This document shows, one piece after another, positions 1 to 64,000 of a stretch of 64,000 nt of DNA. Position 1 is the first letter of the stretch, and each line of letters opens with the position of its first letter. The notes beneath the pieces were generated by a model. The model was not told the origin of the DNA. It worked only from the letters and a program-made list of their open reading frames with translations, and made no database searches. The DNA is from Halorarum halophilum. GTDB taxonomy: Archaea > Halobacteriota > Halobacteria > Halobacteriales > Haloferacaceae. Location of the stretch: assembly GCF_013401515.1 (NCBI RefSeq), contig NZ_CP058529.1, forward strand, positions 1,240,001 through 1,304,000, written 5' to 3'. Both the position numbers and the translations under genes were made by a program.

Positions 1-231
1 GTATTGGGTCTTCATCCGTTCTACCACCGTTCAGGAGGCGTTCCGGGGGCATAAACGCCCCACAACATCAGCCTGCCACGCGCTGTCTTCTATCCGTACT
101 CCGGAGTGGAGTGCGAACACCGTTTTTGATCGGCGTTTCGGAGTCCACCGAACTCCGACTGCATCGTCGGATCGTCTGGGAATCCGACGGGCGGGCGACG
201 CGAGCGAGGAGGACCCCGCTAGAAGCGGTCG
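1..231. other. Left edge, no gene recognised
   Basis: No convincing coding sequence is seen before the stop of the enoyl-CoA hydratase gene at 232. Only short palindromic stretches occur, such as the one around 101-117. The open frames here lack haloarchaeal codon bias and are shadows of the downstream gene. The tract is probably the 3' flank of that gene plus the flank of a gene lying outside the window. Confidence 0.5.
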
Positions 232-1008
232 CTACTCGAACTCCGGGTCGCGCTTGTCGACGAACGCCTCCATCCCCTCGCGCTGGTCGTGCGTCCCGAA
301 CAGGCCGGCCCACACGCGGCGCTCGTAGGTGAGTCCGGCGCCCTGCGGCTCCTCGTGGACGGCGTTGATGGCCTCCTTCGCCGCCCGGAGGGCGAACTTC
401 GGCTTGGCCGCGAGGTCGCTCGCGAGGTCCGCGACGCGCTCGTCGAGCTGGTCGTGGGCGACGACCTCGCCGACGAGGCCGTACTCGCGTGCGTCGGTCG
501 CGTCGACGCGCTCGCCGAAGAAGATGAGCCGGCGGGCGGTCTCGTCGCCGACGAGTCGGGGGAGCCGCTGGCTGCCGCCCCAGCCGGGGATGATGCCGAG
601 GTCGATCTCGGTCTGGCCGATGACCGCGCGCTCGGAGGCGACGCGGAGGTCGCAGGCGATGGCGAGTTCGCAGCCGCCGCCGAACGCGTAGCCGTTGATC
701 GCCGCGACGGTCGGCGCGGGGAACGTCTCCAGTTTCGACGCGACGCCGTGGCCGAGTTCGGCGTACGCCTGCGCCTCGGGCGTCGAGAGGTCCTTCATGT
801 AGCTGATGTCTGCCCCGGCGACGAACGCGTCCTCCCCGGCTCCCGTGAGTACGAGCGCCCGCGCATCGGCCGCCTTCGCCTCGTCGATTGCCTCGTCGAG
901 CGCCTCCAGCGTCTCGACGTTCAGGGAGTTGAGCTTGTCCGGGCGGTCGACGGTGAGCGTCGCCACCCCGTCCTCGACGTCGAGCGTGACCGTGTCCGAG
1001 TCTGGCAT
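232..1008 (-). CDS. Enoyl-CoA hydratase/isomerase family protein
   Basis: A 258-residue crotonase-fold protein, the normal length for the family, expected to hydrate trans-2-enoyl-CoA in cytosolic fatty-acid or amino-acid degradation. The CoA/oxyanion-hole segment FVAGADI lies at 62-68 and NGYAFGGGCE at 105-114. The two glutamates that act as catalytic pair in mitochondrial crotonase are both present here (Glu114 and Glu134 in GQTEIDLG), so hydratase activity is more likely than one of the divergent crotonase reactions. The exact substrate cannot be read from the sequence. The gene stands alone, divergent from the DUF5797 gene at 1125. A 3-hydroxyacyl-CoA dehydrogenase that could act after it lies far away at 44193. 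Confidence 0.93.
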   Translation of the reverse strand: MPDSDTVTLDVEDGVATLTVDRPDKLNSLNVETLEALDEAIDEAKAADARALVLTGAGEDAFVAGADISYMKDLSTPEAQAYAELGHGVASKLETFPAPTVAAINGYAFGGGCELAIACDLRVASERAVIGQTEIDLGIIPGWGGSQRLPRLVGDETARRLIFFGERVDATDAREYGLVGEVVAHDQLDERVADLASDLAAKPKFALRAAKEAINAVHEEPQGAGLTYERRVWAGLFGTHDQREGMEAFVDKRDPEFE

Positions 1009-1124
1009 GCGCCAGGAATCGGCGCGGCGGGCCGTAACTGTTCCCCCGGACGCCGGCGGGTGCAGGAGGGTTCGACCTCACCGAATCGAGAGGTCCAAAT
1101 ACTCCCGGAGGAAACGCCCGGCCG

Positions 1125-1628
1125 ATGAGCCTCACCGACGAGGAGCTGGAGCGGTTGGCCGACGTCGTGCGCCTCCAGCCGACGAAGAACTCGGAGCTGG
1201 GCGAACGGTGGGGGATGGAGAGCGGCAGCGACGTCCACGGCTACCTCGAGAACCACCTCTCCGACTACTACTACCGCGACGACAACAGCCTCATCCGCGC
1301 GACGAGCGAGGCCGCCGAGCTGACCGGCGTCGAGCCGGGCGTCGAGGACGACGGCGAGGAGGGTGGCATCCCCGACCGCATCCGCGTTCCCGAGCTACAC
1401 AGCCAGGTGTTCGCCGTGCTCGCCGGCCCCGACGAGCGCTCCGAGTCGGTGGTGTCCGTCCTCCAGAAGCTTCGCGAGCGGTTCGACGTCGACCCGGAGG
1501 TGGGCGATGTCCGGCGCGCGCTCCAGAGCCTCCGCCGGAAGAACGTCGTCGAGGTCGAGTACCGCACCGTCCCCACGTTCCGGCTCGCCGTCGAGCGCGA
1601 CGCCGTGGACGTGGGCGTCAGCGAGTAG
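1125..1628 (+). CDS. DUF5797 family haloarchaeal protein, probable winged-helix
   Basis: A 167-residue acidic protein matching what I recall as the haloarchaeal DUF5797 family; no biochemical function is known to me. The N-terminal ~65 residues (LADVVRLQPTKNSELGERWG...) read like a short helical DNA-binding module, followed by an acidic linker. A second helical half (about 85-165) includes VLQKLRERFDVDPEVGDVRRALQSL and ends in a beta-strand-like VVEVEYRTVPTFRL, a winged-helix-like arrangement. Its 3' end overlaps the convergent DUF5787 gene by 11 bases. A transcriptional role is inference. Confidence 0.8.
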   Translation: MSLTDEELERLADVVRLQPTKNSELGERWGMESGSDVHGYLENHLSDYYYRDDNSLIRATSEAAELTGVEPGVEDDGEEGGIPDRIRVPELHSQVFAVLAGPDERSESVVSVLQKLRERFDVDPEVGDVRRALQSLRRKNVVEVEYRTVPTFRLAVERDAVDVGVSE

Positions 1629-2631
1629 CCGTCCCCGTTCCGGGCTCCGTTCCCGTCTCCGCCTTCTCCCGTTCCCGCTCCCGACGCCGGCCCAACAGCG
1701 CGCGGATCCCCTTCCCCGGCCCACCCTCGATGGGCCAGCCGTTCGTCCGCCACCCGGGCGGCTCCGGCGAGAACTCCGGACAGCCGCCCGAACACTCCGC
1801 GGCCGTCGGAACGCGCTCCTTCGCGCCGCAGTACGGCACCAGCGCCCGCCCCTCGCGCCGGAGTTCGAAGTGCCGACAGTCGGGCCGCATCGTCTCGCGG
1901 AACGAGCGCCACCCCTTGCCGTAGCCGCGCTCGGCGAGTTCCAGCCGCTTGTCCGGGTCGCCGTCGGCGTCGAGCCGCGTCGGGTGCCAGAGCACCTCGG
2001 CGGCGTCCGGTCCGACGCCGTCGCCGAAGTCGAACTCCAGCACGCCTACCTCGACCGGCATGTCCTCGAGCAGCGCGGGCGACACGCGGTTCCCGGTCGC
2101 GCCCGTCGCGACCCACACCTCGTCGGCGAGGCCGGCGTCGAGGTCGTGCCGGAGTTGGCCGGCCAGCGCGCGCGCGGCGCTCGCGTCGAGATCTGGCTTG
2201 TTCTCGACGACGACCACCCGTTCGACCCAGTCGGGGTACTCGCGGACGCGGCGGAACTCCACGCGGCCGTTCGGCCCACGTCGTTTCTCGATCAGGTCGC
2301 GGCCGGCCGCGCGGTGGACGGCCGCGCGGACGTACCGCCACGGGAACCCGGGGTGCGGGAGGGCGTCGCGGTACCACTCGAACGCCGCGGGGGCGTCGCG
2401 GACGACCCGGAGGAGGTCCCTGTCCAGGTCGCGCTCGCCGAACAGGCGGCGCTCAGCGAACGCCTCCGGGTCGACCTCCAGAATAACTGTGTCCCAGCGC
2501 CGGTTCTTCGTCCCGAGCTGTCGGGCGACCACGACGGGGCGCTCGCCGTCCGTCGGATGCCAGGCGAGTTCCGCCCACCTGCACACGAGCAGTTCGAACG
2601 CGAACTCGCTGTCGCCCGCCCCGGGAAACAC
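1618..2631 (-). CDS. DUF5787 family protein
   Basis: A 337-residue protein recognised as the haloarchaeal DUF5787 family, function unknown. A central segment VVVENKPDLD followed by ALAGQLRHDLDAGLADEVWVATG resembles the ENK/VEVK core and downstream strand of PD-(D/E)XK-type nuclease folds; that link is my inference. A C-terminal cluster with Cys and His (DCRHFELRREG, PYCGAKERVPTAAECSGGCP) could bind metal. The extreme C-terminus is Arg/Glu rich and low in complexity. The gene overlaps the 3' end of the convergent DUF5797 gene and lies downstream of the Nudix gene on the same strand. Confidence 0.8.
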   Translation of the reverse strand: MFPGAGDSEFAFELLVCRWAELAWHPTDGERPVVVARQLGTKNRRWDTVILEVDPEAFAERRLFGERDLDRDLLRVVRDAPAAFEWYRDALPHPGFPWRYVRAAVHRAAGRDLIEKRRGPNGRVEFRRVREYPDWVERVVVVENKPDLDASAARALAGQLRHDLDAGLADEVWVATGATGNRVSPALLEDMPVEVGVLEFDFGDGVGPDAAEVLWHPTRLDADGDPDKRLELAERGYGKGWRSFRETMRPDCRHFELRREGRALVPYCGAKERVPTAAECSGGCPEFSPEPPGWRTNGWPIEGGPGKGIRALLGRRREREREKAETGTEPGTGTATR

Positions 2632-2808
2632 GTCAGGGGGGACGCCGCTGGGGTGGAAATCGGTTTCGGTGGCGCCGTCCGAAACCGTGCGACGAGCCGG
2701 TCGCTACTGGCCGCACTTGCTATCGGATGCCCGCGAGTAGATCCGGAGATCGAGCGAGCGTCGCAGTCGCTCAGGGACGGGCGGGCGAGGGGGCTTTCGA
2801 GTCGCTCG

Positions 2809-3273
2809 CTACCCCTCAGACCGCTGGAGCAGGTACTCCTCGTCCGCCTCCTCCTGAAGCTGGTCGAGGTAGTCGTGGGCATCACGGAGGATGTCGCGCG
2901 GACCGTCCTGGGTGATGGTGTTGAGCGCCTGCTCGTAGTCGCGCCACTGGAGGTCGCGGTGTTCCGTCGAGAGTTCGGCCGACGCCTCGAACGAGTGGGC
3001 GATGAACAGGTGCACCGTCTTGTGGATGGTGTTCCCGCCCGCCTGGAAGACGTAGTCGTACTGCTCGCGGAAGCCGTCGATGAGTCTGAAGTCACCGATT
3101 CCCGCCTCCTCCTGCACTTCCCTGATCGCCGTCTGCTGGAGCTCCTCTTCACCTTCGACCCCGCCCTTCGGGAACTCCCAGTCCCCGGGTCGGCTCTTCA
3201 GGAGCAGGTACTCCCGGTGGCCGCGGGTTTCGCGGAAGAGGATGGCTCCGGCACTGGTCGCTTCGACCGGCAT
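2809..3273 (-). CDS. Nudix hydrolase, diadenosine tetraphosphatase-like
   Basis: A 154-residue Nudix protein. The full Nudix box GX5EX7REUXEEXGU is visible at residues 37-59 (GGVEGEE...REVQEEAGI). The N-terminal TSAGAILFRE and KSRPGDWEFPKGG segments are typical of bis(5'-nucleosyl)-tetraphosphatases, which cleave Ap4A-like dinucleotides; substrate assignment is by family resemblance. The ATG at 3273 is supported by a box A at about 3298-3305 on the same strand, giving a nearly leaderless transcript. It shares a divergent promoter region with the uS10-like gene. Confidence 0.9.
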   Translation of the reverse strand: MPVEATSAGAILFRETRGHREYLLLKSRPGDWEFPKGGVEGEEELQQTAIREVQEEAGIGDFRLIDGFREQYDYVFQAGGNTIHKTVHLFIAHSFEASAELSTEHRDLQWRDYEQALNTITQDGPRDILRDAHDYLDQLQEEADEEYLLQRSEG

Positions 3274-3297
3274 TATCGTTAGGTAAGCAACCCGGTG

Positions 3298-3305
3298 TTA
3301 AGAGA
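3298..3305 (-). promoter_or_regulatory. Box A for the Nudix gene
   Basis: On the minus strand the sequence reads CTCTTAAC, centred about 28 bases before the start codon at 3273, the spacing expected for a leaderless haloarchaeal transcript. Assigned by position and composition only. Confidence 0.45.
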
Positions 3306-3432
3306 ATGTCGGACCGGGAAACGGGCGGATAGCCGACGTGACGGGGAGTTCGGCCGCCGCCGGGTCGGGGCCGGCGGGTAGATGTGCTTTTACGCATCGC
3401 GCGCACAGTGTCGAACCGACCCAGTCCACACC

Positions 3433-3762
3433 ATGACCTTCGTCACAAAACTCCGCTTCCAGAGCGGGGACCGCGTCGCCCTCGACGACACCGTCGACGG
3501 CCTCCGGGACCTGCTCGAACGGAAGGGCGCCGAGTGCAAGGGACCGCACACGGAGCCGTCGGAGCACGTCCGCGTCCCGCTCTCCGGGAACCTCGCACCC
3601 GGGTCCACGATCGCCGACTGGAGCTACGAGGTGTTCTCCCGCCGACTCGAGATCCACGGTAACGACCACATCGCACGCGAGGTGGGCCACATGGAGTTCC
3701 CCGACTCGGTCCACGTCGAGATCGAGGTCGAACACAAGCGGCCGCTCGGCTACCAGAACTGA
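3433..3762 (+). CDS. uS10/mL48-like ribosomal protein paralogue
   Basis: A 109-residue protein beginning MTFVTKLRFQSGD. It belongs to the uS10/mL48 family: a short alpha/beta protein with the loop-carrying, strand-rich arrangement of ribosomal protein S10 and the ending VHVEIEVEHKRPLGYQN. It is distinct from the canonical S10, which in archaea normally follows elongation factor 1-alpha. I chose ATG 3433; upstream in-frame codons would add a non-acidic extension lying over the promoter (CTTTTA at 3387-3392). The riboflavin-pathway reductase starts 4 bases after its stop, so the two are almost certainly cotranscribed. Whether it binds ribosomes is unknown. Confidence 0.8.
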   Translation: MTFVTKLRFQSGDRVALDDTVDGLRDLLERKGAECKGPHTEPSEHVRVPLSGNLAPGSTIADWSYEVFSRRLEIHGNDHIAREVGHMEFPDSVHVEIEVEHKRPLGYQN

Positions 3763-3766
3763 CCCC

Positions 3767-4426
3767 GTGCACGTCCACGTCAACGCCGCCGTCTCGGTCG
3801 ACGGGAAGCTCTCCACGCGGCGGCGCGAGCAGGTGGAGATCAGCGGCCCCGCCGACTTCGACCGCGTGGACCGGATCCGCGCGGCGGCCGACGCGGTGCT
3901 GGTCGGCGTGGGCACGGTGCTCGCGGACGACCCCCACCTGACCCTCGACGAGGGCGACCGCCGGGTCCAGCGCCTCCGGAGCGGTCGGGAGGGCACCCCA
4001 GCCCGCGTCGTCGCCGACTCTCGGGCGCGCACCCCGACGGACGCGCGGATCCTCGACGACGAGGCGACGACGTACGTCCTCGTGAGCGAGGCGGCGCCCG
4101 AAGACGACGTGGCGGCCCTCGAATCTGCCGGCGCCGCGGTCGTTATCGCGGGAGCCGAGCGCGTCGACCTCGCCGAGGCGTTCGACGCGCTCGAATCGGA
4201 GGGCGTCGAGCGGCTCATGGTGGAGGGCGGCGGCGAACTCATCTTCTCGTTGTTCGCCGCCGACCTCGTGGACGAGCTCACCCTCTACGTCGGGTCGATG
4301 GTCATCGGCGGCCGCGAGGCCCCCACGCTGGCCGACGGCGACGGGTTCGTCGACGAGTTCCCCGACCTCGATCTCGTCGACGTCGAGCGCGTAGACGACG
4401 GGGTGCTGCTCTCTTACGAAGTTTAA
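3767..4426 (+). CDS. 2,5-diamino-6-(ribosylamino)pyrimidinone 5'-phosphate reductase (RibD C-terminal family)
   Basis: A 219-residue reductase of the RibD C-terminal/dihydrofolate-reductase-like family. In archaeal riboflavin and F420 precursor synthesis this enzyme reduces the ribosyl group of the diaminopyrimidinone phosphate with NAD(P)H before deamination. Diagnostic segments are NAAVSVDGKLSTR near the N-terminus, ADAVLVGVGTVLADDPHLT (about 42-60), RVVADSRARTP, and the cofactor-binding LMVEGGGELIFSLF. It starts at GTG 3767, only 4 bases after the uS10-like gene. Its TAA stop lies inside the TTTAAGTA that opens the repeated structured element downstream. Confidence 0.92.
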   Translation: MHVHVNAAVSVDGKLSTRRREQVEISGPADFDRVDRIRAAADAVLVGVGTVLADDPHLTLDEGDRRVQRLRSGREGTPARVVADSRARTPTDARILDDEATTYVLVSEAAPEDDVAALESAGAAVVIAGAERVDLAEAFDALESEGVERLMVEGGGELIFSLFAADLVDELTLYVGSMVIGGREAPTLADGDGFVDEFPDLDLVDVERVDDGVLLSYEV

Positions 4427-4567
4427 GTACGAAGACGCGGCCAGACGCCCCGTGCGTTGACCAGCGCCGCCCGTCGTGCAGCGGTTGTGGCCCGCGCTCC
4501 CCTCCGGGTGGGGACGCGGCCGTTCGCGGTCCACCGACGGGCGCGAGCGACCGGACCGCCTGTTCGC
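4422..4567 (+). ncRNA. Candidate structured RNA element, copy A (strand uncertain)
   Basis: This tract shares its framework with 42981-43089. Both start TTYAAGTACGA and end CCGCCTGTTCGC. Three helices can be drawn: an outer one (4437-4442 with 4553-4559), a small hairpin ACGC/GCGT (4445-4448 with 4454-4457), and a perfect 9-bp helix (4468-4476 with 4535-4543) that encloses further GC-rich pairing. The linkers TGACCA before and CGACCG after the long helix are shared with the other copy, while the helix sequences differ and still pair. That fits a conserved RNA fold. I do not recognise the family. The leading TTTAAGTA resembles a box A, but if it is one the outer helix would start before the expected transcript start, so strand and ends are open. 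Confidence 0.42.
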
Positions 4568-4637
4568 CAGTCACCCGGATGCTCCACGTGAGCGTTACTG
4601 CCCGGGAAGCAATGCCCTGGGGGAATCGAAGAGCGAG

Positions 4638-4690
4638 ACACCGGTGTCGGACCGCGATGCGGCGCTCGTGCGCGAGGCCGACACTCGTGT
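4638..4690. promoter_or_regulatory. Inverted repeat just upstream of the thioredoxin promoter
   Basis: ACAC-cg-GTGTCGG (4638-4650) pairs with CCGACAC-tc-GTGT (4678-4690), 11 pairs with a symmetric 2-base internal loop. The 27-base interior holds two smaller GC hairpins. The repeat ends a few bases before the box A of the thioredoxin gene, where a regulator could bind. No protein is assigned. Together with the element at 4422-4567 it accounts for most of the gap between the reductase and thioredoxin genes. Confidence 0.4.
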
Positions 4691-4693
4691 GGA

Positions 4694-4702
4694 ACCGTTT
4701 TA
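4694..4702 (+). promoter_or_regulatory. Box A of the thioredoxin gene
   Basis: GTTTTACCG lies about 28 bases before ATG 4727, fitting a leaderless haloarchaeal promoter. Confidence 0.5.
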
Positions 4703-4726
4703 CCGCGAAGTCCCCAAATCCCGTTC

Positions 4727-5062
4727 ATGAGCAGTCAGACTGCCGCCGGCGAGCCAGTTCACGTCGAGGACCGCGAACAGTTCGAGGACCTGACCGACGA
4801 CGGGATCGTCCTCGTCGACTACTGGGCCGACTGGTGCGGCCCGTGCAAGATGCTCGAACCCACGATCGACGAACTCGCCGACGAGGTCGACGACCTCCTC
4901 GTCCTGAAGGTCGACGTCGACGAGCACCAGGACCTCGCACAGGACGCCGGCGTGCGCGGCATCCCCGCGCTCCAATTCTACGCCGACGGAGAGGAGGCCG
5001 AGCGTCTCGTCGGCGTCCAGGAAAAGGACGACCTCTTGCGCGTCGTCGAGTCGCTCCGCTGA
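4727..5062 (+). CDS. trxA: Thioredoxin
   Basis: A 111-residue classical thioredoxin, a cytosolic dithiol-disulfide oxidoreductase. The active site WADWCGPCK places the redox cysteines at 37 and 40, and the cis-proline segment RGIPALQFY is intact. Length and motifs are those of a normal single-domain thioredoxin with a short acidic N-terminal extension. It has its own box A and an upstream inverted repeat. The inositol-phosphatase-family gene converges on it 12 bases downstream. The trxA symbol is used generically, since haloarchaea carry several paralogues. Confidence 0.95.
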   Translation: MSSQTAAGEPVHVEDREQFEDLTDDGIVLVDYWADWCGPCKMLEPTIDELADEVDDLLVLKVDVDEHQDLAQDAGVRGIPALQFYADGEEAERLVGVQEKDDLLRVVESLR

Positions 5063-5074
5063 TCCGGCCGGCCG

Positions 5075-5941
5075 CTACGACTCCGACGGCGCCGACGGCT
5101 CGAACGAGGTGACCAGTTCTCCGTGCGCCTTGCCGTTCGAGGCGATCAGTCCCTCGTCCCCGGGAGCCCACCGGCCCCCGTGGACGTCGGTGACGACACC
5201 GCCCGCCTCGCGGACGAGACAGACGCCGGCCGCGGTGTCCCAGTCGTGCAGTTCGACCGTCGACACGGCGGCGTCCAGTTCACCCGCGGCGACCCCCGAG
5301 AGCGCGGCCTGTGCGCAGCCGAACCGCCGGAGATCGCCGAACGACGACAGTACCGTCTCCACGGCGGCGAGGAGTTCCCTCCGGTGGCGCGGTGAAGAGC
5401 CGAAGATCGGGTTCACGAGAAACGAATCGAGGTCCGACCGCTCCCCGACCGAGACCGGGACGCCGTCCCGGGTCGCGCCGCTCGGGTCGGCCGCGTACAG
5501 GTCGCCGGTGACGGGAGCGTAGTTCGCCGCGGCGACCGGATCCCCGTCCCGACAGAACGCGACGCTCGTCACCCAGTTGGCGTTGCCCGAGACGTAGTTG
5601 TTCGTCCCGTCGATGGGATCGACGACCCAGCAGGGGCCCGACGGCGGGACCGCCTCAAGGACGTCCACCGACGCCGTCTCGCCGTCCGTCGCCCCATCGG
5701 ACGTCCCGTCGAACGTGACGTCCTCCTCGCCGACGACGGGTTCGCCGGGATGCGTCGCCGCGATCTGCTGGACGACGTGCCGCTGCACCGCCCGATCCAC
5801 CTCCGTGACCGCGTCCATCGGGCCGTCCTTCGTCTCGACCGCGAGCGCCGAGCGGAACGACTCGAGGGCGAACTCGCCGCCACTTTCGGCGGCGGTCACG
5901 CACGTCGCCAGCCGATCGGCTGCGCTCCCGTCACTCGTCAT
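5075..5941 (-). CDS. Inositol monophosphatase family phosphatase
   Basis: A 288-residue member of the inositol monophosphatase/fructose-1,6-bisphosphatase family, Mg-dependent sugar-phosphate phosphatases. Metal-binding motifs are GEE (Glu72-Glu73), DPIDG (Asp108-Asp111) and WDTAAG (Asp235). A ~20-residue acidic insertion between the first two motifs (about 77-100) is a haloarchaeal elaboration. Archaeal members often accept both inositol phosphate and fructose bisphosphate, so the substrate is undetermined. A dedicated class I bisphosphatase lies at 46813, making this one more likely an inositol-phosphate or other phosphatase. Confidence 0.9.
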   Translation of the reverse strand: MTSDGSAADRLATCVTAAESGGEFALESFRSALAVETKDGPMDAVTEVDRAVQRHVVQQIAATHPGEPVVGEEDVTFDGTSDGATDGETASVDVLEAVPPSGPCWVVDPIDGTNNYVSGNANWVTSVAFCRDGDPVAAANYAPVTGDLYAADPSGATRDGVPVSVGERSDLDSFLVNPIFGSSPRHRRELLAAVETVLSSFGDLRRFGCAQAALSGVAAGELDAAVSTVELHDWDTAAGVCLVREAGGVVTDVHGGRWAPGDEGLIASNGKAHGELVTSFEPSAPSES

Positions 5942-5971
5942 GGCGGGGACGACGGCCGCCCCCGTGATACG

Positions 5972-6115
5972 TCACTCGATTCGTTCGACCGCCACGCTGT
6001 GGTCCGTATCGGACGCGTGCGCGGTCGCCAGGGTCTCGGCCTCGGCGGCGGACTGGCGAAGCGATTCGGTCGGGCACTCTCGACAGACGACGTGAAACAC
6101 GAGTCCACCTGTCAT
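5972..6115 (-). CDS. Small conserved haloarchaeal protein with CxxC
   Basis: A 47-residue protein beginning MTGGLVFHVVCREC and ending TDHSVAVERIE. It has one CxxC pair (Cys11, Cys14) and two C-terminal histidines, which could make a single small metal site. The pattern matches a short haloarchaeal family I have seen but cannot name. The ATG at 6115 gives the haloarchaeal-looking N-terminus. It lies between the phosphatase gene and hflX on the same strand, 30 bases upstream of the phosphatase start, so cotranscription is plausible. Confidence 0.65.
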   Translation of the reverse strand: MTGGLVFHVVCRECPTESLRQSAAEAETLATAHASDTDHSVAVERIE

Positions 6116-6203
6116 ACGAACCGATGAACCACGTTCGGGGGCTTAGTTACGGGCCCCTTAATCACGGTAACAGGTCGCTAAAACGCAGAAATCGCTCGTC
6201 GGT

Positions 6204-7514
6204 TCAGATGGAGCCGGCTTCGACGCCCGGCCCGAGCTCCCCGGCCCGGGCGCGGGCCTGTTCCACGACGGACGGGGGCGCCTCGAACTCCAGCGTGACC
6301 GTCTCGCCCTCCTCGTCGTACGCCTCACGCTCGACGTGGCCGTTGTCGTGGACCCACGAGACGAGGCTCATCGCCTCGTCCGACAGCGGGAGGAGCATTC
6401 GCTCCTGCCGCCAGTCCGGGAGTTCCGCCTCGATCCGGGCGCGGAGTTCGTCGACGTTCTGGCCGGTCAACCCCGACACCTCGATCGGGTTCGGCGCCAG
6501 CGCGGAGAGCGCCTCCCGCTTCTCGCGGAGTTCCTTCGGCGTCAGTTGGTCCACCTTGTTGTAGACGGTGACGAGCGGCGCCTCGTTCCGCTCGTACAGC
6601 GTGTCGTGACACGTCACCAGTTTCTCGCGCATCTCGGGCACGGGCTCGCTGGCGTCGACGACCAGCAGCACGAGGTCGGCGTAGTACACCGAATCGAGCG
6701 TGGACTGGAACGACTCGACGAGCCAGTGTGGCAGGTCCGAGATGAAGCCGACGGTGTCCGTGAGGAGCACGTCCCGCTTGCCGGTCTCGGCTCGCCGGGT
6801 GGTCGTCCCGAGCGTCGTGAACAGCCTGTCCTCGGACTCGGCGGTCTCGTCGAGGTCGGGGTGCTGGTCGGCGTTCTCGTCCATCTCGAGGTCCGCCGCC
6901 AACCGTCGGAGCAGGGTCGACTTCCCCGCATTCGTGTAGCCGGCGAGCGCGACGAGGTCGAAGCCGGACTCGCGTCGGCGCTGGCGCCGCTCCTCCTCCT
7001 TGTCGGCGATGTCGTCGAGTTCGGTCTCGATGCGGGAGATGCGGGACTTGATGTCGCGTTCCCGCGACTCGTCGTACTCGCCCAGCCCCATGAACCCCGG
7101 TCGCTCGTCGCGCTGCGCGAGGCTGGCTTTCACCTCCGCGCGCGGCAGTTCGTAGCGGAGCTCCGCGAGTTCCACCTGGAGCTGCGCCTTACGGGTGTGC
7201 GCGCGCTGTCCGAATATCTCGAGGATGAGCGTGAATCGGTCGATGACCTCGACGTCCTCGGGGAGCTTCCGCCCCAGGTTGAACGTCTGGTACGGCCCCA
7301 CCTCGTTGTCGATGATGACGCACTCCGCGTCCGACTCGACGACGAGGGCGGCGAGTTCGTCCGCCTTCCCCTCGCCGAAGTGGTAGGCCGCGTCCTCCTC
7401 GCGGGTCTGGGTCAGGGTGGCGACGACCTCGTGCCCGGCCGCCTCCGCGAGGTCGGTGATCTCGGCGAGATCCGCCACCCCCCGGTCGACGCGTTTGGCG
7501 ACGAGCGCTCTCAT
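6204..7514 (-). CDS. hflX: Ribosome-associated GTPase HflX
   Basis: A 436-residue HflX-type translation GTPase. The HflX domain (1-180) contains the signature FGEGKADEL and the glycine-rich LGRKLPEDVEVIDRFTLILEIF, followed by a coiled-coil-like helix (about 150-183). The G domain carries P-loop GYTNAGKS (192-199), a threonine-rich switch I around 233-240, DTVGF (253-257) and NKVD (319-322). A C-terminal ~70-residue region follows. HflX binds the large ribosomal subunit and helps split or rescue ribosomes in bacteria; the archaeal role is less defined. It is first of a same-strand run with the CxxC protein and phosphatase downstream. Confidence 0.95.
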   Translation of the reverse strand: MRALVAKRVDRGVADLAEITDLAEAAGHEVVATLTQTREEDAAYHFGEGKADELAALVVESDAECVIIDNEVGPYQTFNLGRKLPEDVEVIDRFTLILEIFGQRAHTRKAQLQVELAELRYELPRAEVKASLAQRDERPGFMGLGEYDESRERDIKSRISRIETELDDIADKEEERRQRRRESGFDLVALAGYTNAGKSTLLRRLAADLEMDENADQHPDLDETAESEDRLFTTLGTTTRRAETGKRDVLLTDTVGFISDLPHWLVESFQSTLDSVYYADLVLLVVDASEPVPEMREKLVTCHDTLYERNEAPLVTVYNKVDQLTPKELREKREALSALAPNPIEVSGLTGQNVDELRARIEAELPDWRQERMLLPLSDEAMSLVSWVHDNGHVEREAYDEEGETVTLEFEAPPSVVEQARARAGELGPGVEAGSI

Positions 7515-7854
7515 CCGTTCACCCCCACATGCCGTGCCGCGGGTTTCGGCAAGCTGCCGTGGCTGTTCGACGGTCGAGCGGTCGGCCGCGTGAGCACCCG
7601 CACCACGTGGTCAGGGGCGGGGGCCCGTCACCTCACGTTCGGTTCTGACTGTCACATTCGCGCGTACGAGGCGCGTGGATTTAACCGTGGTGCCGACCCG
7701 ACGGCCGGCCGGTCGGCGGTCCGCAGGTGTCGAAACGGCCGATCCCGAATCCGTCTCGTGGACCGGAGGTATGCTGTGACGCTGCGGGAACGGCGCGCCA
7801 CGTAAAATGTAAGGGAGCGACTATTATTAACGGTACCCCGATTCTAGTAGTCAG
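7515..7854. other. 340-base divergent intergenic region with promoter
   Basis: The space between hflX (minus) and the deacetylase gene (plus) holds no gene I can support. Local AT content rises towards its right end. ATTATTAA at 7823-7830 lies about 28 bases before ATG 7855 and is the likely box A for the deacetylase-formyltransferase pair. Confidence 0.5.
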
Positions 7855-8781
7855 ATGGCCGGTACGTTGACGCTCAGTATAGAGATCGAACTCGGGTGGG
7901 GCGTCCACGATCTCCCGACCGTGACCCACCTCTCCGACGGCGGACGGCGGGAGCGGGAGTACCTCGACAAACTGCTCGACAAGGCGGACGAGACGGGTGT
8001 GCCGATCAGTTTCGACATCGTCGGCCACCTCCTCCTGGCGGAGTGTGACGGGTCCCACGACGGCCCGTATCCGGCGGGCTGGTTCGACGCGGACCCCGGC
8101 ACCGACGTCGAGTCGGACGGGTTGTTCTACGGCCCGGATCTGGCGCGCCGAGTGCTGAACGCGGACGTCGACCACGAACTCTGTACGCACACCTTCTCCC
8201 ACCTGCTCTGTGGTCAGGTGTCGGACGACCTCCTCGACGCGGAACTCCGGCGAGTCAGGGAGTTACACGAGGAGTTCGACGCCCCCGTCTCCTCGTTCGT
8301 GCCGCCGCGTCACTCCCGGCCGAACGACGAGGTGCTCCGGCGGAACGGGATTAGAGTCGCACGCTACGCGAAATCGAGGCGGTCGCCGACGCACGCTCAC
8401 CGGTTCAAACAGCTCACCGTCGGTCCCGCGCCGCACTGGGCACCCCGCGTCGAGGACGGGCTACTGCAGACCTACTGCACCTCGTACCCGTCCTTAACCG
8501 CGCTCACGCTGCCGTCCGGGCAGGAGGACCCGTACCGAGGGTACCAGCTGTTCCCCCTCGCGGCGAGAAAGCGGGTACACGAGTACAACCTTCGACGTGC
8601 CACGCGACGGGCCATCGAATCGGAGTCGCCGTTCCACCTCTGGTGCCACCTGTACGACCTGAGTAACGAAGACCAGTGGTCGGTTCTAGAGCGGTACCTC
8701 GAACACCTGGGCGATATCCCTGACGAGGAACTGAACGTGATGACCATGAAATCCCTCGGCGACAGGTACCTCGAACGTTGA
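7855..8781 (+). CDS. Polysaccharide deacetylase family protein, atypical motif 1
   Basis: A 308-residue cytosolic protein of the NodB/polysaccharide deacetylase superfamily (no signal peptide). The metal-binding motif 2 is clear: THTFSH with His112 and His116. A third segment, FVPPRHSRPNDEVL, matches the usual (F/Y)xPPxG-like motif. The first motif, normally TFDDG, is SIEIELGWG, so the catalytic Asp pair is replaced by glutamates at 10 and 12. That variant is familiar in archaeal deacetylase-like proteins; activity cannot be inferred with certainty. The next gene, a formyltransferase, starts inside its stop codon, so the two probably act on the same amino sugar or glycan precursor. Confidence 0.82.
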   Translation: MAGTLTLSIEIELGWGVHDLPTVTHLSDGGRREREYLDKLLDKADETGVPISFDIVGHLLLAECDGSHDGPYPAGWFDADPGTDVESDGLFYGPDLARRVLNADVDHELCTHTFSHLLCGQVSDDLLDAELRRVRELHEEFDAPVSSFVPPRHSRPNDEVLRRNGIRVARYAKSRRSPTHAHRFKQLTVGPAPHWAPRVEDGLLQTYCTSYPSLTALTLPSGQEDPYRGYQLFPLAARKRVHEYNLRRATRRAIESESPFHLWCHLYDLSNEDQWSVLERYLEHLGDIPDEELNVMTMKSLGDRYLER

Positions 8782-9575
8782 TGGCGGACACGATGCGGGT
8801 ATGCCTCCTGCTCGACGAGCCGACTGTATCGCGATACGTCGCCGACACGCTGGCGACGCTGTTCGCGGAGCCCGACGTGGAACTCACGACGGTCGTCTAT
8901 AACGAGTACGAGGAGTCCCGAACCCCACAGGAGACGATCGAACGGGCGATCGAACTCCGCGAGTGGACGCCGGTCTCCCTGTTGACGAAGCTCCTCGGCC
9001 GACCCGTCCCAGAGACCGACCCCGTCCGCCTCGATTTCGTCGTGGACCTCGATTCTGCTCGGACGTTCCACGTCCGGCCGTCCATCGTCGACGGCTGGAA
9101 GCAGCGCATCCCCGAGGAGACCGTCGAGTCCGTCGCGCCGCACGCGGACGTGGGCATCCGGTTCGGGTTCGGTTTCCTCGTCGGACCGATCCTCTCGGAA
9201 CTCGACCACGGCGTCCTCAGTTTCCACCACGGTGACCTGCGGGAGTACCGCGGCATGCCGATGGGGTTCTGGGAGTTCGTCCACGGGGACGACACGGCCG
9301 GGATCACGGTCCAGCAACTCAGCGAGACGCTCGACGGGGGTCGCATCGCCGCGCTGAAGACCGTCCCCATCGACGACCTCCACACCTGGGGCGCGGTCCG
9401 ACGGCGGCTGTTCGTCGAGTCCGACGACATGCTCGCCACCGCCGTGGAGAACATCCGCGAGGGCGCGGTGCGAGAGCCGGAGTCGCTCGGCGACCTGTAC
9501 ACGCTGCCCCGCGGCGCCCCGGTCGCGAAGTTCGTGCTGAAGAACGCGACGGGCTACCTTCGCGAGTCGATCTGA
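8781..9575 (+). CDS. Formyltransferase family protein, catalytic Asn replaced
   Basis: A 264-residue protein of the formyl-tetrahydrofolate-dependent formyltransferase fold. The hallmark region is LSFHHGDLREYRGMP (146-160) followed by ETLDGGRI, corresponding to the N-x-H...D active site of methionyl-tRNA and sugar formyltransferases. His149 and the Asp are present, but the catalytic Asn position is Ser147. Start ATG 8781 overlaps the upstream TGA as TGATG, implying translational coupling with the deacetylase. Initiator tRNA is not formylated in archaea, so a sugar or small-molecule substrate is likely. Deacetylation followed by N-formylation of a glycan sugar is my inference. Confidence 0.8.
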   Translation: MADTMRVCLLLDEPTVSRYVADTLATLFAEPDVELTTVVYNEYEESRTPQETIERAIELREWTPVSLLTKLLGRPVPETDPVRLDFVVDLDSARTFHVRPSIVDGWKQRIPEETVESVAPHADVGIRFGFGFLVGPILSELDHGVLSFHHGDLREYRGMPMGFWEFVHGDDTAGITVQQLSETLDGGRIAALKTVPIDDLHTWGAVRRRLFVESDDMLATAVENIREGAVREPESLGDLYTLPRGAPVAKFVLKNATGYLRESI

Positions 9576-9687
9576 AGAGACCAGGCGAACCCCGGTCGTG
9601 ACGACCGGCACCTGTGGTCACTACCCCGGTACCTTTCGGTCGATACCCTCCAACAATCGACTTATCCATCACCTCCTACCTCCGGGT

Positions 9688-10020
9688 ATGGTGGACCTAC
9701 TCGCCCAGCAGTTCGACCCGAACCAGCTGGGGCTCGAACTCGGTACCGGCGCGGTCGTCGGGGGGATCATCGGCTTCGCGGCGCGGAAGCTCGCGAAACT
9801 GGTCGCGGTCGTCGTCGGCCTCGAACTGGCGCTGTTCAAGTTCCTCGAATCCCGGGCGGTCATCGCCGTCGACTGGGACCGGTTCGGCGGCGGGTTCGCC
9901 GACGCGAGCCGCGACGCCGCCGCGGGGACGCCGCCGTCGTGGCTCGAGTCGATCGTCTCCACGGTCCCGGTGTCGGCCGGGTTCGCCGGCGGCTTCCTCC
10001 TCGGCTTCAGAATGGCGTAG
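9688..10020 (+). CDS. FUN14-like small membrane protein
   Basis: A 110-residue membrane protein starting MVDLLAQQF. Glycine-rich hydrophobic segments at about 19-37 (GAVVGGIIGFAARKLAKL), 38-52 (VAVVVGLELALFKFL) and 88-108 (VSAGFAGGFLLGFRMA) match the FUN14 domain family. The archaeal function is unknown; the eukaryotic relative is a mitochondrial outer-membrane protein. ATG 9688 is preferred because upstream codons are not acidic or membrane-like. It is monocistronic, convergent with SBDS 46 bases away. Confidence 0.8.
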   Translation: MVDLLAQQFDPNQLGLELGTGAVVGGIIGFAARKLAKLVAVVVGLELALFKFLESRAVIAVDWDRFGGGFADASRDAAAGTPPSWLESIVSTVPVSAGFAGGFLLGFRMA

Positions 10021-10066
10021 CTGCAGCCCCGCCTGGCGTCGCTTCCGGCCCAAAACATCCCGCCGA

Positions 10067-10792
10067 TTATCGCGTGTTCAGGTCGTCCTCGTCCTTGATG
10101 ACGCGCGTCTCCGCCTCGCCGCTCGACACCTCGTTCACCAGGTCGTAGAAGTCGTTCTGGAGCCCGGCCGGGAACGTCACCACGCCGACCCAGGAGCCGT
10201 CGGCCTGCCACTCCTCGCGCTCCAGGTCGCCGAACTCGCGCACCTTCGCCTGCCCGCTCCCGGCGTACTCGGCGGGGAGTTGCGCGGCGATCGTCACCTC
10301 GTCGAATCGGATCGGGATGACCGGACGGAGCAGTTCGAGCGCCTCGTCCACCTGGTTCTCCACCGGCTCCATGGGGTCGATGTTGAACCCCGCCTCCTCG
10401 AGCGCGCGCTCGATGCGCTCGGGCGGGTGGGGCGCGTCGTCCATCTGCGGGTTCACCGCGTTGCGGACGATGGTGTTGACGAGCTGTTTCCGCTTCTGCT
10501 CGGTCATCTCGCGGCGCTGCTCGGCCGTGATCTGGATGTCCCCGCGTTTCACCACCTCGGGGATGATCTCGAGCGGGTCGGTCGTCCCGAACACCTCCTC
10601 GACGTCCTCCTCGGCCGGCCGGTCCCCCCGCGAGGCGTTCTCGAACACGTCCTCCGCGGCGATGACGTCCTCGAGGTCGCCCTCGAACTCCCCGCGCTTG
10701 ATGGCGAGGGCGGCGTCGGGGTCGATGAGCACCTCGAAGCGCGCGCCGTGGGATTCGAGCCGTGCCGTCACGGCCTCGTCGAGTGAAATCAT
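10067..10792 (-). CDS. Ribosome maturation protein SBDS/Sdo1
   Basis: A 241-residue archaeal SBDS protein, the factor that in eukaryotes releases eIF6 from the 60S subunit with an EF-2-like GTPase. The three-domain layout is present: N-terminal FYSH domain (about 1-90, including ARFEVLIDPD and DVIAAEDVFENASRGD), a central helical domain (about 95-165, ITAEQRREMTEQKR...), and a C-terminal ferredoxin-like domain (about 170-241). ATG 10792 gives the expected MISLDEAV start. Archaeal homologues usually sit with exosome genes; that context is not seen here. Confidence 0.95.
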   Translation of the reverse strand: MISLDEAVTARLESHGARFEVLIDPDAALAIKRGEFEGDLEDVIAAEDVFENASRGDRPAEEDVEEVFGTTDPLEIIPEVVKRGDIQITAEQRREMTEQKRKQLVNTIVRNAVNPQMDDAPHPPERIERALEEAGFNIDPMEPVENQVDEALELLRPVIPIRFDEVTIAAQLPAEYAGSGQAKVREFGDLEREEWQADGSWVGVVTFPAGLQNDFYDLVNEVSSGEAETRVIKDEDDLNTR

Positions 10793-10891
10793 ACCCGGGA
10801 GTATCGCCGCCGAGGGTAAAAGGTATCCCCCGACGCCGTGGCGGATTGCGTGGGACGCCCCACAGTGCGCAGGGGGCGACCCGGCCAACGG

Positions 10892-12007
10892 TCAGCGACG
10901 AACCGCGACGAGGGTACAGGCGTCCCCGGCGGCCGGCGTCCCGACGCCCACGAACACCCGACCACCGGTCACCAGTGGCGCCGTCTCCACGCGCTCGCCC
11001 ACCGAACGACGCCACCGACGTTCCCCCGAGTCGACGTCGAGTGCGACGAGTCGGCCGTCGCCCGTTCCGACCCAGACGGTATCCCCGTCGACGGTCGGCG
11101 GGCCGGCGCGCCCCGAGAGGCGCGTTCGCCAGCGCTCCGTGCCGTCCGCGAGGTCGAACGCCAGCACGCCACCCGGCGCGTCCCACGAGTCGACCTTCAT
11201 GTCGTCGCTCCCGACGGCGACGTGGGCGACCCCGTCAACGATCGCGACGCCGGCCGCGTAGTCCGGGAGGACGTGTCGCCAGCGACGCTCGCCGGTCGCC
11301 GCGTCGACACCCGCGACAGCCGCGTTCGCCGCGACGACGACGCCGGGGCCGGCCGCGAGCGTCGGCCTCCCCGGCCCGTGTCCATCCCAGTCGTTCGAAG
11401 CGCGCCACCGATCCGTTCCGTCCGCGTCGACGGCGGACAGGCGGCCGTCGAACCGCGTCGCGACGACGCCGGCCTCGACCGCGACGGCGTCGGTGACGTG
11501 GCCCTGAGGGGACGGTTCCGGGAGCGCGTACGCCCATCGACGGCTGCCGTCCGCCGGATCGATCGTGAGGAGCGTCGGCGCGTCGCCGGTGAGGGACCCG
11601 ACGATGGCGCCGTCGGCGAGCACGTCGTGGGGACTGAAGTGGTGGTCCGTCTCTCGGGACCAGAGTTCGTCGCCGTCGGCGCCGTATCCGGCACGACGCT
11701 CGTCGCCGACGACCGCGACGCCCTCAGCGACGACTGGGCCGTCCGCGGCGTGCTCGTAGAACCGCGAGCGCCACAGCCGTTCGCCCGAGGCGGGGTCCAG
11801 GGCGGTCAGGTGGTTCTCGCCCATCGCCAGCAGCCGACCATCGACCATCGCGAACGGGGAACAGAGGTACCGGTCGGCGACGTCCGTCTGCCACGTGACG
11901 GGGTGTTCTCGGAACCGGTCCGCGATTTCGGCGCAGCATGCGGTTCCGGCGATACCGACGGAAGATGCTGCGAGGAGGGCTCTCCTGGAGAGCTGCGGGG
12001 AGGGCAT
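10892..12007 (-). CDS. Exported PQQ-like beta-propeller protein
   Basis: A 371-residue protein with a twin-arginine-type leader (SRRALLAASS) ending in a cysteine pair (TACC) that may be lipidated. The mature part consists of repeated WD-like blades of the PQQ-enzyme type, each with a G-(E/D)-R-x-W turn: GERLWRSRFYE, GSRRWAYALPE, GERRWRHVLPD, GTERWRTRLSG, GERRWRRSVGE. No calcium/PQQ-binding catalytic residues are obvious, so it is probably an outer-face scaffold, like the BamB-like propellers common in haloarchaea. ATG 12007 begins the signal peptide. It is divergent from the lipoprotein gene at 12156. Confidence 0.85.
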   Translation of the reverse strand: MPSPQLSRRALLAASSVGIAGTACCAEIADRFREHPVTWQTDVADRYLCSPFAMVDGRLLAMGENHLTALDPASGERLWRSRFYEHAADGPVVAEGVAVVGDERRAGYGADGDELWSRETDHHFSPHDVLADGAIVGSLTGDAPTLLTIDPADGSRRWAYALPEPSPQGHVTDAVAVEAGVVATRFDGRLSAVDADGTDRWRASNDWDGHGPGRPTLAAGPGVVVAANAAVAGVDAATGERRWRHVLPDYAAGVAIVDGVAHVAVGSDDMKVDSWDAPGGVLAFDLADGTERWRTRLSGRAGPPTVDGDTVWVGTGDGRLVALDVDSGERRWRRSVGERVETAPLVTGGRVFVGVGTPAAGDACTLVAVRR

Positions 12008-12155
12008 GGATTCGACTCCAGCGGACGGGGAATAGGCGTTCTGCTGCTCCCTCCACCCCGCCGGACAACCGCGTTCCACACGGGATGGCGGCCCTGCGTC
12101 TCGAAACTGATTCCCGGAGCGGAACGACTTTTCTACTCCGCTCGGCAGCACGGTC

Positions 12156-12680
12156 GTGTTCCGACGAGCCCTCCTCGCGTCCGCCGCCGCAACCTTCGCC
12201 GGCTGTGGACTCGAACCCGAGCCACCATCAACCCCCGAGCGCCCCACGTCCCCGCCGAATCTCTTCGCCTCCTTCGAGTGGCTCCCGGACGAGTCGGCCT
12301 ACCGCGTCACGATCGAGTCCGGCAACCGGATCACCCGGACCAACACCGCCGAACTCTCGGTCTCGTCCGCGGGAGCGGAAACCATCTGGGCGACGGACGA
12401 CGGGGCCCGACACGGGGACGGCGAGGTGGAACCGGTCGGTTCCTTCCCCGTCGAACCCAACGACTCCGTCCTCCACCGCGTGGAGGAGCGGGCCACGGTC
12501 CACCTCGTCTGGACGGATCCCGACGGCGACTCCTCCATCTCGCTCGACGCCTGGGAGCTGGAGTCGCAGACGGGAACCGAGACGGCGGCCCAGACGGATA
12601 CTACGACCCCAACGAGGACCGAAACCCGGACGACCGCCAGGACCCCGACCGAAACCTCAACGCCGGAGGGTGACGAATGA
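12156..12680 (+). CDS. Putative Tat lipoprotein of unknown function
   Basis: A 174-residue secreted protein starting at GTG 12156. The leader FRRALLASAAATFAGC has paired arginines and a lipobox (TFAGC), so it is likely a lipoprotein. The body (about 35-135) is beta-rich with no family I recognise; the tail (about 140-174) is Thr/Glu/Arg rich and probably a glycosylatable linker. A box A-like ACTTTTCTA lies about 28 bases upstream, favouring the GTG start. The next gene begins within its stop (ATGA overlap), so the two are cotranscribed and coupled. Confidence 0.7.
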   Translation: MFRRALLASAAATFAGCGLEPEPPSTPERPTSPPNLFASFEWLPDESAYRVTIESGNRITRTNTAELSVSSAGAETIWATDDGARHGDGEVEPVGSFPVEPNDSVLHRVEERATVHLVWTDPDGDSSISLDAWELESQTGTETAAQTDTTTPTRTETRTTARTPTETSTPEGDE

Positions 12681-13603
12681 ACCGCCGACGCGCGCTCGCG
12701 ACCCTCGGCGGGGTCGCGACGACGCTGGCCGGGTACGGCGCGCTCCGCGTGGGCGACGTCCGCCCGTACGAGCCGGAACTCGGACTCCCTGACGGGTCGG
12801 CGAACGAGCGGGTCATCGCCGCGGCCCGCCGGCTCCACGCGGTCGACCATCGGGCACTCATCGAAGTCTCCGTCCTCGACGACGGCACGGACGGAGCGCC
12901 GTATCCGAGCACGCGGTACCTGCGGGTCCACGAGCACTCGCGCCGACGCCAAGCGGCTGTGTTCACGACCCTCCGGGTGCCGCCGGGCGAACCCGCGCCG
13001 ACGACCGGCGGGCTGTACGCCCACCTCCACGGTTCGTACGCCGCGAACAGCGACCGACCCCTCCCCGTGTCCTCGGTGATCCACGTCACCGACGGGACCG
13101 TGCTCGCGGACTGGACGGCCGACACGCCGGAGAGCGCGGACGGGGTCCCCGAGTTCGACGGCGCCGACACGGCACGCGGGGCGAACTACGGCGGGCGCAC
13201 CCTGTCGTTCGGCGAGTACGTCCTCCCCCACCGCGCCGAGTGGCGTGAGACCGACCGCGAGGACGGGGACTCGGGGGAGACCATCACGTACCTCCTCGAC
13301 GACAGGGACGGGTACGCGCAGGTCCCGCCGCTCACCTACGCGGCCGAGGTGCACGAGGGGAGTCGGATCGCCGCCACGCTCGACGTCGAAACCGGCCTCC
13401 TGCGCAGCCTGCACGACCACCGCGTCGCGACGAAACGCGTCCGGGACGGCGAGGGCGGGACGACGACCCGCCAGTTCACCTACCGCATCGGGACGACGTT
13501 CGACCGGTACGGCGAGGCGTCCGCGCCACGCCCGGCCGGGGCGCCTCGGGGTGCCCTCGATACCCGCGGCGCGGAGCTGTACGAGGACCTCCGGACGTAC
13601 TGA
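12677..13603 (+). CDS. Exported hypothetical protein
   Basis: A 308-residue protein with an N-terminal Arg-rich leader and hydrophobic stretch (MNRRRALATLGGVATTLAG) suggesting Tat export. I do not recognise the body. It alternates beta-strand-like stretches, and its C-terminal half (LDVETGLLRSLHDHRVA...) resembles the open beta-sheet lipoprotein folds haloarchaea often export. Its ATG overlaps the stop of the upstream lipoprotein gene by 4 bases. Together with the propeller protein it forms a cluster of envelope proteins. Confidence 0.7.
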   Translation: MNRRRALATLGGVATTLAGYGALRVGDVRPYEPELGLPDGSANERVIAAARRLHAVDHRALIEVSVLDDGTDGAPYPSTRYLRVHEHSRRRQAAVFTTLRVPPGEPAPTTGGLYAHLHGSYAANSDRPLPVSSVIHVTDGTVLADWTADTPESADGVPEFDGADTARGANYGGRTLSFGEYVLPHRAEWRETDREDGDSGETITYLLDDRDGYAQVPPLTYAAEVHEGSRIAATLDVETGLLRSLHDHRVATKRVRDGEGGTTTRQFTYRIGTTFDRYGEASAPRPAGAPRGALDTRGAELYEDLRTY

Positions 13604-13620
13604 CCGGGAAACGGGCGGCG

Positions 13621-14106
13621 CTACTCCAGCGCCCGCTTCTCCTTCGTCAGCACTTCCACGTCCGAGATGCGTGTACCCGGGTAGTTCCCGGATTCGTCCT
13701 TCTCGGCCGCCTTCACCATGTCCCAGACGACGTTCAGGCCGGTCGTCACGCCCTCCAGCGCCTCCATCTCGCAGCCGGTCTTCCCCGTCGTCTCGACGGC
13801 GACTGTGAGGGTGACGCGGTCGTCGCCGAGTTCGAAGTCGGTGTCGACGTTCGTGATGGGGATCTGGTGGCACATCGGGATCGTCTCCCAGGTGTGTTTC
13901 ACGGCCTGGACGGCGCCGACGCGGGCCGTGGCGAGCACGTCGCCCTTCTCTACTTCGTCACCCCGAATCGCGTCGACCGTCGATTCGGCGAGGTGGATCT
14001 CCCCGCGTGCGACCGCCCGACGGGCCGTGTCGGGTTTGTCGCCCACGTCGACCATCTGCACGTCGCCCTCCTCGTCGGTGTGGGTGAGGTCGTCATTGCC
14101 GGACAT
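13621..14106 (-). CDS. moaC: Cyclic pyranopterin monophosphate synthase MoaC
   Basis: A 161-residue MoaC, which with MoaA converts GTP via 3',8-cyclo-GTP to cyclic pyranopterin monophosphate in molybdenum-cofactor synthesis. Conserved pieces are MVDVGDKPDTARRAVARG near the N-terminus, MCHQIPIT in the centre, and GCEMEALEGVTTGLNVVWDMVKAAEKDE near the C-terminus with the catalytic Lys/Asp region. Its ATG abuts the stop of nnr, so they form one unit. A molybdopterin-dependent sulfite-oxidase-like protein occurs at 20298. Confidence 0.96.
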   Translation of the reverse strand: MSGNDDLTHTDEEGDVQMVDVGDKPDTARRAVARGEIHLAESTVDAIRGDEVEKGDVLATARVGAVQAVKHTWETIPMCHQIPITNVDTDFELGDDRVTLTVAVETTGKTGCEMEALEGVTTGLNVVWDMVKAAEKDESGNYPGTRISDVEVLTKEKRALE

Positions 14107-15561
14107 TCACTCGTCCCCCTCGTCCCGCATCGCGTCCGGAATCCTGTCGAGGAGGTCCGTCGCCACCAGGCCGTACCCGTGCTCCTCGACCACCATGTCC
14201 CCGGCGCGGCCGTTCGCGTAGGCGGCGACGGCGGCCGCGTGGGTCGGCTCCTGGGTGCTCGCGAGCGCCCCCGTCACGCCGGCCAGCACGTCGCCGGTCC
14301 CCCCCACGGTCATCCCCGGGTTGCCGGTCCGGCCGATTCGGGTCGTCTCGCCGTCGGATATCACGTCGTAGGCGCCCTTCACGAGCAGGACGTGTCCGAG
14401 CTCCGCGGCGAAGTCGGTCACGAGGTCGGCGCGCTCGCGCCAGTCGTCTGCCGTCTCGCCGCCCATCTTCCGGAGTTCGCCCTGGTGGGGCGTGCAGACC
14501 AGCGTCGCGTCCGTGTCGACCTCGGGCACGACCTGGAGCGCGTCGGCGTCGACGACGGCGGTCCCGCCGAAGCCCTCGAGGAAGTCCGCGACGGCGTCGA
14601 GCGTCTCGTCCGCGTCGCCGAGGCCGGGCCCAAAGATGACGGTGTCGTGCTCGGCGGCGAGGTCGGCGATCCGGTTCACCTGCTCCGGCGCGAGATGGTC
14701 GCCGGGGAACGACCGGACGATGAGGTTCTCGTCGAACGCCTGCACCTCGCGGGCGACCGACTCGGGACAGGCGACGCGGACGAGGTCCGCGCCGGCCCGG
14801 AGCGCCGCCTGCGCGGACAGCGTCGGCGCGCCGGTGTAGGGGCCACCGCCGACTACGAGCACCTCGCCGTGGTCGCCCTTGTGCGACTGGGGATCGCGGT
14901 CGAACGGCAGCAGGTCGCCCGGTCCGACGAACGTCTCGGCGCCGTCCGGGATGCCGATGTCCGCGACGGTCACGTCCGCGTCGAGGTCCGAGAGCCTCGG
15001 CTTGTCGTCGTGGAAGGTGACGACCGCGTCCGGGTCAACGGCGACGCCCGCCGCCTCGCCCGTGTCGGCGTCGACCCCGGAGGGCACGTCGACCGAGACC
15101 ACCGTCGCGTCGGCGTCGTTTATCGCGCGCACCGCCGTCGCCTCCGGTTCGCGCGGAGCGCCGGAGACGCCCGTGCCGAGCATCGCATCGACGACGAGGT
15201 CCGGCTCGTCGCCGTCCTCGCCCTCCAGGGAGAAGTTCCGTGAATCGGTGCACGTCTCCGTCGGGATCTCGGCCTCGGCGAGGGCCGTCCAGTTCTCCCG
15301 GGCGATGTCGGTCGAGATGGTCCCCGGCCTGCCGAGCAGGACGACCCGGAGGTCGTACCCTTCGAGGAACCGGGCCGCGACGAACGCGTCGCCGCCGTTG
15401 TTCCCGCGGCCACAGACGAGCGTGACGCGGGCGCCGGGGTCCGCCCTCCCGCGCACGACCCGGGCGACGGCGTTCCCGCTCGACTCCATGAGTTGCTTTC
15501 GCGGGACGCCGAGGGCCGCGGCGTTGCGGTCCACCATCGCCATCCGGGTGGAGGTGATCAT
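14107..15561 (-). CDS. nnr: Bifunctional NAD(P)H-hydrate epimerase/dehydratase Nnr
   Basis: A 484-residue fusion of the NAD(P)HX epimerase domain (about 1-215; CGRGNNGGDAFVAARFL and VDVPSGVDADTGE) and the ADP/ATP-dependent dehydratase domain (about 225-484; GEVLVVGGGPYTGAPTLSA, TPHQGELRKM, GTGDVLAGVTGALAS). It repairs hydrated NADH/NADPH in the cytosol. Both active-site regions look intact and the length is normal for the archaeal fusion. ATG 15561 gives MITSTRMAMVDRNA, the usual start. The gene directly precedes moaC without a gap and is divergent from the regulator at 15714. Confidence 0.95.
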   Translation of the reverse strand: MITSTRMAMVDRNAAALGVPRKQLMESSGNAVARVVRGRADPGARVTLVCGRGNNGGDAFVAARFLEGYDLRVVLLGRPGTISTDIARENWTALAEAEIPTETCTDSRNFSLEGEDGDEPDLVVDAMLGTGVSGAPREPEATAVRAINDADATVVSVDVPSGVDADTGEAAGVAVDPDAVVTFHDDKPRLSDLDADVTVADIGIPDGAETFVGPGDLLPFDRDPQSHKGDHGEVLVVGGGPYTGAPTLSAQAALRAGADLVRVACPESVAREVQAFDENLIVRSFPGDHLAPEQVNRIADLAAEHDTVIFGPGLGDADETLDAVADFLEGFGGTAVVDADALQVVPEVDTDATLVCTPHQGELRKMGGETADDWRERADLVTDFAAELGHVLLVKGAYDVISDGETTRIGRTGNPGMTVGGTGDVLAGVTGALASTQEPTHAAAVAAYANGRAGDMVVEEHGYGLVATDLLDRIPDAMRDEGDE

Positions 15562-15681
15562 GTCGACCGTCGGTTCGACGCCCCTCGCCGTAAATCGGGC
15601 GGGTGCCGCGCTCGCGACGAACTGAACGACCGTCGGTCTGGCGAGTTTAATCCGAGCTTTTCGTAGTGAAACCTGCCAGAA

Positions 15682-15689
15682 CCATTTAG
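15682..15689 (+). promoter_or_regulatory. Box A of the regulator-protease unit
   Basis: CATTTAGT lies about 28 bases upstream of ATG 15714, consistent with a leaderless transcript of the winged-helix regulator gene. Confidence 0.45.
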
Positions 15690-15713
15690 TCTACGTGTGC
15701 GAAACGTCCCCGC

Positions 15714-16388
15714 ATGTCAGGACTGCTCCCGTCCGACGCCGACGCCGCGAGTGGCGATGGGACCGTCACCAGGACGGCGACAGGGAGCGACGCGGGCCCG
15801 CAGGAGGCCGTCGACGCCGAAGCCGGGGACGGCGACGTCCGCGTCTGCTGGCTCGACGACGAGGACGCCGACGCGCTCATCGGATCGCTCTCCTCCCAGA
15901 CCGCCCGCTCGCTGCTCACCGCCCTCCACGAGGAACCCCGCACCGCGTCGAAACTGGCTGCGGAGGTCGACACGTCCGTCCAGAACGTCCGCCACCACCT
16001 CGGGAACCTCCAGGAGGCGGGGCTGGTGACGGCTGTCGACACGCGCTACTCCGTGAAGGGTCGCGAGATGACCGTCTACGGCCCGGCGAACGAGCGCCTC
16101 GTGGTCGCCGTCGGCGGGGACGACGACCGGAACTCGTTCCTCGACTCCCTGCGCGGCATCCTCGGCGTCGTCGGCCTGCTCGGCGGCGCGAGCCTCCTCG
16201 TCCAGTGGGCGTTCGGGGCCGGCGTCGTCGACCTCGGGGGACCCGCCACTGCGCCGCGCATCGGCGACTCTGTCGGCGCGACCGCCTCCTCCACCCTCGG
16301 CGCCCTCCCGCCCGGCGCGGCCTTCCTCGCCGGCGGCCTCCTCGTGCTGCTGACCGTCCTCGCGGTGGAACACGTCCGGGTGCGGTGA
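15714..16388 (+). CDS. Membrane-tethered winged-helix (ArsR-like) regulator
   Basis: A 224-residue protein combining a winged helix-turn-helix with membrane segments. After a ~50-residue acidic, low-complexity N-terminus comes the DNA-binding domain (about 55-125: SLSSQTARSLLTALHEEPRTA, then SVQNVRHHLGNLQEAGLV as recognition region). Two hydrophobic segments follow, at about 147-170 (ILGVVGLLGGASLLVQWAFG) and 199-219 (AAFLAGGLLVLLTVLAV). The DNA-binding part would face the cytosol with both helices in the membrane. The secreted subtilase gene starts 41 bases downstream on the same strand, suggesting a functional pair. Confidence 0.85.
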   Translation: MSGLLPSDADAASGDGTVTRTATGSDAGPQEAVDAEAGDGDVRVCWLDDEDADALIGSLSSQTARSLLTALHEEPRTASKLAAEVDTSVQNVRHHLGNLQEAGLVTAVDTRYSVKGREMTVYGPANERLVVAVGGDDDRNSFLDSLRGILGVVGLLGGASLLVQWAFGAGVVDLGGPATAPRIGDSVGATASSTLGALPPGAAFLAGGLLVLLTVLAVEHVRVR

Positions 16389-16428
16389 TGGGAACCGGCG
16401 GGCCGACCACGGCGCGCGGGGTGGGTCC

Positions 16429-17787
16429 GTGAACCGGGCGGCTCCCGTGCTCGCCGTCCTCGTCGCGCTCGCGAGCATCAGCATCGGCCTCGTCGGCGCG
16501 ACCGGCGCGTCCGGGACCGACGCCTACGGGGGCGACGTCTCGCCGACGGTCCAGGGGTTCGTCGTCGGCAGCCCCGTCGACCGGTCCACCGGGGACCCGG
16601 GCGTCGGTGACGACGCCGTCCGGGTCGGCGTCATCGGGAGCGAGTTCGACAGCGGCCACCCGACGCTCGACGGGCGGGTCGTCGCGCACACGCAGCTGTC
16701 CGGGTCGTCGTTCGCGCTCGACGCGCCGTCCGCGTCGTCCCACGACACGGCCGTCGCCGAGATCGTTGCCGACCGGACCGACGACGCCGGCCTCTACCTC
16801 GTCGGCGTCGGGAGTCAGCCGTCCCCCGCGGAGTACGAGCGCGCCGTCGACTGGCTGCTGGGGAACGACGTGGACGTCATCGTCGACTCCGGGAGCTACT
16901 TCCCCTCGACCGCCGACGGGATGGAGCAGATCTCCGGCGCGGCCGAGCGCGCGACCGAGTCCGGCGCCGTCTTCGTCACCTCCGCCGGCAACTACGGCCA
17001 GAGCCACTGGCGGGGGAGCCCCGACGACGAGGGTTGGGTCGAGTTCGCCGACGGGGTCCAGGGGAACCGGCTCGGCGACGGCGCCCTCGCGGGCGAGGTG
17101 ACCCTCAGGCTCTACTGGGACGGCGACGCCGACTACGACCTCTACCTCTACCGGGACCTCGCCGGCCCGGACGACCCGGTGGTCGCGAAGTCGACCCGGT
17201 CGAGCGGGAACGCGGAGGCCATCGACGCGACGCTCTCGGAGGGACACTACTACGTCGCCGTCTACGCCCGCGACGCCGGCGAGGAGCCGGTCGATCTGTT
17301 CGCCGCCGAACGGTCGCTCGCCCACGCGGTCGGGGAGGGGAGCACAGTCGCACCGGCCGACGCGGCGGGCGTCATCTCCGTCGCCGCGGTGGACGACTCC
17401 GGAACGCTCCGACGGTACAGTTCCGTGTCCGCCGACGTCAGCGCGCCGGGCGCGGCCGACACGGCCGTCGCGGGGCGGTTCGACGGCACCTCCGCGGCCG
17501 CCCCGGTCGTCGCGGGCGCGGTGGCGTCGATGCAGTCGGACGAGGCGCTGTCGCCCGCGAAGGTGGAGGCGATCCTCCGCGACACGGCCGACGGGGACGC
17601 CAGAGCGATCGACTCCGAGGCCGCGCTGACGGCCGCCGCCAACGCCTCCTCGGAAGGGACGCCCGACGCCGTCGCCGGTACCGACGCGGACAGCGGTACG
17701 ACCACGGCCGAGACCACCGCCACCGCCGACGCGTCCGCTGCGGACGTGTCGACCGGGACCGGCTGGTGTCCGGGTTCGGTCCCGTGA
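16429..17787 (+). CDS. Secreted S8 family (subtilisin-like) serine protease
   Basis: A 452-residue protein starting at GTG 16429 with a Sec-type signal peptide (about 1-29). The catalytic residues appear as Asp74 (GSEFDSGHP), His105 (SSHDTAVAEIV) and Ser355 (GTSAAAP), with the oxyanion Asn188 in SAGNYG. The Asp and His motifs deviate from the usual DTG and HGT but keep the key residues. A domain of about 75 residues (about 220-295; LRLYWDGDADYDLYLYRD) resembling a pre-peptidase C-terminal domain is inserted between Asn and Ser. The C-terminal ~60 residues are Ala/Thr/Asp rich, likely a surface stalk. It lies just after the membrane-tethered regulator gene. Confidence 0.88.
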   Translation: MNRAAPVLAVLVALASISIGLVGATGASGTDAYGGDVSPTVQGFVVGSPVDRSTGDPGVGDDAVRVGVIGSEFDSGHPTLDGRVVAHTQLSGSSFALDAPSASSHDTAVAEIVADRTDDAGLYLVGVGSQPSPAEYERAVDWLLGNDVDVIVDSGSYFPSTADGMEQISGAAERATESGAVFVTSAGNYGQSHWRGSPDDEGWVEFADGVQGNRLGDGALAGEVTLRLYWDGDADYDLYLYRDLAGPDDPVVAKSTRSSGNAEAIDATLSEGHYYVAVYARDAGEEPVDLFAAERSLAHAVGEGSTVAPADAAGVISVAAVDDSGTLRRYSSVSADVSAPGAADTAVAGRFDGTSAAAPVVAGAVASMQSDEALSPAKVEAILRDTADGDARAIDSEAALTAAANASSEGTPDAVAGTDADSGTTTAETTATADASAADVSTGTGWCPGSVP

Positions 17788-17852
17788 CCGTGCGAGCCCC
17801 CGCCCCGACGTAGGTTTATCACCGAAGGGGGGACCATCGACGCACTGAAGCC

Positions 17853-20234
17853 GTGTCGAACGTGAGTGAGAGCGTGACCGAGGCCGAGGACTGGCGAGCG
17901 GTGTTCGGGCATTCGAACCCGTACCCCGAACAGGAGGACGGGGTCGAGGCGGCCGTCGCTGCGGCGCGGGACGGCGGGTACCTGGCGCTGGAGGGGGCCT
18001 GTGGCACGGGGAAGACGATGCTCGCGCTCACCGCCGGCATCCACCTCGTCCGCGACCCGGACTCCGACTTCGAGCGCGTGTTCGTGCTCACGAGCGTCAA
18101 GCAACAGCTCCGCCAGTTCGAACAGGACCTGGAGACGATCAACGCCGACCTCCCGGACGACTGGCGGCCCGTCTCGGCGATGACGCTCGTCGGGAAGGCG
18201 GACGTCTGCCCGTACGCCCGGGAGAACCGGGCCGGCATCGACGACTCGAACATGTACGACCGCTGCGAGGGGTTGCGCGAGCGGACCCGGGCGCTGACCG
18301 GGGAGGGCGGTGACGCGACCGCGGGCGCGCTCGTCCAGCAGGCCAGACGCGCCCAGACCGGCATCGCGGACTCGGGCGAGGCGGGCGTCTCCTACCTCGA
18401 AACCGCGGGGGAGCCGACGCCGTACCTCCCCCAGATGCCCGAGCACGGCGGCGGCGCGACGGGCGAGGGGACTGAGTACTGCCCGTTCTACGCCCAGTTC
18501 CTCGAGGACCTCCCGGAGGACGGCGACCCCGTCGAGGCGGTGCCGTTCGACTTCGCCGACGCCGGGCTCGTCGACGCCGAGGAACTCGTCAGGCTGTCGG
18601 CGGGCAACGGGACCTGTCCGCACTCGATGATGGGGGCGCTCGTCCCCGAGGTCGAGGTCGTCGTCGGCAACTACTACCACGCGTTCGACCCCGTGACGGC
18701 CGCCACGTTCACCGGCGCGCTGCTCGACGACTCGACGTTCGTCGTCTGCGACGAGGCGCACATGCTCGAACCGCGCGTCCGTGACCTCGTCTCCGACGGC
18801 GTCGGCGACGGAACGCTCCGGGACGCCGAGAACGAACTCACCCGCGTCATCCAGCCCGTCGCCTTCGAGGACGAGGGGAAGCGCGCCCGGGGGACGACCG
18901 ACGCGGAACTCGTCCGGGGGGAGCTCTCCGACGCGGAGGTGAGCCTGAGCGAACTGGAACTCGTGCGCGACTTCGTCCGCGACCTCCGCGAGGAGGTGGA
19001 CCGACGCGTGACCGCCCACCTCGACAGCGAGCACCGGGGCTGGCGCGCGGACCTGACGAACCTGCACGACGCCGAAGTCCCCCTCCGTGACCCCGAGGAA
19101 CCGGCGGAGGACGAACTCTCCGAGTGGGCCCGCGACGCCGGCTACGGCGAGAAGGTGTGGGCGCGCGCCGAGACCGTCGGCGCCGTCGTGGCGCGGATCC
19201 TCAACGAGGCCGAGGAGGAGGAGACCCAGCGCGCTGCGCCGGCGGTGGGCCGCCTGCTGAACGCCTGGTACCGGCTCGACCACGAGTCGTACTTCCGGGA
19301 ACTCGAACTGGAGCGGACGTGGGACGAGACGGAGCCGGCCGACTCCTGGCGCCGGGCGTACAACGCCCGGCTGGCGCTCCACAACTGCGTCCCCGCGGAC
19401 GCCATCGGCGAGCGCATCGCGGACTTCGGCGGAGGGGTGCTCATGTCCGCGACGCTCGCACCGCTCGACGTGTTCCGCGAGGTGACCGGGCTGAACTACC
19501 TCGAATCCGAGGGCCGCCCGGTCGAGGAGCGGACCTACGGGCTCACGTTCCCCGAGCGGAACCGGGCGTCGTTCGCGATCGACGCGCCGAAGTTCACCTA
19601 CGGCAACCGCGGGCCGCCGGGCGAGGAGAATGAGACGCGCGAGGCCCACGCGGACGCCGTCGTCGAGGTGGTCCGGACGACGCCCGGGAACGTGCTCGTC
19701 GGGATGCCGAGCTACGGCGAGGCCGAGTGGGTGGCCGGCGTGCTGGACGAGCGAACCGACGCGCCGGTGCTGCTGGACGAGTCGAGCGCCGACAAGGCGA
19801 CCGAGGAGTTGAAGGCCGAGTTCTTCGGCGGCGAGGGGAAGACGCTCGTGACGAGCATCCGCGGGACGCTCACCGAGGGGGTCGACTACCGCGGCGACCG
19901 GCTCTCGGCCGCGGTGATCTGCGGGGTGCCGATCATCAACACGGCCTCGCCGCGGACGAAGGCCGTGAAGACGGCGTACGACCGCGAGTTCGGGAACGGG
20001 TTCGAGACGGCGCTCACGGTGCCGGCGGTCCGGAAGGCCCGACAGGCGATCGGGCGGGTCATCCGCGGTCCCGAGGAGGTCGGCGTCCGCGTGCTCGTGG
20101 ACGCCCGCTACGCCCGCGACTCGTGGAACTCGGTGCGCGAGTACTTCCCCGAGCCCGCCCGGGAGGAGTTCCGGCCGGTCAGCCCGGACATGCTCCGGTT
20201 CGGGCTGGAACGGTTCTGGGACGGACAGGAGTGA
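17853..20234 (+). CDS. XPD/Rad3-like ATP-dependent DNA helicase
   Basis: A 793-residue superfamily 2 helicase starting at GTG 17853. Walker A is ALEGACGTGKT (ending at residue 55) and the Walker B box is VVCDEAH. Four cysteines typical of the XPD-family 4Fe-4S cluster occur in order: DVCPYA (Cys119), YDRCEG (Cys138), EYCPFY and GTCPHS. The C-terminal helicase motifs include TSIRGTLTEGVDYRGD and QAIGRVIRGPEEVG. XPD-type enzymes unwind 5'-3' in repair; the archaeal role is not settled. The length is at the upper end of the archaeal range, with an acidic insertion at about 355-420. Confidence 0.93.
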   Translation: MSNVSESVTEAEDWRAVFGHSNPYPEQEDGVEAAVAAARDGGYLALEGACGTGKTMLALTAGIHLVRDPDSDFERVFVLTSVKQQLRQFEQDLETINADLPDDWRPVSAMTLVGKADVCPYARENRAGIDDSNMYDRCEGLRERTRALTGEGGDATAGALVQQARRAQTGIADSGEAGVSYLETAGEPTPYLPQMPEHGGGATGEGTEYCPFYAQFLEDLPEDGDPVEAVPFDFADAGLVDAEELVRLSAGNGTCPHSMMGALVPEVEVVVGNYYHAFDPVTAATFTGALLDDSTFVVCDEAHMLEPRVRDLVSDGVGDGTLRDAENELTRVIQPVAFEDEGKRARGTTDAELVRGELSDAEVSLSELELVRDFVRDLREEVDRRVTAHLDSEHRGWRADLTNLHDAEVPLRDPEEPAEDELSEWARDAGYGEKVWARAETVGAVVARILNEAEEEETQRAAPAVGRLLNAWYRLDHESYFRELELERTWDETEPADSWRRAYNARLALHNCVPADAIGERIADFGGGVLMSATLAPLDVFREVTGLNYLESEGRPVEERTYGLTFPERNRASFAIDAPKFTYGNRGPPGEENETREAHADAVVEVVRTTPGNVLVGMPSYGEAEWVAGVLDERTDAPVLLDESSADKATEELKAEFFGGEGKTLVTSIRGTLTEGVDYRGDRLSAAVICGVPIINTASPRTKAVKTAYDREFGNGFETALTVPAVRKARQAIGRVIRGPEEVGVRVLVDARYARDSWNSVREYFPEPAREEFRPVSPDMLRFGLERFWDGQE

Positions 20235-20297
20235 GTCGGCGAACGCCGCAGGGCCGGTACTGTCGGCTGGCCGGACACGCGAACGCGGAACGGCCGT

Positions 20298-20897
20298 CTA
20301 GTTGTACCGCTCCTCGTTCCACGGGTTCGCCGTGTTGGAGTAGCCGCGACGTTCCCAGTAACCCCGTTCCGGTTCGGTGAGGAACTCCACGCCGGTCACC
20401 CACTTCGCCCCCTTGTACGCGTACTTGTGCGGGGTCACCACGCGCAGGGGTCCGCCGTGCTCGGTCGGAAGCGGGTCGCCGTCGAACTCGTGGACGAACA
20501 GCACCTCCTCGCGCATGCAGTCGTCGAGCGGGAGGTTCGTCGAGTAGCCGTCCAGCGACCGGAACATGACGTGGACGGCGTCGTCGTCGACGCCGGCGCG
20601 CCCGGCGAGTTCGGGGAACGTGACGCCCGCGAACTCGTTGTCGAACCGGCTCCACCCGGTGACGCAGTGGAAGTCCTGTCTCTGGGTCTCGGCCGGCAGA
20701 TCGGTGAACTCCGACCAGGTGATCGAGAGGTCGGTCTCGACAGCGCCCGTCACGGTGAACTCCCACGTCTCCGGGCTCCAGCCGGGAGTTCCGCTCTTCG
20801 AGAGTACGGGGAACCGCTCGGTCTGGCGCTGGCCGGGTGGGAGTCGCTCCCCGCCGAACTCCTCGTGGAGGTCGGTGACGTCGGTGGCGTCCGTCAT
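20298..20897 (-). CDS. Sulfite oxidase-like molybdopterin oxidoreductase (catalytic domain only)
   Basis: A 199-residue protein of the sulfite oxidase/MsrP molybdopterin-binding family. The molybdenum-ligating cysteine is probably Cys78 in DFHCVTGWS, and cofactor-binding segments GYSTNLPLDD, HGGPLRVVTPHKYAYKGAKWV are present. It lacks the dimerisation and heme domains of true sulfite oxidase. There is no Tat leader, so it is predicted cytosolic, unlike bacterial MsrP. Its electron acceptor is unknown. The nearby moaC supplies an early step of its cofactor, but at a separate locus. Confidence 0.9.
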   Translation of the reverse strand: MTDATDVTDLHEEFGGERLPPGQRQTERFPVLSKSGTPGWSPETWEFTVTGAVETDLSITWSEFTDLPAETQRQDFHCVTGWSRFDNEFAGVTFPELAGRAGVDDDAVHVMFRSLDGYSTNLPLDDCMREEVLFVHEFDGDPLPTEHGGPLRVVTPHKYAYKGAKWVTGVEFLTEPERGYWERRGYSNTANPWNEERYN

Positions 20898-21062
20898 CGT
20901 GGGGGAACGACGGGGCAGATCCGGTTAGTGCTACGTGCCGGAAGCCGGCCCCCTACTGGGTACACGCGGGCGGTCAGGCGACGGCTGCCGACCAGTCGAT
21001 TGTCGGATGCGTCCGTCAGGGCCGAACGTTTTGCACACTGGCGACGAACCTCCATCGGAACG

Positions 21063-21320
21063 ATGCCAGTCATCAGGTTCGAGATGGCCGACTCGGCCGA
21101 GCGCACACAGATCGGCGAGGGACTGGTTCGGTTCGCCGTCCGGACCAGCCGATTGGAAACGGGAACTGGGGGCGGCAAGTACTTCCTGAACCACGAGGAC
21201 GGCTGCGGAGTCGACGGGAGGATGATCCGGCCAGGCGAGCCGTTCTACTTCGACACCGAGACGGGTGAGATACTGTGTGACTCCCACGGCGAGCAGCGCC
21301 GGAACGAGTCCGCGGGGTGA
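21063..21320 (+). CDS. Hypothetical protein, 85 residues
   Basis: A small soluble protein beginning MPVIRFEMADSAERTQ. I recognise no family. It contains two cysteines far apart (DGCGVDG and ILCDSHGE) and a beta-hairpin-like FYFDTETGEI. Codon use is haloarchaeal and the N-terminus is acidic, which supports it as real. ATG 21063 was chosen over upstream codons, which encode a basic extension overlapping the start region of the sulfite-oxidase-like gene on the other strand. Confidence 0.55.
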   Translation: MPVIRFEMADSAERTQIGEGLVRFAVRTSRLETGTGGGKYFLNHEDGCGVDGRMIRPGEPFYFDTETGEILCDSHGEQRRNESAG

Positions 21321-21405
21321 GCACCCCGTCGCCCGCCGTCTGACCACGGAAATCGTTCGACACGGACCGCTGGCCGTCGAACTGGCACCAGCGGGCGATG
21401 GGTGA

Positions 21406-21960
21406 TTACCGGCGGGCGACGAGGAGGAACGTCTCCACCCGCGTCTCCGCCCGTTCGGCGGTGAATCCGGCCGACTCGAACGCCGAGACCGCGTCGCCGA
21501 GCGCGAACCGTTCGTCCCTCGGGGGGCCCGCCTCGCCCGACCCCGCCGCGGTCCAGTCGACGGTGACGACCCGGCCGCCGGGCCGGACCACTCGCGCGAG
21601 CTCCGCCACCGACTCCTCGCCGGCGTACTCGTGGTAGGTCATCGTCGAGAACGCGGCGTCGAGCGCGTCGTCGTCGAGCGGGAGGTCGGCGACCTCGGCC
21701 GTGAGGAACTCGACGGTCTCGGGAACGCCCTTCTCGCGGTACAGGTCGTGCATCTCCGGCTGGACGTCCACCGCGTAACAGCGGCCGACGTGGGGCGCGA
21801 CGACGTCGGTGAAGAACCCGGTGCCGCTCCCCAGGTCAGCCACTGTCGCGTCCGCGTGAACCCCGAGCGCGGCGACCAACTCCTCGGCCGAGCAGTGGCG
21901 GAAGCGGTCGGGCTCCTCCAGCATGTCGGCCCGCTCCACGTCGAACGTGTGAAAGCCCAT
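21406..21960 (-). CDS. Class I SAM-dependent methyltransferase
   Basis: A 184-residue Rossmann methyltransferase. SAM motif I is VADLGSGTGFFTDVVA (about 40-55); the acidic residue ending the second strand is in CYAVDVQPEM, and motif IV is DAAFSTMTYHEY. Residues LARVVRPGGRVVTVDW form the post-motif helix and strand. The length matches UbiE/MenG-like small methyltransferases, but the substrate is not evident. It is separated by 60 bases from the EthD-domain gene on the same strand. Confidence 0.85.
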   Translation of the reverse strand: MGFHTFDVERADMLEEPDRFRHCSAEELVAALGVHADATVADLGSGTGFFTDVVAPHVGRCYAVDVQPEMHDLYREKGVPETVEFLTAEVADLPLDDDALDAAFSTMTYHEYAGEESVAELARVVRPGGRVVTVDWTAAGSGEAGPPRDERFALGDAVSAFESAGFTAERAETRVETFLLVARR

Positions 21961-22020
21961 ACGTCCGAGGCGTCGCCCCGGGCGATAAGCCCTCGGCCCC
22001 TGTCCCCGTTGTCGGCCCGT

Positions 22021-22341
22021 TCAGCGGTCGTCGACCTGGATCGTCTCCTCGACGATCATCCGCGGCCCCGCCCCGACCTCGAGGAACGAGTCGGCGTCAG
22101 CGAGCGTCCGCTCGCCGGCGTCGGACTCGAAGGCGGCCGCGTAAGCGTCCATATCCTCGAAGTAGAGTTCGAGCACGCCGTCGTAGTCGGCGCGTTCGGG
22201 GTCGGTCGAGAGCGAGGTGAGGTAGCGTTTCAGCCCCGGAAGTTCGGAGGCGATGGGGCTGTGCTCGTCGAGCCAGTACTCCGCGAACTCCTCGTGCGTA
22301 AGTCCGTCGTCGCGGACGACGAACTCGACCACCTTGATCAC
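22021..22341 (-). CDS. EthD-domain (dimeric alpha-beta barrel) protein
   Basis: A 106-residue ferredoxin-like barrel protein. The characteristic EthD signature is LTHEEFAEYWLDEHSPIA near residue 15-32, with a second strand segment YDGVLELYFEDMDAYAAAF. Members are found in ether, aromatic or polyketide degradation as accessory or lyase-like proteins. Its partners and substrate cannot be told here. It is same-strand with the methyltransferase and divergent from the HEWD gene. Confidence 0.8.
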   Translation of the reverse strand: MIKVVEFVVRDDGLTHEEFAEYWLDEHSPIASELPGLKRYLTSLSTDPERADYDGVLELYFEDMDAYAAAFESDAGERTLADADSFLEVGAGPRMIVEETIQVDDR

Positions 22342-22457
22342 GGCCGGGAAGACGCGGGAGGGCCACTTGGCTCTGCCCCCACGGTGACGGGCCGAGCGGT
22401 CGCGCGGCCTCTGCCACCGACGGTGGGCTTAAGCCGCGTGCCGTACCCTCTCGGTGT

Positions 22458-22634
22458 ATGCCCGTGCAGATTCGCCGGCCGGATCGACGCGAGTGCGAGC
22501 GCTGCGGCCGGATCGAGGAGTGGAGTGACGAGGCCGACGCCTGGCGGCTCGCCGACGGGCCTGGCGACGTGTACTGCATCCACGAGTGGGACATCAACGG
22601 CACGTTCCTCCCCATCGAGGGGACGGACGAGTAG
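22458..22634 (+). CDS. HEWD family zinc-binding small protein
   Basis: A 58-residue haloarchaeal protein with the family name motif in YCIHEWDING (about 40-49). It also has CERCG near residue 13-17, giving a Cys2 plus Cys/His set that could bind one zinc ion. Function unknown. A near-leaderless start is likely at ATG 22458. The cutA homologue starts 3 bases after its stop, so the two are cotranscribed. Confidence 0.85.
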   Translation: MPVQIRRPDRRECERCGRIEEWSDEADAWRLADGPGDVYCIHEWDINGTFLPIEGTDE

Positions 22635-22637
22635 GCG

Positions 22638-22958
22638 ATGCCGACGCTGTACGTCACCGCACCGCCGGAGGCGGCCCCCAACCTCGCGCGAACGCTCGTC
22701 GAGGAGCGCCTCGCGGCGTGCGTCAACCGCGTCCCCTGCGAGTCGACCTACCGGTGGGACGGCGAAGTGCTTGAGGACGAGGCGGAGGAGGTGCTGTTCG
22801 TGAAGACGAGCGCAGAAACCGTCGCGGCGGCCGAGGAACGCGTCGCCGATCTCCACCCGTACGACGTCCCGTGCGTCGAGCGGTTCGAGGCGGACGCGGT
22901 CGCGGCGCCGTTCGCGGAGTGGATCGAGGAGTCGACCGGGAGCGAAGACGACGCCTGA
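22638..22958 (+). CDS. cutA: CutA family divalent-cation tolerance protein
   Basis: A 106-residue CutA1-type trimeric alpha/beta protein. Family hallmarks are ARTLVEERLAACVNRVP (about 17-33), STYRWDGEVLEDEAEEVLFVKT and the C-terminal LHPYDVPCVERFEADA. Members were linked to copper/divalent ion tolerance in bacteria; the biochemical role is uncertain. It lies directly after the HEWD gene and is convergent with the phosphoglycolate phosphatase. Confidence 0.92.
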   Translation: MPTLYVTAPPEAAPNLARTLVEERLAACVNRVPCESTYRWDGEVLEDEAEEVLFVKTSAETVAAAEERVADLHPYDVPCVERFEADAVAAPFAEWIEESTGSEDDA

Positions 22959-22970
22959 AGGTGGTTCCCC

Positions 22971-23729
22971 CTACGCCCGGTCGAGAAGGTCGTTCAGCAC
23001 CGACAGCGTCCCGTCCATGAACCCCACGTCGAGCACGGTGTCGGCAGCCTCCTTCGCCGTGTCGTCGGCGTTCGAGAGCGCGTAGCTCTCCCCGACGACC
23101 CCGAACAGTTCCGCGTCGTTCTCGCTGTCACCGATCGCGACGAACTCGGTCGGGTCGATGTCGAGGACCTCCCCGACCGTCCCGAGCGCCCGGCCCTTGC
23201 TCACGCCCTGGGAGGTGAGGTGGTAGGCGTACTGCGAGTCGATGAAGTTCAGGTCGAACTCGTCGGCGAGCGCGCGCAGTGTGGCCTCGTCGGCCGTCCG
23301 CCGCGCCGCGAACTCGGTCTCGCGCCAGCGGTTCACCGTGTCCGCGGCGCCCCACCCGAGGTCCCCGCCCCGCTCTGCGAAGGCGGTGGCCGCCTCCCGG
23401 ACCCGTTCCGGGTCGCCCTCGTAGCTCACGTGCTCGTCCACGCAGACCACGCCGCCGTTCTCGGCGATGACGCGCTCGGGGATGCCCGCGAAGTGGCAGA
23501 GCGCGACGGGGTAGGGGAACGCCTTCCCGGTCGCGATGACGACCGGCGCGGGCCACTCCGGGAGCACCTCGAAGACGCGCGGGTCGATCGTGTGGGCCGG
23601 CGTCGTGAGCGTGCCGTCGATGTCGAGCGCCAGCGGCGGGACGGTCGGTTCGGTCGCCTCGTCGGACTCGTCGCGGTCTTCGAGTTCGTCGAGTTCCCCG
23701 AGGTCGGTGGTGTCGTCGGTGGGGGGCAT
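22971..23729 (-). CDS. Archaeal phosphoglycolate phosphatase (HAD superfamily)
   Basis: A 252-residue HAD-type phosphatase of the archaeal phosphoglycolate phosphatase family. The nucleophile motif LALDIDGTLTT places Asp36/Asp38, motif II/III lie around ATGKAFPYPV and SKGRALG, and motif IV is AIGDSENDAELF. The family hydrolyses 2-phosphoglycolate, a salvage step. The first ~30 residues are a Glu/Asp-rich extension not needed for the fold; a downstream start is possible, but no in-frame Met lies between the extension and the core. It is convergent with cutA. Confidence 0.88.
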   Translation of the reverse strand: MPPTDDTTDLGELDELEDRDESDEATEPTVPPLALDIDGTLTTPAHTIDPRVFEVLPEWPAPVVIATGKAFPYPVALCHFAGIPERVIAENGGVVCVDEHVSYEGDPERVREAATAFAERGGDLGWGAADTVNRWRETEFAARRTADEATLRALADEFDLNFIDSQYAYHLTSQGVSKGRALGTVGEVLDIDPTEFVAIGDSENDAELFGVVGESYALSNADDTAKEAADTVLDVGFMDGTLSVLNDLLDRA

Positions 23730-24032
23730 CCGGTTGCCCCAGGCTGTGGGCGCCCGCGGGAAAGCGTCGTCGGTGACGGTTCGCGGTAATAGTCGTCGTG
23801 AACGCGGTTACCGTGCCGACGACGAAGACCGTTCTGGAAGCCCCCGCGCTCTCTGCTCCCGCGGCTCGCTGCGCTACTCGGCTCGTTCACTTCGTTCACT
23901 CGCCTGCGGTGCTTGCTCCGCCGGGGTTCGCCGAGAGCGCGGCCCCTTCCATTCCCACCCTTCGGGGCTGGGGCGATCGTTGTAGCGTGACACCCGCTCG
24001 TGCGGCCGTGGGGTGTCGCCCGGTCGTCGTTC
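23730..24032. repeat. Intergenic tract with haloarchaeal-type short repeats
   Basis: The gap between two minus-strand genes contains a run of short repeated words between about 23860 and 23930, including TTCACT-TCG-TTCACT and several GCTC/GCGC palindromes. This style of low-complexity repeat is familiar from haloarchaeal intergenic regions. No gene is supported here. The first ~100 bases probably carry the promoter of the phosphoglycolate phosphatase gene. Confidence 0.45.
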
Positions 24033-25241
24033 TCAGTCGGCGCCGACCACGTCGGCGTCGGCGGGCGAGCGCGCGTCGAACTCTGCGACCAGTTCGTCCA
24101 GGCGGTCGGGGTCGCCCGCGGCGGCGAGCGGTTCGTCCGCGGTGCGACACGGCGCGTCCACGTCGAGGTCGGCACAGACGCGGTCGGCCGTCACCTCCGC
24201 CATCGCGCGGTGGGTGGTGAGCTTCCCGCCGACGATGGTGTGGAAGCGGTCGACGCCGTCCCGCGTGTGGTCGAGGAGGAAGAAGTCACGCGAGATGCCG
24301 CGAGACTCCCGTTTGCTCTCGTCCGGACCGTACAGCGGGCGGACGCCCCAGTACGTCCCCTCGACCGGGGCGTCGTCGAGGTCGGGTACCATCGCGGAAC
24401 ACTCGTCGATCACGCGCTCCACCTCCCACTCCTCGCGGGGGTACTCGTCCGGGTCCTCGACCGCCACGCTCGTCGTCCCGAGCACCGCCCTGTCGCGGTG
24501 CGGGACGACGATGTCGCCGTCGGCCGGCGCTCGGCTACGGTTGAGGACCGGCCCCAGCCCGGGGTACTCGACCACGACCATGACCCCCCTCGTCGGGCGC
24601 ATCTCCACCTCGACCCCGGCGAGCGCGGCACACTCGCCCGCCCACGCGCCTGAGGCGTTCACGACGACCTCGGCGTCGACCCGTGTTCCGCCGACCGTCG
24701 CGCCCGCCAGGGTGCCATCCTCCACGTGGAGCGCTTTGAGCGGCGCGTCCGTCAGGATCTCGGCGCCGTGCCGCCGGGCGTCGTCCGCCGTCGCGGCGAC
24801 CAGACGGGAGGGGAAGACGACGCCGTCGGGCACGCGCATCGTCCTGTCGAGGTCCCCGGCGAGGTCCGGCACCGCCTCGCGCGCCTCGGCCGGGTCGATC
24901 TCCTCCGCGTCGATGCCGACGTCGCGGCAGGCAGAGCGTTTCGCGTCGAAGTACGCCGGATCGTCGCCGTCGAGCGAGAGGAACAGCCCGCCGGTCTCGG
25001 CGACGCAGCCGGTCGCCACCTCGCGGAGGATCCCGTTCTCCCTGATGCACTCGGCGGCGCCGTCGGGATCCGACTCGGCGTAGCGCGCCCCCGAGTGGAG
25101 CACCCCGTGCGACCGGCCGGTCGTCCCGGACGAGAGGCCGCCGCGCTCGGCGAGCGTCACGTCGACGCCGCGCATCGACAGGTCCCGCGCGACGCCGACG
25201 CCGGTCGCCCCGCCGCCCACGACGAGCACGTCCGTGTCCAT
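24033..25241 (-). CDS. glpA: FAD-dependent glycerol-3-phosphate dehydrogenase subunit A-like
   Basis: A 402-residue FAD oxidoreductase of the GlpA/GlpD type, which oxidises glycerol 3-phosphate to dihydroxyacetone phosphate. The FAD-binding VVGGGATGVGVARDLSMRG is at the N-terminus; GTTGRSHGVLHSGARYAE, VVNASGAWAGE and TRGVMVV are DAO-family core segments, and THRAMAEVTADRVCADL closes the domain. It ends soon after this, lacking the Cys-rich C-terminal domain of longer GlpA proteins. No glpB or glpC lies adjacent, so it may be a paralogue or a related 2-hydroxyacid oxidase. ATG 25241 is chosen because the upstream in-frame extension is basic. Confidence 0.78.
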   Translation of the reverse strand: MDTDVLVVGGGATGVGVARDLSMRGVDVTLAERGGLSSGTTGRSHGVLHSGARYAESDPDGAAECIRENGILREVATGCVAETGGLFLSLDGDDPAYFDAKRSACRDVGIDAEEIDPAEAREAVPDLAGDLDRTMRVPDGVVFPSRLVAATADDARRHGAEILTDAPLKALHVEDGTLAGATVGGTRVDAEVVVNASGAWAGECAALAGVEVEMRPTRGVMVVVEYPGLGPVLNRSRAPADGDIVVPHRDRAVLGTTSVAVEDPDEYPREEWEVERVIDECSAMVPDLDDAPVEGTYWGVRPLYGPDESKRESRGISRDFFLLDHTRDGVDRFHTIVGGKLTTHRAMAEVTADRVCADLDVDAPCRTADEPLAAAGDPDRLDELVAEFDARSPADADVVGAD

Positions 25242-25383
25242 ACTGAATCGTGCGGACCAGGCGACTTGTGGGTGTCGGGCGTTCCCCGCTCCGGTCGGCA
25301 CGCCCCGGGCGGCCAGGCGGCAGTATGGCCGGCGGACCGCCACTGACCGACAGAGGCAAGGGGTCCGCGCGGAACGGTCGGCC

Positions 25384-26151
25384 GTGTTCCGCTACTGGTT
25401 CGGGGTGTACCACTGGCGGCGCCGCCTCCGCCGGATCGGCGCGGGAGTCGCGGTCGCACTCGCGGGGGTGGCGCTCGGGACGCTGGTCGGCACGGACGCC
25501 GCCAGGATCCTCGGCCTGGTGCTCGTCTTCGGCGGTCTCTGGTACGGACAACCCGCCCTGAAGCGCCTGTTCGTCCCCGCCCCGTGGCAGGCCGACGGCT
25601 GGAAGTACGCGCCGCTCCGGCACGCCCTCGACCTGGAGGACGCGGACCGGTGGCTCGACGTCGGCTCCGGTACCGGGCGGTCGCTGACGGGGGTGGCGAC
25701 GTCCGGTGCGGGGAGCGACGCGCTCTCGGCTACCCGGGTCACGGCGCTGGACGTCTTCGATTCCGGCGTCATCCTCGGCAACGCGGCGGGGATTGCCGTG
25801 CGAAACGCCGGGGCGGCGGGCGTCGACGCGGAAGCGGTCCGGGGCGACGCGACTCGGCTTCCGGTTCGCACTGGGTCGCAGGACGTCGTGACGGCGTGTC
25901 GGGTGCTGCACGACCTGTCCCGTCCGGACGCCGAGGCGACGGTCCGGGAGGCGCGACGGGCGCTCGACGGCGACGGGCAGTTCGGCGTGCTGGAACTCTC
26001 GGCGACCCACGAGGCGACGGACGACCCGCTCGGCTACTGGGAGTCGATGCTGGAGGAGGGCGGGTTCGCGGTCGGGGCGAGCGGCGAGGTGAGTCGCGGA
26101 AACTCGTGGTACTGCTATCTGGTCTGCACGGCGTCCGATTCCGCGTCGTAG
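25384..26151 (+). CDS. Class I methyltransferase with N-terminal membrane segment
   Basis: A 255-residue protein, probably starting at GTG 25384 (VFRYWFGVYHWRRR). Two hydrophobic stretches (about 19-35 and 40-55; VAVALAGVALGTLVG and ILGLVLVFGGLWYG) precede a Rossmann methyltransferase domain with SAM motif RWLDVGSGTGRSL (about 87-99) and DVVTACRVLHDLS. It would be anchored with the catalytic domain on the cytosolic side. The substrate is unknown. Upstream in-frame ATG 25234 would overlap the glpA start and add a basic extension unlike haloarchaeal N-termini. Confidence 0.75.
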   Translation: MFRYWFGVYHWRRRLRRIGAGVAVALAGVALGTLVGTDAARILGLVLVFGGLWYGQPALKRLFVPAPWQADGWKYAPLRHALDLEDADRWLDVGSGTGRSLTGVATSGAGSDALSATRVTALDVFDSGVILGNAAGIAVRNAGAAGVDAEAVRGDATRLPVRTGSQDVVTACRVLHDLSRPDAEATVREARRALDGDGQFGVLELSATHEATDDPLGYWESMLEEGGFAVGASGEVSRGNSWYCYLVCTASDSAS

Positions 26152-26262
26152 GTTCGTCGTCTCCGCGGGAGTAGGCGTCGGTGATCCATCCTCCGAGTAG
26201 AGGACCGTCCCCCCTTCGAGTGCCGGTGAATCCCTTATGGAGGCAGGGATACGAACTGTAGG

Positions 26263-26287
26263 TCCACGGCCGCGTTACGTCCGTGGA
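26263..26287 (+). promoter_or_regulatory. Leader hairpin before lhgO
   Basis: TCCACGG (26263-26269) and CCGTGGA (26281-26287) form a perfect 7-bp hairpin with an 11-base loop, ending 14 bases before the ATG. With the box A-like CTTATGG at about 26233-26239, transcription would begin close to the hairpin, giving a ~40-base structured leader. It may affect translation or stability. No ligand-binding class is recognised. Confidence 0.4.
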
Positions 26288-26301
26288 ACGGGTTCACGCC
26301 A

Positions 26302-27507
26302 ATGATCGAGTACGACGTCGCGATCGTCGGCGGCGGCTGCGTCGGCTGTTCGGTCGCCAAGCACCTCGCCGAGCGATCGAACCTCGACGTCTGCATCCTC
26401 GAGAAGGAGTACCACCTCGCCGAACACCAGAGCGGACGCAACTCCGGCGTGCTCCACCCGGGGTTCAACTACCCACCGGGCTCCCTGAAGGCTCGGTTCG
26501 CCACGGCGGGGACGGCTCGACTCAAGGAGTACGCAAGAGAGAACGGTATCCCGCTGCGGGAGTTCGGCGTCGTCGTGGTAGCGAGGGACGAGACGGAGGT
26601 GGCGCGTCTCGACACCCTGCGGGCGCAGGCCGACGAGAACGGCGTCGAGACCGAGATCATCGGCCCCGACGAACTCGCGGAGCGCGAGCCGCATGCCGAG
26701 GGCGTGGCTGCGCTCTACTGCCCCGAGGCGGCCTCCATCGACTCCCAGAAGTACGTCTACGCACTGGCGACCGAGGTCGAGAACCTCGGCATCGACTTCT
26801 ACCTTGGCCATCGTGTCGAGAAAGTACGCCACGGTGAGTCGGGTCACGTCGTCGAGACCAGCGGCGGGAGCGTCTCGGCGCGGTACCTCGTGAACGCCGC
26901 CGGGCTGTACGCGGACCGCATCGCCCACCAGCTCGGCGTGGGGACGGAGTACCAGATCGTGCCGTTCCGCGGCGAGTACTACGAACTGGTGCCCGAGAAG
27001 CGGTACCTCTGCGAGACGATGATCTACCCGACGCCCGACCCCGAACTCCCGTTCCTCGGGGTGCACTACACCCGGCGCACGGACGACAAGGTGATCGTCG
27101 GCCCCAACGCCGTGCTGGCGTTCGGACGCGAGGCGTATCGGAACACCCAGTTCGACCTCGGCGAGTTCGCCGAGACGCTCCGGTACGGAGGGTTCCGGAA
27201 GCTCATCGCCAGTCCGAAGATGATCGGTGTCGCGTGGGACGAACTCAACAAGTCGTACCGAAAGGGGAAGTTCGTCGAGGCGTCCCGGCGGCTCGTTCCC
27301 GACGTTCGTGAAGCGGACTTTCGGCGGAGCTTCGCGGGCAACCGTGCGCAACTCGTCGACGAACATGGCGAACTCGTCAAGGACCCGTTGATCGAACGCG
27401 GTCCCGACTCGCTGCACGTGCTCAACATCGTCTCGCCCGGGCTCACGTCGTCCCTCCCCTTCGGCGACTACCTTGCCGAACAGGTTCTCACCGATATCGA
27501 CGGATAG
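26302..27507 (+). CDS. lhgO: L-2-hydroxyglutarate oxidase
   Basis: A 401-residue FAD enzyme of the DAO family close to LhgO, which oxidises L-2-hydroxyglutarate to 2-oxoglutarate. The dinucleotide fold VAIVGGGCVGCSVAKHL starts at residue 6, followed by HQSGRNSGVLHPGFNYPPGS, a strong LhgO signature, AAGLYADRIAH, FRGEYYEL and the C-terminal HVLNIVSPGLTSSLPFG. Length and motifs are those of the full family. Electrons would enter the quinone pool at the membrane face. It has its own promoter with a leader hairpin and is convergent with the esterase gene. Confidence 0.92.
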   Translation: MIEYDVAIVGGGCVGCSVAKHLAERSNLDVCILEKEYHLAEHQSGRNSGVLHPGFNYPPGSLKARFATAGTARLKEYARENGIPLREFGVVVVARDETEVARLDTLRAQADENGVETEIIGPDELAEREPHAEGVAALYCPEAASIDSQKYVYALATEVENLGIDFYLGHRVEKVRHGESGHVVETSGGSVSARYLVNAAGLYADRIAHQLGVGTEYQIVPFRGEYYELVPEKRYLCETMIYPTPDPELPFLGVHYTRRTDDKVIVGPNAVLAFGREAYRNTQFDLGEFAETLRYGGFRKLIASPKMIGVAWDELNKSYRKGKFVEASRRLVPDVREADFRRSFAGNRAQLVDEHGELVKDPLIERGPDSLHVLNIVSPGLTSSLPFGDYLAEQVLTDIDG

Positions 27508-27616
27508 AGATGTTCGTTCGACTGGTACCGATACCACTCGCCCTTCACCCCCGGCCACACGTCGCCGCATCCGAGCTCGTCGCGACCACGGACGGCCGGA
27601 ACGCGCGGTCGCTGTT

Positions 27617-28735
27617 CTACTGACCCAGGTTCCGGTCCAGGAACTGCTCGATCGCGTCCGGTCCGATCGGCGGACTGCTCCCGGAACCGTCGCCGGGCGT
27701 CGACTCCTCGTCGTCCTCACAGTCCCGGGTCTCCAGAACCGTCTGGTCGGCTCCCGGCGTCCGGCTCAGTTCGTCGAACCCGAATCGGTGCCCGAGCCCG
27801 TCCAGTTCGTAGTACGTCGCGTCGACGCAGGCGTCCCGCAGGGCCTCGTAGAGGAGTTCGCTCTGCTGGTACGGGACGGTCGTGTCGGCCCGGCCGTGCA
27901 CGATCAGGAACGGCGGGTCCTCGGAGTCGACGTACGTTATCGGGTTCGCCCGCTCGACCTCGTCCTCGTTCTCCGTGATCCGCCCCCCGAGGAGGAGCGA
28001 CTCGGGCGACCCGGGGCCGCTGTGCGAGAACCCCCTGCCGTCGAGTTGCGAGTCCGCTTCGAGGAAGTCGGTCAGCCCGCACCAGTCCACGACCGCCTGC
28101 ACGCGGCCCGACTCCGCCGGGGCGACCGTCTTCTCGACCGCCTCGTCCGGGTAGACGTCCCCCGCGATCTCCTCGACGTCGGCGGCCGTCCCCGCGAGGG
28201 CAGCGAGGTGGCCACCGGCCGAGCGCCCCCAGACCGCGACGTTGTCCGGATCGAGGTCGTACGTCCCGTCCTCCGACCGTAGCCACCGGATGGCGGCCTT
28301 CACGTCGACGATCTGGTCGGGGAACGTCCCCCTCGGTTCGTTGCCGTTCGGGGTGATCGTCGGGGTGACCCCCCTCGGAACCGCCGAGAGCCGGTACTCG
28401 ATAGTTGCCATCGCGTAGCCTCGACTCGCGAAGTACCTGCGCAGGTCGGGAGAACGAGTTCTGTCCCCGGCGACCCACGCACCGCCGTGGATCCACACGA
28501 CGAGGGGGGACGGGTCGTCCGTCTCCGGTACGTACAGGTCCAGTTCCAGCGACTCCCCGTCGCGTTCCGCGTACGTGAGCCCCTCGTGCACGTCGACGTC
28601 CCTCGTCGGCGCGGGTGACTCCCCTCGCGACGCAGCGGCCGTCCTCCCCAGCAGCGTTCCCGCCGTACCCGCCGCTCCGATCCCGCTCAGGAACCCCCGG
28701 CGGGAGTACCCGTCGAAACTGCTCGGATCCGACAT
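27617..28735 (-). CDS. Exported alpha/beta hydrolase (esterase, BD-FAE type)
   Basis: A 372-residue hydrolase with a twin-arginine leader (YSRRGFLSGIG). The HSL/BD-FAE-like core has the oxyanion motif HGGAW (83-87) and the nucleophile Ser172 in GRSAGGH; the acid is probably Asp284 (HGRADTTVP) and the base His316 (GLGHRFG). The family hydrolyses short acyl or feruloyl esters. A ~45-residue acidic Gly/Ser/Pro stretch precedes a short C-terminal helix. Export places it outside the membrane. A box A-like ATTAACTAAC lies about 30 bases upstream of ATG 28735. Confidence 0.88.
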   Translation of the reverse strand: MSDPSSFDGYSRRGFLSGIGAAGTAGTLLGRTAAASRGESPAPTRDVDVHEGLTYAERDGESLELDLYVPETDDPSPLVVWIHGGAWVAGDRTRSPDLRRYFASRGYAMATIEYRLSAVPRGVTPTITPNGNEPRGTFPDQIVDVKAAIRWLRSEDGTYDLDPDNVAVWGRSAGGHLAALAGTAADVEEIAGDVYPDEAVEKTVAPAESGRVQAVVDWCGLTDFLEADSQLDGRGFSHSGPGSPESLLLGGRITENEDEVERANPITYVDSEDPPFLIVHGRADTTVPYQQSELLYEALRDACVDATYYELDGLGHRFGFDELSRTPGADQTVLETRDCEDDEESTPGDGSGSSPPIGPDAIEQFLDRNLGQ

Positions 28736-29106
28736 ACACTACCCGAAGCGGGCGACGGGAGTTAGTTAATAACCGACCGCGGAAACGTTGAAAGTAATTT
28801 ACGAGGGTTACAGCGGTCGTACAGCGCCGCTTCGTCGCTCGGAAGCGGTTCGGCGATTTCGGACCCTACCGCCGCGCTTCCTGCAGGAATTCCGCTCCTA
28901 CCGAGGGGGGATACCTCGATAGGACAGGTCCGAATACGTCGACCCCGATCGAATCCACGTCGACCCTCGGGGCGCCTGCTCGTGTCCTCGCGTGGTCGCC
29001 GAAACCGCGTCGACCGGTTAGGTCGAACCCGTTCGGGGGCGAGGGGTCGAATCCCCGCAGGTACGTACAGGGAAAACACTTACCAACGGGGTTACACGCG
29101 TCGGAT
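28736..29106. other. 371-base divergent intergenic region
   Basis: No gene is supported. On the left, ATTAACTAAC (minus strand, about 28758-28768) fits as box A for the esterase. On the right, AAAACACTTA at 29073-29082 fits for the lipoprotein gene at 29107. A GGGGTCGAATCCCC hairpin at about 29043-29056 looks like a tRNA T-arm but has no matching tRNA body. Confidence 0.45.
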
Positions 29107-29484
29107 ATGTCGGACCCTCCATCCCGTCGTACCTTCCTCCGAGTCTCGAGCGTGGCTGTACTGTCCACGGCAGGATGCCTCTCGCTCTCCGATATCGAGG
29201 ATCTGAGGCTGTTCAACGGTTTCGAGCGGGACGTCACCGTCACGACGTCCGTGATTCGTGCCTCCGACGGGGAGGAGGTGTTTTCGGACACCACCACCAT
29301 CGCGCAGGACGAATCACGGAGCTACCAGAACCCAGTTCGAGAGGAGGGACTGTTCGAGATACGGGTAGCCGTGGAGAACGGACCCGAGAACACCTACGAA
29401 TGGGACGCGCCCGCCGACGAAGCGCACGGCCTCACCGTCCATCTCTCGCCGGACGAGGTGAGTTTTGGACGGGTCGTGGTGTAA
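29107..29484 (+). CDS. Small Tat lipoprotein, unknown function
   Basis: A 125-residue protein with a textbook twin-arginine lipoprotein leader: PSRRTFLRVSSVAVLSTAGC, giving a lipidated Cys at about residue 24. The remaining ~100 residues form a beta-sandwich-like domain (VTVTTSVIRASDGEEVF, ESRSYQNPVREEGLFEIRVAVE) of the kind haloarchaea use on the outer face; no specific family is recognised. The base composition is slightly less GC-rich than that of its neighbours. Confidence 0.7.
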   Translation: MSDPPSRRTFLRVSSVAVLSTAGCLSLSDIEDLRLFNGFERDVTVTTSVIRASDGEEVFSDTTTIAQDESRSYQNPVREEGLFEIRVAVENGPENTYEWDAPADEAHGLTVHLSPDEVSFGRVVV

Positions 29485-29687
29485 GCCGAAAGGGGAATTT
29501 AGGGACGTACCAACCGACGGTCTCACGCTGGTTCCACCCGAGCGTCGGGTTCGTCTCTCGAACGCCCCCCGTCTCGGTTACTAAACGGTGGAACGCCACT
29601 CACGCGGACACGGAGCACGCGGCGCTTCCGTCTCCGGTACGAGACGGACTTACCGGGTCGCAGAACGAGAGGGGTCGCCGACGCGGG

Positions 29688-32600
29688 TCAGTCCGCCTGC
29701 TGCTCGGCGGCGACACGGGCGACGCCGATGGTGACGGCCACGCCCTCGACGGTCCACTCCTCCACGAGGTCGAAGTCGACGCCGTCGGGGTCGCCGCCCT
29801 CGCGCCGCTGGGCGACGCCCTCGACGAACTCGTCGGTCCTCGTCTCCTCGGCGATGTGGTCGCGGTGCTCGTCGACGAAGTCGGCGACGCGGTCGTCGGC
29901 GACGTCGAGGGAGACGCGGATGCGCTCGTCCACGTCGAGGTCCAGTTCCTTGCGCATCTCCTGGATCCGTCGGACCACGTCCCGGGCGTACCCCTCGGAC
30001 TCGATGGCCTCCGTGAGTTCGGTGTCGACGTAGACGGTCCCGCCGCCGGACCCGGTCCGGCGCGCTCCCGCGTCCCCCGACGCGGGGACCCCGTCGAACT
30101 CGGCGCTCACGACGCCCTCGGGCGCCTGCGAGTGGAAGTCCACCATCCCCTCGTCGAGGTCGTACTCCTCGCCGTCGGCGGTGACGGAGAGCCCGTCGCC
30201 CGCGTCGAGTTCCGCGCGGACGGACCCCCGGATCGCCTCCATGATGCGCTGGGCGTCGCCGCCGAACGCTGGGCCGAGTTTCGACATCTCGGGTTCGGCC
30301 ACCTCCACGAGTTCGCCGTACGAGTCGACCACCTCGACCGACTGGGCGTTCACGCGCTCTGCCAGCAGGTCCCGGAGGTTGCCGACCGACTCGCGGATCG
30401 CGGGGTCGGCGCTTTCGACCACGACGCGGGTGACCGGCCAGCGCAGTTTGCGCTCGGCGCGCTGGCGCGCGTTCGCCGCCGCCTCCTCGACGCCCCGGAG
30501 GACGGCCATGTCGCGTTCGAGATCGGGGTCCCGGAGCGTCTCGTCGACCTCGGGGTACGGGAGCTGGTGGACCGTCGTCGCGCTCCCGTCGAGGTGCTGG
30601 TACATCCGCTCGGTGAGGTACGGCGCGAACGGGGAGAGCAGGCGCGTGACCTCGTCGAGCAGGGTCGCCATCGTGGCGTAGGCGCCGCGCTTGCTCGCCG
30701 AGTCCTCGTCCTCCCACATCCGCTCGCGGATCGCCTTCACGTAGAAGCGCGAGACGTCCTCGGTGACGAACGAGAGCAGGGCGTTCAGCGCGTCGTCGAC
30801 CTCGTAGTCGTCCCAGGCGTCGGCCATCTCCGCCTTCGTCGTCTGCAGGCGGCTTAGGACCCACTCGTCGACGGTCGTCAGGTCGCCGTCGTTCAGTTCC
30901 GGCTCCGCGGGATCGTAGCCGTCGAGGCGCATGTACGGCAGCGGGAAGCGGAACACGTTCCAGAGGATGTTGAGCGTGGACTGCATCGCGTGGAGGCCGT
31001 CCCACTCGAACGCGAGGTCCTGACCCTGCTGCTCGTGGCTGAGGAGGTAACACCGGAGCGGGTCGCGCCCGACCTCCTCGATCGCCTCCTGCGGGGTGAC
31101 GATGTTGCCGCGGGACTTGCTCATCTTCGTCCCGTCGCCGAGCGTCGTGAACCCGTGCATCAGCACCTCGTCGTAGGGTGGCTCGCCGAGCGCGGCGGTG
31201 CCCATGCCGAGCTGTGACCAGAACCAGCCGCGGGTCTGGTCGTGCGCCTCGATGATGAGGTCGGCGGGCCAGAGGCGCTCGAACGTCTCCTGGTCGGACG
31301 GGTAGCCGATGGTGCCGAGCGTGGCGACCGAGGAGTCGAACCACACGTCGAACACGTCCGGCACGCGCTCGTGGGTGACGCCGTCCTCGGTGATGGTGAG
31401 GTCGTCCACGGTCGGCCGGTGGAGGTCGACCGTCTCGGGGTCCACGTCCTGGTCGACCCGTTCCGCGAGTTCCTCGCGCGAGGAGACGACGAGCAGGTCG
31501 TCCATGTCGGGGTTCCCCTCACCCTCGGGCACCCAGATGGGAAGCGGGATGCCCCAGTAGCGCTGGCGGGAGATGTTCCAGTCGGGCGCCTCCTCGACGA
31601 AGTTGCGGAAGCGGCCCTCCCGGGCCTCGTGCGGGTGCCACTCGCTGTCGTCGATGTTGTCGAGCAGTTCGTCCTTGATCTCGGTGATGCGGATGAACCA
31701 CTGGTCGGTCGCGAGGAAGACGATGGGCGTGTCGCACCGCCAGCAGTGACCGTAGCTGTGGGCGTGGGTCTCCGCGGCGAGGAGGAGACCCTTCGCGTCG
31801 AGGTCGGCGACGATGTCGTCGTTGGCGTCGCGGACGAACTGGCCGGCGTACTCCCCGCCCTCGTCGGTGAACACGCCGTCGCCGCCGACCGGGCTGAACG
31901 TCTCCAGGCCGAGTTCCTGCCCGCGCTCGAAGTCCTCCTGACCGTGGCCCGGCGCGGAGTGGACGAGGCCGGTCCGGTCGGCCTCGACGTAGTCGGCGGT
32001 GTACACCTGCCCGACGCCCTCGCCCTCGGCGTGGTCGGGGACCTCCTCGGCGAGCGGGTGCTCGTACTCCCAGCCGACGAGGTCCTCGCCGGCGTACTCC
32101 GCGACGACCTCGTAGTCGTCGTAGCGGCCCCGCTTGAGGGCGTCCTCGACCGTCGATTCGGCGAGGAAAAGGGTCTCCTCCTCGCCGTCCTTCTCTGCTC
32201 GAACCTCCTGGTACGTGAGCTCCGGACCGACCGCGACGAACTCGTTCGCGGGGATGGTCCACGGCGTCGTCGTCCAGATGACCAGGTTGCCCTCGCGCCC
32301 CGTCAGGGGGAACTTCACGTAGATGGAGGGCGACTCGATGTCCTCGTACTCCACCTCGTTGTTGGCGATGGCGGTCTCACAGCGGGGACACTGGGAGATG
32401 GCGCGCTTGCCCTGCTCGACGAGCCCCCGGTCGTGGACCCGCGAGAGCGCCCACCAGGCGGCCTCCATGTACTCGGGCGAGATCGTCTTGTACGGGTCGT
32501 CCCAGTCCATCCACGTCCCGATGGACTGGAAGTCCTCGTCCATGTTCTCGCGGTTGCGCTCGGCGAACTCGCGGCACTCCTCGATGAAGTTCTCCATCCC

Positions 32601-32936
32601 GAACTCCTCGATGTCCCGTTTGGTGTCGAAGCCGAGTTCCTGCTCCACCTTCGTCTCGATGGGCAGCCCGTGCATGTCGTAGCCCGGCCGGTCGGTGACG
32701 TTGTGCCCGGTCATCCGCTTGTGCCGGAGGACCGTGTCCTTCAGCGTCTTGTTCCAGGCCGTCCCCAGGTGCATCTGGCCGGTCGTGTACGGCGGGCCGT
32801 CGACGAAGAAGAAGTCGGGGTCGTCGGCGTGCGCCTCCTTCGCCGCCTCGTAGGCGCCCTCCTCGTCCCAGTGCGCCTCGACGGCGGATTCGACCGCCTC
32901 CGGGGCGTACTGGTCCGAGACGTCGCTATCGTCCAT
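29688..32936 (-). CDS. ileS: Isoleucyl-tRNA synthetase
   Basis: A 1,082-residue class I aminoacyl-tRNA synthetase. The first signature is HLGT within PPYTTGQMHLGTAWNK, the second is KMSKS in GTKMSKSRGN, and the large CP1 editing domain lies between, with TTPWTIPANEF typical of IleRS. A C-terminal anticodon-binding region and an acidic tail follow. I chose ATG 32936 because box A (about 32960-32968) lies 24-32 bases upstream; the ATG at 32960 would fall within the promoter. It is preceded by a strong inverted repeat. Confidence 0.97.
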   Translation of the reverse strand: MDDSDVSDQYAPEAVESAVEAHWDEEGAYEAAKEAHADDPDFFFVDGPPYTTGQMHLGTAWNKTLKDTVLRHKRMTGHNVTDRPGYDMHGLPIETKVEQELGFDTKRDIEEFGMENFIEECREFAERNRENMDEDFQSIGTWMDWDDPYKTISPEYMEAAWWALSRVHDRGLVEQGKRAISQCPRCETAIANNEVEYEDIESPSIYVKFPLTGREGNLVIWTTTPWTIPANEFVAVGPELTYQEVRAEKDGEEETLFLAESTVEDALKRGRYDDYEVVAEYAGEDLVGWEYEHPLAEEVPDHAEGEGVGQVYTADYVEADRTGLVHSAPGHGQEDFERGQELGLETFSPVGGDGVFTDEGGEYAGQFVRDANDDIVADLDAKGLLLAAETHAHSYGHCWRCDTPIVFLATDQWFIRITEIKDELLDNIDDSEWHPHEAREGRFRNFVEEAPDWNISRQRYWGIPLPIWVPEGEGNPDMDDLLVVSSREELAERVDQDVDPETVDLHRPTVDDLTITEDGVTHERVPDVFDVWFDSSVATLGTIGYPSDQETFERLWPADLIIEAHDQTRGWFWSQLGMGTAALGEPPYDEVLMHGFTTLGDGTKMSKSRGNIVTPQEAIEEVGRDPLRCYLLSHEQQGQDLAFEWDGLHAMQSTLNILWNVFRFPLPYMRLDGYDPAEPELNDGDLTTVDEWVLSRLQTTKAEMADAWDDYEVDDALNALLSFVTEDVSRFYVKAIRERMWEDEDSASKRGAYATMATLLDEVTRLLSPFAPYLTERMYQHLDGSATTVHQLPYPEVDETLRDPDLERDMAVLRGVEEAAANARQRAERKLRWPVTRVVVESADPAIRESVGNLRDLLAERVNAQSVEVVDSYGELVEVAEPEMSKLGPAFGGDAQRIMEAIRGSVRAELDAGDGLSVTADGEEYDLDEGMVDFHSQAPEGVVSAEFDGVPASGDAGARRTGSGGGTVYVDTELTEAIESEGYARDVVRRIQEMRKELDLDVDERIRVSLDVADDRVADFVDEHRDHIAEETRTDEFVEGVAQRREGGDPDGVDFDLVEEWTVEGVAVTIGVARVAAEQQAD

Positions 32937-32959
32937 ACCGAACGAACCCGCCCGGTGCA

Positions 32960-32968
32960 TATCAAAAC
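32960..32968 (-). promoter_or_regulatory. Box A of ileS
   Basis: On the minus strand GTTTTGATA, 24-32 bases before ATG 32936. The placement supports a leaderless ileS transcript. Confidence 0.5.
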
Positions 32969-32989
32969 CGTGGTGTTGCAGTGCGAGAT

Positions 32990-33022
32990 GCGGACGTGCG
33001 TCGACTGCTACCGCACGTCCGC
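32990..33022. promoter_or_regulatory. Perfect 11-bp inverted repeat upstream of ileS
   Basis: GCGGACGTGCG (32990-33000) and CGCACGTCCGC (33012-33022) are exact reverse complements around an 11-base spacer. It sits about 22 bases upstream of the ileS box A, within the usual range for an activator or BRE-adjacent operator. It could equally form a hairpin in a transcript of the opposite strand. No regulator is identified. Confidence 0.5.
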
Positions 33023-33172
33023 GTCACTGGACCGCGAAGGATGATCTGGGTCAGCAGGCCCTATCCTCGAGCAGGAGGCTAGAGTTCGGAGACGCAAACA
33101 GGCCGGCAATCCGCTCTCACCCCTGATACTCCCGACTGAGGAACTAAGGCGGATGCCGCCGGACGACAGCCC

Positions 33173-33664
33173 GTGAGCGACGGGAACGACCGGACGGATT
33201 CAGGCGACGACCCGCCGGACGACGGGGTCCTCGACCCGGACGACCTCGACATCCGCGAGCGGGACGAGGTCTACGAGCGCGGCGAGGGTCGGTACGTCAT
33301 CTCCACGGGGGCCGGCGGCGTCGAGGTCGAGGAGAGGCGAACGAACGACGGGCCGACGAGACCCGAGGATGGCCCGAGCGGGCCCCCCGACGAACGCCCC
33401 CATCTGGACGCGCTGGCGGCCGAACTCGACGCCCTGAGCGCCCCATACGGTCTCGCGCTGGCCGGGAGAGCGGACGACGAGACCGCGAGCATCCAGGTGG
33501 CCGCGACCGACCCGGCCGACGTGCTCGGCGCGGCCGTCCGGTGGTACGCGGAGCAAGTGGACCCCAGCAGTGACGCGGACGAGACCGCCGCCGCCCTCCT
33601 CACGGCGGCCGGAATCGACGCCGGCGACGACACGGACGACGGCACCGACGAAGACGCCGAGTAG
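33173..33664 (+). CDS. Acidic haloarchaeal conserved hypothetical protein
   Basis: A 163-residue, extremely acidic protein starting at GTG 33173. The N-terminal half contains DLDIRERDEVYERGEGRYVIST, and a conserved core at about 75-145 (LDALAAELDALSAPYGLAL, AAVRWYAEQVD) is flanked by Asp/Glu/Thr-rich low-complexity ends. I recall similar haloarchaeal proteins annotated only by a DUF number and assign no function. It precedes the Cdc48-type gene by 62 bases and may share its transcript. Confidence 0.72.
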   Translation: MSDGNDRTDSGDDPPDDGVLDPDDLDIRERDEVYERGEGRYVISTGAGGVEVEERRTNDGPTRPEDGPSGPPDERPHLDALAAELDALSAPYGLALAGRADDETASIQVAATDPADVLGAAVRWYAEQVDPSSDADETAAALLTAAGIDAGDDTDDGTDEDAE

Positions 33665-33726
33665 GATTCGACCCGCCTGTCCGGACAGTGGAAACCGGTA
33701 AAGCCCCACCATCCCAACGACGCGTC

Positions 33727-35973
33727 ATGAGCGACGACGACGGGATCACCCTCCAGGTCCGGGGCGCCGCCAAGCGCGACGCCGGCCGCGGCATCGCCCG
33801 CCTCCCGGACGCCGCGATGAGCGCGCTCGGCGTCCTCTCCGGCGAGACGGTCCGCATCGCCGGCGAGCGAGAGACGGCCGCGAAGGTGTGGCCCGCGGGA
33901 ACCGAAGCGAACGACGGCGAACTCCTCATCGACGCCGAGACGCGGATCAACGCCGGCGCGAAGATCGGTGAGACCGTGCGGGTGGTCGCCGAGAGCGTCG
34001 AACCCGCGGACGAGGTCACCCTCACCGCGCCGGCGGCGCTCGACGGCGTGGACATCGACGACGTGACCCTCGCCCGGGCGGCAAAGCGCGACCTCGACGG
34101 CCGCCCCGTCACCGCCGGCGAGCAGGTCCGGCTCCCGCACCTCGGCGGCAACGTCTTCGTCGTCGCCTCCACGTCGCCCGACGGTCCCGTCAAGATCGGC
34201 GACCGGACGAGGCTGACCGTCCGTCGGAGCGACGACTCCGGCGGGAGTCGGAGCCGCTCCACGTCCGGGTCGACGCGGACGAACGTCGGGGGCGACGGGT
34301 CGAGCGGAACGCGGTCGGGTGGCGCGTCGGCCGGGACGGGGGGGAGCGGCTCCACCGCCGCGCCCTCGGCGCCCGCGGCGACCGGCGTCAGCTACGAGGA
34401 CATCGGCGGGCTGGACGAGGAGCTCGACCTCGTGCGCGAGACGATCGAACTCCCGCTCGCCGAGCCCGAGGTGTTCACCAGGCTCGGCATCGACCCGCCG
34501 AAGGGCGTGCTGCTCCACGGCCCGCCCGGCACCGGGAAGACGCTCATCGCGAAGGCGGTCGCTCACGAGGTGGACGCCACGTTCATCTCCGTGTCGGGCC
34601 CGGAGATCACCTCGAAGTACAAGGGCGAGAGCGAGGAGCGCCTGCGCGACATCTTCCGGGAGGCCGACGACAACGCGCCGGCGATCATCTTCTTCGATGA
34701 GATCGACTCCATCGCCGGCGAGCGCGAGGACGGCGGCGACATGGAGAACCGCGTCGTCGGCCAGTTGCTCTCGCTGATGGACGGCCTCGACGCCCGGAAG
34801 GACGTGATCGTAATCGGCGCGACGAACCGCGTCGACTCGCTCGACCCGGCCCTGCGGCGCGGCGGGCGCTTCGACCGCGAGATCGAGATCGGCGTGCCCG
34901 GCGAGGCCGGCCGCAGGGAGATCCTGGAGGTGCACACCCGCCGGATGCCCCTCGCCGACGACGTCGACCTCGACCGACTCGCGGCCCGAACGTACGGCTT
35001 CGTCGGCGCCGACGTCGACTCGCTCACCACCGAGGCCGCGCTGACCGCGCTCCGTCGCGTCCGCCACGCCGACGCCGACGCGGACCTCGCGAGCGTGGAG
35101 GTGACCCGCGCGGACTTCGAGTCCGCGATGGCGAGCGTCGAACCCTCCGCGATGCGCGAGTACGTCGCCGAGAAGCCGTCGACGACGTTCGCGGACGTCG
35201 GCGGGCTGACCGAGGCGAAGGAGACGCTGGAGCGCGCCGTGACCTGGCCGCTCACCTACGGCCCGCTGTTCGACGCCGCCGACGCGGACCCGCCGACCGG
35301 CGTGCTGCTCTGGGGGCCGCCCGGCACCGGGAAGACGCTGCTCGCGCGGGCCATCGCCGGCGAGTCGGAGGTGAACTTCATCCAGGTCGCCGGGCCGGAG
35401 CTCCTCGACCGCTACGTCGGCGAGTCCGAGCGGGCCGTCCGCGAACTGTTCGAGCGCGCCCGCCAGGCCGCGCCGGTCATCGTCTTCTTCGACGAGATCG
35501 ACGCGCTGGCAGGCGACCGCGACTTCGCCGGCGGCGACTCCGGCGTCGGCCAGCGCGTCGTCTCGCAACTGCTGACCGAGTTCGACCGCGCTGCGGAGAA
35601 CCCCAACCTCGCGGTGCTGGCCGCGACCAACCGGAGGGACAGCCTCGACGACGCGCTCCTCCGCCCGGGCCGGCTGGAGAGCCACGTCGAGGTGCCGGCG
35701 CCCGAGGAGGAGGCACGGCTCCAGATCCTGCGGGTCCACACGGAGCGGAAGCCGCTGGCCGAGGACGTCGACCTGGAGGCGATCGCCTCGCGCACGGCTG
35801 GATACTCCGGTGCGGACCTCACCGCGGTGGCCAGGGACGCGACGATGCGCGCGGTCGAACGCGTCGCCGACGAGCACGGAGAGGCGGCGAACGAGCACGC
35901 CGACGAGCTCTCGGTGACGATGGCGGACTTCGAGGCCGCGCTGGAGTCCGTGTCGCCGACGCTGTCGTCGTAG
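33727..35973 (+). CDS. Cdc48/VCP-type AAA ATPase
   Basis: A 748-residue archaeal unfoldase homologous to Cdc48/p97 and VAT. An N-terminal double-psi-barrel plus four-stranded domain (about 1-170; [18 protein letters not shown]) is followed by a Ser/Gly/Thr-rich linker (about 175-215). Then come two AAA domains: D1 with [11 protein letters not shown] at about 265 and [15 protein letters not shown], and D2 with [11 protein letters not shown] at about 530 and [15 protein letters not shown]. It would extract and unfold substrates in the cytosol, possibly for the proteasome. The linker is longer than in thermophilic VAT. Haloarchaea carry several paralogues, so no symbol is assigned. Confidence 0.93.
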
Positions 35974-35982
35974 CCTGTCCCC

Positions 35983-36702
35983 TCACTCCTTCTCCAGCAC
36001 CGCCTGGTAGTGATACTCGTTACTGACTGCCCCCCGATTCACCTCGTCGAGCCTCCACCCGGTTCCGACGCAGGCGTCGCGGAGCCTGTCGGGCGAGAAC
36101 AGCCGGAACAGCAAGGTGTCGCCGACGTCGCCCTCGTACTCGAAGTGCATGACGCGGAAGCCCAGCCCCGGCGTCGGATCGTGGCGGTAGCCGAGCAGTT
36201 CACGCGTTTCGTCGTACTCGGGGTCGTAGTTGTCCAGGACGGCCGTGGCGTCGTCGGCGGTGACGTGCGCGAGGTCGCCGAGGAACTCGCGGAGGCGGCG
36301 CATCGACCGGGCCAGCCCGAGTTGCGTTCCGTACGCCAGCACCGACGAGAAACGGTCCCGGCCGAACCCCTCGCGGAGGGCGAACATGTCGCCGAGCCTC
36401 GCGTCGTCGACGCCGCGCTCGCGCATCGTCGCCACGAGGTGGTCCGACACCTCCAGCGCGACCGTCTCGAACCGGTCCTGGAAGTACAGCGAGTCGCGAC
36501 CGGCGCCGGCGCCGAGGTCGAGCAACGGTCCCTCCAGCCTTGATTCGAGGAACTCGGTCCCGTCCTGGTCCGGCGTGCGCTCCCCGAAGTAGAACTCCTC
36601 GATGGGGTGTTCGTTCACCTCGTCGCCGTCGAGCTGGAGCAGCGGCTCGTCCTGTTCGCCCCGGTGGAAGTCGCGGATCGCGCGGCCGAACGGGTCCGAC
36701 AT
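35983..36702 (-). CDS. SAM-dependent methyltransferase, unknown substrate
   Basis: A 239-residue class I methyltransferase beginning MSDPFGRAIRDFHRGEQDEP. SAM motif I is LLDLGAGAGRDSLYFQ (about 69-84); the following VALEVSDHLV supplies the acidic ribose ligand, and a DNYDPEYDETRELLGYR segment gives substrate specificity not known to me. The C-terminal strand LDEVNRGAVSNEYHYQAVLEK closes the fold. It is convergent with the Cdc48-type gene, 9 bases apart. Confidence 0.8.
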   Translation of the reverse strand: MSDPFGRAIRDFHRGEQDEPLLQLDGDEVNEHPIEEFYFGERTPDQDGTEFLESRLEGPLLDLGAGAGRDSLYFQDRFETVALEVSDHLVATMRERGVDDARLGDMFALREGFGRDRFSSVLAYGTQLGLARSMRRLREFLGDLAHVTADDATAVLDNYDPEYDETRELLGYRHDPTPGLGFRVMHFEYEGDVGDTLLFRLFSPDRLRDACVGTGWRLDEVNRGAVSNEYHYQAVLEKE

Positions 36703-36826
36703 GGCTCGGCGTACCGGGAGTCCGAACGTAAATCCGCGTACGGGATGATACTGGGTGGCGTGGTCTCGGTGTGGGTCTTGGTGGCCAGGGGGTAAAGGTA
36801 AACACCCGGGGAACGGTAGCCGGTCC

Positions 36827-37210
36827 ATGGACGGACTGCTGCCGGAGGAGGCGACCGAGCGGCTCGTCGCGACGTGCCGGACGACCGTCGGCGACAACCT
36901 CCGGTCGGTGACGTACTTCACTCGAACCGACTTCCAGCAGGTGTACCTCCGGGACGACCTGGAGCGGGACGCCGACCTGATGGACTTCATCGGCATCGAG
37001 CGCCAGGACTTCAACACGACGGCCGACGCGTACGGGGGCTCGGAACTCGGCGACTACCGCTACACGCTCCGGGTGTTCGAGAACGGCTACCTCGTCCGCG
37101 TCGGTGGTGAGAATACCGCCGTGTTCGTGACCACCGACGGCGTGGAACTGCGCGATTTCGACGCGCTGGCGCACGCACTCAGTTCGACGCTCTCCGAGTG
37201 GGAGTCCTGA
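36827..37210 (+). CDS. Haloarchaeal conserved hypothetical protein
   Basis: A 127-residue soluble protein beginning MDGLLPEEATERLVATCRTTVGDNLRSV. The N-terminal helix plus YFTRTDFQQVYLRDDLERDADLMDFIGIERQ region and the beta-rich C-terminal half (YTLRVFENGYLVRVGGENTAVFVTTDGVELRDF) match a short haloarchaeal domain family I know only as a DUF. The C-terminal half could be a sensory or dimerisation module. ATG 36827 follows a run of basic upstream codons. Confidence 0.7.
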   Translation: MDGLLPEEATERLVATCRTTVGDNLRSVTYFTRTDFQQVYLRDDLERDADLMDFIGIERQDFNTTADAYGGSELGDYRYTLRVFENGYLVRVGGENTAVFVTTDGVELRDFDALAHALSSTLSEWES

Positions 37211-37225
37211 GGCCGCTCGGTCGCT

Positions 37226-38137
37226 TCAGCCGTCGACGCGCGCCTCGGTGCCGGACAGCAGTTCGAGCACCTGCATCACGCCGGAGTTGTCGTCTCGACC
37301 CATGTCGTTCTGGACCATCGTCTTGTAGAGTTCGTGTGCGAGCGAGGTCTGTGGCATCGGCGAACCGAACGCCTCGCCCGCGTCGGTGGCGATGCGGAGG
37401 TCCTTGTACTGGTACTCCGCGAAGAAGCCCGGGTCGAAGTCGCCGTGGATCATGTCCGGCGCGCGGTTGTCGAGCGTCCAGCACCCGGCCGCGCCGCCGC
37501 TGATCGCGTCCACCACGGCCTCGAGGTCGGCGTCGGCGTTGTCCGCGAACACCAGCGCCTCGCTCACGCCCACCATCTGGGCGGCGACGACGATCTGGTT
37601 GCACGCCTTCGTCGTCTGCCCGGCGCCGGCGGGGCCACAGTGGGTGACCGTCTCGCCCATCACGTCGAGGACCTCGCGCACCCCCTCCAGCGCGTCCTCG
37701 TCGCCGCCGACCATGATCGACAGGGTGCCCTCGATGGCGCCCTCCTCCCCGCCCGAGATGGGCGCGTCGAGCGCGGTCACGCCGACGTCCGCGAGCCGGT
37801 CGGCGACCCGCTCCGCGACCGTCGGCGAGATGGTCGAGTGGTCGACGAGCGTCGTCCCCTCGGTCAGGCCATCGATCACGGGTTCGGGCTCCTCGCCCTC
37901 GCCGAGCACGACGTTCTCCACGTCGGGCGAGTCGGGGAGACACAGCAGGACGACGTCGCTCTCCTCGGCGACCGCGGCGGGCGAGTCGCCCCCCTCGCCG
38001 CCGTGCTCGACGAGTTCCTCCGTCGGCTCGTCCGAGCGGTTGTACCCGACGACGCGGTAGCCGGCGTCGACGAGGTTCTTCGCCATCGGGAGCCCCATGA
38101 TCCCGAGTCCGATGAAGCCGATTGTCTCGTCCGTCAT
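37226..38137 (-). CDS. Beta-hydroxyacid dehydrogenase, 2-hydroxy-3-oxopropionate reductase-like
   Basis: A 303-residue NAD(P)-dependent enzyme of the 3-hydroxyisobutyrate dehydrogenase family. The Rossmann motif GFIGLGIMGLPMAKNL is at the N-terminus, the substrate-binding DAPISGGEEGA around 120-130, and the catalytic lysine lies in GAGQTTKACNQI. Family members act on tartronate semialdehyde, 3-hydroxyisobutyrate or similar. The SGGEEGA loop is closer to tartronate semialdehyde reductases, but this is a weak discriminator. It is convergent with the hypothetical gene at 36827. Confidence 0.88.
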   Translation of the reverse strand: MTDETIGFIGLGIMGLPMAKNLVDAGYRVVGYNRSDEPTEELVEHGGEGGDSPAAVAEESDVVLLCLPDSPDVENVVLGEGEEPEPVIDGLTEGTTLVDHSTISPTVAERVADRLADVGVTALDAPISGGEEGAIEGTLSIMVGGDEDALEGVREVLDVMGETVTHCGPAGAGQTTKACNQIVVAAQMVGVSEALVFADNADADLEAVVDAISGGAAGCWTLDNRAPDMIHGDFDPGFFAEYQYKDLRIATDAGEAFGSPMPQTSLAHELYKTMVQNDMGRDDNSGVMQVLELLSGTEARVDG

Positions 38138-38311
38138 GACGTGTCACACTGTGACGGAGCGGAGTAAATAACTACGGTCGGGCGTCCTCGAATCCGCCAG
38201 TTCCGTCGGCAACTTCGGGAGGGACCGTGATACTCGTGGAGACCTCGTCGTGGGTTCGGGTCGGCCGGTACGGGAACGACCTTATCACGGGACGCCATAC
38301 ACCGGAGGAGT

Positions 38312-38488
38312 ATGTCCTCGGGTGGAGACGAAGACGGGTCACGGGACGACGTCGGGACGGGAATCGCAGTCGGGCTCGTGCTCGGCGTGGCCATCGGCGT
38401 CGCGACGGACGAACTGGCGATGGGCATCGCCCTCGGACTGGCACTCGGCGTCGGTATCGGAACGGGGTGGCCCAGGATACGTGGATAG
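38312..38488 (+). CDS. 58-residue glycine-zipper membrane protein
   Basis: An acidic N-terminus (MSSGGDEDGSRDD) is followed by two hydrophobic glycine-repeat segments, IAVGLVLGVAIGVA (about 18-31) and MGIALGLALGVGIG (about 37-50), typical of glycine-zipper helix pairs packing tightly in the membrane. CTTATCAC at about 38281-38288 lies at the box A distance, and GGAGG at 38304-38308 sits just upstream of the ATG. Function unknown; the two segments look like a duplicated unit. Confidence 0.7.
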   Translation: MSSGGDEDGSRDDVGTGIAVGLVLGVAIGVATDELAMGIALGLALGVGIGTGWPRIRG

Positions 38489-38596
38489 AGGGACACGCTA
38501 GCCGCCGTTTGTGACCCACGCTGGCCCGATCGAGCGGCTGTTTCGCGCGAGACGGCACCGAGGGAACACGGTTCCGACGGAATCGTCGGAAACCGT

Positions 38597-38640
38597 CGCG
38601 GAGTCGACGCGGAGTCGACGCGGAGTTGACGCGGAGTCGT
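38597..38640. repeat. Four tandem 11-bp repeats
   Basis: The unit CGCGGAGTCGA is repeated four times head to tail (38597, 38608, 38619, 38630), the last two units with single substitutions. The array ends 11 bases before the stop of the minus-strand Lhr-type helicase gene. It lies in the short intergenic space downstream of both flanking genes. Confidence 0.9.
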
Positions 38641-38650
38641 CGGAGCGAAT

Positions 38651-41494
38651 CTAGTCCCAGAAGCCCTGCGTCCGCGCGTACTGCCGTTCCTGTGCGAGGA
38701 TGTCCCGATAGAAGTCGTCCTCGTCCTCGCGGAGCTTCCCGATGATGCGCGCGGCGTACTGCGGCCCGACCCCTCGCGCCGCGAGGGCGATCACCGCCTG
38801 CTTGCCGTGCGCCTGCACCAGGTTCGCCGCGCGGAACGCCCGGCGGGTGAGCCGGTCCTGCTCGTCGTCCTTCTCGTCGGCCCGGACCGCCGCCACCGCC
38901 TCCTCGTCCCACGGGTTCAGCGCGGCGATGCGGGTCGACTCGCACTCCGGGCACCGGGGCGTCTCGCGGACCCGTCGCACCTTCGTCTTGTGGTGCCAGT
39001 CGTGGCAGTGGACGCACAGCAGGATGACCCGGTCGTCCATGATGCGGTCCCTGATGGTCTCGATGACCGAGGCGTCCGCGTTCTCGGGGACGAGGAACTC
39101 CCGGCCCGACGACCGGCCGCCCGTGCCGATCGGCGTCGGTTCCCGCGCGGACACCAGTTCGACCTCGCCCGACTGGATGTCGGCGAGCAGGTCGGCCGTC
39201 TCCTCGACGGCGAGTTCGGTGTGGAACACCTCCCGGATCGCCTCCTCGAAGACGGGGGTGTCCTCCAGGGCGGCCATGAGCCGGTCCGCGCCGAAGCGCT
39301 TGTTCCCCTGGTACGGCTTCAACGAGCCGAACTTCGCGGCGACGTGGGTGAGCGTGAACTTCAGCGTGTCCGAGTGCTTCAGCGCGAGTTCCAGGAGCGC
39401 CTCGACGTGCGCGGGGTCGGTCTCCTCCAGCACCTCGATGATCGTCCCGGGGTCGACCTTCGTCGGTACCTCCAGTTCGACGCGGTACGGGTCGGCGTCC
39501 ATCCCGACCGACGAGCCGGTGCGCTGGCCGACGAGCGCCGAGAGCAGGCGGCCGAGCGTCCGGTTCACCTCGTGGCCGAAGGCGGCGTTGAGCGTGATGG
39601 AGCGGCCCTGCCCCTCCAGGACGATTCGGCGGTCGGTCGGCATCGGCCCCCCGGTCTCGACCTGGCGTTCGACCTGTTCGAGACCCGCCTCCGCCGTCCG
39701 GCGGTCGGTCCGGTAGCGGGAGGCGAACTCGCGCGCCACCGCCGCCGCGGAGGCGCCGCCGGCGAACTGGGGTTCGGCCACGCCGCGCATCTCCCCGACC
39801 TCCGCGGCGACCGCACGCGGGACGGGGATCTCCTGGCCGGTCCAGGAGGGAACCTCGCCGCCGGGGTCCTCGATGGGCGCGACGTTCACCTCCCCCTCCT
39901 CGTCGTCGATGTCGTTGATGCGCCACATCTCGCCCCGCTGGATGAACGTCTCGCCGGGCGCGGCGAAGTTGACGACGAACCGCTCGTCGAGCGTGCCGAT
40001 CTGCCGGCGCGAGGAGATGTCGTATACGTCGTACGTCTCCTCGTCGGGGATCATCGAGAGGTTCCGGTAGTAGTACTGCCACGTTCCCCCCGACTTCTCC
40101 AGCACGTCCCGCTCCTCGTCGATCCAGACGAGGCGGTTGCTCGAGAGCTCGCGAACGACGTCCCGGAACGTCGCCTCGGGGAGGTCGTCGAACGGGTACG
40201 CCGCCGTCACGAGTTCGTACGCCTCGCGGGCGTCGAGCTCGCCGAAGTCCATCAGCAGGCCGACGACCTGGTTCGCCACCACGTCGAGGCTCGCGTGGTG
40301 GATGCCCGAGTCCTCGACCTCGCCCGCGGCGGCGCGACGGGCGATGGCCATCGCCTCCAGGGTGTCGTCCGGGTGGTCGGTGATGATGGTGCCGTAGGAG
40401 GTCTGGCCGCGCCGGTGGCCCGCCCGGCCGACGCGCTGGAGGAGGCGCGCGACCTCGCGCGGGGAGTTGTACTGGACGACGTGGTCGACCCGGCCCACGT
40501 CGATTCCGAGTTCCATCGAGGAGGTGCAGATGAGCCCGTCGATCTCCCCGGCCTTGAACGCCTCCTCGACCTCGATCCGGGCGTCCTTCGACAGCGAACC
40601 GTGGTGGATGCCGACCGGTTCCCCGAGCGTCTTGAACCGGGAGCCGAGCGCCTCGGCGGTCTGGCGGGTGTTGACGAAGACGAGCGTCGACTCGTGCTCG
40701 CGGACGATGTCGCGGATGACCCGGACGTGGCTGGCGATGTCCGCTCCGGTCGCGAGTTCGCCGGCCAGCCGTTCGTCCTCCTGGGTGACCTCCGGCGAGA
40801 CGACGTCGAGGTGGACGTTCGTGCCCGCGTCGACCTCGAGGATCTCGCAGCCGCGGTCGCCGGTGAGGAACCGCCCGACCTCCTCCGGGTCGCCGACGGT
40901 CGCCGAGAGGCCGATGCGCTGGTAGTCGCCGGCGAGCGCGCGGAGGCGCTCCATGGCGATCGTGAACTGCGCCCCCCGTTTCGAGGCCGCGAGTTCGTGC
41001 ACCTCGTCGACGACGACGTGGCGGAGGTCCGAGAGTCCCGCGCGGAGTTTCTTGCCGGTCAGCATCGCCTGGACCGTCTCGGGCGTCGTGACCAGGACGT
41101 CCGGCGGGTCGTTCGCCTGCTTGCTCCGCTGGTAGTCGGTCGTGTCGCCGTGGCGCACCTGGACGTCCAGGTCGAGGTACTCGCCCCACCACTCCAGCCG
41201 CTCCTGCATGTCGCGGTTCAGCGCGCGGAGCGGCGTGACGTACAGTGCGCCGATCCCCTCGGGCGGTCCGCCGTCCCGAACGAGGGAGTCGAACACCGGG
41301 AGCATCGCCGTCTCCGTCTTCCCCGTCCCGGTCGGCGCGATGACGAGCGCGTTCTCCCCCGCCGCGAGGGGCGGAATCGCTCGGCGCTGCGGCTCCGTCG
41401 GCGTCGTGAAGCCCCGCTCGGAGAGCGCCCCCCTGACCGCGTCCCCGAGGGACGCGAAGGCGTCCATCCCCCCCGATCGCACCGCGTCACTCAT
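38651..41494 (-). CDS. Lhr-family DEAD/DEAH-box helicase
   Basis: A 947-residue large helicase-related protein. The N-terminal SF2 core has Walker A APTGTGKTE, box DEVH in VVVDEVHEL, and C-terminal helicase motifs TSSMELGIDVG and QRVGRAGHRRGQ. It is followed by the Lhr-specific winged-helix and barrel regions, and near the end a zinc-binding cluster CVHCHDWHHK ... CPECES. Archaeal Lhr proteins act in DNA repair or RNA metabolism. ATG 41494 is used; Met10 is an alternative start. Confidence 0.92.
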   Translation of the reverse strand: MSDAVRSGGMDAFASLGDAVRGALSERGFTTPTEPQRRAIPPLAAGENALVIAPTGTGKTETAMLPVFDSLVRDGGPPEGIGALYVTPLRALNRDMQERLEWWGEYLDLDVQVRHGDTTDYQRSKQANDPPDVLVTTPETVQAMLTGKKLRAGLSDLRHVVVDEVHELAASKRGAQFTIAMERLRALAGDYQRIGLSATVGDPEEVGRFLTGDRGCEILEVDAGTNVHLDVVSPEVTQEDERLAGELATGADIASHVRVIRDIVREHESTLVFVNTRQTAEALGSRFKTLGEPVGIHHGSLSKDARIEVEEAFKAGEIDGLICTSSMELGIDVGRVDHVVQYNSPREVARLLQRVGRAGHRRGQTSYGTIITDHPDDTLEAMAIARRAAAGEVEDSGIHHASLDVVANQVVGLLMDFGELDAREAYELVTAAYPFDDLPEATFRDVVRELSSNRLVWIDEERDVLEKSGGTWQYYYRNLSMIPDEETYDVYDISSRRQIGTLDERFVVNFAAPGETFIQRGEMWRINDIDDEEGEVNVAPIEDPGGEVPSWTGQEIPVPRAVAAEVGEMRGVAEPQFAGGASAAAVAREFASRYRTDRRTAEAGLEQVERQVETGGPMPTDRRIVLEGQGRSITLNAAFGHEVNRTLGRLLSALVGQRTGSSVGMDADPYRVELEVPTKVDPGTIIEVLEETDPAHVEALLELALKHSDTLKFTLTHVAAKFGSLKPYQGNKRFGADRLMAALEDTPVFEEAIREVFHTELAVEETADLLADIQSGEVELVSAREPTPIGTGGRSSGREFLVPENADASVIETIRDRIMDDRVILLCVHCHDWHHKTKVRRVRETPRCPECESTRIAALNPWDEEAVAAVRADEKDDEQDRLTRRAFRAANLVQAHGKQAVIALAARGVGPQYAARIIGKLREDEDDFYRDILAQERQYARTQGFWD

Positions 41495-41620
41495 TGGCCG
41501 GAATAGTCGTGCGAGGGGGTTAAGCCCCGCGCTCCGGGCGGGTGATTGTCACGCTAGTCGGGCGCGCCGGTCGCGAGACGGCGCGTGAAACTCACGTCGA
41601 ATCGGGACGGTAATTGTGCT

Positions 41621-41758
41621 TCACAGGGAGCGGCGGGACGCCCCCGATCGCTCCCGGCTGACGGCGATGTTCCGAACGGGGCCGGCGCAGTTCGAGCAGG
41701 GTCACGGATGCGTGTTCGACCGCTCGCGTGCGCCGCAGTCGGTACACTCGACAACCAT
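41621..41758 (-). pseudogene. Small zinc-ribbon gene interrupted by in-frame TGA
   Basis: On the minus strand, from ATG 41758, the frame reads MVVECTDCGARERSNTHP, then TGA at 41704-41702, then PCSNCAGPVRNIAVS and on to a second TGA at 41621-41623, giving 44 residues plus the internal stop. The two CxxC knuckles (CTDC and CSNC) straddle the stop, as in small rubredoxin-like zinc proteins of haloarchaea, where a Trp often occupies the interrupted HP-x-PC position. A TGG-to-TGA change would explain it. The gene follows the NDH-2-like gene by 32 bases on the same strand. It may be a pseudogene, a readthrough case or a sequence error. The rest of 41495-41790 carries nothing else I can support. Confidence 0.6.
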
Positions 41759-41790
41759 CTCACATTCTTTTGCCCAACCGGACGGAAGCG

Positions 41791-42933
41791 TCACCGCAAC
41801 TCCTCCTCGGCGAGCGAGGCCGCGTTCCGGACCGCACCGATGGAGGTGAGGTAGCCGGCGCCGACGGAGGCCTTCACCGCCTTCGCCGCCCCGCCGCGGA
41901 GCACGGTCGAACCGACCTGCGCGACGGTGCCGTCGCCGACGGAGACGATCCAGCCGGGGGCGTCGAACCGGTACTGGTCGAGCCGGGGGCGGAAGCCGTC
42001 GTCAGACCCCGACCGCTCCGCCTCGACGAGCCGGGCGATGTTCTCGGCCGCCGTCCTCGCCTCGCGGATCGCCGCCGAGGCGCTCGCCGGGACCGGTTCC
42101 CCGTCCGCGTCGACGATCCGCGCCGCGTCCCCCAGCGCGAACGTCCGATCGGATGCCCGGAGGTCGGCGCGAACCGTCGGGCGGTCACCTCCCGTGGCGG
42201 GGGTTCCGGTGATGCCGCCCGTCCAGATCAGCTGGTCGTAGCGGAGTTCACCTTCGTCGGTGCTGACTGCCCCTGCGGAGACGCGCTCCACGGCGGTGGA
42301 GGTCCGGACGTCCACGCCGCGCGCCTCGAGTTCCTCGCGGACCGCGCGCTGGAAGTTCGCGGGGAAGCTCGGGGCGACCTCGTCGAACTGTTCGAGCAGA
42401 ACGACCTCCACGTCGTCGGGGACCCTGACACCTTCCTCCCGGGAAAACGCGGCGAGTTCGCCGGCCACCTGGACGCCCGAGAGTCCTGCGCCGCCGACGA
42501 ACGCTCGGCCGCCAGTCTCGCACAGCATCTGAAACCCCTCCCGGACGGTCGCCGCGTCCGCGAGTGACTTCATGGGGATCGCGTGCTCCCGCAGTCCGCC
42601 GATGTCGTAGTAGGCCGTCTCGGAACCGAGACAGACCGCACCGAAGTCCCAGGAGACGATCTCGTCCCCGTGGAGTACAGCCTTCCCGGCGTCGACGTCG
42701 ACCTCGCGGACCCGGGCGTCCACTAATTCCGCCCGGTCGAGGACCTCGGCGATGGAGACCGAGACGGCGTCCACGACCCCCGGGCGACGGATCGCCCGGT
42801 GGATCTCGTGGATCAGGACGTGGTCGGGGCCGTCGTTCACGAGCGTGAGATCGACCGCCTCGGGGAGTCGTGATTCGAGACGGCGGGTCAACGTGAGACC
42901 GGCGTAGCCCGCGCCGAGAACGACGACGTGCAT
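41791..42933 (-). CDS. NDH-2-like NAD(P)/FAD-dependent oxidoreductase
   Basis: A 380-residue pyridine-nucleotide disulfide-type flavoprotein. The FAD-binding VVLGAGYAGLTLTRRL begins at residue 3 and the NAD(P)-binding FVGGAGLSGVQVAGELA lies around 145-161; DRTFALGDAARI is the second FAD segment. The layout matches type II NADH dehydrogenases that pass electrons to the quinone pool at the membrane, but the C-terminal membrane-attachment part is short and the acceptor is uncertain. ATG 42933 is chosen over the GTG two codons upstream. Its leader region overlaps structured element copy B if that element is read on the minus strand. Confidence 0.87.
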   Translation of the reverse strand: MHVVVLGAGYAGLTLTRRLESRLPEAVDLTLVNDGPDHVLIHEIHRAIRRPGVVDAVSVSIAEVLDRAELVDARVREVDVDAGKAVLHGDEIVSWDFGAVCLGSETAYYDIGGLREHAIPMKSLADAATVREGFQMLCETGGRAFVGGAGLSGVQVAGELAAFSREEGVRVPDDVEVVLLEQFDEVAPSFPANFQRAVREELEARGVDVRTSTAVERVSAGAVSTDEGELRYDQLIWTGGITGTPATGGDRPTVRADLRASDRTFALGDAARIVDADGEPVPASASAAIREARTAAENIARLVEAERSGSDDGFRPRLDQYRFDAPGWIVSVGDGTVAQVGSTVLRGGAAKAVKASVGAGYLTSIGAVRNAASLAEEELR

Positions 42934-42980
42934 GAACACCCGCCCTTCGGGGGCGGGCGGAAAGAGCGTAGCGGCGAGGG

Positions 42981-43089
42981 TTCAAGTACGAGGACGGGAT
43001 CACGGCCGCCGTGACGTGACCACCGCCCCGCGGCGCGACGCGGTCGCGCGGGACGCTGCCGCGGGGTGACGACCGTCCCGCCTGTTCGC
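42981..43089 (+). ncRNA. Candidate structured RNA element, copy B (strand uncertain)
   Basis: Second copy of the element at 4422-4567. It begins TTCAAGTACGA and ends CCCGCCTGTTCGC. Helices: outer CGGGA/TCCCG (42995-42999 with 43076-43080), hairpin TCACGGC/GCCGTGA (43000-43006 with 43008-43014), and a perfect 9-bp helix CCCCGCGGC/GCCGCGGGG (43026-43034 with 43058-43066). All three differ in sequence from copy A yet pair in the same order, while the linkers TGACCA and CGACCG are conserved. Read on the minus strand it would be in the leader of the NDH-2-like gene, ending about 50 bases before its ATG. Read on the plus strand it is free-standing. Confidence 0.42.
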
Positions 43090-43149
43090 AACGCCGTCAG
43101 CGACCGCGTTCGTCCCGGGACCGTATCTGCGGGCCGGACACCGACCGAG

Positions 43150-44142
43150 TCAGAACAGCGACTTCGACGCGGACAGCACCCGCGCCGGCCCGCCCAGCTC
43201 CCACACCTCGGTCTCGACGCCGACCTCGCTCACGCGCTCCTCGACCCGGTCCGCGTACTCGGCTGTCGTGTTCACGTATACGCTCGCGCCGGTGTCCGTC
43301 GAGAAGTAGACGGGCACGTCCTCCTCCTCGCGGAGCTCCCGGACCGCGTTGAAGGTGGCGATGGTCTCGGGCTGCCAGTACACCCAGCCGGACGGGCCGG
43401 TCATCGTCGTCGCCGTGAGCGACAGTGAGTCGTGCTCGGCGAGTTCGAAGACGTCGTCGAACGAGCCGCGGCGCAGGGCGTCGCGCATCCGCTGGATCTG
43501 CCCGTGGACGTGTGCCATCCGTGCGTCGAACATGTGGCTCGCCTCGGCCTCGCGGTGCGCCTCCTCGGTCTCCTTGTAGGCGGGGACGAGCGCGGTGACG
43601 ATGCGGAGGTCCTCCTCAGGGTCGAACGCGTCGCTCGCCTTCGTCTCGATGCGCTCGGAGCGGCAGTCGTGGTCGTTCATGCCCGCGTACAGGTGCGAGT
43701 ACGCGCCCGTGACCGCGCGGGCGGCCGACGAGGAGCCGCGCCGCGCGACCGTCGAGATCTCGGGCCGGGTCATGTCGAGGCCCGCGGCTTCGACGAGTGC
43801 CATCGCCAGCGCCGCGAAGCCCGAGGACGAGGAGCCGAACCCGACGTTCGACGGGAAGGAGTTCTCCGACTCGACGCGGACGGCGTGGTCGAAGTCGGCC
43901 AGTTCGCGGACGTGTTCGACGACGTGGGCGATGCGTTCGGCGCCGCGCCCGTCGACCGTCTCGCCGTCGATCCGGAACCGGTCCTCGGTCCCGTCGGGTT
44001 CCCACTCGACCGTAGTGGTCGTCCGCGACGGCGCGGTGCAGAGGCTGATGGAGTCGTGGTACGGGAGTCGCAGGTCCGGATCGCGCATCCCGTGGTACTT
44101 GACGAGGCCCTGGATGGGGTGGGCCGTCGCGGTCGCCTTCAT
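43150..44142 (-). CDS. mvaD: Phosphomevalonate decarboxylase
   Basis: A 330-residue GHMP-kinase-fold decarboxylase. It matches the haloarchaeal enzyme that, in the archaeal alternative mevalonate pathway demonstrated in Haloferax volcanii, decarboxylates mevalonate 5-phosphate to isopentenyl phosphate. Signature parts are the N-terminal GLVKYHGMRDPDLRLPYHDSI and the ATP-binding FPSNVGFGSSSSGFAALA. PVYFSTDTGASVYVNTT near the C-terminus is the equivalent of the conserved DAGPN region. The product feeds isopentenyl phosphate kinase for isoprenoid lipids and carotenoids. ATG 44142 gives the natural MKATATAHPIQG start. Confidence 0.92.
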   Translation of the reverse strand: MKATATAHPIQGLVKYHGMRDPDLRLPYHDSISLCTAPSRTTTTVEWEPDGTEDRFRIDGETVDGRGAERIAHVVEHVRELADFDHAVRVESENSFPSNVGFGSSSSGFAALAMALVEAAGLDMTRPEISTVARRGSSSAARAVTGAYSHLYAGMNDHDCRSERIETKASDAFDPEEDLRIVTALVPAYKETEEAHREAEASHMFDARMAHVHGQIQRMRDALRRGSFDDVFELAEHDSLSLTATTMTGPSGWVYWQPETIATFNAVRELREEEDVPVYFSTDTGASVYVNTTAEYADRVEERVSEVGVETEVWELGGPARVLSASKSLF

Positions 44143-44192
44143 ACCCGCCCGAGCGGACGGGCCGGGGTTAGGCGTTCCGGATGGCCGCGGGG

Positions 44193-45050
44193 TTACTCGT
44201 ACTCGTAGAAGCCCTGGCCCGTCTTCTTCCCCAGGTCGCCGGCGTCGACCTTCCGCTTGAGGAGGTAGGCGGGCTTGTACCGGTCGCCGAGCTCCTCGTG
44301 GAGCGTCCGGCTCGCGTCGAGACATATGTCGAGCCCGATGTGGTCCGCGAGTTCGAGCGGACCCATCGGGACGTTCGTCCCGAGTTTCATCCCTCGGTCC
44401 ATGTCCTCCTTCGAGGCGACGCCCTCGTCGTAGGCGCGGATGCCCTCGTTGATCCACGGCATCAGCACGCGGTTCGTCACGAAGCCGGGCTTGTCGTCGC
44501 TCTCCCACGTCTCCTTGCCCAGGTCCTCCGCGAACCAGTGGGCGAACTCCGTCACGTCGGGATCCGTCTTCTCGCCCACGACGACCTCGACGCCGCGCAT
44601 CACCGGGACCGGGTTCATGAAGTGGAGACCGACGACCATCTCGGGCCGGTCGGTCGCCGACGCGATGGTCGTGATCGAGAGCGTCGAGGTGTTCGTCGCG
44701 AGCACGACGTCGTCGTCGACGATCCCGTCGAGGTCCGCGAAGATATCGCGCTTCACGTCCATCTCCTCCACGGCGGCCTCGACGACGAGGTCCGCCTCCG
44801 CGAGGTCCCCGAGGGCGGTCGTGCCGGTGATCCGATCGCGGATCGTCCCCGGGTCCTCCTCCAGGTCGTCCTTCGCGGCCAGCCGCGAGAGCGAGTCGTC
44901 GATCGCCTCGAAGCCGTTGTCCAGGAACTCCCGTTCGATGTCGCGCATCACCACGTCGTAGCCGGCGGTCGCCGCGACCTGTGCGATGCCGTTGCCCATC
45001 GTCCCCGCCCCGATGACGGCGACCGTCTCGATGTCCGAGCGTCCGCGCAT
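44193..45050 (-). CDS. 3-Hydroxyacyl-CoA dehydrogenase
   Basis: A 285-residue NAD-dependent 3-hydroxyacyl-CoA dehydrogenase. The nucleotide fold VAVIGAGTMGNGIAQVAA is at residues 10-27, LATNTSTLSI and the catalytic His in HFMNPVPVM follow, and the C-terminal helical domain (PGFVTNRVLMPWINEG...) is complete. It acts in beta-oxidation or 3-hydroxybutyryl-CoA oxidation. It is 50 bases upstream of phosphomevalonate decarboxylase on the same strand, possibly cotranscribed; the pairing has no clear metabolic reason. Confidence 0.94.
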   Translation of the reverse strand: MRGRSDIETVAVIGAGTMGNGIAQVAATAGYDVVMRDIEREFLDNGFEAIDDSLSRLAAKDDLEEDPGTIRDRITGTTALGDLAEADLVVEAAVEEMDVKRDIFADLDGIVDDDVVLATNTSTLSITTIASATDRPEMVVGLHFMNPVPVMRGVEVVVGEKTDPDVTEFAHWFAEDLGKETWESDDKPGFVTNRVLMPWINEGIRAYDEGVASKEDMDRGMKLGTNVPMGPLELADHIGLDICLDASRTLHEELGDRYKPAYLLKRKVDAGDLGKKTGQGFYEYE

Positions 45051-45277
45051 ACGTTGTGATGCCGGCGGGGGGAGCCGTAAGGGTAGCGAAGGTCCCCCAC
45101 GCCGTCCGATGTATCACCGTCGGTAGCGGTTCGCTGGATCCCCGCTGAACACCCCCTCGTTGGGTCGGGAACACGGGGACGGAGGAGGGGTGCGTCGGAC
45201 AAATTATTCGATGGCGATAACCGGCACAGAAAGGTTAAGAACCAGGGCGCCAAGGCTTCCGCAACTGGTGAGCGCCC

Positions 45278-45901
45278 GTGACCGATGATGCACCCGACCC
45301 AACCGACATCAAGTACGTCGGACCGGCGACTGCCGCGGTGCTGGCCGACGCGCCGTTCGACGCCGCGGACGTTCGCGCCAAGAGCGTCTCGTTCCGCATG
45401 CTCATCGACGCGAGCGTGAACCCGGGCGTCGCGGCGCGGATCCGTCGCGAGCACTCGCTCTCCTGGTCGTTCAACTCGGAGGACTCGGAGGACCTGCGGC
45501 GCCGGTCCGCCCAGGTCCGCGGACTCGGCGATGCCGAACGGGCCTGGGTCGCCGCCGCCTCGGACGACTGGAGCGAGCGCGACCTCACACCGGTCGAGGG
45601 CGACGACGGCGAGGCGGCGTGGGTCGCCGCCTCAGCCGCGAACGCGGAGCAGGCGGCGGAGGCCGACGGGTCTGGCGATCCGGTCGCCGCGGAGTCGGCC
45701 TGGCGCGACCGCTCGCGTCCGACCCCGCTCACCGAACTCGACGGCGTCGACGAGGAGACGATCGCCGACCTCGCGGAGGCGGGCATCACCTCTGTCAGGT
45801 CGCTCTCGGCGGCGAACCCTGGGGAGGTCGCCGAGGCCCTGGACCGCGACGCCGACCGCGTCACGAACCTCCGGGACGCGGCCAGCGAGTACCTCGGGTG
45901 A
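45278..45901 (+). CDS. Helix-hairpin-helix domain protein
   Basis: A 207-residue acidic protein starting at GTG 45278. It carries helix-hairpin-helix-like modules at both ends: N-terminal DIKYVGPATAAVLADAPFDAADV (about 9-31) and C-terminal LDGVDEETIADLAEAGITSVRSL (about 153-175). The middle is Ala/Glu/Asp-rich with repeated AWVAA and AAWRDRS-type words. Such modules bind DNA non-specifically or mediate protein contacts. GGTTAAGA upstream may be its box A. It is divergent from the hydroxyacyl-CoA dehydrogenase gene. Confidence 0.8.
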   Translation: MTDDAPDPTDIKYVGPATAAVLADAPFDAADVRAKSVSFRMLIDASVNPGVAARIRREHSLSWSFNSEDSEDLRRRSAQVRGLGDAERAWVAAASDDWSERDLTPVEGDDGEAAWVAASAANAEQAAEADGSGDPVAAESAWRDRSRPTPLTELDGVDEETIADLAEAGITSVRSLSAANPGEVAEALDRDADRVTNLRDAASEYLG

Positions 45902-45939
45902 GCGACGGGACGGGAAGGCGTAATTCGATTCCGAGTTAA

Positions 45940-45975
45940 TTTCACACCACGCGTCACCGGACGCTTTATGTGAAA
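45940..45975 (+). promoter_or_regulatory. Symmetric palindrome overlapping the fba-fbp promoter
   Basis: TTTCACA-N4-GCGT-N6-ACGC-N4-TGTGAAA spans 36 bases with exact two-fold spacing: TTTCACA at 45940, GCGT at 45951, ACGC at 45961 and TGTGAAA at 45969. The box A (CTTTATG, about 45964-45970) overlaps its right half, 28-34 bases before ATG 45998. This fits an operator for a dimeric repressor controlling the gluconeogenic operon. I do not see the TACT-N7-GAGTA pattern of the haloarchaeal TrmB regulator here. Confidence 0.6.
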
Positions 45976-45997
45976 CGAAGCGCCATCACTCAACGAC

Positions 45998-46813
45998 ATG
46001 CTTCCCCACGCGGACGACGCCATAACCCGTGACGGCAAGGCCCTCATCCTCGCGTACGACCACGGCCTGGAGCACGGGCCGGTGGACTTCGAGCCGAACC
46101 CGGACACCGCCGACCCCGAGGCGGTGTGGGACCTCGCGACCCACGACGCCGTGTCCGCGTTCGCGGTCCAGAAGGGGATCGCCGAGGCGTACTACCCGTC
46201 CTACTCGGACGACGTATCGCTGCTCGCGAAGCTCAACGGCACGTCGAACATGTGGATGGGCGAACCGGACTCGGCGGTGAACTGGTCGGCCGAGTACGCC
46301 GCCGACCTCGGCGCGGACGCGATCGGCTTCACGCTGTACGGCGGGTCGAACTACGAGGTCGAGATGGCCGAGGAGTTCCGGGAGGCCCAGGAGACCGCCC
46401 GCGAGCACGACATGGGCGTCGTGATGTGGTCGTACCCGCGCGGACAGGGGATGAAGAACGACACCGCCGCGGACACCATCGCGTACGCGGCCCGGCAAGG
46501 GCTCGAACTCGGCGCCGACATCGCGAAGGTGAAGTACCCCGGCTCGGGCGAGGCGATGGCCCAGGCCTGCGAGATGGCCGCCCCGACGAAGGTCGTCATG
46601 TCGGGCGGGTCGAAGACCGACGACGCCGCGTTCCTCTCGACCGTCGAGAGCGCCATCTCCAACGGCGCCGCCGGCCTGGCCGTCGGCCGGAACGTGTTCC
46701 AGCGCGAGAACCCAATCGAGATCCTCGACGCGCTGGAGGCGGTCATCTACGACGGCAAGACGGCCAAGGAGGCCATCGAGCTGACGGGTGACGCCGCGCT
46801 CGCGGACGACTGA
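45998..46813 (+). CDS. fba: Class I (DhnA-type) fructose-bisphosphate aldolase
   Basis: A 271-residue archaeal class I aldolase. It begins [27 protein letters not shown], with DHG as a family hallmark, and the Schiff-base lysine is probably Lys177 in [10 protein letters not shown], the position used in characterised archaeal enzymes. WSYPRGQGM and [12 protein letters not shown] are phosphate-binding segments. The same fold includes the archaeal ADTH synthase of aromatic amino-acid synthesis. The adjacent bisphosphatase, overlapped by one base (TGATG), argues for the gluconeogenic aldolase. Transcription is probably controlled by the palindrome at 45940. Confidence 0.87.
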
Positions 46814-47664
46814 TGGGCGACGACGACGTCGTCACCCGAATCATGGAGACGGTCGCCCGGACGGCGCCGGAGGTCCGCCGCGGCCTCGTCGGCCGGCGGT
46901 CGTACCTCGACGAGGAGAACCCCTCGGGGGAGTCGATGCTCGCGGCCGACGACCACGCCGACGACCTGCTGGAGGACCGGCTGACGGGCATCGACGGCGT
47001 CGGCGCGTACGCCAGCGAGGAGCGCGAGGGCGTCGTCGACGCCGGGGAGGGCCTGTCGGTGACGTGCGACCCGCTCGACGGCTCCTCGAACCTCAAGCCG
47101 AACAACACGATGGGAACCATCGTCGGGGTGTACGACGCCCCCCTCCCGGCCGCCGGTCGGGAACTCGTCGCCGCCGCCTTCGTCCTCTACGGGCCGATCA
47201 CGACGATGATGGTCGCGCGCGGCGGGACGCCCACGGAGTACCTTGTCGACGAGGACGGCACGCGGGAAGAACTCCGCGACGTTGAACTCCCCGAGGACCC
47301 GACGGTGTACGGTTTCGGCGGCCGCGTCCCGGACTGGCGGGCTGACTTCGCGGCGTACGTCGACGAGGTCGAACGGGAGCTAAAGCTCCGGTACGGCGGC
47401 GCGATGATCGGCGACGTGAACCAGGTGCTCACCTACGGCGGCGTGTTCGCCTACCCGGCGCTCGAATCGAGCCCGAACGGGAAGCTCCGCCTGCAGTTCG
47501 AGGGCATCCCGATCGGCTACATCGTCGAGGCCGCCGGCGGGGCGTCCTCGGACGGATCCCGGTCGCTGCTCGAGGTCGAAGCGACGGAACTCCACCAGCG
47601 GACGCCGGTCCACGTCGGCAACGCGGAACTCGTCGACCGGCTGGAAGCGACGGTGACGCGCTAG
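46813..47664 (+). CDS. fbp: Class I fructose-1,6-bisphosphatase
   Basis: A 283-residue bisphosphatase of the FBPase/IMPase superfamily with class I features. Metal ligands are in SEE (Glu69-Glu70) and DPLDGSSN (86-93), followed by [27 protein letters not shown] and the late [17 protein letters not shown]. It catalyses the committed gluconeogenic step to fructose 6-phosphate. Its ATG overlaps the aldolase stop by one base, so the two are translationally coupled and form a compact gluconeogenesis operon. Confidence 0.93.
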
Positions 47665-47709
47665 CCGCATCCCGAAAGCGCTTCACGTGGTCGCCACAAG
47701 GTCGGTGCA

Positions 47710-47937
47710 ATGAGAGACCGGTACAAGGAACTCATGCTCCGCTCGTTCAAGGACGCGATGGACGTGGTCGACGCGTACAACGAGTGGGCGGGCGAGGCGT
47801 TCGACCAGCCCTCCCCCGTCCCGCCGCAGGCCGTGCCACAGGTCGCGATGGCGCTGTACCAGAGCCGGGTGATGGACGGCTGGGGCGGCGACGGCGGGTT
47901 CGACATCCCGGAGTTCGACGACCGGATGTTCGATTAG
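47710..47937 (+). CDS. Conserved small haloarchaeal protein
   Basis: A 75-residue protein beginning MRDRYKELMLRSFKDAMDVVDAYNEWAG. It is helical at the N-terminus and acidic, and ends in GFDIPEFDDRMFD. No domain of known function is recognised. It lies 45 bases after fbp on the same strand, possibly the tail of the operon, and is convergent with the DUF2061 gene. Confidence 0.65.
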   Translation: MRDRYKELMLRSFKDAMDVVDAYNEWAGEAFDQPSPVPPQAVPQVAMALYQSRVMDGWGGDGGFDIPEFDDRMFD

Positions 47938-48004
47938 GGCGCGGTCGAGCGTACGAGACCTCGGGAAGCGACAGCGGTTTCTTCTTATCGAGCTGCCAGT
48001 GAAC

Positions 48005-48229
48005 TCAGTCGATCCGCGCCCACAGCCGCTCGTAGCCGTAGTACGTGCCGGTCTTCACGACGTTGGCGACGATGCCGATGTTCAGCGCCTGTGTCAGGCT
48101 CCCCGTGACGAGCAGCGCGACGAGCACCGTTACGACCACCATGAGCAGGCGATAGCCGGCCGTCTTGACGAGCGACCGACGATGGCTCCGGGGCGGGAAC
48201 CACGTCGACTGGACGTCATGTAACCCCAT
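48005..48229 (-). CDS. DUF2061 family membrane protein
   Basis: A 74-residue DUF2061 protein: RRSLVKTAGYRLLMVVVTVLVALLVTGSL and LNIGIVANVVKTGTYYGYERLW are the two family segments, with a membrane helix at about 23-42 and a second amphipathic part. The function is unknown; in some bacteria such proteins lie next to sulfate-assimilation genes. ATG 48229 gives MGLHDVQSTWFPPRSH. It is divergent from the carboxyltransferase gene. Confidence 0.88.
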   Translation of the reverse strand: MGLHDVQSTWFPPRSHRRSLVKTAGYRLLMVVVTVLVALLVTGSLTQALNIGIVANVVKTGTYYGYERLWARID

Positions 48230-48335
48230 ACAATTACCTCGGAATGGATTAGCAAATAGATTCGGGTGCGCCTCCGCCGGCGCTCGGTCGGAGCGCATGG
48301 AAACTCCTTTGGGCAATTCTTGCACAGGAGTTCGT

Positions 48336-50108
48336 ATGAAGGTCCACGTGGGCGCAGGGGCGAGCGAGGAGGAGGCGAGCGCCATCGCGTCCGCACTCGC
48401 GGAGCACCTGGCGGTCGATATCGAGGTGTTCGCGGGCGAGAGCGACGAGCCGGCGGCGACCGCGTCCGCGCCCGAGCGGGAGTACCCGCTGGCGGACGAC
48501 CTCGGGCCGACCGACCGCGAGGGCGCGCTCCGCGAGGAGATCGCCGACATCCTCGAGGGGGGCCCGAAGAAGTACAGGGATCGACTCCCCGAGCAGGGGA
48601 AACTGTTCGTCCGCGACCGGCTCGACCTCTGGTTCGGCGGGGACGACGAGGGCGAGGCCGGTTCGGGTGGCCTGAAGTTCGAGGATGGCAAGTTCGCGCA
48701 CTTCGACGCGTGGCACCCCGACTCGCCGGACGTCGAGGAGTACGACGAGTCCGATCGGGTGCCCGCCGACGGGCTCATCACCGGCGCCGCGGAGTTCGAG
48801 GGGCGGGACGTCCACTTCATGGCGAACGACTTCACCGTAAAGGCGGGGTCGATGGCCGGCCGAGGGGTCGAGAAGTTCCTGCGGATGCAACAGCGCGCGC
48901 TGAAGAACGGCAAGCCGGTGCTGTACCTCATGGACTCCTCGGGCGGTCGCATCGACCAGCAGACGGGATTCTTCGCCAACCGCGAGGGCATCGGGAAGTA
49001 CTACTACAACCACTCGATGCTCTCGGGGCGCGTCCCGCAGGTCTGCGTGCTGTACGGCCCCTGCATCGCCGGCGCCGCCTACACGCCGGTGTTCGCCGAC
49101 TTCACGGTGATGGTCGAGGGGATGTCTGCGATGGCGATCGCCTCCCCCCGGATGGTGAAGATGGTCACCGGCGAGGAGATCGACATGCAGGACCTCGGCG
49201 GACCGGAGGTCCACGCGAAGCACTCCGGCAGCGCCGACCTCGTCGCCCGCGACGAGGAGCACGCCCGCGAACTCGTCGCACAGCTGATGACGTACCTGCC
49301 GGACAAGGCGGGCGAGAAACCCCCGCGGAGCGAGGCGAAACCGCCGAAGTACTCGCCCGAGGGCATCGACGAGCTGATCCCGGAGGCCCCGAACCGCCCG
49401 TACGACGTCCACGATCTGATCGAGCGCGTCGCCGACGCGGAGTCGGTGTTCGAACTCAAGCCCGACTACGGGGCGGAGATCGTCACCGCGTTCGTCCGCA
49501 TCGACGGCCGGCCGGTCGGCGTCGTCGCCAACCAGCCGACCCAGCGCTCGGGCGCCATCTTCCCCGACGCGGCCGAGAAGGCCGCGGAGTTCATCTGGAC
49601 CTGTGACGCCTACGAGGTGCCCCTGCTGTACCTCTGTGACACGCCGGGGTTCATGGCCGGCGCGGCGGTCGAGAAGGACGCCATCCTTGAGAAGGGGAAG
49701 AAGTTCATCTACGCGACCTCCTCCGCGACCGTCCCGAAGCAGACCGTGGTCGTCCGGAAGGCGTACGGCGCAGGCATCTACGCGATGGGCGGCCCCGCGT
49801 ACGAACCCGAATCCGTCATCGGCCTCCCGTCCGGTGAGATCGGCATCATGGGTCCCGAGGCGGCGATCAACGCGGTCTACGCGAACAAACTGGACGACAT
49901 CGAGGACGAGGCGGAGCGGCGGGAACGCGAGGCCGAACTCCGCGAGGAGTACCGGCGCGACATTGACGTCCACCGGATGGCCAGCGAGGTCGTCATCGAC
50001 GAGATCGTCCCGCCCTCGGCGCTCCGCGAGGAGCTCGTCCAGCGGTTCGACTTCTACGCGGACGTCGAGAAGTCCCTGCCCGACAAGAAGCACGGCACCG
50101 TGCTGTGA
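48336..50108 (+). CDS. Acyl-CoA carboxylase carboxyltransferase subunit
   Basis: A 590-residue biotin-dependent carboxyltransferase of the acetyl/propionyl/methylcrotonyl-CoA family, larger than the usual ~515 residues because of an N-terminal ~70-residue acidic extension. The N-lobe has KAGSMAGRGVEKFLRMQQRALKNGKPVLYLMDSSGGRI and the C-lobe GVVANQPTQRSGAIFPDAAEKAAEF and YLCDTPGFMAGAAVE. It transfers a carboxyl group from biotin carrier protein to an acyl-CoA. The substrate cannot be told, and no biotin carboxylase gene lies beside it. An AGGAG sequence lies upstream of ATG 48336. Confidence 0.9.
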   Translation: MKVHVGAGASEEEASAIASALAEHLAVDIEVFAGESDEPAATASAPEREYPLADDLGPTDREGALREEIADILEGGPKKYRDRLPEQGKLFVRDRLDLWFGGDDEGEAGSGGLKFEDGKFAHFDAWHPDSPDVEEYDESDRVPADGLITGAAEFEGRDVHFMANDFTVKAGSMAGRGVEKFLRMQQRALKNGKPVLYLMDSSGGRIDQQTGFFANREGIGKYYYNHSMLSGRVPQVCVLYGPCIAGAAYTPVFADFTVMVEGMSAMAIASPRMVKMVTGEEIDMQDLGGPEVHAKHSGSADLVARDEEHARELVAQLMTYLPDKAGEKPPRSEAKPPKYSPEGIDELIPEAPNRPYDVHDLIERVADAESVFELKPDYGAEIVTAFVRIDGRPVGVVANQPTQRSGAIFPDAAEKAAEFIWTCDAYEVPLLYLCDTPGFMAGAAVEKDAILEKGKKFIYATSSATVPKQTVVVRKAYGAGIYAMGGPAYEPESVIGLPSGEIGIMGPEAAINAVYANKLDDIEDEAERREREAELREEYRRDIDVHRMASEVVIDEIVPPSALREELVQRFDFYADVEKSLPDKKHGTVL

Positions 50109-50568
50109 ACCGGGTCTGACGCTCCGCGACGCGGTGGAGTCCGAGATGGGGTCGCTCGATCGCCGGTCGGGGCCACGCGGCCGTTCTTGCTGGTAACTAT
50201 CCGGTGTCAGTCGGTAGCTAAACCACGGTTACCCCGGCGCTGACCCGTAAATTCCGCCGAAGTATTCCTGACCGCTTCTGTTGGTTGAACTACGTGTCCC
50301 CGTGCCGTCGCTCGGTTTCGTGTTGGAACTCGGGATTCGGTCGATAATGCTCGATCAGTGACCGTAGTGATAGTCGGGCTATAGTGCCGATAACCGGCAG
50401 TAGATCGCCCCATCTCGAACCCCTCTACGGTTATCACATTTATACTGATACTATAGACTATCCAACTATTTCCCGTCCCTCCGGGGTCGATGCACCCCGG
50501 TCGGGGTCACACCGAGATGACCGAACCATGCCTACGCAACGAATCGAGTTGAAACGGAGCCCGCGCAC
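50109..50568. other. 460-base regulatory region before the giant surface protein
   Basis: No gene is supported. AT content is higher than around it. TTTATA at 50439-50444 is the probable box A, giving a start near 50468 and a leader of about 100 bases. The region from 50350 to 50460 repeats words such as CTATAG and GATAAC/GATACT, possibly regulator contacts. The leader carries a strong hairpin (separate entry). Confidence 0.5.
50481..50500 (+). promoter_or_regulatory. 5' leader hairpin of the giant surface-protein gene
   Basis: CCGGGGT (50481-50487) and ACCCCGG (50494-50500) form a perfect 7-bp stem with a 6-base loop, 12 bases after the predicted transcript start and 68 bases before the ATG. 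Long structured leaders are unusual in haloarchaea, where most messages are leaderless. It may stabilise the long message or control translation. Confidence 0.45.
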
Positions 50569-53500
50569 ATGATGCGCGGCGGAGACAACCGAATATTCGC
50601 GGTACTGTTCGCGGTACTGATGATGACGTCGATGTTCGCCGGCACGGTGGCCTTCACCGGGTCGGCGTCCGCCGCACCCGGCGACGTCCTGTATCGCGTG
50701 AACGGAGGCGGATCGACCGTGGCGGCCACCGACGGCGGCCAGGACTGGATCGCCGGTTCCGGATCGGCGTACGTGAGCGGTGGATCGACGTACTCCACAG
50801 CGAGTAGCGTCTCGACCGACGGGACCGTCCCGGCGAGTACGCCGAGCTCCGTGTTCCAGAGCGAACTGTACGGCGACCAGCAGTGGACCTTCTCCGACGG
50901 CATCCAGAGCGGCGAGGAGTACGAGGTCCGCCTGTACTTCGCCGAGATATACCACGGCGTCGACGGCGGCAACGCCGCCGGCGGCGAGGGTGACCGCGTC
51001 TTCGACGTGAGCGTCGAGGGTGAGACGGTCCTCGACGACTACGACATCTACGCCGACGTGGGCTCGGCGACCGGTACGATGAAGTCGTACACGGTCGCGC
51101 CCGACGACGGCCAGATCGACGTCGGCCTCACGACCGAGGTCGACAACGCGAAGATCTCCGCCATCGAGATCGTCGAAGCCGAGCCCCAGCCCGACACGCT
51201 CGGCGGACCGTCGAGCGTCGACTTCGGCACCGTGCTCGTCGACGATTCCGAGACCGAGACGGTCACGGTGACGAACCTCGGCGACGACGGCGACGCGGAC
51301 ATCACGATCGACGACGTCTCCGTCGCCGGGGACGACGCGTTCTCCGCGGGCGCTCCGTCACAGGCGACGCTCGCGCCCGGCGAGTCCGCGGACGTTCCGG
51401 TGACGTTCGCGCCCTCGGACGCCCAGTCAAAGGCCGCGACGCTCACCATCGACCACTCCGGGAGCAACTCCCCGCTGGAGGTCGCACTCTCCGGCGAGGG
51501 CGCGAGTGACGTCCCGGTCGGCTTCAGCGAGTCCACGCTGCAGGGCTTCAGCGCCGGCAACCCGACGGCCATCGACTTCGGGCCGGACGGCCGGGCGTAC
51601 GTCTCCACGCAAGGTGGAGCCGTCTATGCGCTAGAGGTCGAACGCACGGACGGAGGCGACTACCAGGTCGTCAACGAGGAGCAGATCGACGCGATCGAGG
51701 ACATCCCGAACCACGACGACCTCGGGAACCTCGACGCGGGCGAGACCAACAGGCAGATAACCGGACTCACGGTCGGCGGCACGGCCGAACAACCGATCGT
51801 CTACGTCTCCTCGAGCGATCCCGAGATACGTGTCGGACAAGACACTGACGCCACCGACACAAATTCCGGCGCGATCTCCCGGCTGGCGTTCGACCGGAAC
51901 GCGGACGGGAGCCTCGCGAGCGTCGACCACGACGTGATGGTCCTCGGACTCCCGCGCTCCGAGGAGAACCACGCCACGAACGGCCTCGACCTGACCGCCG
52001 ACGGCGACACGCTGTACGTCGCACAGGGCGGGCACACCAACAAAGGGGCCCCCGGTGACAACTTCGGACACACGCCCGAGTACGCGCTCTCCGCGGCGGT
52101 CCTCGAAATCGACCTGGCACAGATCGAGGCCAACTACCAGGCGAAGAGCCTCCAGAACGAGAACGGGAACTACCCGGACCTCGACTACCTGTACTCGATC
52201 CCGACCGTCCAGGGTGGCGACCTGCCCTTCGGCGGCGACGACGGCCTCAACCAGGCCAAGATCGTCGAGGGCGGTCCGGTTCAGGTCTACTCGCCCGGGT
52301 ACCGGAACCCGTACGACCTCGTCCTGTCGGAGGACGAGCAGCTCTACGTCATCGACAACGGCCCGAACGGCGGCTGGGGCGGCCAGCCGGAGGGCGACGG
52401 TGCGAGCGGCGTCTGTACCAACGTCCCTAACGAGGACGGGAGCTACGGGACCGGCGACCAGCTCCACCTCGCCACCGAGGGTTCCTACGGCGGCCACGCC
52501 GCGCCGATCCGGGCGAACCCGGACGACGCCGGCCTCTACGACGCGGACGGGAACCAGTACCACGACTTCGACTCGTCGGACACGCCCGTCCCGTTCGACA
52601 TGGCCAACCCCGTCGAGTGCGACTATCAGGACCCGAACGAGGACAACTCCATCGGTCCGACGTTCGGCTGGACCGGTGGCATCACGGAGTACACGGCGTC
52701 CAACTTCGGCGGCGAGATGCAGGGTGACCTGCTCGTCGTCGAGAACAGCAACACCATCAAGCGCGTTCAGCTGAACGCCGCCGGTGACGGCGTCACCGAA
52801 GTCACGTCGCCGTTCAACACGGCCGGTGCGCTGGGCATCACCGCGCAGGACGACGACGAGGCGTACCCCGGAACCATCTGGACCGCCAACCACGGTGATG
52901 GCGACGTCACCGTCTTCGAGCCGAACGACTTCGGCGACGGCGGTGGCGACCAGTGCACGGGGGCGGACGACCCGTCCCTCGACGAGGACGGCGATGGTTA
53001 CGACAACGCCGACGAGATCGACGCGGGTTCGGACCCGTGCTCCGCGGCGTCCACGCCCGCTGACTTCGACGACGACGGGACCTCGAACGTCAACGACCCC
53101 GACGACGACAACGACGGGCTCGACGACACCGAGGACCCGTTCGCGATCGACCCGAACAACGGGCTCGACACGAACCTGCCGGTCGCCTACGACTTCGCGC
53201 CCAACTCCGAGTCCGGGACGATCCTGAACCTCGGCTTCACGGGCGTGATGACGAACGGTCAGGACTACCAGGAACTCTACGACCCGGACGAGGTGACCGC
53301 GGGCGGCGCGGCCAACGTCCTGACGGTCGAGAACGTTCCACAGGGTGACGCACACCAGAACACGAACACTCAGCAGCACGGCTACCAGGTCGGCGTGAAC
53401 GCCGACGAGCCGTTCACGATCGAATCGACGGTGAACGGGCTTCCCGACGACGCGGAGTCGTTCCAGTCACAGGGGATCTTCCTCGGCACCGGCGACCAGG

Positions 53501-56500
53501 ACAACTACGCGAAGCTGACCGCCACTGGCTTCAGCTCCGGAAGCGGTTCCGGCGTCCAGTTCGCCACGGAGGAGGACGGGAGCTTCACCGATGTCGCGAA
53601 CCCGCCGGCACCGACCGCCGGCAACGCGACCACGCTCTCCATGACGGTGTACCCGAGCAACGGCACCGTCGAGGCGTACTACGCCGTGGACGACGGCGAA
53701 GAACAGTTCGTCGGCGAGACGACCGTTCCGACGAGCTGGTTCGACACCGCCGACGGGAACGGCACCGCCGTTGGCGTCATCGCGACGTCCAACGGAGCGA
53801 GTTCGACGTTCGACGCGACGTGGCAGAACCTGTACGTCGAGCAGCTGAACCCACCCGCGAACCAGCCGCCGACGGCCGACGCGGGCGCGGACGTCACTGT
53901 CGATGAGGGACAGGAGGTCACGCTCGACGCCTCGGGCTCGACCGACCCCGACGGCGACACGCTCGGCTACACCTGGACGCAGACGTCGGGCAGCCCCTCG
54001 GGGCTGCTCGACATGAGCGACAGCGAGCAGGTGACGTTCACCGCCCCCGACGTGGACGGTGACACGACGTTCACCTTCCAGGTCGAGGTCGCCGACGGCA
54101 ACGGAGGCACCGACACCGACACGGTCGACGTGACGGTGCAGGACACCGACTCGGACACCGGCGGCGACATGTCCGTCGCGGAGGCCGTCGCGATGGGTGG
54201 CGAGAACGACACCCTTATCGAGGATTCGGAGATCCAGCAGGCGATCAACTGGTGGTCGACCGGCGGCGAAGTGCCGAACACCGGCGGGCAGACCATCGAC
54301 GACTCGGAGATCCAGACCCTCATCAACATGTGGGCGACCGACGCCAGTGTCGGCGGCGGGAGCGGAGGCGAAACCGGCTCGGCGCTGGTCGAGATCACGC
54401 CCGACAGCGGGCTCGAGACCAGCACCTACGGCGGTGGAACCTACCAGGTGACGAACACCGGCGAGAAGGAGATCGCGGCGGTTTCGTTCGACCTCAGCAC
54501 GGCGACGCTGCCGGACATGGTGTTCGACCCGCAGGGTACCGCGGGTGACCCGACCGGCGAGGGTCTCAACATCGCCAGCGACGGCGGCACCGGCATCACG
54601 ACCGCCGAAGGGGACGAAGCGTTCTCCCAGCCGCACAACGGGCAGGACGCCGACGACGGCTACGACGTGATGACCGTCGAGTTCGACGACTTCCAGAACG
54701 GCGAAACCGCGACCTTCTGGGCCGACAACGACCCGACGAGCATCAAGGGCGCGACGGTCGGCTCCCAGGAGGCCGGTCCGGTCTCAGGACTCGAACTCGC
54801 CCGCTCGACGGTGACGATCACCTACGCGGACGGTACGACCCAGACCACCCAGCTGATGGGTGACGGGAGCGACGGCGGCTCGACCGCCGTCGTCACCGAG
54901 GGCGAGACTCCGGCGCCGACCATCGGCGCACAGGACGTCTCGCTCGACAGCGGCGTGCTCGACGGCTACCACAGCGGGGCGACGGTCTCCGAGGCCGGCC
55001 AGACCATCATGGTCACCGGCGAACCCGGCGAGACGGTCACGCTCGTGCGCGTCGAGGGCGAACTGACGCTGACGAACGTCCCGAACGACGGCTACAACAT
55101 CGAAGAGTACGAGGCGAACAACGCACAGAACGTCGAGTACTACACGGCGACGGTCGGCTCGAACGGCCAGGCAGAGATCCCGGTCACGCTGACCGACACC
55201 ACGTCCGACGGCGACGACAACGCCGGCTACAACTACTTCGTGGCCGCGCACGGGGAGGCCTCCGGCGACATGGGCCTCGCCTCGAACGTCGTTGTCCTCC
55301 AGTACGACGAGAGCGCCGGCGACGGCGACACCGGCGACGGCGACGTCGCCTTCGCCGTCAACGCCGGCGGATCCGAGTACACCGCAGGGGACGGCACGGT
55401 CTTCCAGGCCGACACCGGCTTCAGCGGCGGGAGCACGTACAGCGTCACCCAGGACATCGGCGACACGCAGGACGACCCGCTGTACCAGACCGAACGGTAC
55501 GGCGACTTCTCGTACGACGTCCCCCTCGAGGACGGCGAGTACGAGGTCACCCTGCACTTCGCCGAGATCTACCAGGGCGTCTCCGAGAACGACGGTGTCG
55601 ACTCGACCGGTCCCGACGACGGGACTCAGGAGAACGACCGGGTGTTCGACGCCTCGATCGAGGGCCAGCAGGTCCTGGAGAACTACGACATCTACGCCGA
55701 GGTCGGCCCGCTGAACGCGACCCAGGAGACGTTCACGGCCGATGTGACCGACGGCGAACTGAACGTCCAGTTCAGCACCGTCTACGACAACGCGAAGGTC
55801 AGCGCCATCGAAGTGCGGACCGCGAGCGATGACGGCGACGGCAACGCGGCGCCATCCGTCGACTCGATCAGCGACCTGACGGTCACCGAGGGCGACTCGG
55901 CGTCCGTCCCGGTCAGTGCCTCCGACGCTGACGGCGACGCGCTGTCGCTGTCGGTCGACGGTCCGAGCTTCGTCGGTCTCGACGACGCCGGCGACGGCAC
56001 GGGGACGCTCAGCGTCGCCCCGCAGTCGGGCGACGCCGGGACGTACACGGTCGACGTGACGGCCGACGACGGCACGACCACGACCACCGAGAGCTTCGAG
56101 GTCACGGTCGAAGCCCCGTCCTCGGGCGGAACCGGTTCGGCGGACTTCACGGTCAACGAGAACGGCGGCATCGACGCGAGCACCTACAGCGGCGGCTCGT
56201 TCGAGGTCACCAACACCGGCGACAAACAGATCTCGTCGGTGACCTACGACCTGAGTTCGGCGACGTTCCCCGACGTGGTGTTCGACCCCGACGGGACCGC
56301 CGGCGACTCGGCCGGCAAGGGCTTCACCGCCGACAGCGGCGGGAGCGCGACCGGCCTCCAGGGCGGGTCGTTCGCTGCGCCGCACAACGGTCAGGACGGT
56401 GCCGACGGCTACGACGAGCTGACGACCACGTTCGACGACTTCGAGAACGGCGAGACGTTCGCCTTCTCGACGGACATCGACCCGACGAGCATCAAGAACG

Positions 56501-57594
56501 CCCAGGGGACGGGCGCGGCCGGCTCCGTCTCCGGCCTCGAGCTCACCGGCGCGACGGTGACCGTCGAGTACGCCGACGGCAGCACGCAGACGACGCAGCT
56601 GTTCGGCGACGGGAGCGACGGCGGCTCGCAGGCGACAGCGTCGGACGACCTCGCGAGCGCACCGACGCTCGGCGTCGACGGCGCCTCGCTCGATTCGGGC
56701 GCCCTCGCCTCCCAGCACAGTGCGGCGACGGTCTCCGAGGCCGGCCAGACCATCACGGTCACCGGCCCGGCGGACGCGACCGTGGTACTGCTTCATGTCG
56801 AGGGACAGCTCGAACTCGCCAACCAGGCGAACGGGTACGACCTCGAAGCCTACGAGGCGAACACCGCCGAGAACGTCGACTACCAGACGGTCGACCTCGG
56901 CAGCGACGGCGAGGCCACGGTCGACGTGACCCTCACCAACACCTCGAGCAGCGGCGTCGAGGGCGGGTACAACCACTTCGTCGCCACGGTGCAGGACGGC
57001 GACGGCACCGGCGCGACCTCGAACGTGGTCGTGCTGAAGTACGACGAGTCGAGCGACACGACGGGTCCGGAGTCGCAGGTCCTCCACCGCGTGAACGCGG
57101 GCGAGGACACGACCGTCCCCGCGACCGACGACGGTCCCGACTGGACCGGCGTCTCGGACACGTCCTCGCCGTACCTCGCCTCCGTGGCGAGTTCGGACGC
57201 GGGGACCTACTGTGCGGGCGACGACGTCACGGCCGACGGGACGGTTCCCTCGTCGACGCCCGACGCGGTGTTCGACTGCGAGCGCTACGGGGAGATGACC
57301 TGGGAGTTCCCGGTCGACGCCGGCCAGGAGATCGAGGTGCGACTCTACCTCGCCAACTCGTACCCCGGCGCGAGTGAACCCGGTGACCGGCAGTTCAACG
57401 TCTCCATCGAGGGGACGCAGGTCCTGACGCAGTACGACCCCGTGGCCGACGTCGGCCACGCCACCGGGACGACGAAGAGCTTCACCGTCACCGACGACGG
57501 CGACGGAACGGTCACGGTCGCCTTCGAGCAGGGGGCGGTCGAGAACCCCGAGGTCAGAGCCATCGAGATCGTCGAGGAGGGCGACTCGCAGTAG
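50569..57594 (+). CDS. Giant secreted malectin/beta-propeller/dockerin-like multidomain protein
   Basis: A 2,341-residue protein with a Sec signal (about 1-36). Approximate domains in order: malectin-like carbohydrate-binding domain 40-204; choice-of-anchor D (ASPM/Hydin-like) domain 208-311; beta-propeller resembling soluble sugar dehydrogenases 318-790; calcium-binding thrombospondin-3-type repeats 800-861 (DEDGDGYDNADE, DPDDDNDGLDD); lectin/LamG-like sandwich 871-1091; PKD domain 1093-1188; degenerate dockerin-like repeat 1201-1256 (IEDSEIQQAINWW, IDDSEIQTLINMW); ~310-residue module A1 1271-1581; malectin 2 1591-1751; cadherin/Ig-like 1763-1848; module A2 1858-2161, a duplicate of A1; malectin 3 2168-2339. 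No archaeosortase PGF motif or C-terminal membrane helix is seen, so surface retention would need a partner such as the cohesin-like proteins downstream. Catalysis by the propeller is unproven. Confidence 0.85.
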   Translation: MMRGGDNRIFAVLFAVLMMTSMFAGTVAFTGSASAAPGDVLYRVNGGGSTVAATDGGQDWIAGSGSAYVSGGSTYSTASSVSTDGTVPASTPSSVFQSELYGDQQWTFSDGIQSGEEYEVRLYFAEIYHGVDGGNAAGGEGDRVFDVSVEGETVLDDYDIYADVGSATGTMKSYTVAPDDGQIDVGLTTEVDNAKISAIEIVEAEPQPDTLGGPSSVDFGTVLVDDSETETVTVTNLGDDGDADITIDDVSVAGDDAFSAGAPSQATLAPGESADVPVTFAPSDAQSKAATLTIDHSGSNSPLEVALSGEGASDVPVGFSESTLQGFSAGNPTAIDFGPDGRAYVSTQGGAVYALEVERTDGGDYQVVNEEQIDAIEDIPNHDDLGNLDAGETNRQITGLTVGGTAEQPIVYVSSSDPEIRVGQDTDATDTNSGAISRLAFDRNADGSLASVDHDVMVLGLPRSEENHATNGLDLTADGDTLYVAQGGHTNKGAPGDNFGHTPEYALSAAVLEIDLAQIEANYQAKSLQNENGNYPDLDYLYSIPTVQGGDLPFGGDDGLNQAKIVEGGPVQVYSPGYRNPYDLVLSEDEQLYVIDNGPNGGWGGQPEGDGASGVCTNVPNEDGSYGTGDQLHLATEGSYGGHAAPIRANPDDAGLYDADGNQYHDFDSSDTPVPFDMANPVECDYQDPNEDNSIGPTFGWTGGITEYTASNFGGEMQGDLLVVENSNTIKRVQLNAAGDGVTEVTSPFNTAGALGITAQDDDEAYPGTIWTANHGDGDVTVFEPNDFGDGGGDQCTGADDPSLDEDGDGYDNADEIDAGSDPCSAASTPADFDDDGTSNVNDPDDDNDGLDDTEDPFAIDPNNGLDTNLPVAYDFAPNSESGTILNLGFTGVMTNGQDYQELYDPDEVTAGGAANVLTVENVPQGDAHQNTNTQQHGYQVGVNADEPFTIESTVNGLPDDAESFQSQGIFLGTGDQDNYAKLTATGFSSGSGSGVQFATEEDGSFTDVANPPAPTAGNATTLSMTVYPSNGTVEAYYAVDDGEEQFVGETTVPTSWFDTADGNGTAVGVIATSNGASSTFDATWQNLYVEQLNPPANQPPTADAGADVTVDEGQEVTLDASGSTDPDGDTLGYTWTQTSGSPSGLLDMSDSEQVTFTAPDVDGDTTFTFQVEVADGNGGTDTDTVDVTVQDTDSDTGGDMSVAEAVAMGGENDTLIEDSEIQQAINWWSTGGEVPNTGGQTIDDSEIQTLINMWATDASVGGGSGGETGSALVEITPDSGLETSTYGGGTYQVTNTGEKEIAAVSFDLSTATLPDMVFDPQGTAGDPTGEGLNIASDGGTGITTAEGDEAFSQPHNGQDADDGYDVMTVEFDDFQNGETATFWADNDPTSIKGATVGSQEAGPVSGLELARSTVTITYADGTTQTTQLMGDGSDGGSTAVVTEGETPAPTIGAQDVSLDSGVLDGYHSGATVSEAGQTIMVTGEPGETVTLVRVEGELTLTNVPNDGYNIEEYEANNAQNVEYYTATVGSNGQAEIPVTLTDTTSDGDDNAGYNYFVAAHGEASGDMGLASNVVVLQYDESAGDGDTGDGDVAFAVNAGGSEYTAGDGTVFQADTGFSGGSTYSVTQDIGDTQDDPLYQTERYGDFSYDVPLEDGEYEVTLHFAEIYQGVSENDGVDSTGPDDGTQENDRVFDASIEGQQVLENYDIYAEVGPLNATQETFTADVTDGELNVQFSTVYDNAKVSAIEVRTASDDGDGNAAPSVDSISDLTVTEGDSASVPVSASDADGDALSLSVDGPSFVGLDDAGDGTGTLSVAPQSGDAGTYTVDVTADDGTTTTTESFEVTVEAPSSGGTGSADFTVNENGGIDASTYSGGSFEVTNTGDKQISSVTYDLSSATFPDVVFDPDGTAGDSAGKGFTADSGGSATGLQGGSFAAPHNGQDGADGYDELTTTFDDFENGETFAFSTDIDPTSIKNAQGTGAAGSVSGLELTGATVTVEYADGSTQTTQLFGDGSDGGSQATASDDLASAPTLGVDGASLDSGALASQHSAATVSEAGQTITVTGPADATVVLLHVEGQLELANQANGYDLEAYEANTAENVDYQTVDLGSDGEATVDVTLTNTSSSGVEGGYNHFVATVQDGDGTGATSNVVVLKYDESSDTTGPESQVLHRVNAGEDTTVPATDDGPDWTGVSDTSSPYLASVASSDAGTYCAGDDVTADGTVPSSTPDAVFDCERYGEMTWEFPVDAGQEIEVRLYLANSYPGASEPGDRQFNVSIEGTQVLTQYDPVADVGHATGTTKSFTVTDDGDGTVTVAFEQGAVENPEVRAIEIVEEGDSQ

Positions 57595-57950
57595 CGAGAC
57601 CGCACGACCACGATGAGCGACGCCTCCACATCCGTCGGCGGTGCCCGCCACCGGTCGACCACTGAGGTCGCCCGTGCGAGCACCAGCGACGGCCGTGCGA
57701 GCACCAGCGACGGCCGCGTGTGGACGCGGGTCCACGACGGCCCCGGCACTCTCCGGAGCGCCGGAGGTCGACGCCGACTGGCGCCCTTCGGGGGTAACTG
57801 CGACGATACCGAACCGCGCCAGCCGAGCCGTCGACGCGGCCCGAGGAGGCCGCTCGTCGGTCACGACGACGGGACGAACCCCGTTCGATCGGGGCATCGG
57901 GCGACGACCACCCCACGACAGCAGCGATGTCGACGACACACCACTGACAG
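57595..57950. other. 356-base gap with 21-bp tandem duplication
   Basis: Between the giant gene and the cohesin/dockerin gene I support no coding sequence; an Arg/Ser-rich open frame here is not haloarchaeal in composition. A 21-base unit beginning CGTGCGAGCACC occurs twice in tandem at 57673-57693 and 57694-57714. No clear box A precedes ATG 57951, so readthrough from the giant gene is possible. Confidence 0.5.
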
Positions 57951-59915
57951 ATGAACGAGACAGCACGAAGACGATTCAGAAAGACGATGGCCGCGCTCGT
58001 CGCGCTGGGACTCGTCCTATCGGTCCTCGGACCGGTCGGGACGGTCGCGGCGCAGCCGAGCGTCTCGGTAACACAATCGGTCGATAGTACGACGATCGCC
58101 CCCGGTGAGACGGTCACGATCACGACCGAGTTCACCGTCAGCGAACTCAACGCGCCCCAGTTGAGCGCCACGACGCCGGACGGGTGGGAGATCGAGTCCC
58201 AGTCCGCGACCGGCCCGGTGGCGTACAACGACGGGACGTGGACGTGGCTCGCCGGCGACGACGACGGTGTCAACGTCAGCTACACCGTCGAGTACACCGT
58301 CAGCGTCCCCGATGACGCCGACCCTGGCGAGTACACGATCAGTGCGGACGGATCGGCGCTGAGTCCGAGCGATTCGAGCGCGACCTCGGACAGCGCCACG
58401 ACGACCGTCACGGTCGCGGAGCCTGACGAGAACGAGCCGCCCACCGCGTCGTTCACCAGCAGTCCGGACTCCCCGGAGACCGGCGAGCAGGTGAGCTTCG
58501 ACGCCTCGGCGTCGACCGACGACAGTGCGATCACGAGCTACGAGTGGGACTTCGACGACGGCACGACCGCCACGGGCGCGTCGGCCACCCACACGTACGA
58601 CAGCGCGGGCGACTACGACGTGACGCTCACCGTCACTGACGACGACGGTGAGACCGACACGGCGACCCAGACGGTCTCCGTCGGCGAGGCAGCCAGTCCG
58701 GCGAGCTTCCAGCTGTCGGCACTGGACGTGGAGTCACCCGTCACGCAGGGTGACACCGCCACGGTGACCGCGACGGTCGAGAACGTCGGCGACGAGTCGG
58801 CCACGCAGACGGTCGCGCTCGAGATCGACGGCACCGAGACCGACAGCCAGGACGTCACGCTCGACGGCGGGGCGAGCCAGCAGGTGAGCTTCGACGTCGA
58901 CACCACCGACCTCTCGACAGGCGACCACGACGTGACGGTCTCCACCGAGGACGACAGCGCGTCCGACACGCTCGCCGTGAGCGAGGAACCGCCGGAGAAC
59001 CTGAACCCGTCGGCCGCCTTAGATTCGTCGCCGTCCGCCCCCGAACCGGGTGAGACCGTGACCTTCGACGCCTCGGCGTCGAACGATCCCGACGGCGCGA
59101 TCACGAGCTACGAGTGGGACTTCGACGGCGACGGGACGGCCGACGCCACCGGCGAGCAGGTCACCACCTCGTTCGACAGCGCGGGCGACTACGACGTGAC
59201 GCTCACCGTCACCGACGACGACGGTGAGACCGACACGGCGACCCAGACGGTCTCCGTCTCGGAAGCGCCGGACGGCGACGGACCCGCAACGACGGTCAGT
59301 CTCTCGCCCGAGAGCGACCTCGTGGCGGTCGACCAGTCCACCGAGTACGACGTCGTCGTTGACGACACCGACGGCGGCGTCGGCGCCTACGAGCTGACGA
59401 TCACGGTAGAGGACCCGAGCGTGGCGTCCATCACCGGCGTCGACCTCGCGGGCGTTTCCGACGAGGAGCTCACCGACGTGCAGATCGCCGACGATGGCTC
59501 CTCGGTCACCATCGAGGCGGTCCTGGTCGACACGGAGGACGACGGGAGCGCGACGCTCGGAACCGTCACCGTGCAGGCGAACGCGGAGGGGACCAGCGAC
59601 CTCTCGCTCAACGTCTCCGACCTGGGGACCGAAGCCGGGGAGTCGTACGACGTGACCGGCACGAACGGCGCGTCGCTCACGGCCTCGACCCTGGTCGTCG
59701 GGAACTCCGAGAATCCTGCACAGGACCTCGACGGTGACGGCGACTATGAGGACATCAACGGCGACGGTACCGTGGACCTCCTCGATGTCCAGACGCTGTT
59801 CGCCGACCGCGACGGACCGGCCGCGAGTAACTCGCCCGAGGCGTTCGACTACAACGGCGACGGCGAGTTCACCCTCAGCGACATCCAGGCACTGTTCGCC
59901 CAGGAGATGGCGTAA
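57951..59915 (+). CDS. Secreted PKD protein with cohesin-like domain and C-terminal dockerin
   Basis: A 654-residue protein with a Sec signal (about 1-35). Approximate domains: NEW3/DUF11-like sandwich 40-160; PKD 163-245; CARDB-like 250-346; PKD 350-440; cohesin-like sandwich 446-584 (GGVGAYELTITVEDPSVASI, VQIADDGSSVTIEAVL); then a dockerin of two calcium F-hand loops, DINGDGTVDLLD (601-612) and DYNGDGEFTLSD (633-644), each followed by the LFA-type helix. Having both a cohesin-like domain and a dockerin makes it a natural adaptor. The cohesin-like part is clearly homologous to that of the next protein, which starts 9 bases after its stop. Confidence 0.85.
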   Translation: MNETARRRFRKTMAALVALGLVLSVLGPVGTVAAQPSVSVTQSVDSTTIAPGETVTITTEFTVSELNAPQLSATTPDGWEIESQSATGPVAYNDGTWTWLAGDDDGVNVSYTVEYTVSVPDDADPGEYTISADGSALSPSDSSATSDSATTTVTVAEPDENEPPTASFTSSPDSPETGEQVSFDASASTDDSAITSYEWDFDDGTTATGASATHTYDSAGDYDVTLTVTDDDGETDTATQTVSVGEAASPASFQLSALDVESPVTQGDTATVTATVENVGDESATQTVALEIDGTETDSQDVTLDGGASQQVSFDVDTTDLSTGDHDVTVSTEDDSASDTLAVSEEPPENLNPSAALDSSPSAPEPGETVTFDASASNDPDGAITSYEWDFDGDGTADATGEQVTTSFDSAGDYDVTLTVTDDDGETDTATQTVSVSEAPDGDGPATTVSLSPESDLVAVDQSTEYDVVVDDTDGGVGAYELTITVEDPSVASITGVDLAGVSDEELTDVQIADDGSSVTIEAVLVDTEDDGSATLGTVTVQANAEGTSDLSLNVSDLGTEAGESYDVTGTNGASLTASTLVVGNSENPAQDLDGDGDYEDINGDGTVDLLDVQTLFADRDGPAASNSPEAFDYNGDGEFTLSDIQALFAQEMA

Positions 59916-59924
59916 CTCGAACCA

Positions 59925-60710
59925 ATGACTGACACACGCGCACCGACCACGTGCACGCGACTCGGGGTCGTGCTGCTCGGGCTGCTCCTGGTGACCGCGT
60001 CGGCGGTCACGGTAAGCGCGGCCGGCAGCACGACCGTGAGCCTGCACGCGGCGGGGAGCACTGTCGAGGAGGGTGAGACGACGACGATCGACGTCGTCGT
60101 CGATAACGCGGATGGCGGGGTCGGCACGTACAACGCGACCGTCGCCGTCGACGACCCGGACGTCGCGTCCATCACCGACGTTGAACTCGCCGGCGATCCG
60201 GGCCTCGACGAGGTCGAGATCGCCGACGACGGGTCGAAGGTGTCCATCCGCGCGGCGCTGATGAACACCACTGACGCCGGCGCCGTGACGATCGCGACGA
60301 TCACCCTCGCCGGCGACGCCGACGGTTCGAGCGACGTCTCGCTCTCCGTCGCCACGCTCGGTGACGAGGAGGGACGCGCGTACTCGGTGTCCGAGACGCG
60401 AGGGTCCTCGGTCGCCGTCTCGGAGGACGACGACGATGACGACGAGGACGACTCCTCATCCGATTCGGCGGACGCATCGAGCACCGACGGGCCGACCGCC
60501 ACACCCGACGGGACGAGCACGACGGATTCGTCCGTCGACCCGACCGGGACGTCGTCACCCGTGACAACGACTCCGTCGGCCGACTCCCCGCCGACCTCCT
60601 CCGATGAGAACTCGGGGAGTTCGCTGCTCCCGACGAGTCTGCTCAACGTCGCGCTGGTCGCCGGGGCGGTCCTGGTGACCGGACTGCTGCTCGCGCGGCG
60701 GTTCCGCTAG
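59925..60710 (+). CDS. Membrane-anchored cohesin-like surface protein
   Basis: A 261-residue protein. It has a signal peptide (about 1-33), one cohesin-like domain (about 35-160; GGVGTYNATVAVDDPDVASITDV, VEIADDGSKVSIRAAL, TIATITLAGDADGSSDVSL), a very acidic Asp/Glu/Ser stretch (about 163-190), a Thr/Ser/Pro-rich stalk (to about 232), and a C-terminal helix LLNVALVAGAVLVTGLLLARRF. The polarity fits a type I surface anchor presenting the cohesin outside, resembling an anchoring scaffoldin with one receptor site. It is in tight order with the dockerin-bearing gene upstream. Confidence 0.85.
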   Translation: MTDTRAPTTCTRLGVVLLGLLLVTASAVTVSAAGSTTVSLHAAGSTVEEGETTTIDVVVDNADGGVGTYNATVAVDDPDVASITDVELAGDPGLDEVEIADDGSKVSIRAALMNTTDAGAVTIATITLAGDADGSSDVSLSVATLGDEEGRAYSVSETRGSSVAVSEDDDDDDEDDSSSDSADASSTDGPTATPDGTSTTDSSVDPTGTSSPVTTTPSADSPPTSSDENSGSSLLPTSLLNVALVAGAVLVTGLLLARRFR

Positions 60711-60801
60711 GGACTCGCCGCGACCCATTTTTCGGAGGCGACGGGACGCACACCGACACGTCCGGGGAGCACTGGCGCGACCACATCTCGGAGGGCACGA
60801 A

Positions 60802-61392
60802 TCACGCCTCGAACGCCGACCGGAGCGCCCGGACCTCCTCGCGGACCGCCCGCCACTCCGCGATGCTTCCCGGTATCTCGTCGCTCTCGGCCGTCGAGCC
60901 GCCCGCGTGTTCGTCCACGATCGCACGAACGCCCGCGGGGTCGTCGACCCGGCGGAACGCGAACGACGCGCCCGCCGTCTGGAGTTCGACGGTACCGTAG
61001 CCGAACAGCGAGCCCGTCACGGACTGCGAGTAGGCCGTGTTCTCGACCTTCACGAGTCGCGCCCGCGAGACGGTCCGGCCGAGCACGCCGCGCTTGACGT
61101 ACGCCGCGCGGTCGGTCACCGCGTACCGGGTGTTCACGAGCGACAGCAGTGTCGTCGCCGGGATGGCGACGCCGAGAAGCACGACCGCGATGACCACCGG
61201 GATTGGCGGCCGGACGGGAGCCGCCGGAAGTGCCCACCAGCCGACACCGACGGCCGCGACCACGAGGCCGACGAACGCGGCCGGGCCGGCCGCCGAGAGT
61301 CGCGGCCGTCCCCTCCAGCGCACCGTCTCGTCCTCCGCGAGCGGAAGCGACGCGGGGACGTCGGTCCCGGTCGGCGCGTCCGTGGCGGTCAT
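60802..61392 (-). CDS. Bacterial-PH-domain (bPH2/YdbS-like) membrane protein
   Basis: A 196-residue membrane protein. Two hydrophobic segments (about 36-56 and 63-83; AFVGLVVAAVGVGWWALPAA and PIPVVIAVVLLGVAIPATTLL) are followed by a PH-like domain (RYAVTDRAAYVKRGVLGRTVSRARLVKVENTAYSQSVTGSLFGYGTVELQTAG). A C-terminal helix rich in Glu/Arg follows. Role unknown. Its ATG overlaps the stop of the upstream PH protein by 4 bases; the pair is probably a heteromeric membrane complex. Confidence 0.85.
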   Translation of the reverse strand: MTATDAPTGTDVPASLPLAEDETVRWRGRPRLSAAGPAAFVGLVVAAVGVGWWALPAAPVRPPIPVVIAVVLLGVAIPATTLLSLVNTRYAVTDRAAYVKRGVLGRTVSRARLVKVENTAYSQSVTGSLFGYGTVELQTAGASFAFRRVDDPAGVRAIVDEHAGGSTAESDEIPGSIAEWRAVREEVRALRSAFEA

Positions 61393-62003
61393 CTCCCCGC
61401 GCCCGAAAAGTCGAACGGCTCCGTGGCCTCCGCGACCTCGGCGTCGCTCGCCCCGGTTCCGGTCGCCGTGGACTCCCCTTCGACGGCGGTACGGATCGCC
61501 CGGAGTTCCGTCAGGATGTCGGCGAGCACGTCGGTCTTCGACTCGCCGTCGCTCCGGCGGCCCTCGCCCGACCGGATGCGCGCGTTCACGAGCTCCTGGA
61601 CGCGCTTCGGTTTGGGGACGTTGTCGAAACTGAGTTCGACGCCCGCGCCGCCGGCCGTGGAGATCTCGACTGTGCCGTAGCCGAACTGGGTCCCGAAGAA
61701 GTCCTGCGTGTAGGAGGTGTCCTGCACCTTCTCGAAGCCGACCCGCTTCACGTCGCGCGAGAACACGCCCCGCTTCTTGTACAATGCCTCGGTCGTGAGC
61801 ACGTACTCCGTGTTCTCGCGGCGGAGGTACGCCGAGACGACGATGGGGATGCCGATCAGCACCAGCGAGAGCGGGATGCCGATCGCGAGGGCGGGGACCA
61901 GGCTGAGTCTGTGGGGGATGCCGGTCCAGACGACCTCTTCACCCGATTCGAGCGAGAGCCAGTCGAAGCCGTCCGGGAGCGCGGCGGTGGAGGACGATGA
62001 CAT
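61389..62003 (-). CDS. Bacterial-PH-domain membrane protein, upstream partner
   Basis: A 204-residue homologue of the following gene product. A membrane segment (about 38-60) precedes a PH-like domain (NTEYVLTTEALYKKRGVFSRDVKRVGFEKVQDTSYTQDFFGTQFGYGTVEISTAG); a C-terminal tail of ~60 residues is acidic and low-complexity. ATG 62003 is preferred over the in-frame ATG at 62030 because a TTTATG box A lies at about 62027-62033 (minus strand). It is cotranscribed with the downstream partner through a 4-base overlap. Confidence 0.85.
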   Translation of the reverse strand: MSSSSTAALPDGFDWLSLESGEEVVWTGIPHRLSLVPALAIGIPLSLVLIGIPIVVSAYLRRENTEYVLTTEALYKKRGVFSRDVKRVGFEKVQDTSYTQDFFGTQFGYGTVEISTAGGAGVELSFDNVPKPKRVQELVNARIRSGEGRRSDGESKTDVLADILTELRAIRTAVEGESTATGTGASDAEVAEATEPFDFSGAGR

Positions 62004-62104
62004 AACCGGCCCTGTCTCGCGGGTCGTCATAAACCCCCACGACGGCCGTCTCGCCGGTCGCTGGCCCCCCTCGTTCGGCGGTTAACCGCGGTTCCGTTCG
62101 CGGG

Positions 62105-62596
62105 TCACTCCGTCGCCTCGCGCTTCAGGCTGAGCACCGTTCGCTCGAACTCGCAGACGAGGGTGTCGTCCCCGTCCCCATCCCCATCGTCGTCCTCCCC
62201 GTTGGCGACTTTGAACGCCTCCACGCGCATCGTGACGACGCCGCGCTCGCCGTCGCTCGTCTCGCGCTTTTCGAGCACCGTCGACCGCGCGTAGACGGTG
62301 TCGCCATGGAAGACGGGGTTCGGGTGCTGGACGTCATCGTACGAGAGGTTCGCGACGATGGTGCCGTCGGTGGTGTCCGGGATAGACAGCCCCGTCGCGA
62401 GCGCCATCGTGTAGATGCCGTTGACGAGGCGCCCTCCGAACTGCGTGTCCTCGGCGAACTCGGCGTCGAGGTGGAGCGGCTGCTGGTTCATCGTCATGTC
62501 GCAGAACGTCTGGTTGTCCCGCTCGCTTACCGTTCGGCGCTTCTCGTGTTCGATGGTCTCGCCGATCTCGAACTCCTCGTAGTACTTCCCGGCCAT
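62105..62596 (-). CDS. MaoC family hydratase
   Basis: A 163-residue hot-dog-fold protein of the MaoC/(R)-specific enoyl-CoA hydratase family. The hydratase motif is visible in HLDAEFAEDTQFGGRLVNGIYTMALATGL, with the Asp and His equivalents in the DAEFAEDTQFGG segment. FEIGETIEHEKRRTVSERDNQTFCDMTM is the N-terminal part. It is expected to hydrate an enoyl-CoA; the substrate is unknown. A run of alternating Asp/Gly in the late loop is halophile-typical. Confidence 0.88.
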   Translation of the reverse strand: MAGKYYEEFEIGETIEHEKRRTVSERDNQTFCDMTMNQQPLHLDAEFAEDTQFGGRLVNGIYTMALATGLSIPDTTDGTIVANLSYDDVQHPNPVFHGDTVYARSTVLEKRETSDGERGVVTMRVEAFKVANGEDDDGDGDGDDTLVCEFERTVLSLKREATE

Positions 62597-63618
62597 GCCT
62601 CGAGGTCGGCGGCGGGGAACAAAACCGTGAGGCTTCGTTGACAGCCGGATTGGACGGGGCGACACAGGCCCAGTCGAATACGAACGTTCGCGCAACGTCC
62701 CGGCGAGACGCGACATCATACGGCGTTTCTGCGACCGTCCTATTCGGGTCGCGGCCGCTTGCCCCTCGATTCGGGGTCGACGACGCCCACCTCCCAAGGG
62801 GGATCGGTATCGCTTCCGCAGCCTCTCCGATTTCACGGTTCGGCCGAGCGCAAATCCGACGGGTTCAGAGTTCGGAAATATATGTAGTTTCTCAAGTAAT
62901 ATGCCGTATAAGAAATTTTATTGATATATTCGATCGTAACGATAAGAATCCGTCAAACCGGGGGCCGAACGAGCGACCTGTCCGCAATGGAAACCCAACT
63001 CGCGTTGACGGCGGCGGGGCCACCTGTGGTGAGTACACGACTCGGGTCTCTCGTTGGTTCTCGGGCGAGGAGGTCGATCGTTTAACGTCGCAAAATCGGC
63101 GTAATGCCACTCTTCCAGAGGACTTGACAGAAACGGGTAGCTCGCAGGTGGAGCCGATCGACACGGTAGACCGGGGGATCGTCGTGGTGGGTTCAGAAAC
63201 TCTTCACCACCTACCCACGGGACCCACCTGGCCCCCGTCGAGGCTGACTGTCTGATCACGTTGTCTTCATTAGATATCGACCCGAGTATAGAGAACATAT
63301 ATCCTATGAATATATAAGATTGGATTGGTATTAATCGTAAGGCTGAACAACGTATCTAACCCGTCCGGTCACTTGATCCCGCGGCTCGTTTCCCGACATT
63401 CAGGCTGGAACCCGTCGTGCTTTCCTCGGACGAGAGCGGTTTCGAGAGAAGCAATCCGGTTCGCACCGCCGTCTCCTCGTCAGCCGCTGAACACCGTCCG
63501 ACGGGAACGGCCAGGTCACGTCGCTCGTTCGGTCCGTCCGTCAGTGATCGTTATCGTGAACGATCTGTCCGGTCTGTGTGAACAATCGTTTTGTATGATA
63601 ACTGTGAACACACGGCCA
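62597..63618. other. 1-kb gene-poor tract with AT-rich islands
   Basis: No coding sequence is convincing here; the open frames have neither haloarchaeal codon bias nor acidic content. Two AT-rich islands occur, about 62870-62945 (with the 11-base palindrome ATCGTAACGAT at 62933) and 63250-63345, either side of a GC-rich block. Such composition often marks old insertions or plasmid-like remnants, but no terminal repeats or transposase motifs are seen. The right end holds the IclR gene promoter. Confidence 0.5.
63589..63596 (+). promoter_or_regulatory. Box A of the IclR gene
   Basis: GTTTTGTAT, centred about 26 bases upstream of ATG 63619, fits a leaderless start and argues against the in-frame ATG at 63595 inside it. 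Confidence 0.45.
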
Positions 63619-64000
63619 ATGGGAACGAACACCGCGAACGCGACGAACACGATCGGAGCGCTCGGAACCTCGTTCCGAATCCTCGAAGCGCTGAAAGAGA
63701 AGGGTGCCGCGGGCGTGACGGAGCTCGCGACGGACCTCGACCTCCCCAAGAGCACCGTCTACAGCCATCTTCGGACCCTTCACGAACACGAGTATATCGT
63801 CTGGCAGGACGAGACCTACCGGGTCGGTCTGAAGTTCCTCGAACTCGGCGAGCACACGCGCGACCGGATGCGCATCTACGACGTCGCGAAACCCGAGGTG
63901 GAGTCACTAGCCGAGGACACGGGGGAGCTGGCAAACCTGCTCGTCGAGGAACACGGCGTGGGCGTCTACCTCTTCCGTGCTAAGGGCAAACAGGCGGTCA
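63619..64000 (+). CDS. IclR family transcriptional regulator, N-terminal part
   Basis: The gene runs off the window, leaving 127 codons. The N-terminal winged helix-turn-helix is complete ([41 protein letters not shown]...), followed by the start of the ligand-binding domain ([34 protein letters not shown]...). IclR proteins in haloarchaea regulate sugar and aromatic degradation genes; the target here would lie beyond the edge or in the neighbouring surface-protein region. ATG 63619 is preferred because a box A lies about 26 bases upstream. Confidence 0.9.

Follow-up and report, generated by a model that had tools for sequence, protein, structure and literature searches.

Three consecutive open reading frames on the plus strand of the window, a stretch of 64,000 nucleotides from Halorarum halophilum, encode a client, an adaptor and an anchor, and lie where the original prediction had placed them (Table 1). 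The client and adaptor genes are separated by 356 bp, the adaptor and anchor genes by 9 bp. The client starts with a signal peptide of the haloarchaeal surface-glycoprotein type (TIGR04207, 25.6 bits against a cut-off of 24.6), and its domains follow in the order malectin, choice-of-anchor/HYDIN-like Ig domain, GSDH-like propeller, concanavalin/LamG-like region, PKD domain and a small module referred to here as d1, after which come an R domain, a second malectin, an Ig domain, a second R domain and a third malectin. The PKD and Ig domains are recognized by Pfam, and this signal peptide together with the match to PF11721 bears out the claim of a secreted protein of 2341 residues with three malectin domains. 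The adaptor consists of a signal peptide, an N domain, a PKD domain, a CARDB domain, another PKD domain, a cohesin-like sandwich and a dockerin; the anchor, as described from the start, of a signal peptide, a single sandwich, an acidic Ser/Thr stalk and, at the C-terminus, a hydrophobic helix followed by ARRFR. Judged by eye, both of these shorter proteins have signal peptides of the ordinary Sec type. Anchor orthologs likewise end in a membrane helix, with a PGF motif in some of them (L047, L170).

Table 1. Features of the three-gene locus, with positions in the window and residue numbers of the encoded proteins.
Feature	Position	Strand	Basis
Client gene, 2341-aa secreted protein	50569..57594	+	ORF, Pfam, TIGR04207
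Malectin domain 1, residues 39-208	50683..51192	+	PF11721, three stretches, whole-protein E=2e-64
GSDH-like propeller, residues 316-790	51514..52938	+	Homology, 38-71% identity to named loci
d1 module, residues 1199-1262	54163..54354	+	Conserved in 29 sequences, AF2
R domain copy 1, residues 1269-1585	54373..55323	+	Repeat family
Malectin domain 2, residues 1591-1750	55339..55818	+	PF11721, best stretch 1594-1747
R domain copy 2, residues 1855-2165	56131..57063	+	56% identical to copy 1
Malectin domain 3, residues 2169-2341	57073..57591	+	Pfam PF11721
Adaptor gene, 654 aa	57951..59915	+	ORF, Pfam
Adaptor cohesin-like domain, about residues 440-589, 9-strand sandwich	59268..59717	+	AF2, Foldseek, hhalign
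Adaptor dockerin, calcium loops DINGDGTVDLLD and DYNGDGEFTLSD	59688..59912	+	PF00404, loop conservation, PDB matches
Anchor gene, 261 aa	59925..60710	+	ORF, adaptor homology, ortholog C-termini
Anchor cohesin-like domain	60006..60443	+	50% identical to adaptor domain, hhalign
C-terminal hydrophobic segment plus ARRFR, predicted membrane anchor	60624..60707	+	Sequence, ortholog C-termini

The propeller of the client had been described as sugar-dehydrogenase-like, and this description holds through an ortholog (L095), which scores 27.1 bits with Pfam GSDH (PF07995) at a cut-off of 25; the window copy misses that cut-off, has no other Pfam match and has no sequence match in the PDB. Homologs of the propeller are found in bacterial proteins (from Bacteroidetes and others) as well as in haloarchaeal ones. 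The R domain, of about 310 residues, also belongs to a family present in the bacterial homologs of the client, and gave no significant or usable match in Pfam or the PDB.

The C-terminus of the adaptor reads as a genuine type I dockerin, and the two calcium loops ascribed to it are real. Its match to Dockerin_1 (PF00404; E=6e-7, 30.0 bits against a cut-off of 22.9) is the sole one to this model in the window genome. Both loops have D/N/D/D at positions 1, 3, 5 and 12, each of these calcium ligand positions is kept in 20-23 of 23 sequences in either loop, and a profile of the 23 dockerin sequences matches solved dockerins and EF-hand proteins in the PDB.

The sandwiches of the adaptor and the anchor were correctly recognized as homologous (E=6e-36; 134 aa aligned at 50% identity). 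Searches of Pfam, NCBIfam and the PDB with single sequences identify neither of them as a cohesin. Pfam Cohesin (PF00963) has no match anywhere in the window genome, and among 52 haloarchaeal relatives it gives a single match, with E=0.014, and none above the cut-off. The domains were therefore tested with profiles and by fold. A profile search returned two cellulosomal cohesins at the top, at only E=0.38. The adaptor tail, comprising cohesin and dockerin, was modeled with AlphaFold2 from an alignment of 47 sequences (pLDDT 94.4, pTM 0.82), and a Foldseek comparison of the adaptor domain with the PDB gave cohesins for all of the 39 best matches (E from 7e-10 to 5e-6), the Archaeoglobus fulgidus cohesin 2xdh being the sixth-best; pilins and integrins, the first matches of another kind, come after these. 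The cohesin fold was assigned to the anchor domain through its 50% identity to the modeled adaptor domain. In hhalign, a profile of 52 sandwich domains aligned with the 23 archaeal cohesins found by PF00963 at 93.7% probability (P=1.9e-7, 112 columns), against 8% or less for the controls (CARDB, PKD, malectin, LamG-like and N domains). Two independent tests, of fold and of profile, place the sandwiches with cohesins and not in an unrelated Ig-like family, and the best name for them is divergent cohesins. Archaeal cohesins of this kind lie below the Pfam cut-off, and hence the missing halves of the couplers had previously gone unseen. A tree of 100 cohesin domains shows strong clustering of the labels, with 18 changes as compared with 51.6 in shuffles: the window anchor cohesin falls with other anchors and the window adaptor cohesin with other adaptors. 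Such clades would fit two binding specificities, as known from cellulosomes, but also a dockerin-adjacent cohesin that serves as a structural companion.

Conservation of the three-gene order in other haloarchaea, which had been put forward for checking, is established: client, dockerin-bearing adaptor and cohesin-bearing anchor follow one another at 23 of the 27 distinct haloarchaeal loci with a propeller client, found in Halobellus, Halorubrum, Halogranum, Haloarcula, Halomicroarcula, Halorussus and others (beyond the window, genes were called with our own codon-usage script). At the remaining loci the contig ends (L092), an adaptor is present with no anchor called (L166), the adaptor is devoid of cohesin and dockerin (L090), or neither adaptor nor anchor lies in the 5 kb downstream (L094). 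Adaptors carry one or two cohesins across the loci; in one of those counted (L084) the adaptor has a dockerin and no cohesin was detected. On a Halobellus plasmid, RefSeq names the adaptor “dockerin type I domain-containing” and the anchor “hypothetical protein.” Within the same family, 61 of 148 genomes contain relatives of the anchor; at the level of the class, 112 of 242 have a match to the cohesin profile. Both the cohesin and the dockerin family occur in 104 of these 242, only one of the two in 8 and 8, and neither in 122; this co-occurrence is inflated by genes having cohesin and dockerin together and, like all our counts, ignores kinship. In the window genome the family numbers three cohesins in all (those of the adaptor, the anchor and a PhoX-like protein, C1:184607-185005), alongside a single dockerin. 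A second recurrent pair combines a PhoX-like protein ending in cohesin and dockerin with a small cohesin anchor encoded after it (L162, L163).

The client was said to contain a degenerate dockerin-like repeat at residues 1199-1262, and this is the one claim that needs correcting. The segment, d1, is composed of two loop-helix units with the motifs EIQQAI and EIQTLI; in its AlphaFold2 model (mean pLDDT 82) the two units match each other and a short strand stands ahead of each helix. Its loops, GGENDTLIEDSE and PNTGGQTIDDSE, are without calcium ligands at most positions, and these positions are not conserved in the alignment of 29 sequences. Comparison with the dockerin profile in hhalign gave only 0.2% and no detectable relation, searches of Pfam and the PDB gave no dockerin match, and the best Foldseek match of the predicted fold is calbindin at E=1.6, with none significant in the PDB; for these reasons d1 is not filed as a dockerin, and the idea of a diverged dockerin was dropped and kept only in the form of a functional stand-in. 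A weak match to DUF3717 (20 of the 29 members, best E=4e-5), for which the window copy scores under the cut-off, was judged to reflect a shared AINWW motif.

Across clients, d1 nevertheless behaves in a dockerin-like manner. Of the 25 clients made as a single chain, d1 is present in 21; three others (L039, L045 and L095) have a canonical dockerin at the C-terminus with no neighboring cohesin, no client has both, and only the one at L094 has neither. If the two modules were unrelated, the probability that the three dockerin clients all fall outside the 21 with d1 would be 4 in 2300 (kinship ignored). At two further loci (L040, L041) two proteins make up a split client: a canonical dockerin closes the first half and cohesin plus d1 open the second, as if a cohesin-dockerin joint had taken the place of the covalent link. 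We regard d1 as a candidate attachment module of the client. The window genome holds one d1. Elsewhere, d1 is also C-terminal in other secreted proteins, one encoded directly upstream of an adaptor (L091) and two in a cluster (L043), and it stands at the end of enzymes (L167, L169). A protease (L167) and a small secreted protein (L168) end in d1 in a genome where no cohesin of the family was detected, which counts against a strict pairing of d1 with these cohesins. A further point against the display reading is that at L090 the client keeps d1 though the adaptor has lost both cohesin and dockerin.

Larger sets of these domains occur outside the window. In one genome of 2.7 Mb (G149) there are 70 dockerin and 14 cohesin matches, and in another (G212) 47 and 10; no cohesins of the family were detected in G197 (7 dockerins) or G203 (5 dockerins). 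G212 encodes a GH5 cellulase fused to at least five cohesins (L202), the protein being cut by the contig end, and on the same contig lies a run of dockerin-bearing GH9, GH5, GH18 and GH81 proteins; its cohesins fall in a clade different from that of the window cohesins in the 100-domain tree. We consider this gene set a candidate haloarchaeal cellulosome, judging from its gene content, and the multi-cohesin content of G212 and G149 supports the family as true cohesins. The window does not encode a cellulosome: each protein has one cohesin, and no glycoside hydrolase domain scores above its cut-off.

Our best reading of the locus is a cohesin-dockerin display operon, minimal in its parts and widely conserved among haloarchaea, whose cohesin family is missed by standard models. 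The mini-scaffold of the original prediction gains support from the grouping of the sandwiches with cohesins, the wide conservation of gene order and the genuine dockerin of the adaptor; its weakest step is the joint of client to adaptor. That the three proteins form a three-tier cohesin-dockerin system displaying the malectin/propeller client on the surface is, in our estimation, probable. The anchor, with its established membrane-helix-like C-terminus, would sit in the membrane by this helix, and its acidic Ser/Thr stalk would hold out one divergent cohesin. Onto this domain, established as a cohesin in fold and homology, the calcium-loaded dockerin of the adaptor, itself of established identity, would dock. 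The adaptor cohesin, borne on a spacer arm of PKD and CARDB domains, would hold the client by its attachment module, d1 in the window and a canonical dockerin in some orthologs, and the client would present three malectins and the propeller to carbohydrate outside the cell. The binding events, the pairing of each cohesin with its module and the carbohydrate ligand are what we infer.

The arrangement might be simpler, with the adaptor dockerin and the anchor cohesin forming the only real joint, the adaptor cohesin being a structural companion (cf. the X module of the CipA dockerin), and the client meeting the adaptor by another contact or simply being secreted. We consider this unlikely. It would agree with the cohesin immediately preceding the dockerin in most adaptors, as it does in PhoX-type proteins that are cargo themselves (L162, L163), with the clustering of dockerin-next cohesins apart from anchor cohesins, and with d1 being no dockerin by sequence; yet at L095 and L166 a CARDB domain stands between cohesin and dockerin, two cohesins occur in several adaptors, the dockerins of the L039, L045 and L095 clients adjoin no cohesin, and the second half of the split client at L040 and L041 has a cohesin in a protein devoid of a canonical dockerin. 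Far less probable still, to the point of being very improbable, is that the two sandwiches are Ig-like stalk domains of a generic kind, that the dockerin binds some other target, such as carbohydrate, and that the genes merely encode neighboring surface proteins. The missing Pfam Cohesin match, weak matches of a few family members to assorted Ig-like Pfam models and the treatment of haloarchaeal dockerins as substrate-binding (PMC10963439; PMC13260240) speak for it, whereas the fold and profile tests pick cohesins over Ig-like controls, the family co-occurs strictly with dockerins, and multi-cohesin proteins are found beside dozens of dockerin enzymes.

A different matter, concerning the ligand only and compatible with the display mechanism, is whether the client modules act on sugars at the surface of the cell itself, S-layer glycans or exopolysaccharide with a role in adhesion or biofilm, instead of on outside nutrients. 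This is quite possible, if rather short of an even chance: in a reading of the ORFs no glycoside hydrolase or sugar transporter was recognized among the neighboring genes, three malectins suggest binding over breakdown, and the homologs are large surface-type bacterial proteins. Returning to the display system, we hold tentatively, and as only just short of evenly balanced, a wider proposal that haloarchaea as a group use their own cohesin family, one missed by standard models, to build surface complexes, from a minimal set up to full cellulosomes, and including the replacement of the cargo dockerin by the calcium-free d1.

Cohesin-dockerin couplers are used by bacteria for cellulosomes. Comparative genomics of cellulose-using haloarchaea has described the mechanisms as almost unknown and left cohesins and dockerins unmentioned. 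Cohesins and dockerins have been described in archaea, and archaeal pairs bind according to work cited in PMC9012536; ANME archaea have proteins that combine a dockerin with several cohesins, in variable domain sets and with ABC-transporter cargo (PMC9012536). Recent papers call haloarchaeal dockerins substrate-binding (PMC10963439; PMC13260240), with no partner known, and we found none in the open-licence literature, though an earlier report elsewhere is possible. A cohesin family that is co-encoded and co-occurs with dockerins would supply this partner. It would also offer a plain account of how large proteins are held at the surface in archaea that have neither SLH domains nor sortase walls, and would yield cohesin-dockerin pairs expected to work in saturated salt; it makes it testable, too, whether a calcium-free module can replace a dockerin.

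Compared with the Clostridium/Acetivibrio cellulosome, the locus has the same three-tier layout, an anchor with a cohesin, an adaptor with cohesin plus dockerin and a cargo with an attachment module, and its separate anchor and adaptor cohesin clades resemble separate specificities. Here, however, there is one cohesin per tier and no glycoside hydrolase, a membrane helix takes the place of an SLH domain or sortase, the cargo module is without calcium ligands and the cohesins lie under the Pfam cut-off. The malectin/GSDH proteins of Bacteroidetes (e.g., Robiginitalea, L135; Neolewinella, L124) have homologous propeller and malectin domains, and two such bacterial proteins end in dockerin-like repeats, as read from their sequences; unlike most haloarchaeal clients, they have no d1, and no adaptor or anchor gene of the haloarchaeal type was found beside them. 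The dockerin enzymes of natronoarchaea and haloarchaea (PMC10963439; PMC13260240) come from the same class of organisms and have type I dockerins, and where substrate binding was assigned to those, a co-encoded cohesin family is the possible partner here. Cohesin and dockerin modules are shared, too, with the non-cellulosomal proteins of archaea (A. fulgidus, 2xdh; ANME, PMC9012536), from which the system described here differs in its recurrent client-adaptor-anchor operon and its separate, divergent haloarchaeal cohesin family.

The domain R, present in two copies in the window client, is retained in malectin/propeller proteins of both haloarchaea and bacteria, and comparison with Pfam and PDB gave no significant match for it. 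The client's module of two loop-helix units, d1, can be called portable, since it terminates three different non-client proteins (L167, L168 and L169). Dockerin-like repeats terminate the bacterial client homologs from Neolewinella and Robiginitalea (L124 and L135), and in the plasmid-borne version of the cluster two additional genes separate client and adaptor.

Features identified in the window and in compared loci
Locus	Coordinates	Feature	Remark
Window	54373-55323; 56131-57063	R domain copies in client	~310 residues each
L211	1-11490	Cluster version, Halobellus sp. DFY28	248-kb plasmid
L167	8023-9777	Trypsin-like protease	d1 at end
L168	7706-8581	Small PKD protein	d1 at end
L169	6015-7886	Metallophosphoesterase-like protein	d1 at end
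L037	7369-10080	Long anchor variant	Two cohesins
L041	5162-8173	Long anchor variant	Two cohesins
L089	19263-21503	Long anchor variant	Two cohesins
L090	15995-18389	Reduced adaptor, Ca. Halobonum tyrrellensis	Cohesin and dockerin both lost
L032 (own genome)	9532-12003 (C1:184532-187003)	PhoX-like secreted protein	C-terminal cohesin of window family
L202 (G212:C23:1-8000)	3-3365	GH5 cellulase-cohesin fusion	At least 5 cohesins; reaches contig end
L210 (G212:C23:12001-31000)		Run of dockerin-bearing proteins	GH9, GH5, GH18, GH81

The long anchors seem to lack the membrane helix; they carry C-terminal repeats resembling TRDEIxxxKYxxDFxxLSxETxxEVQxxYxxQF, seemingly a different, putative attachment end. 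The reduced adaptor ends in an unrelated repeat of 80 residues, present in tandem copies, and its gene has an apparent frameshift. A relative of the PhoX-like protein on a Salarchaeum plasmid is annotated as alkaline phosphatase PhoX, and the orthologs in L162 and L163 have an added dockerin, with a small cohesin anchor gene coming after them.

Two haloarchaeal genomes are rich in dockerins. The 2.7-Mb genome G149 has 70 dockerin and 14 cohesin matches; at four of its loci (L204, L205, L206 and L209) several proteins contain two or more cohesins, and dockerin-bearing proteins, one GH10 protein and one ricin-type lectin among them, stand in runs. Genome G212 has 47 dockerin matches, and a single contig holds both the GH5-cohesin fusion and the run of dockerin-bearing glycoside hydrolases, a gene set that represents a candidate haloarchaeal cellulosome.
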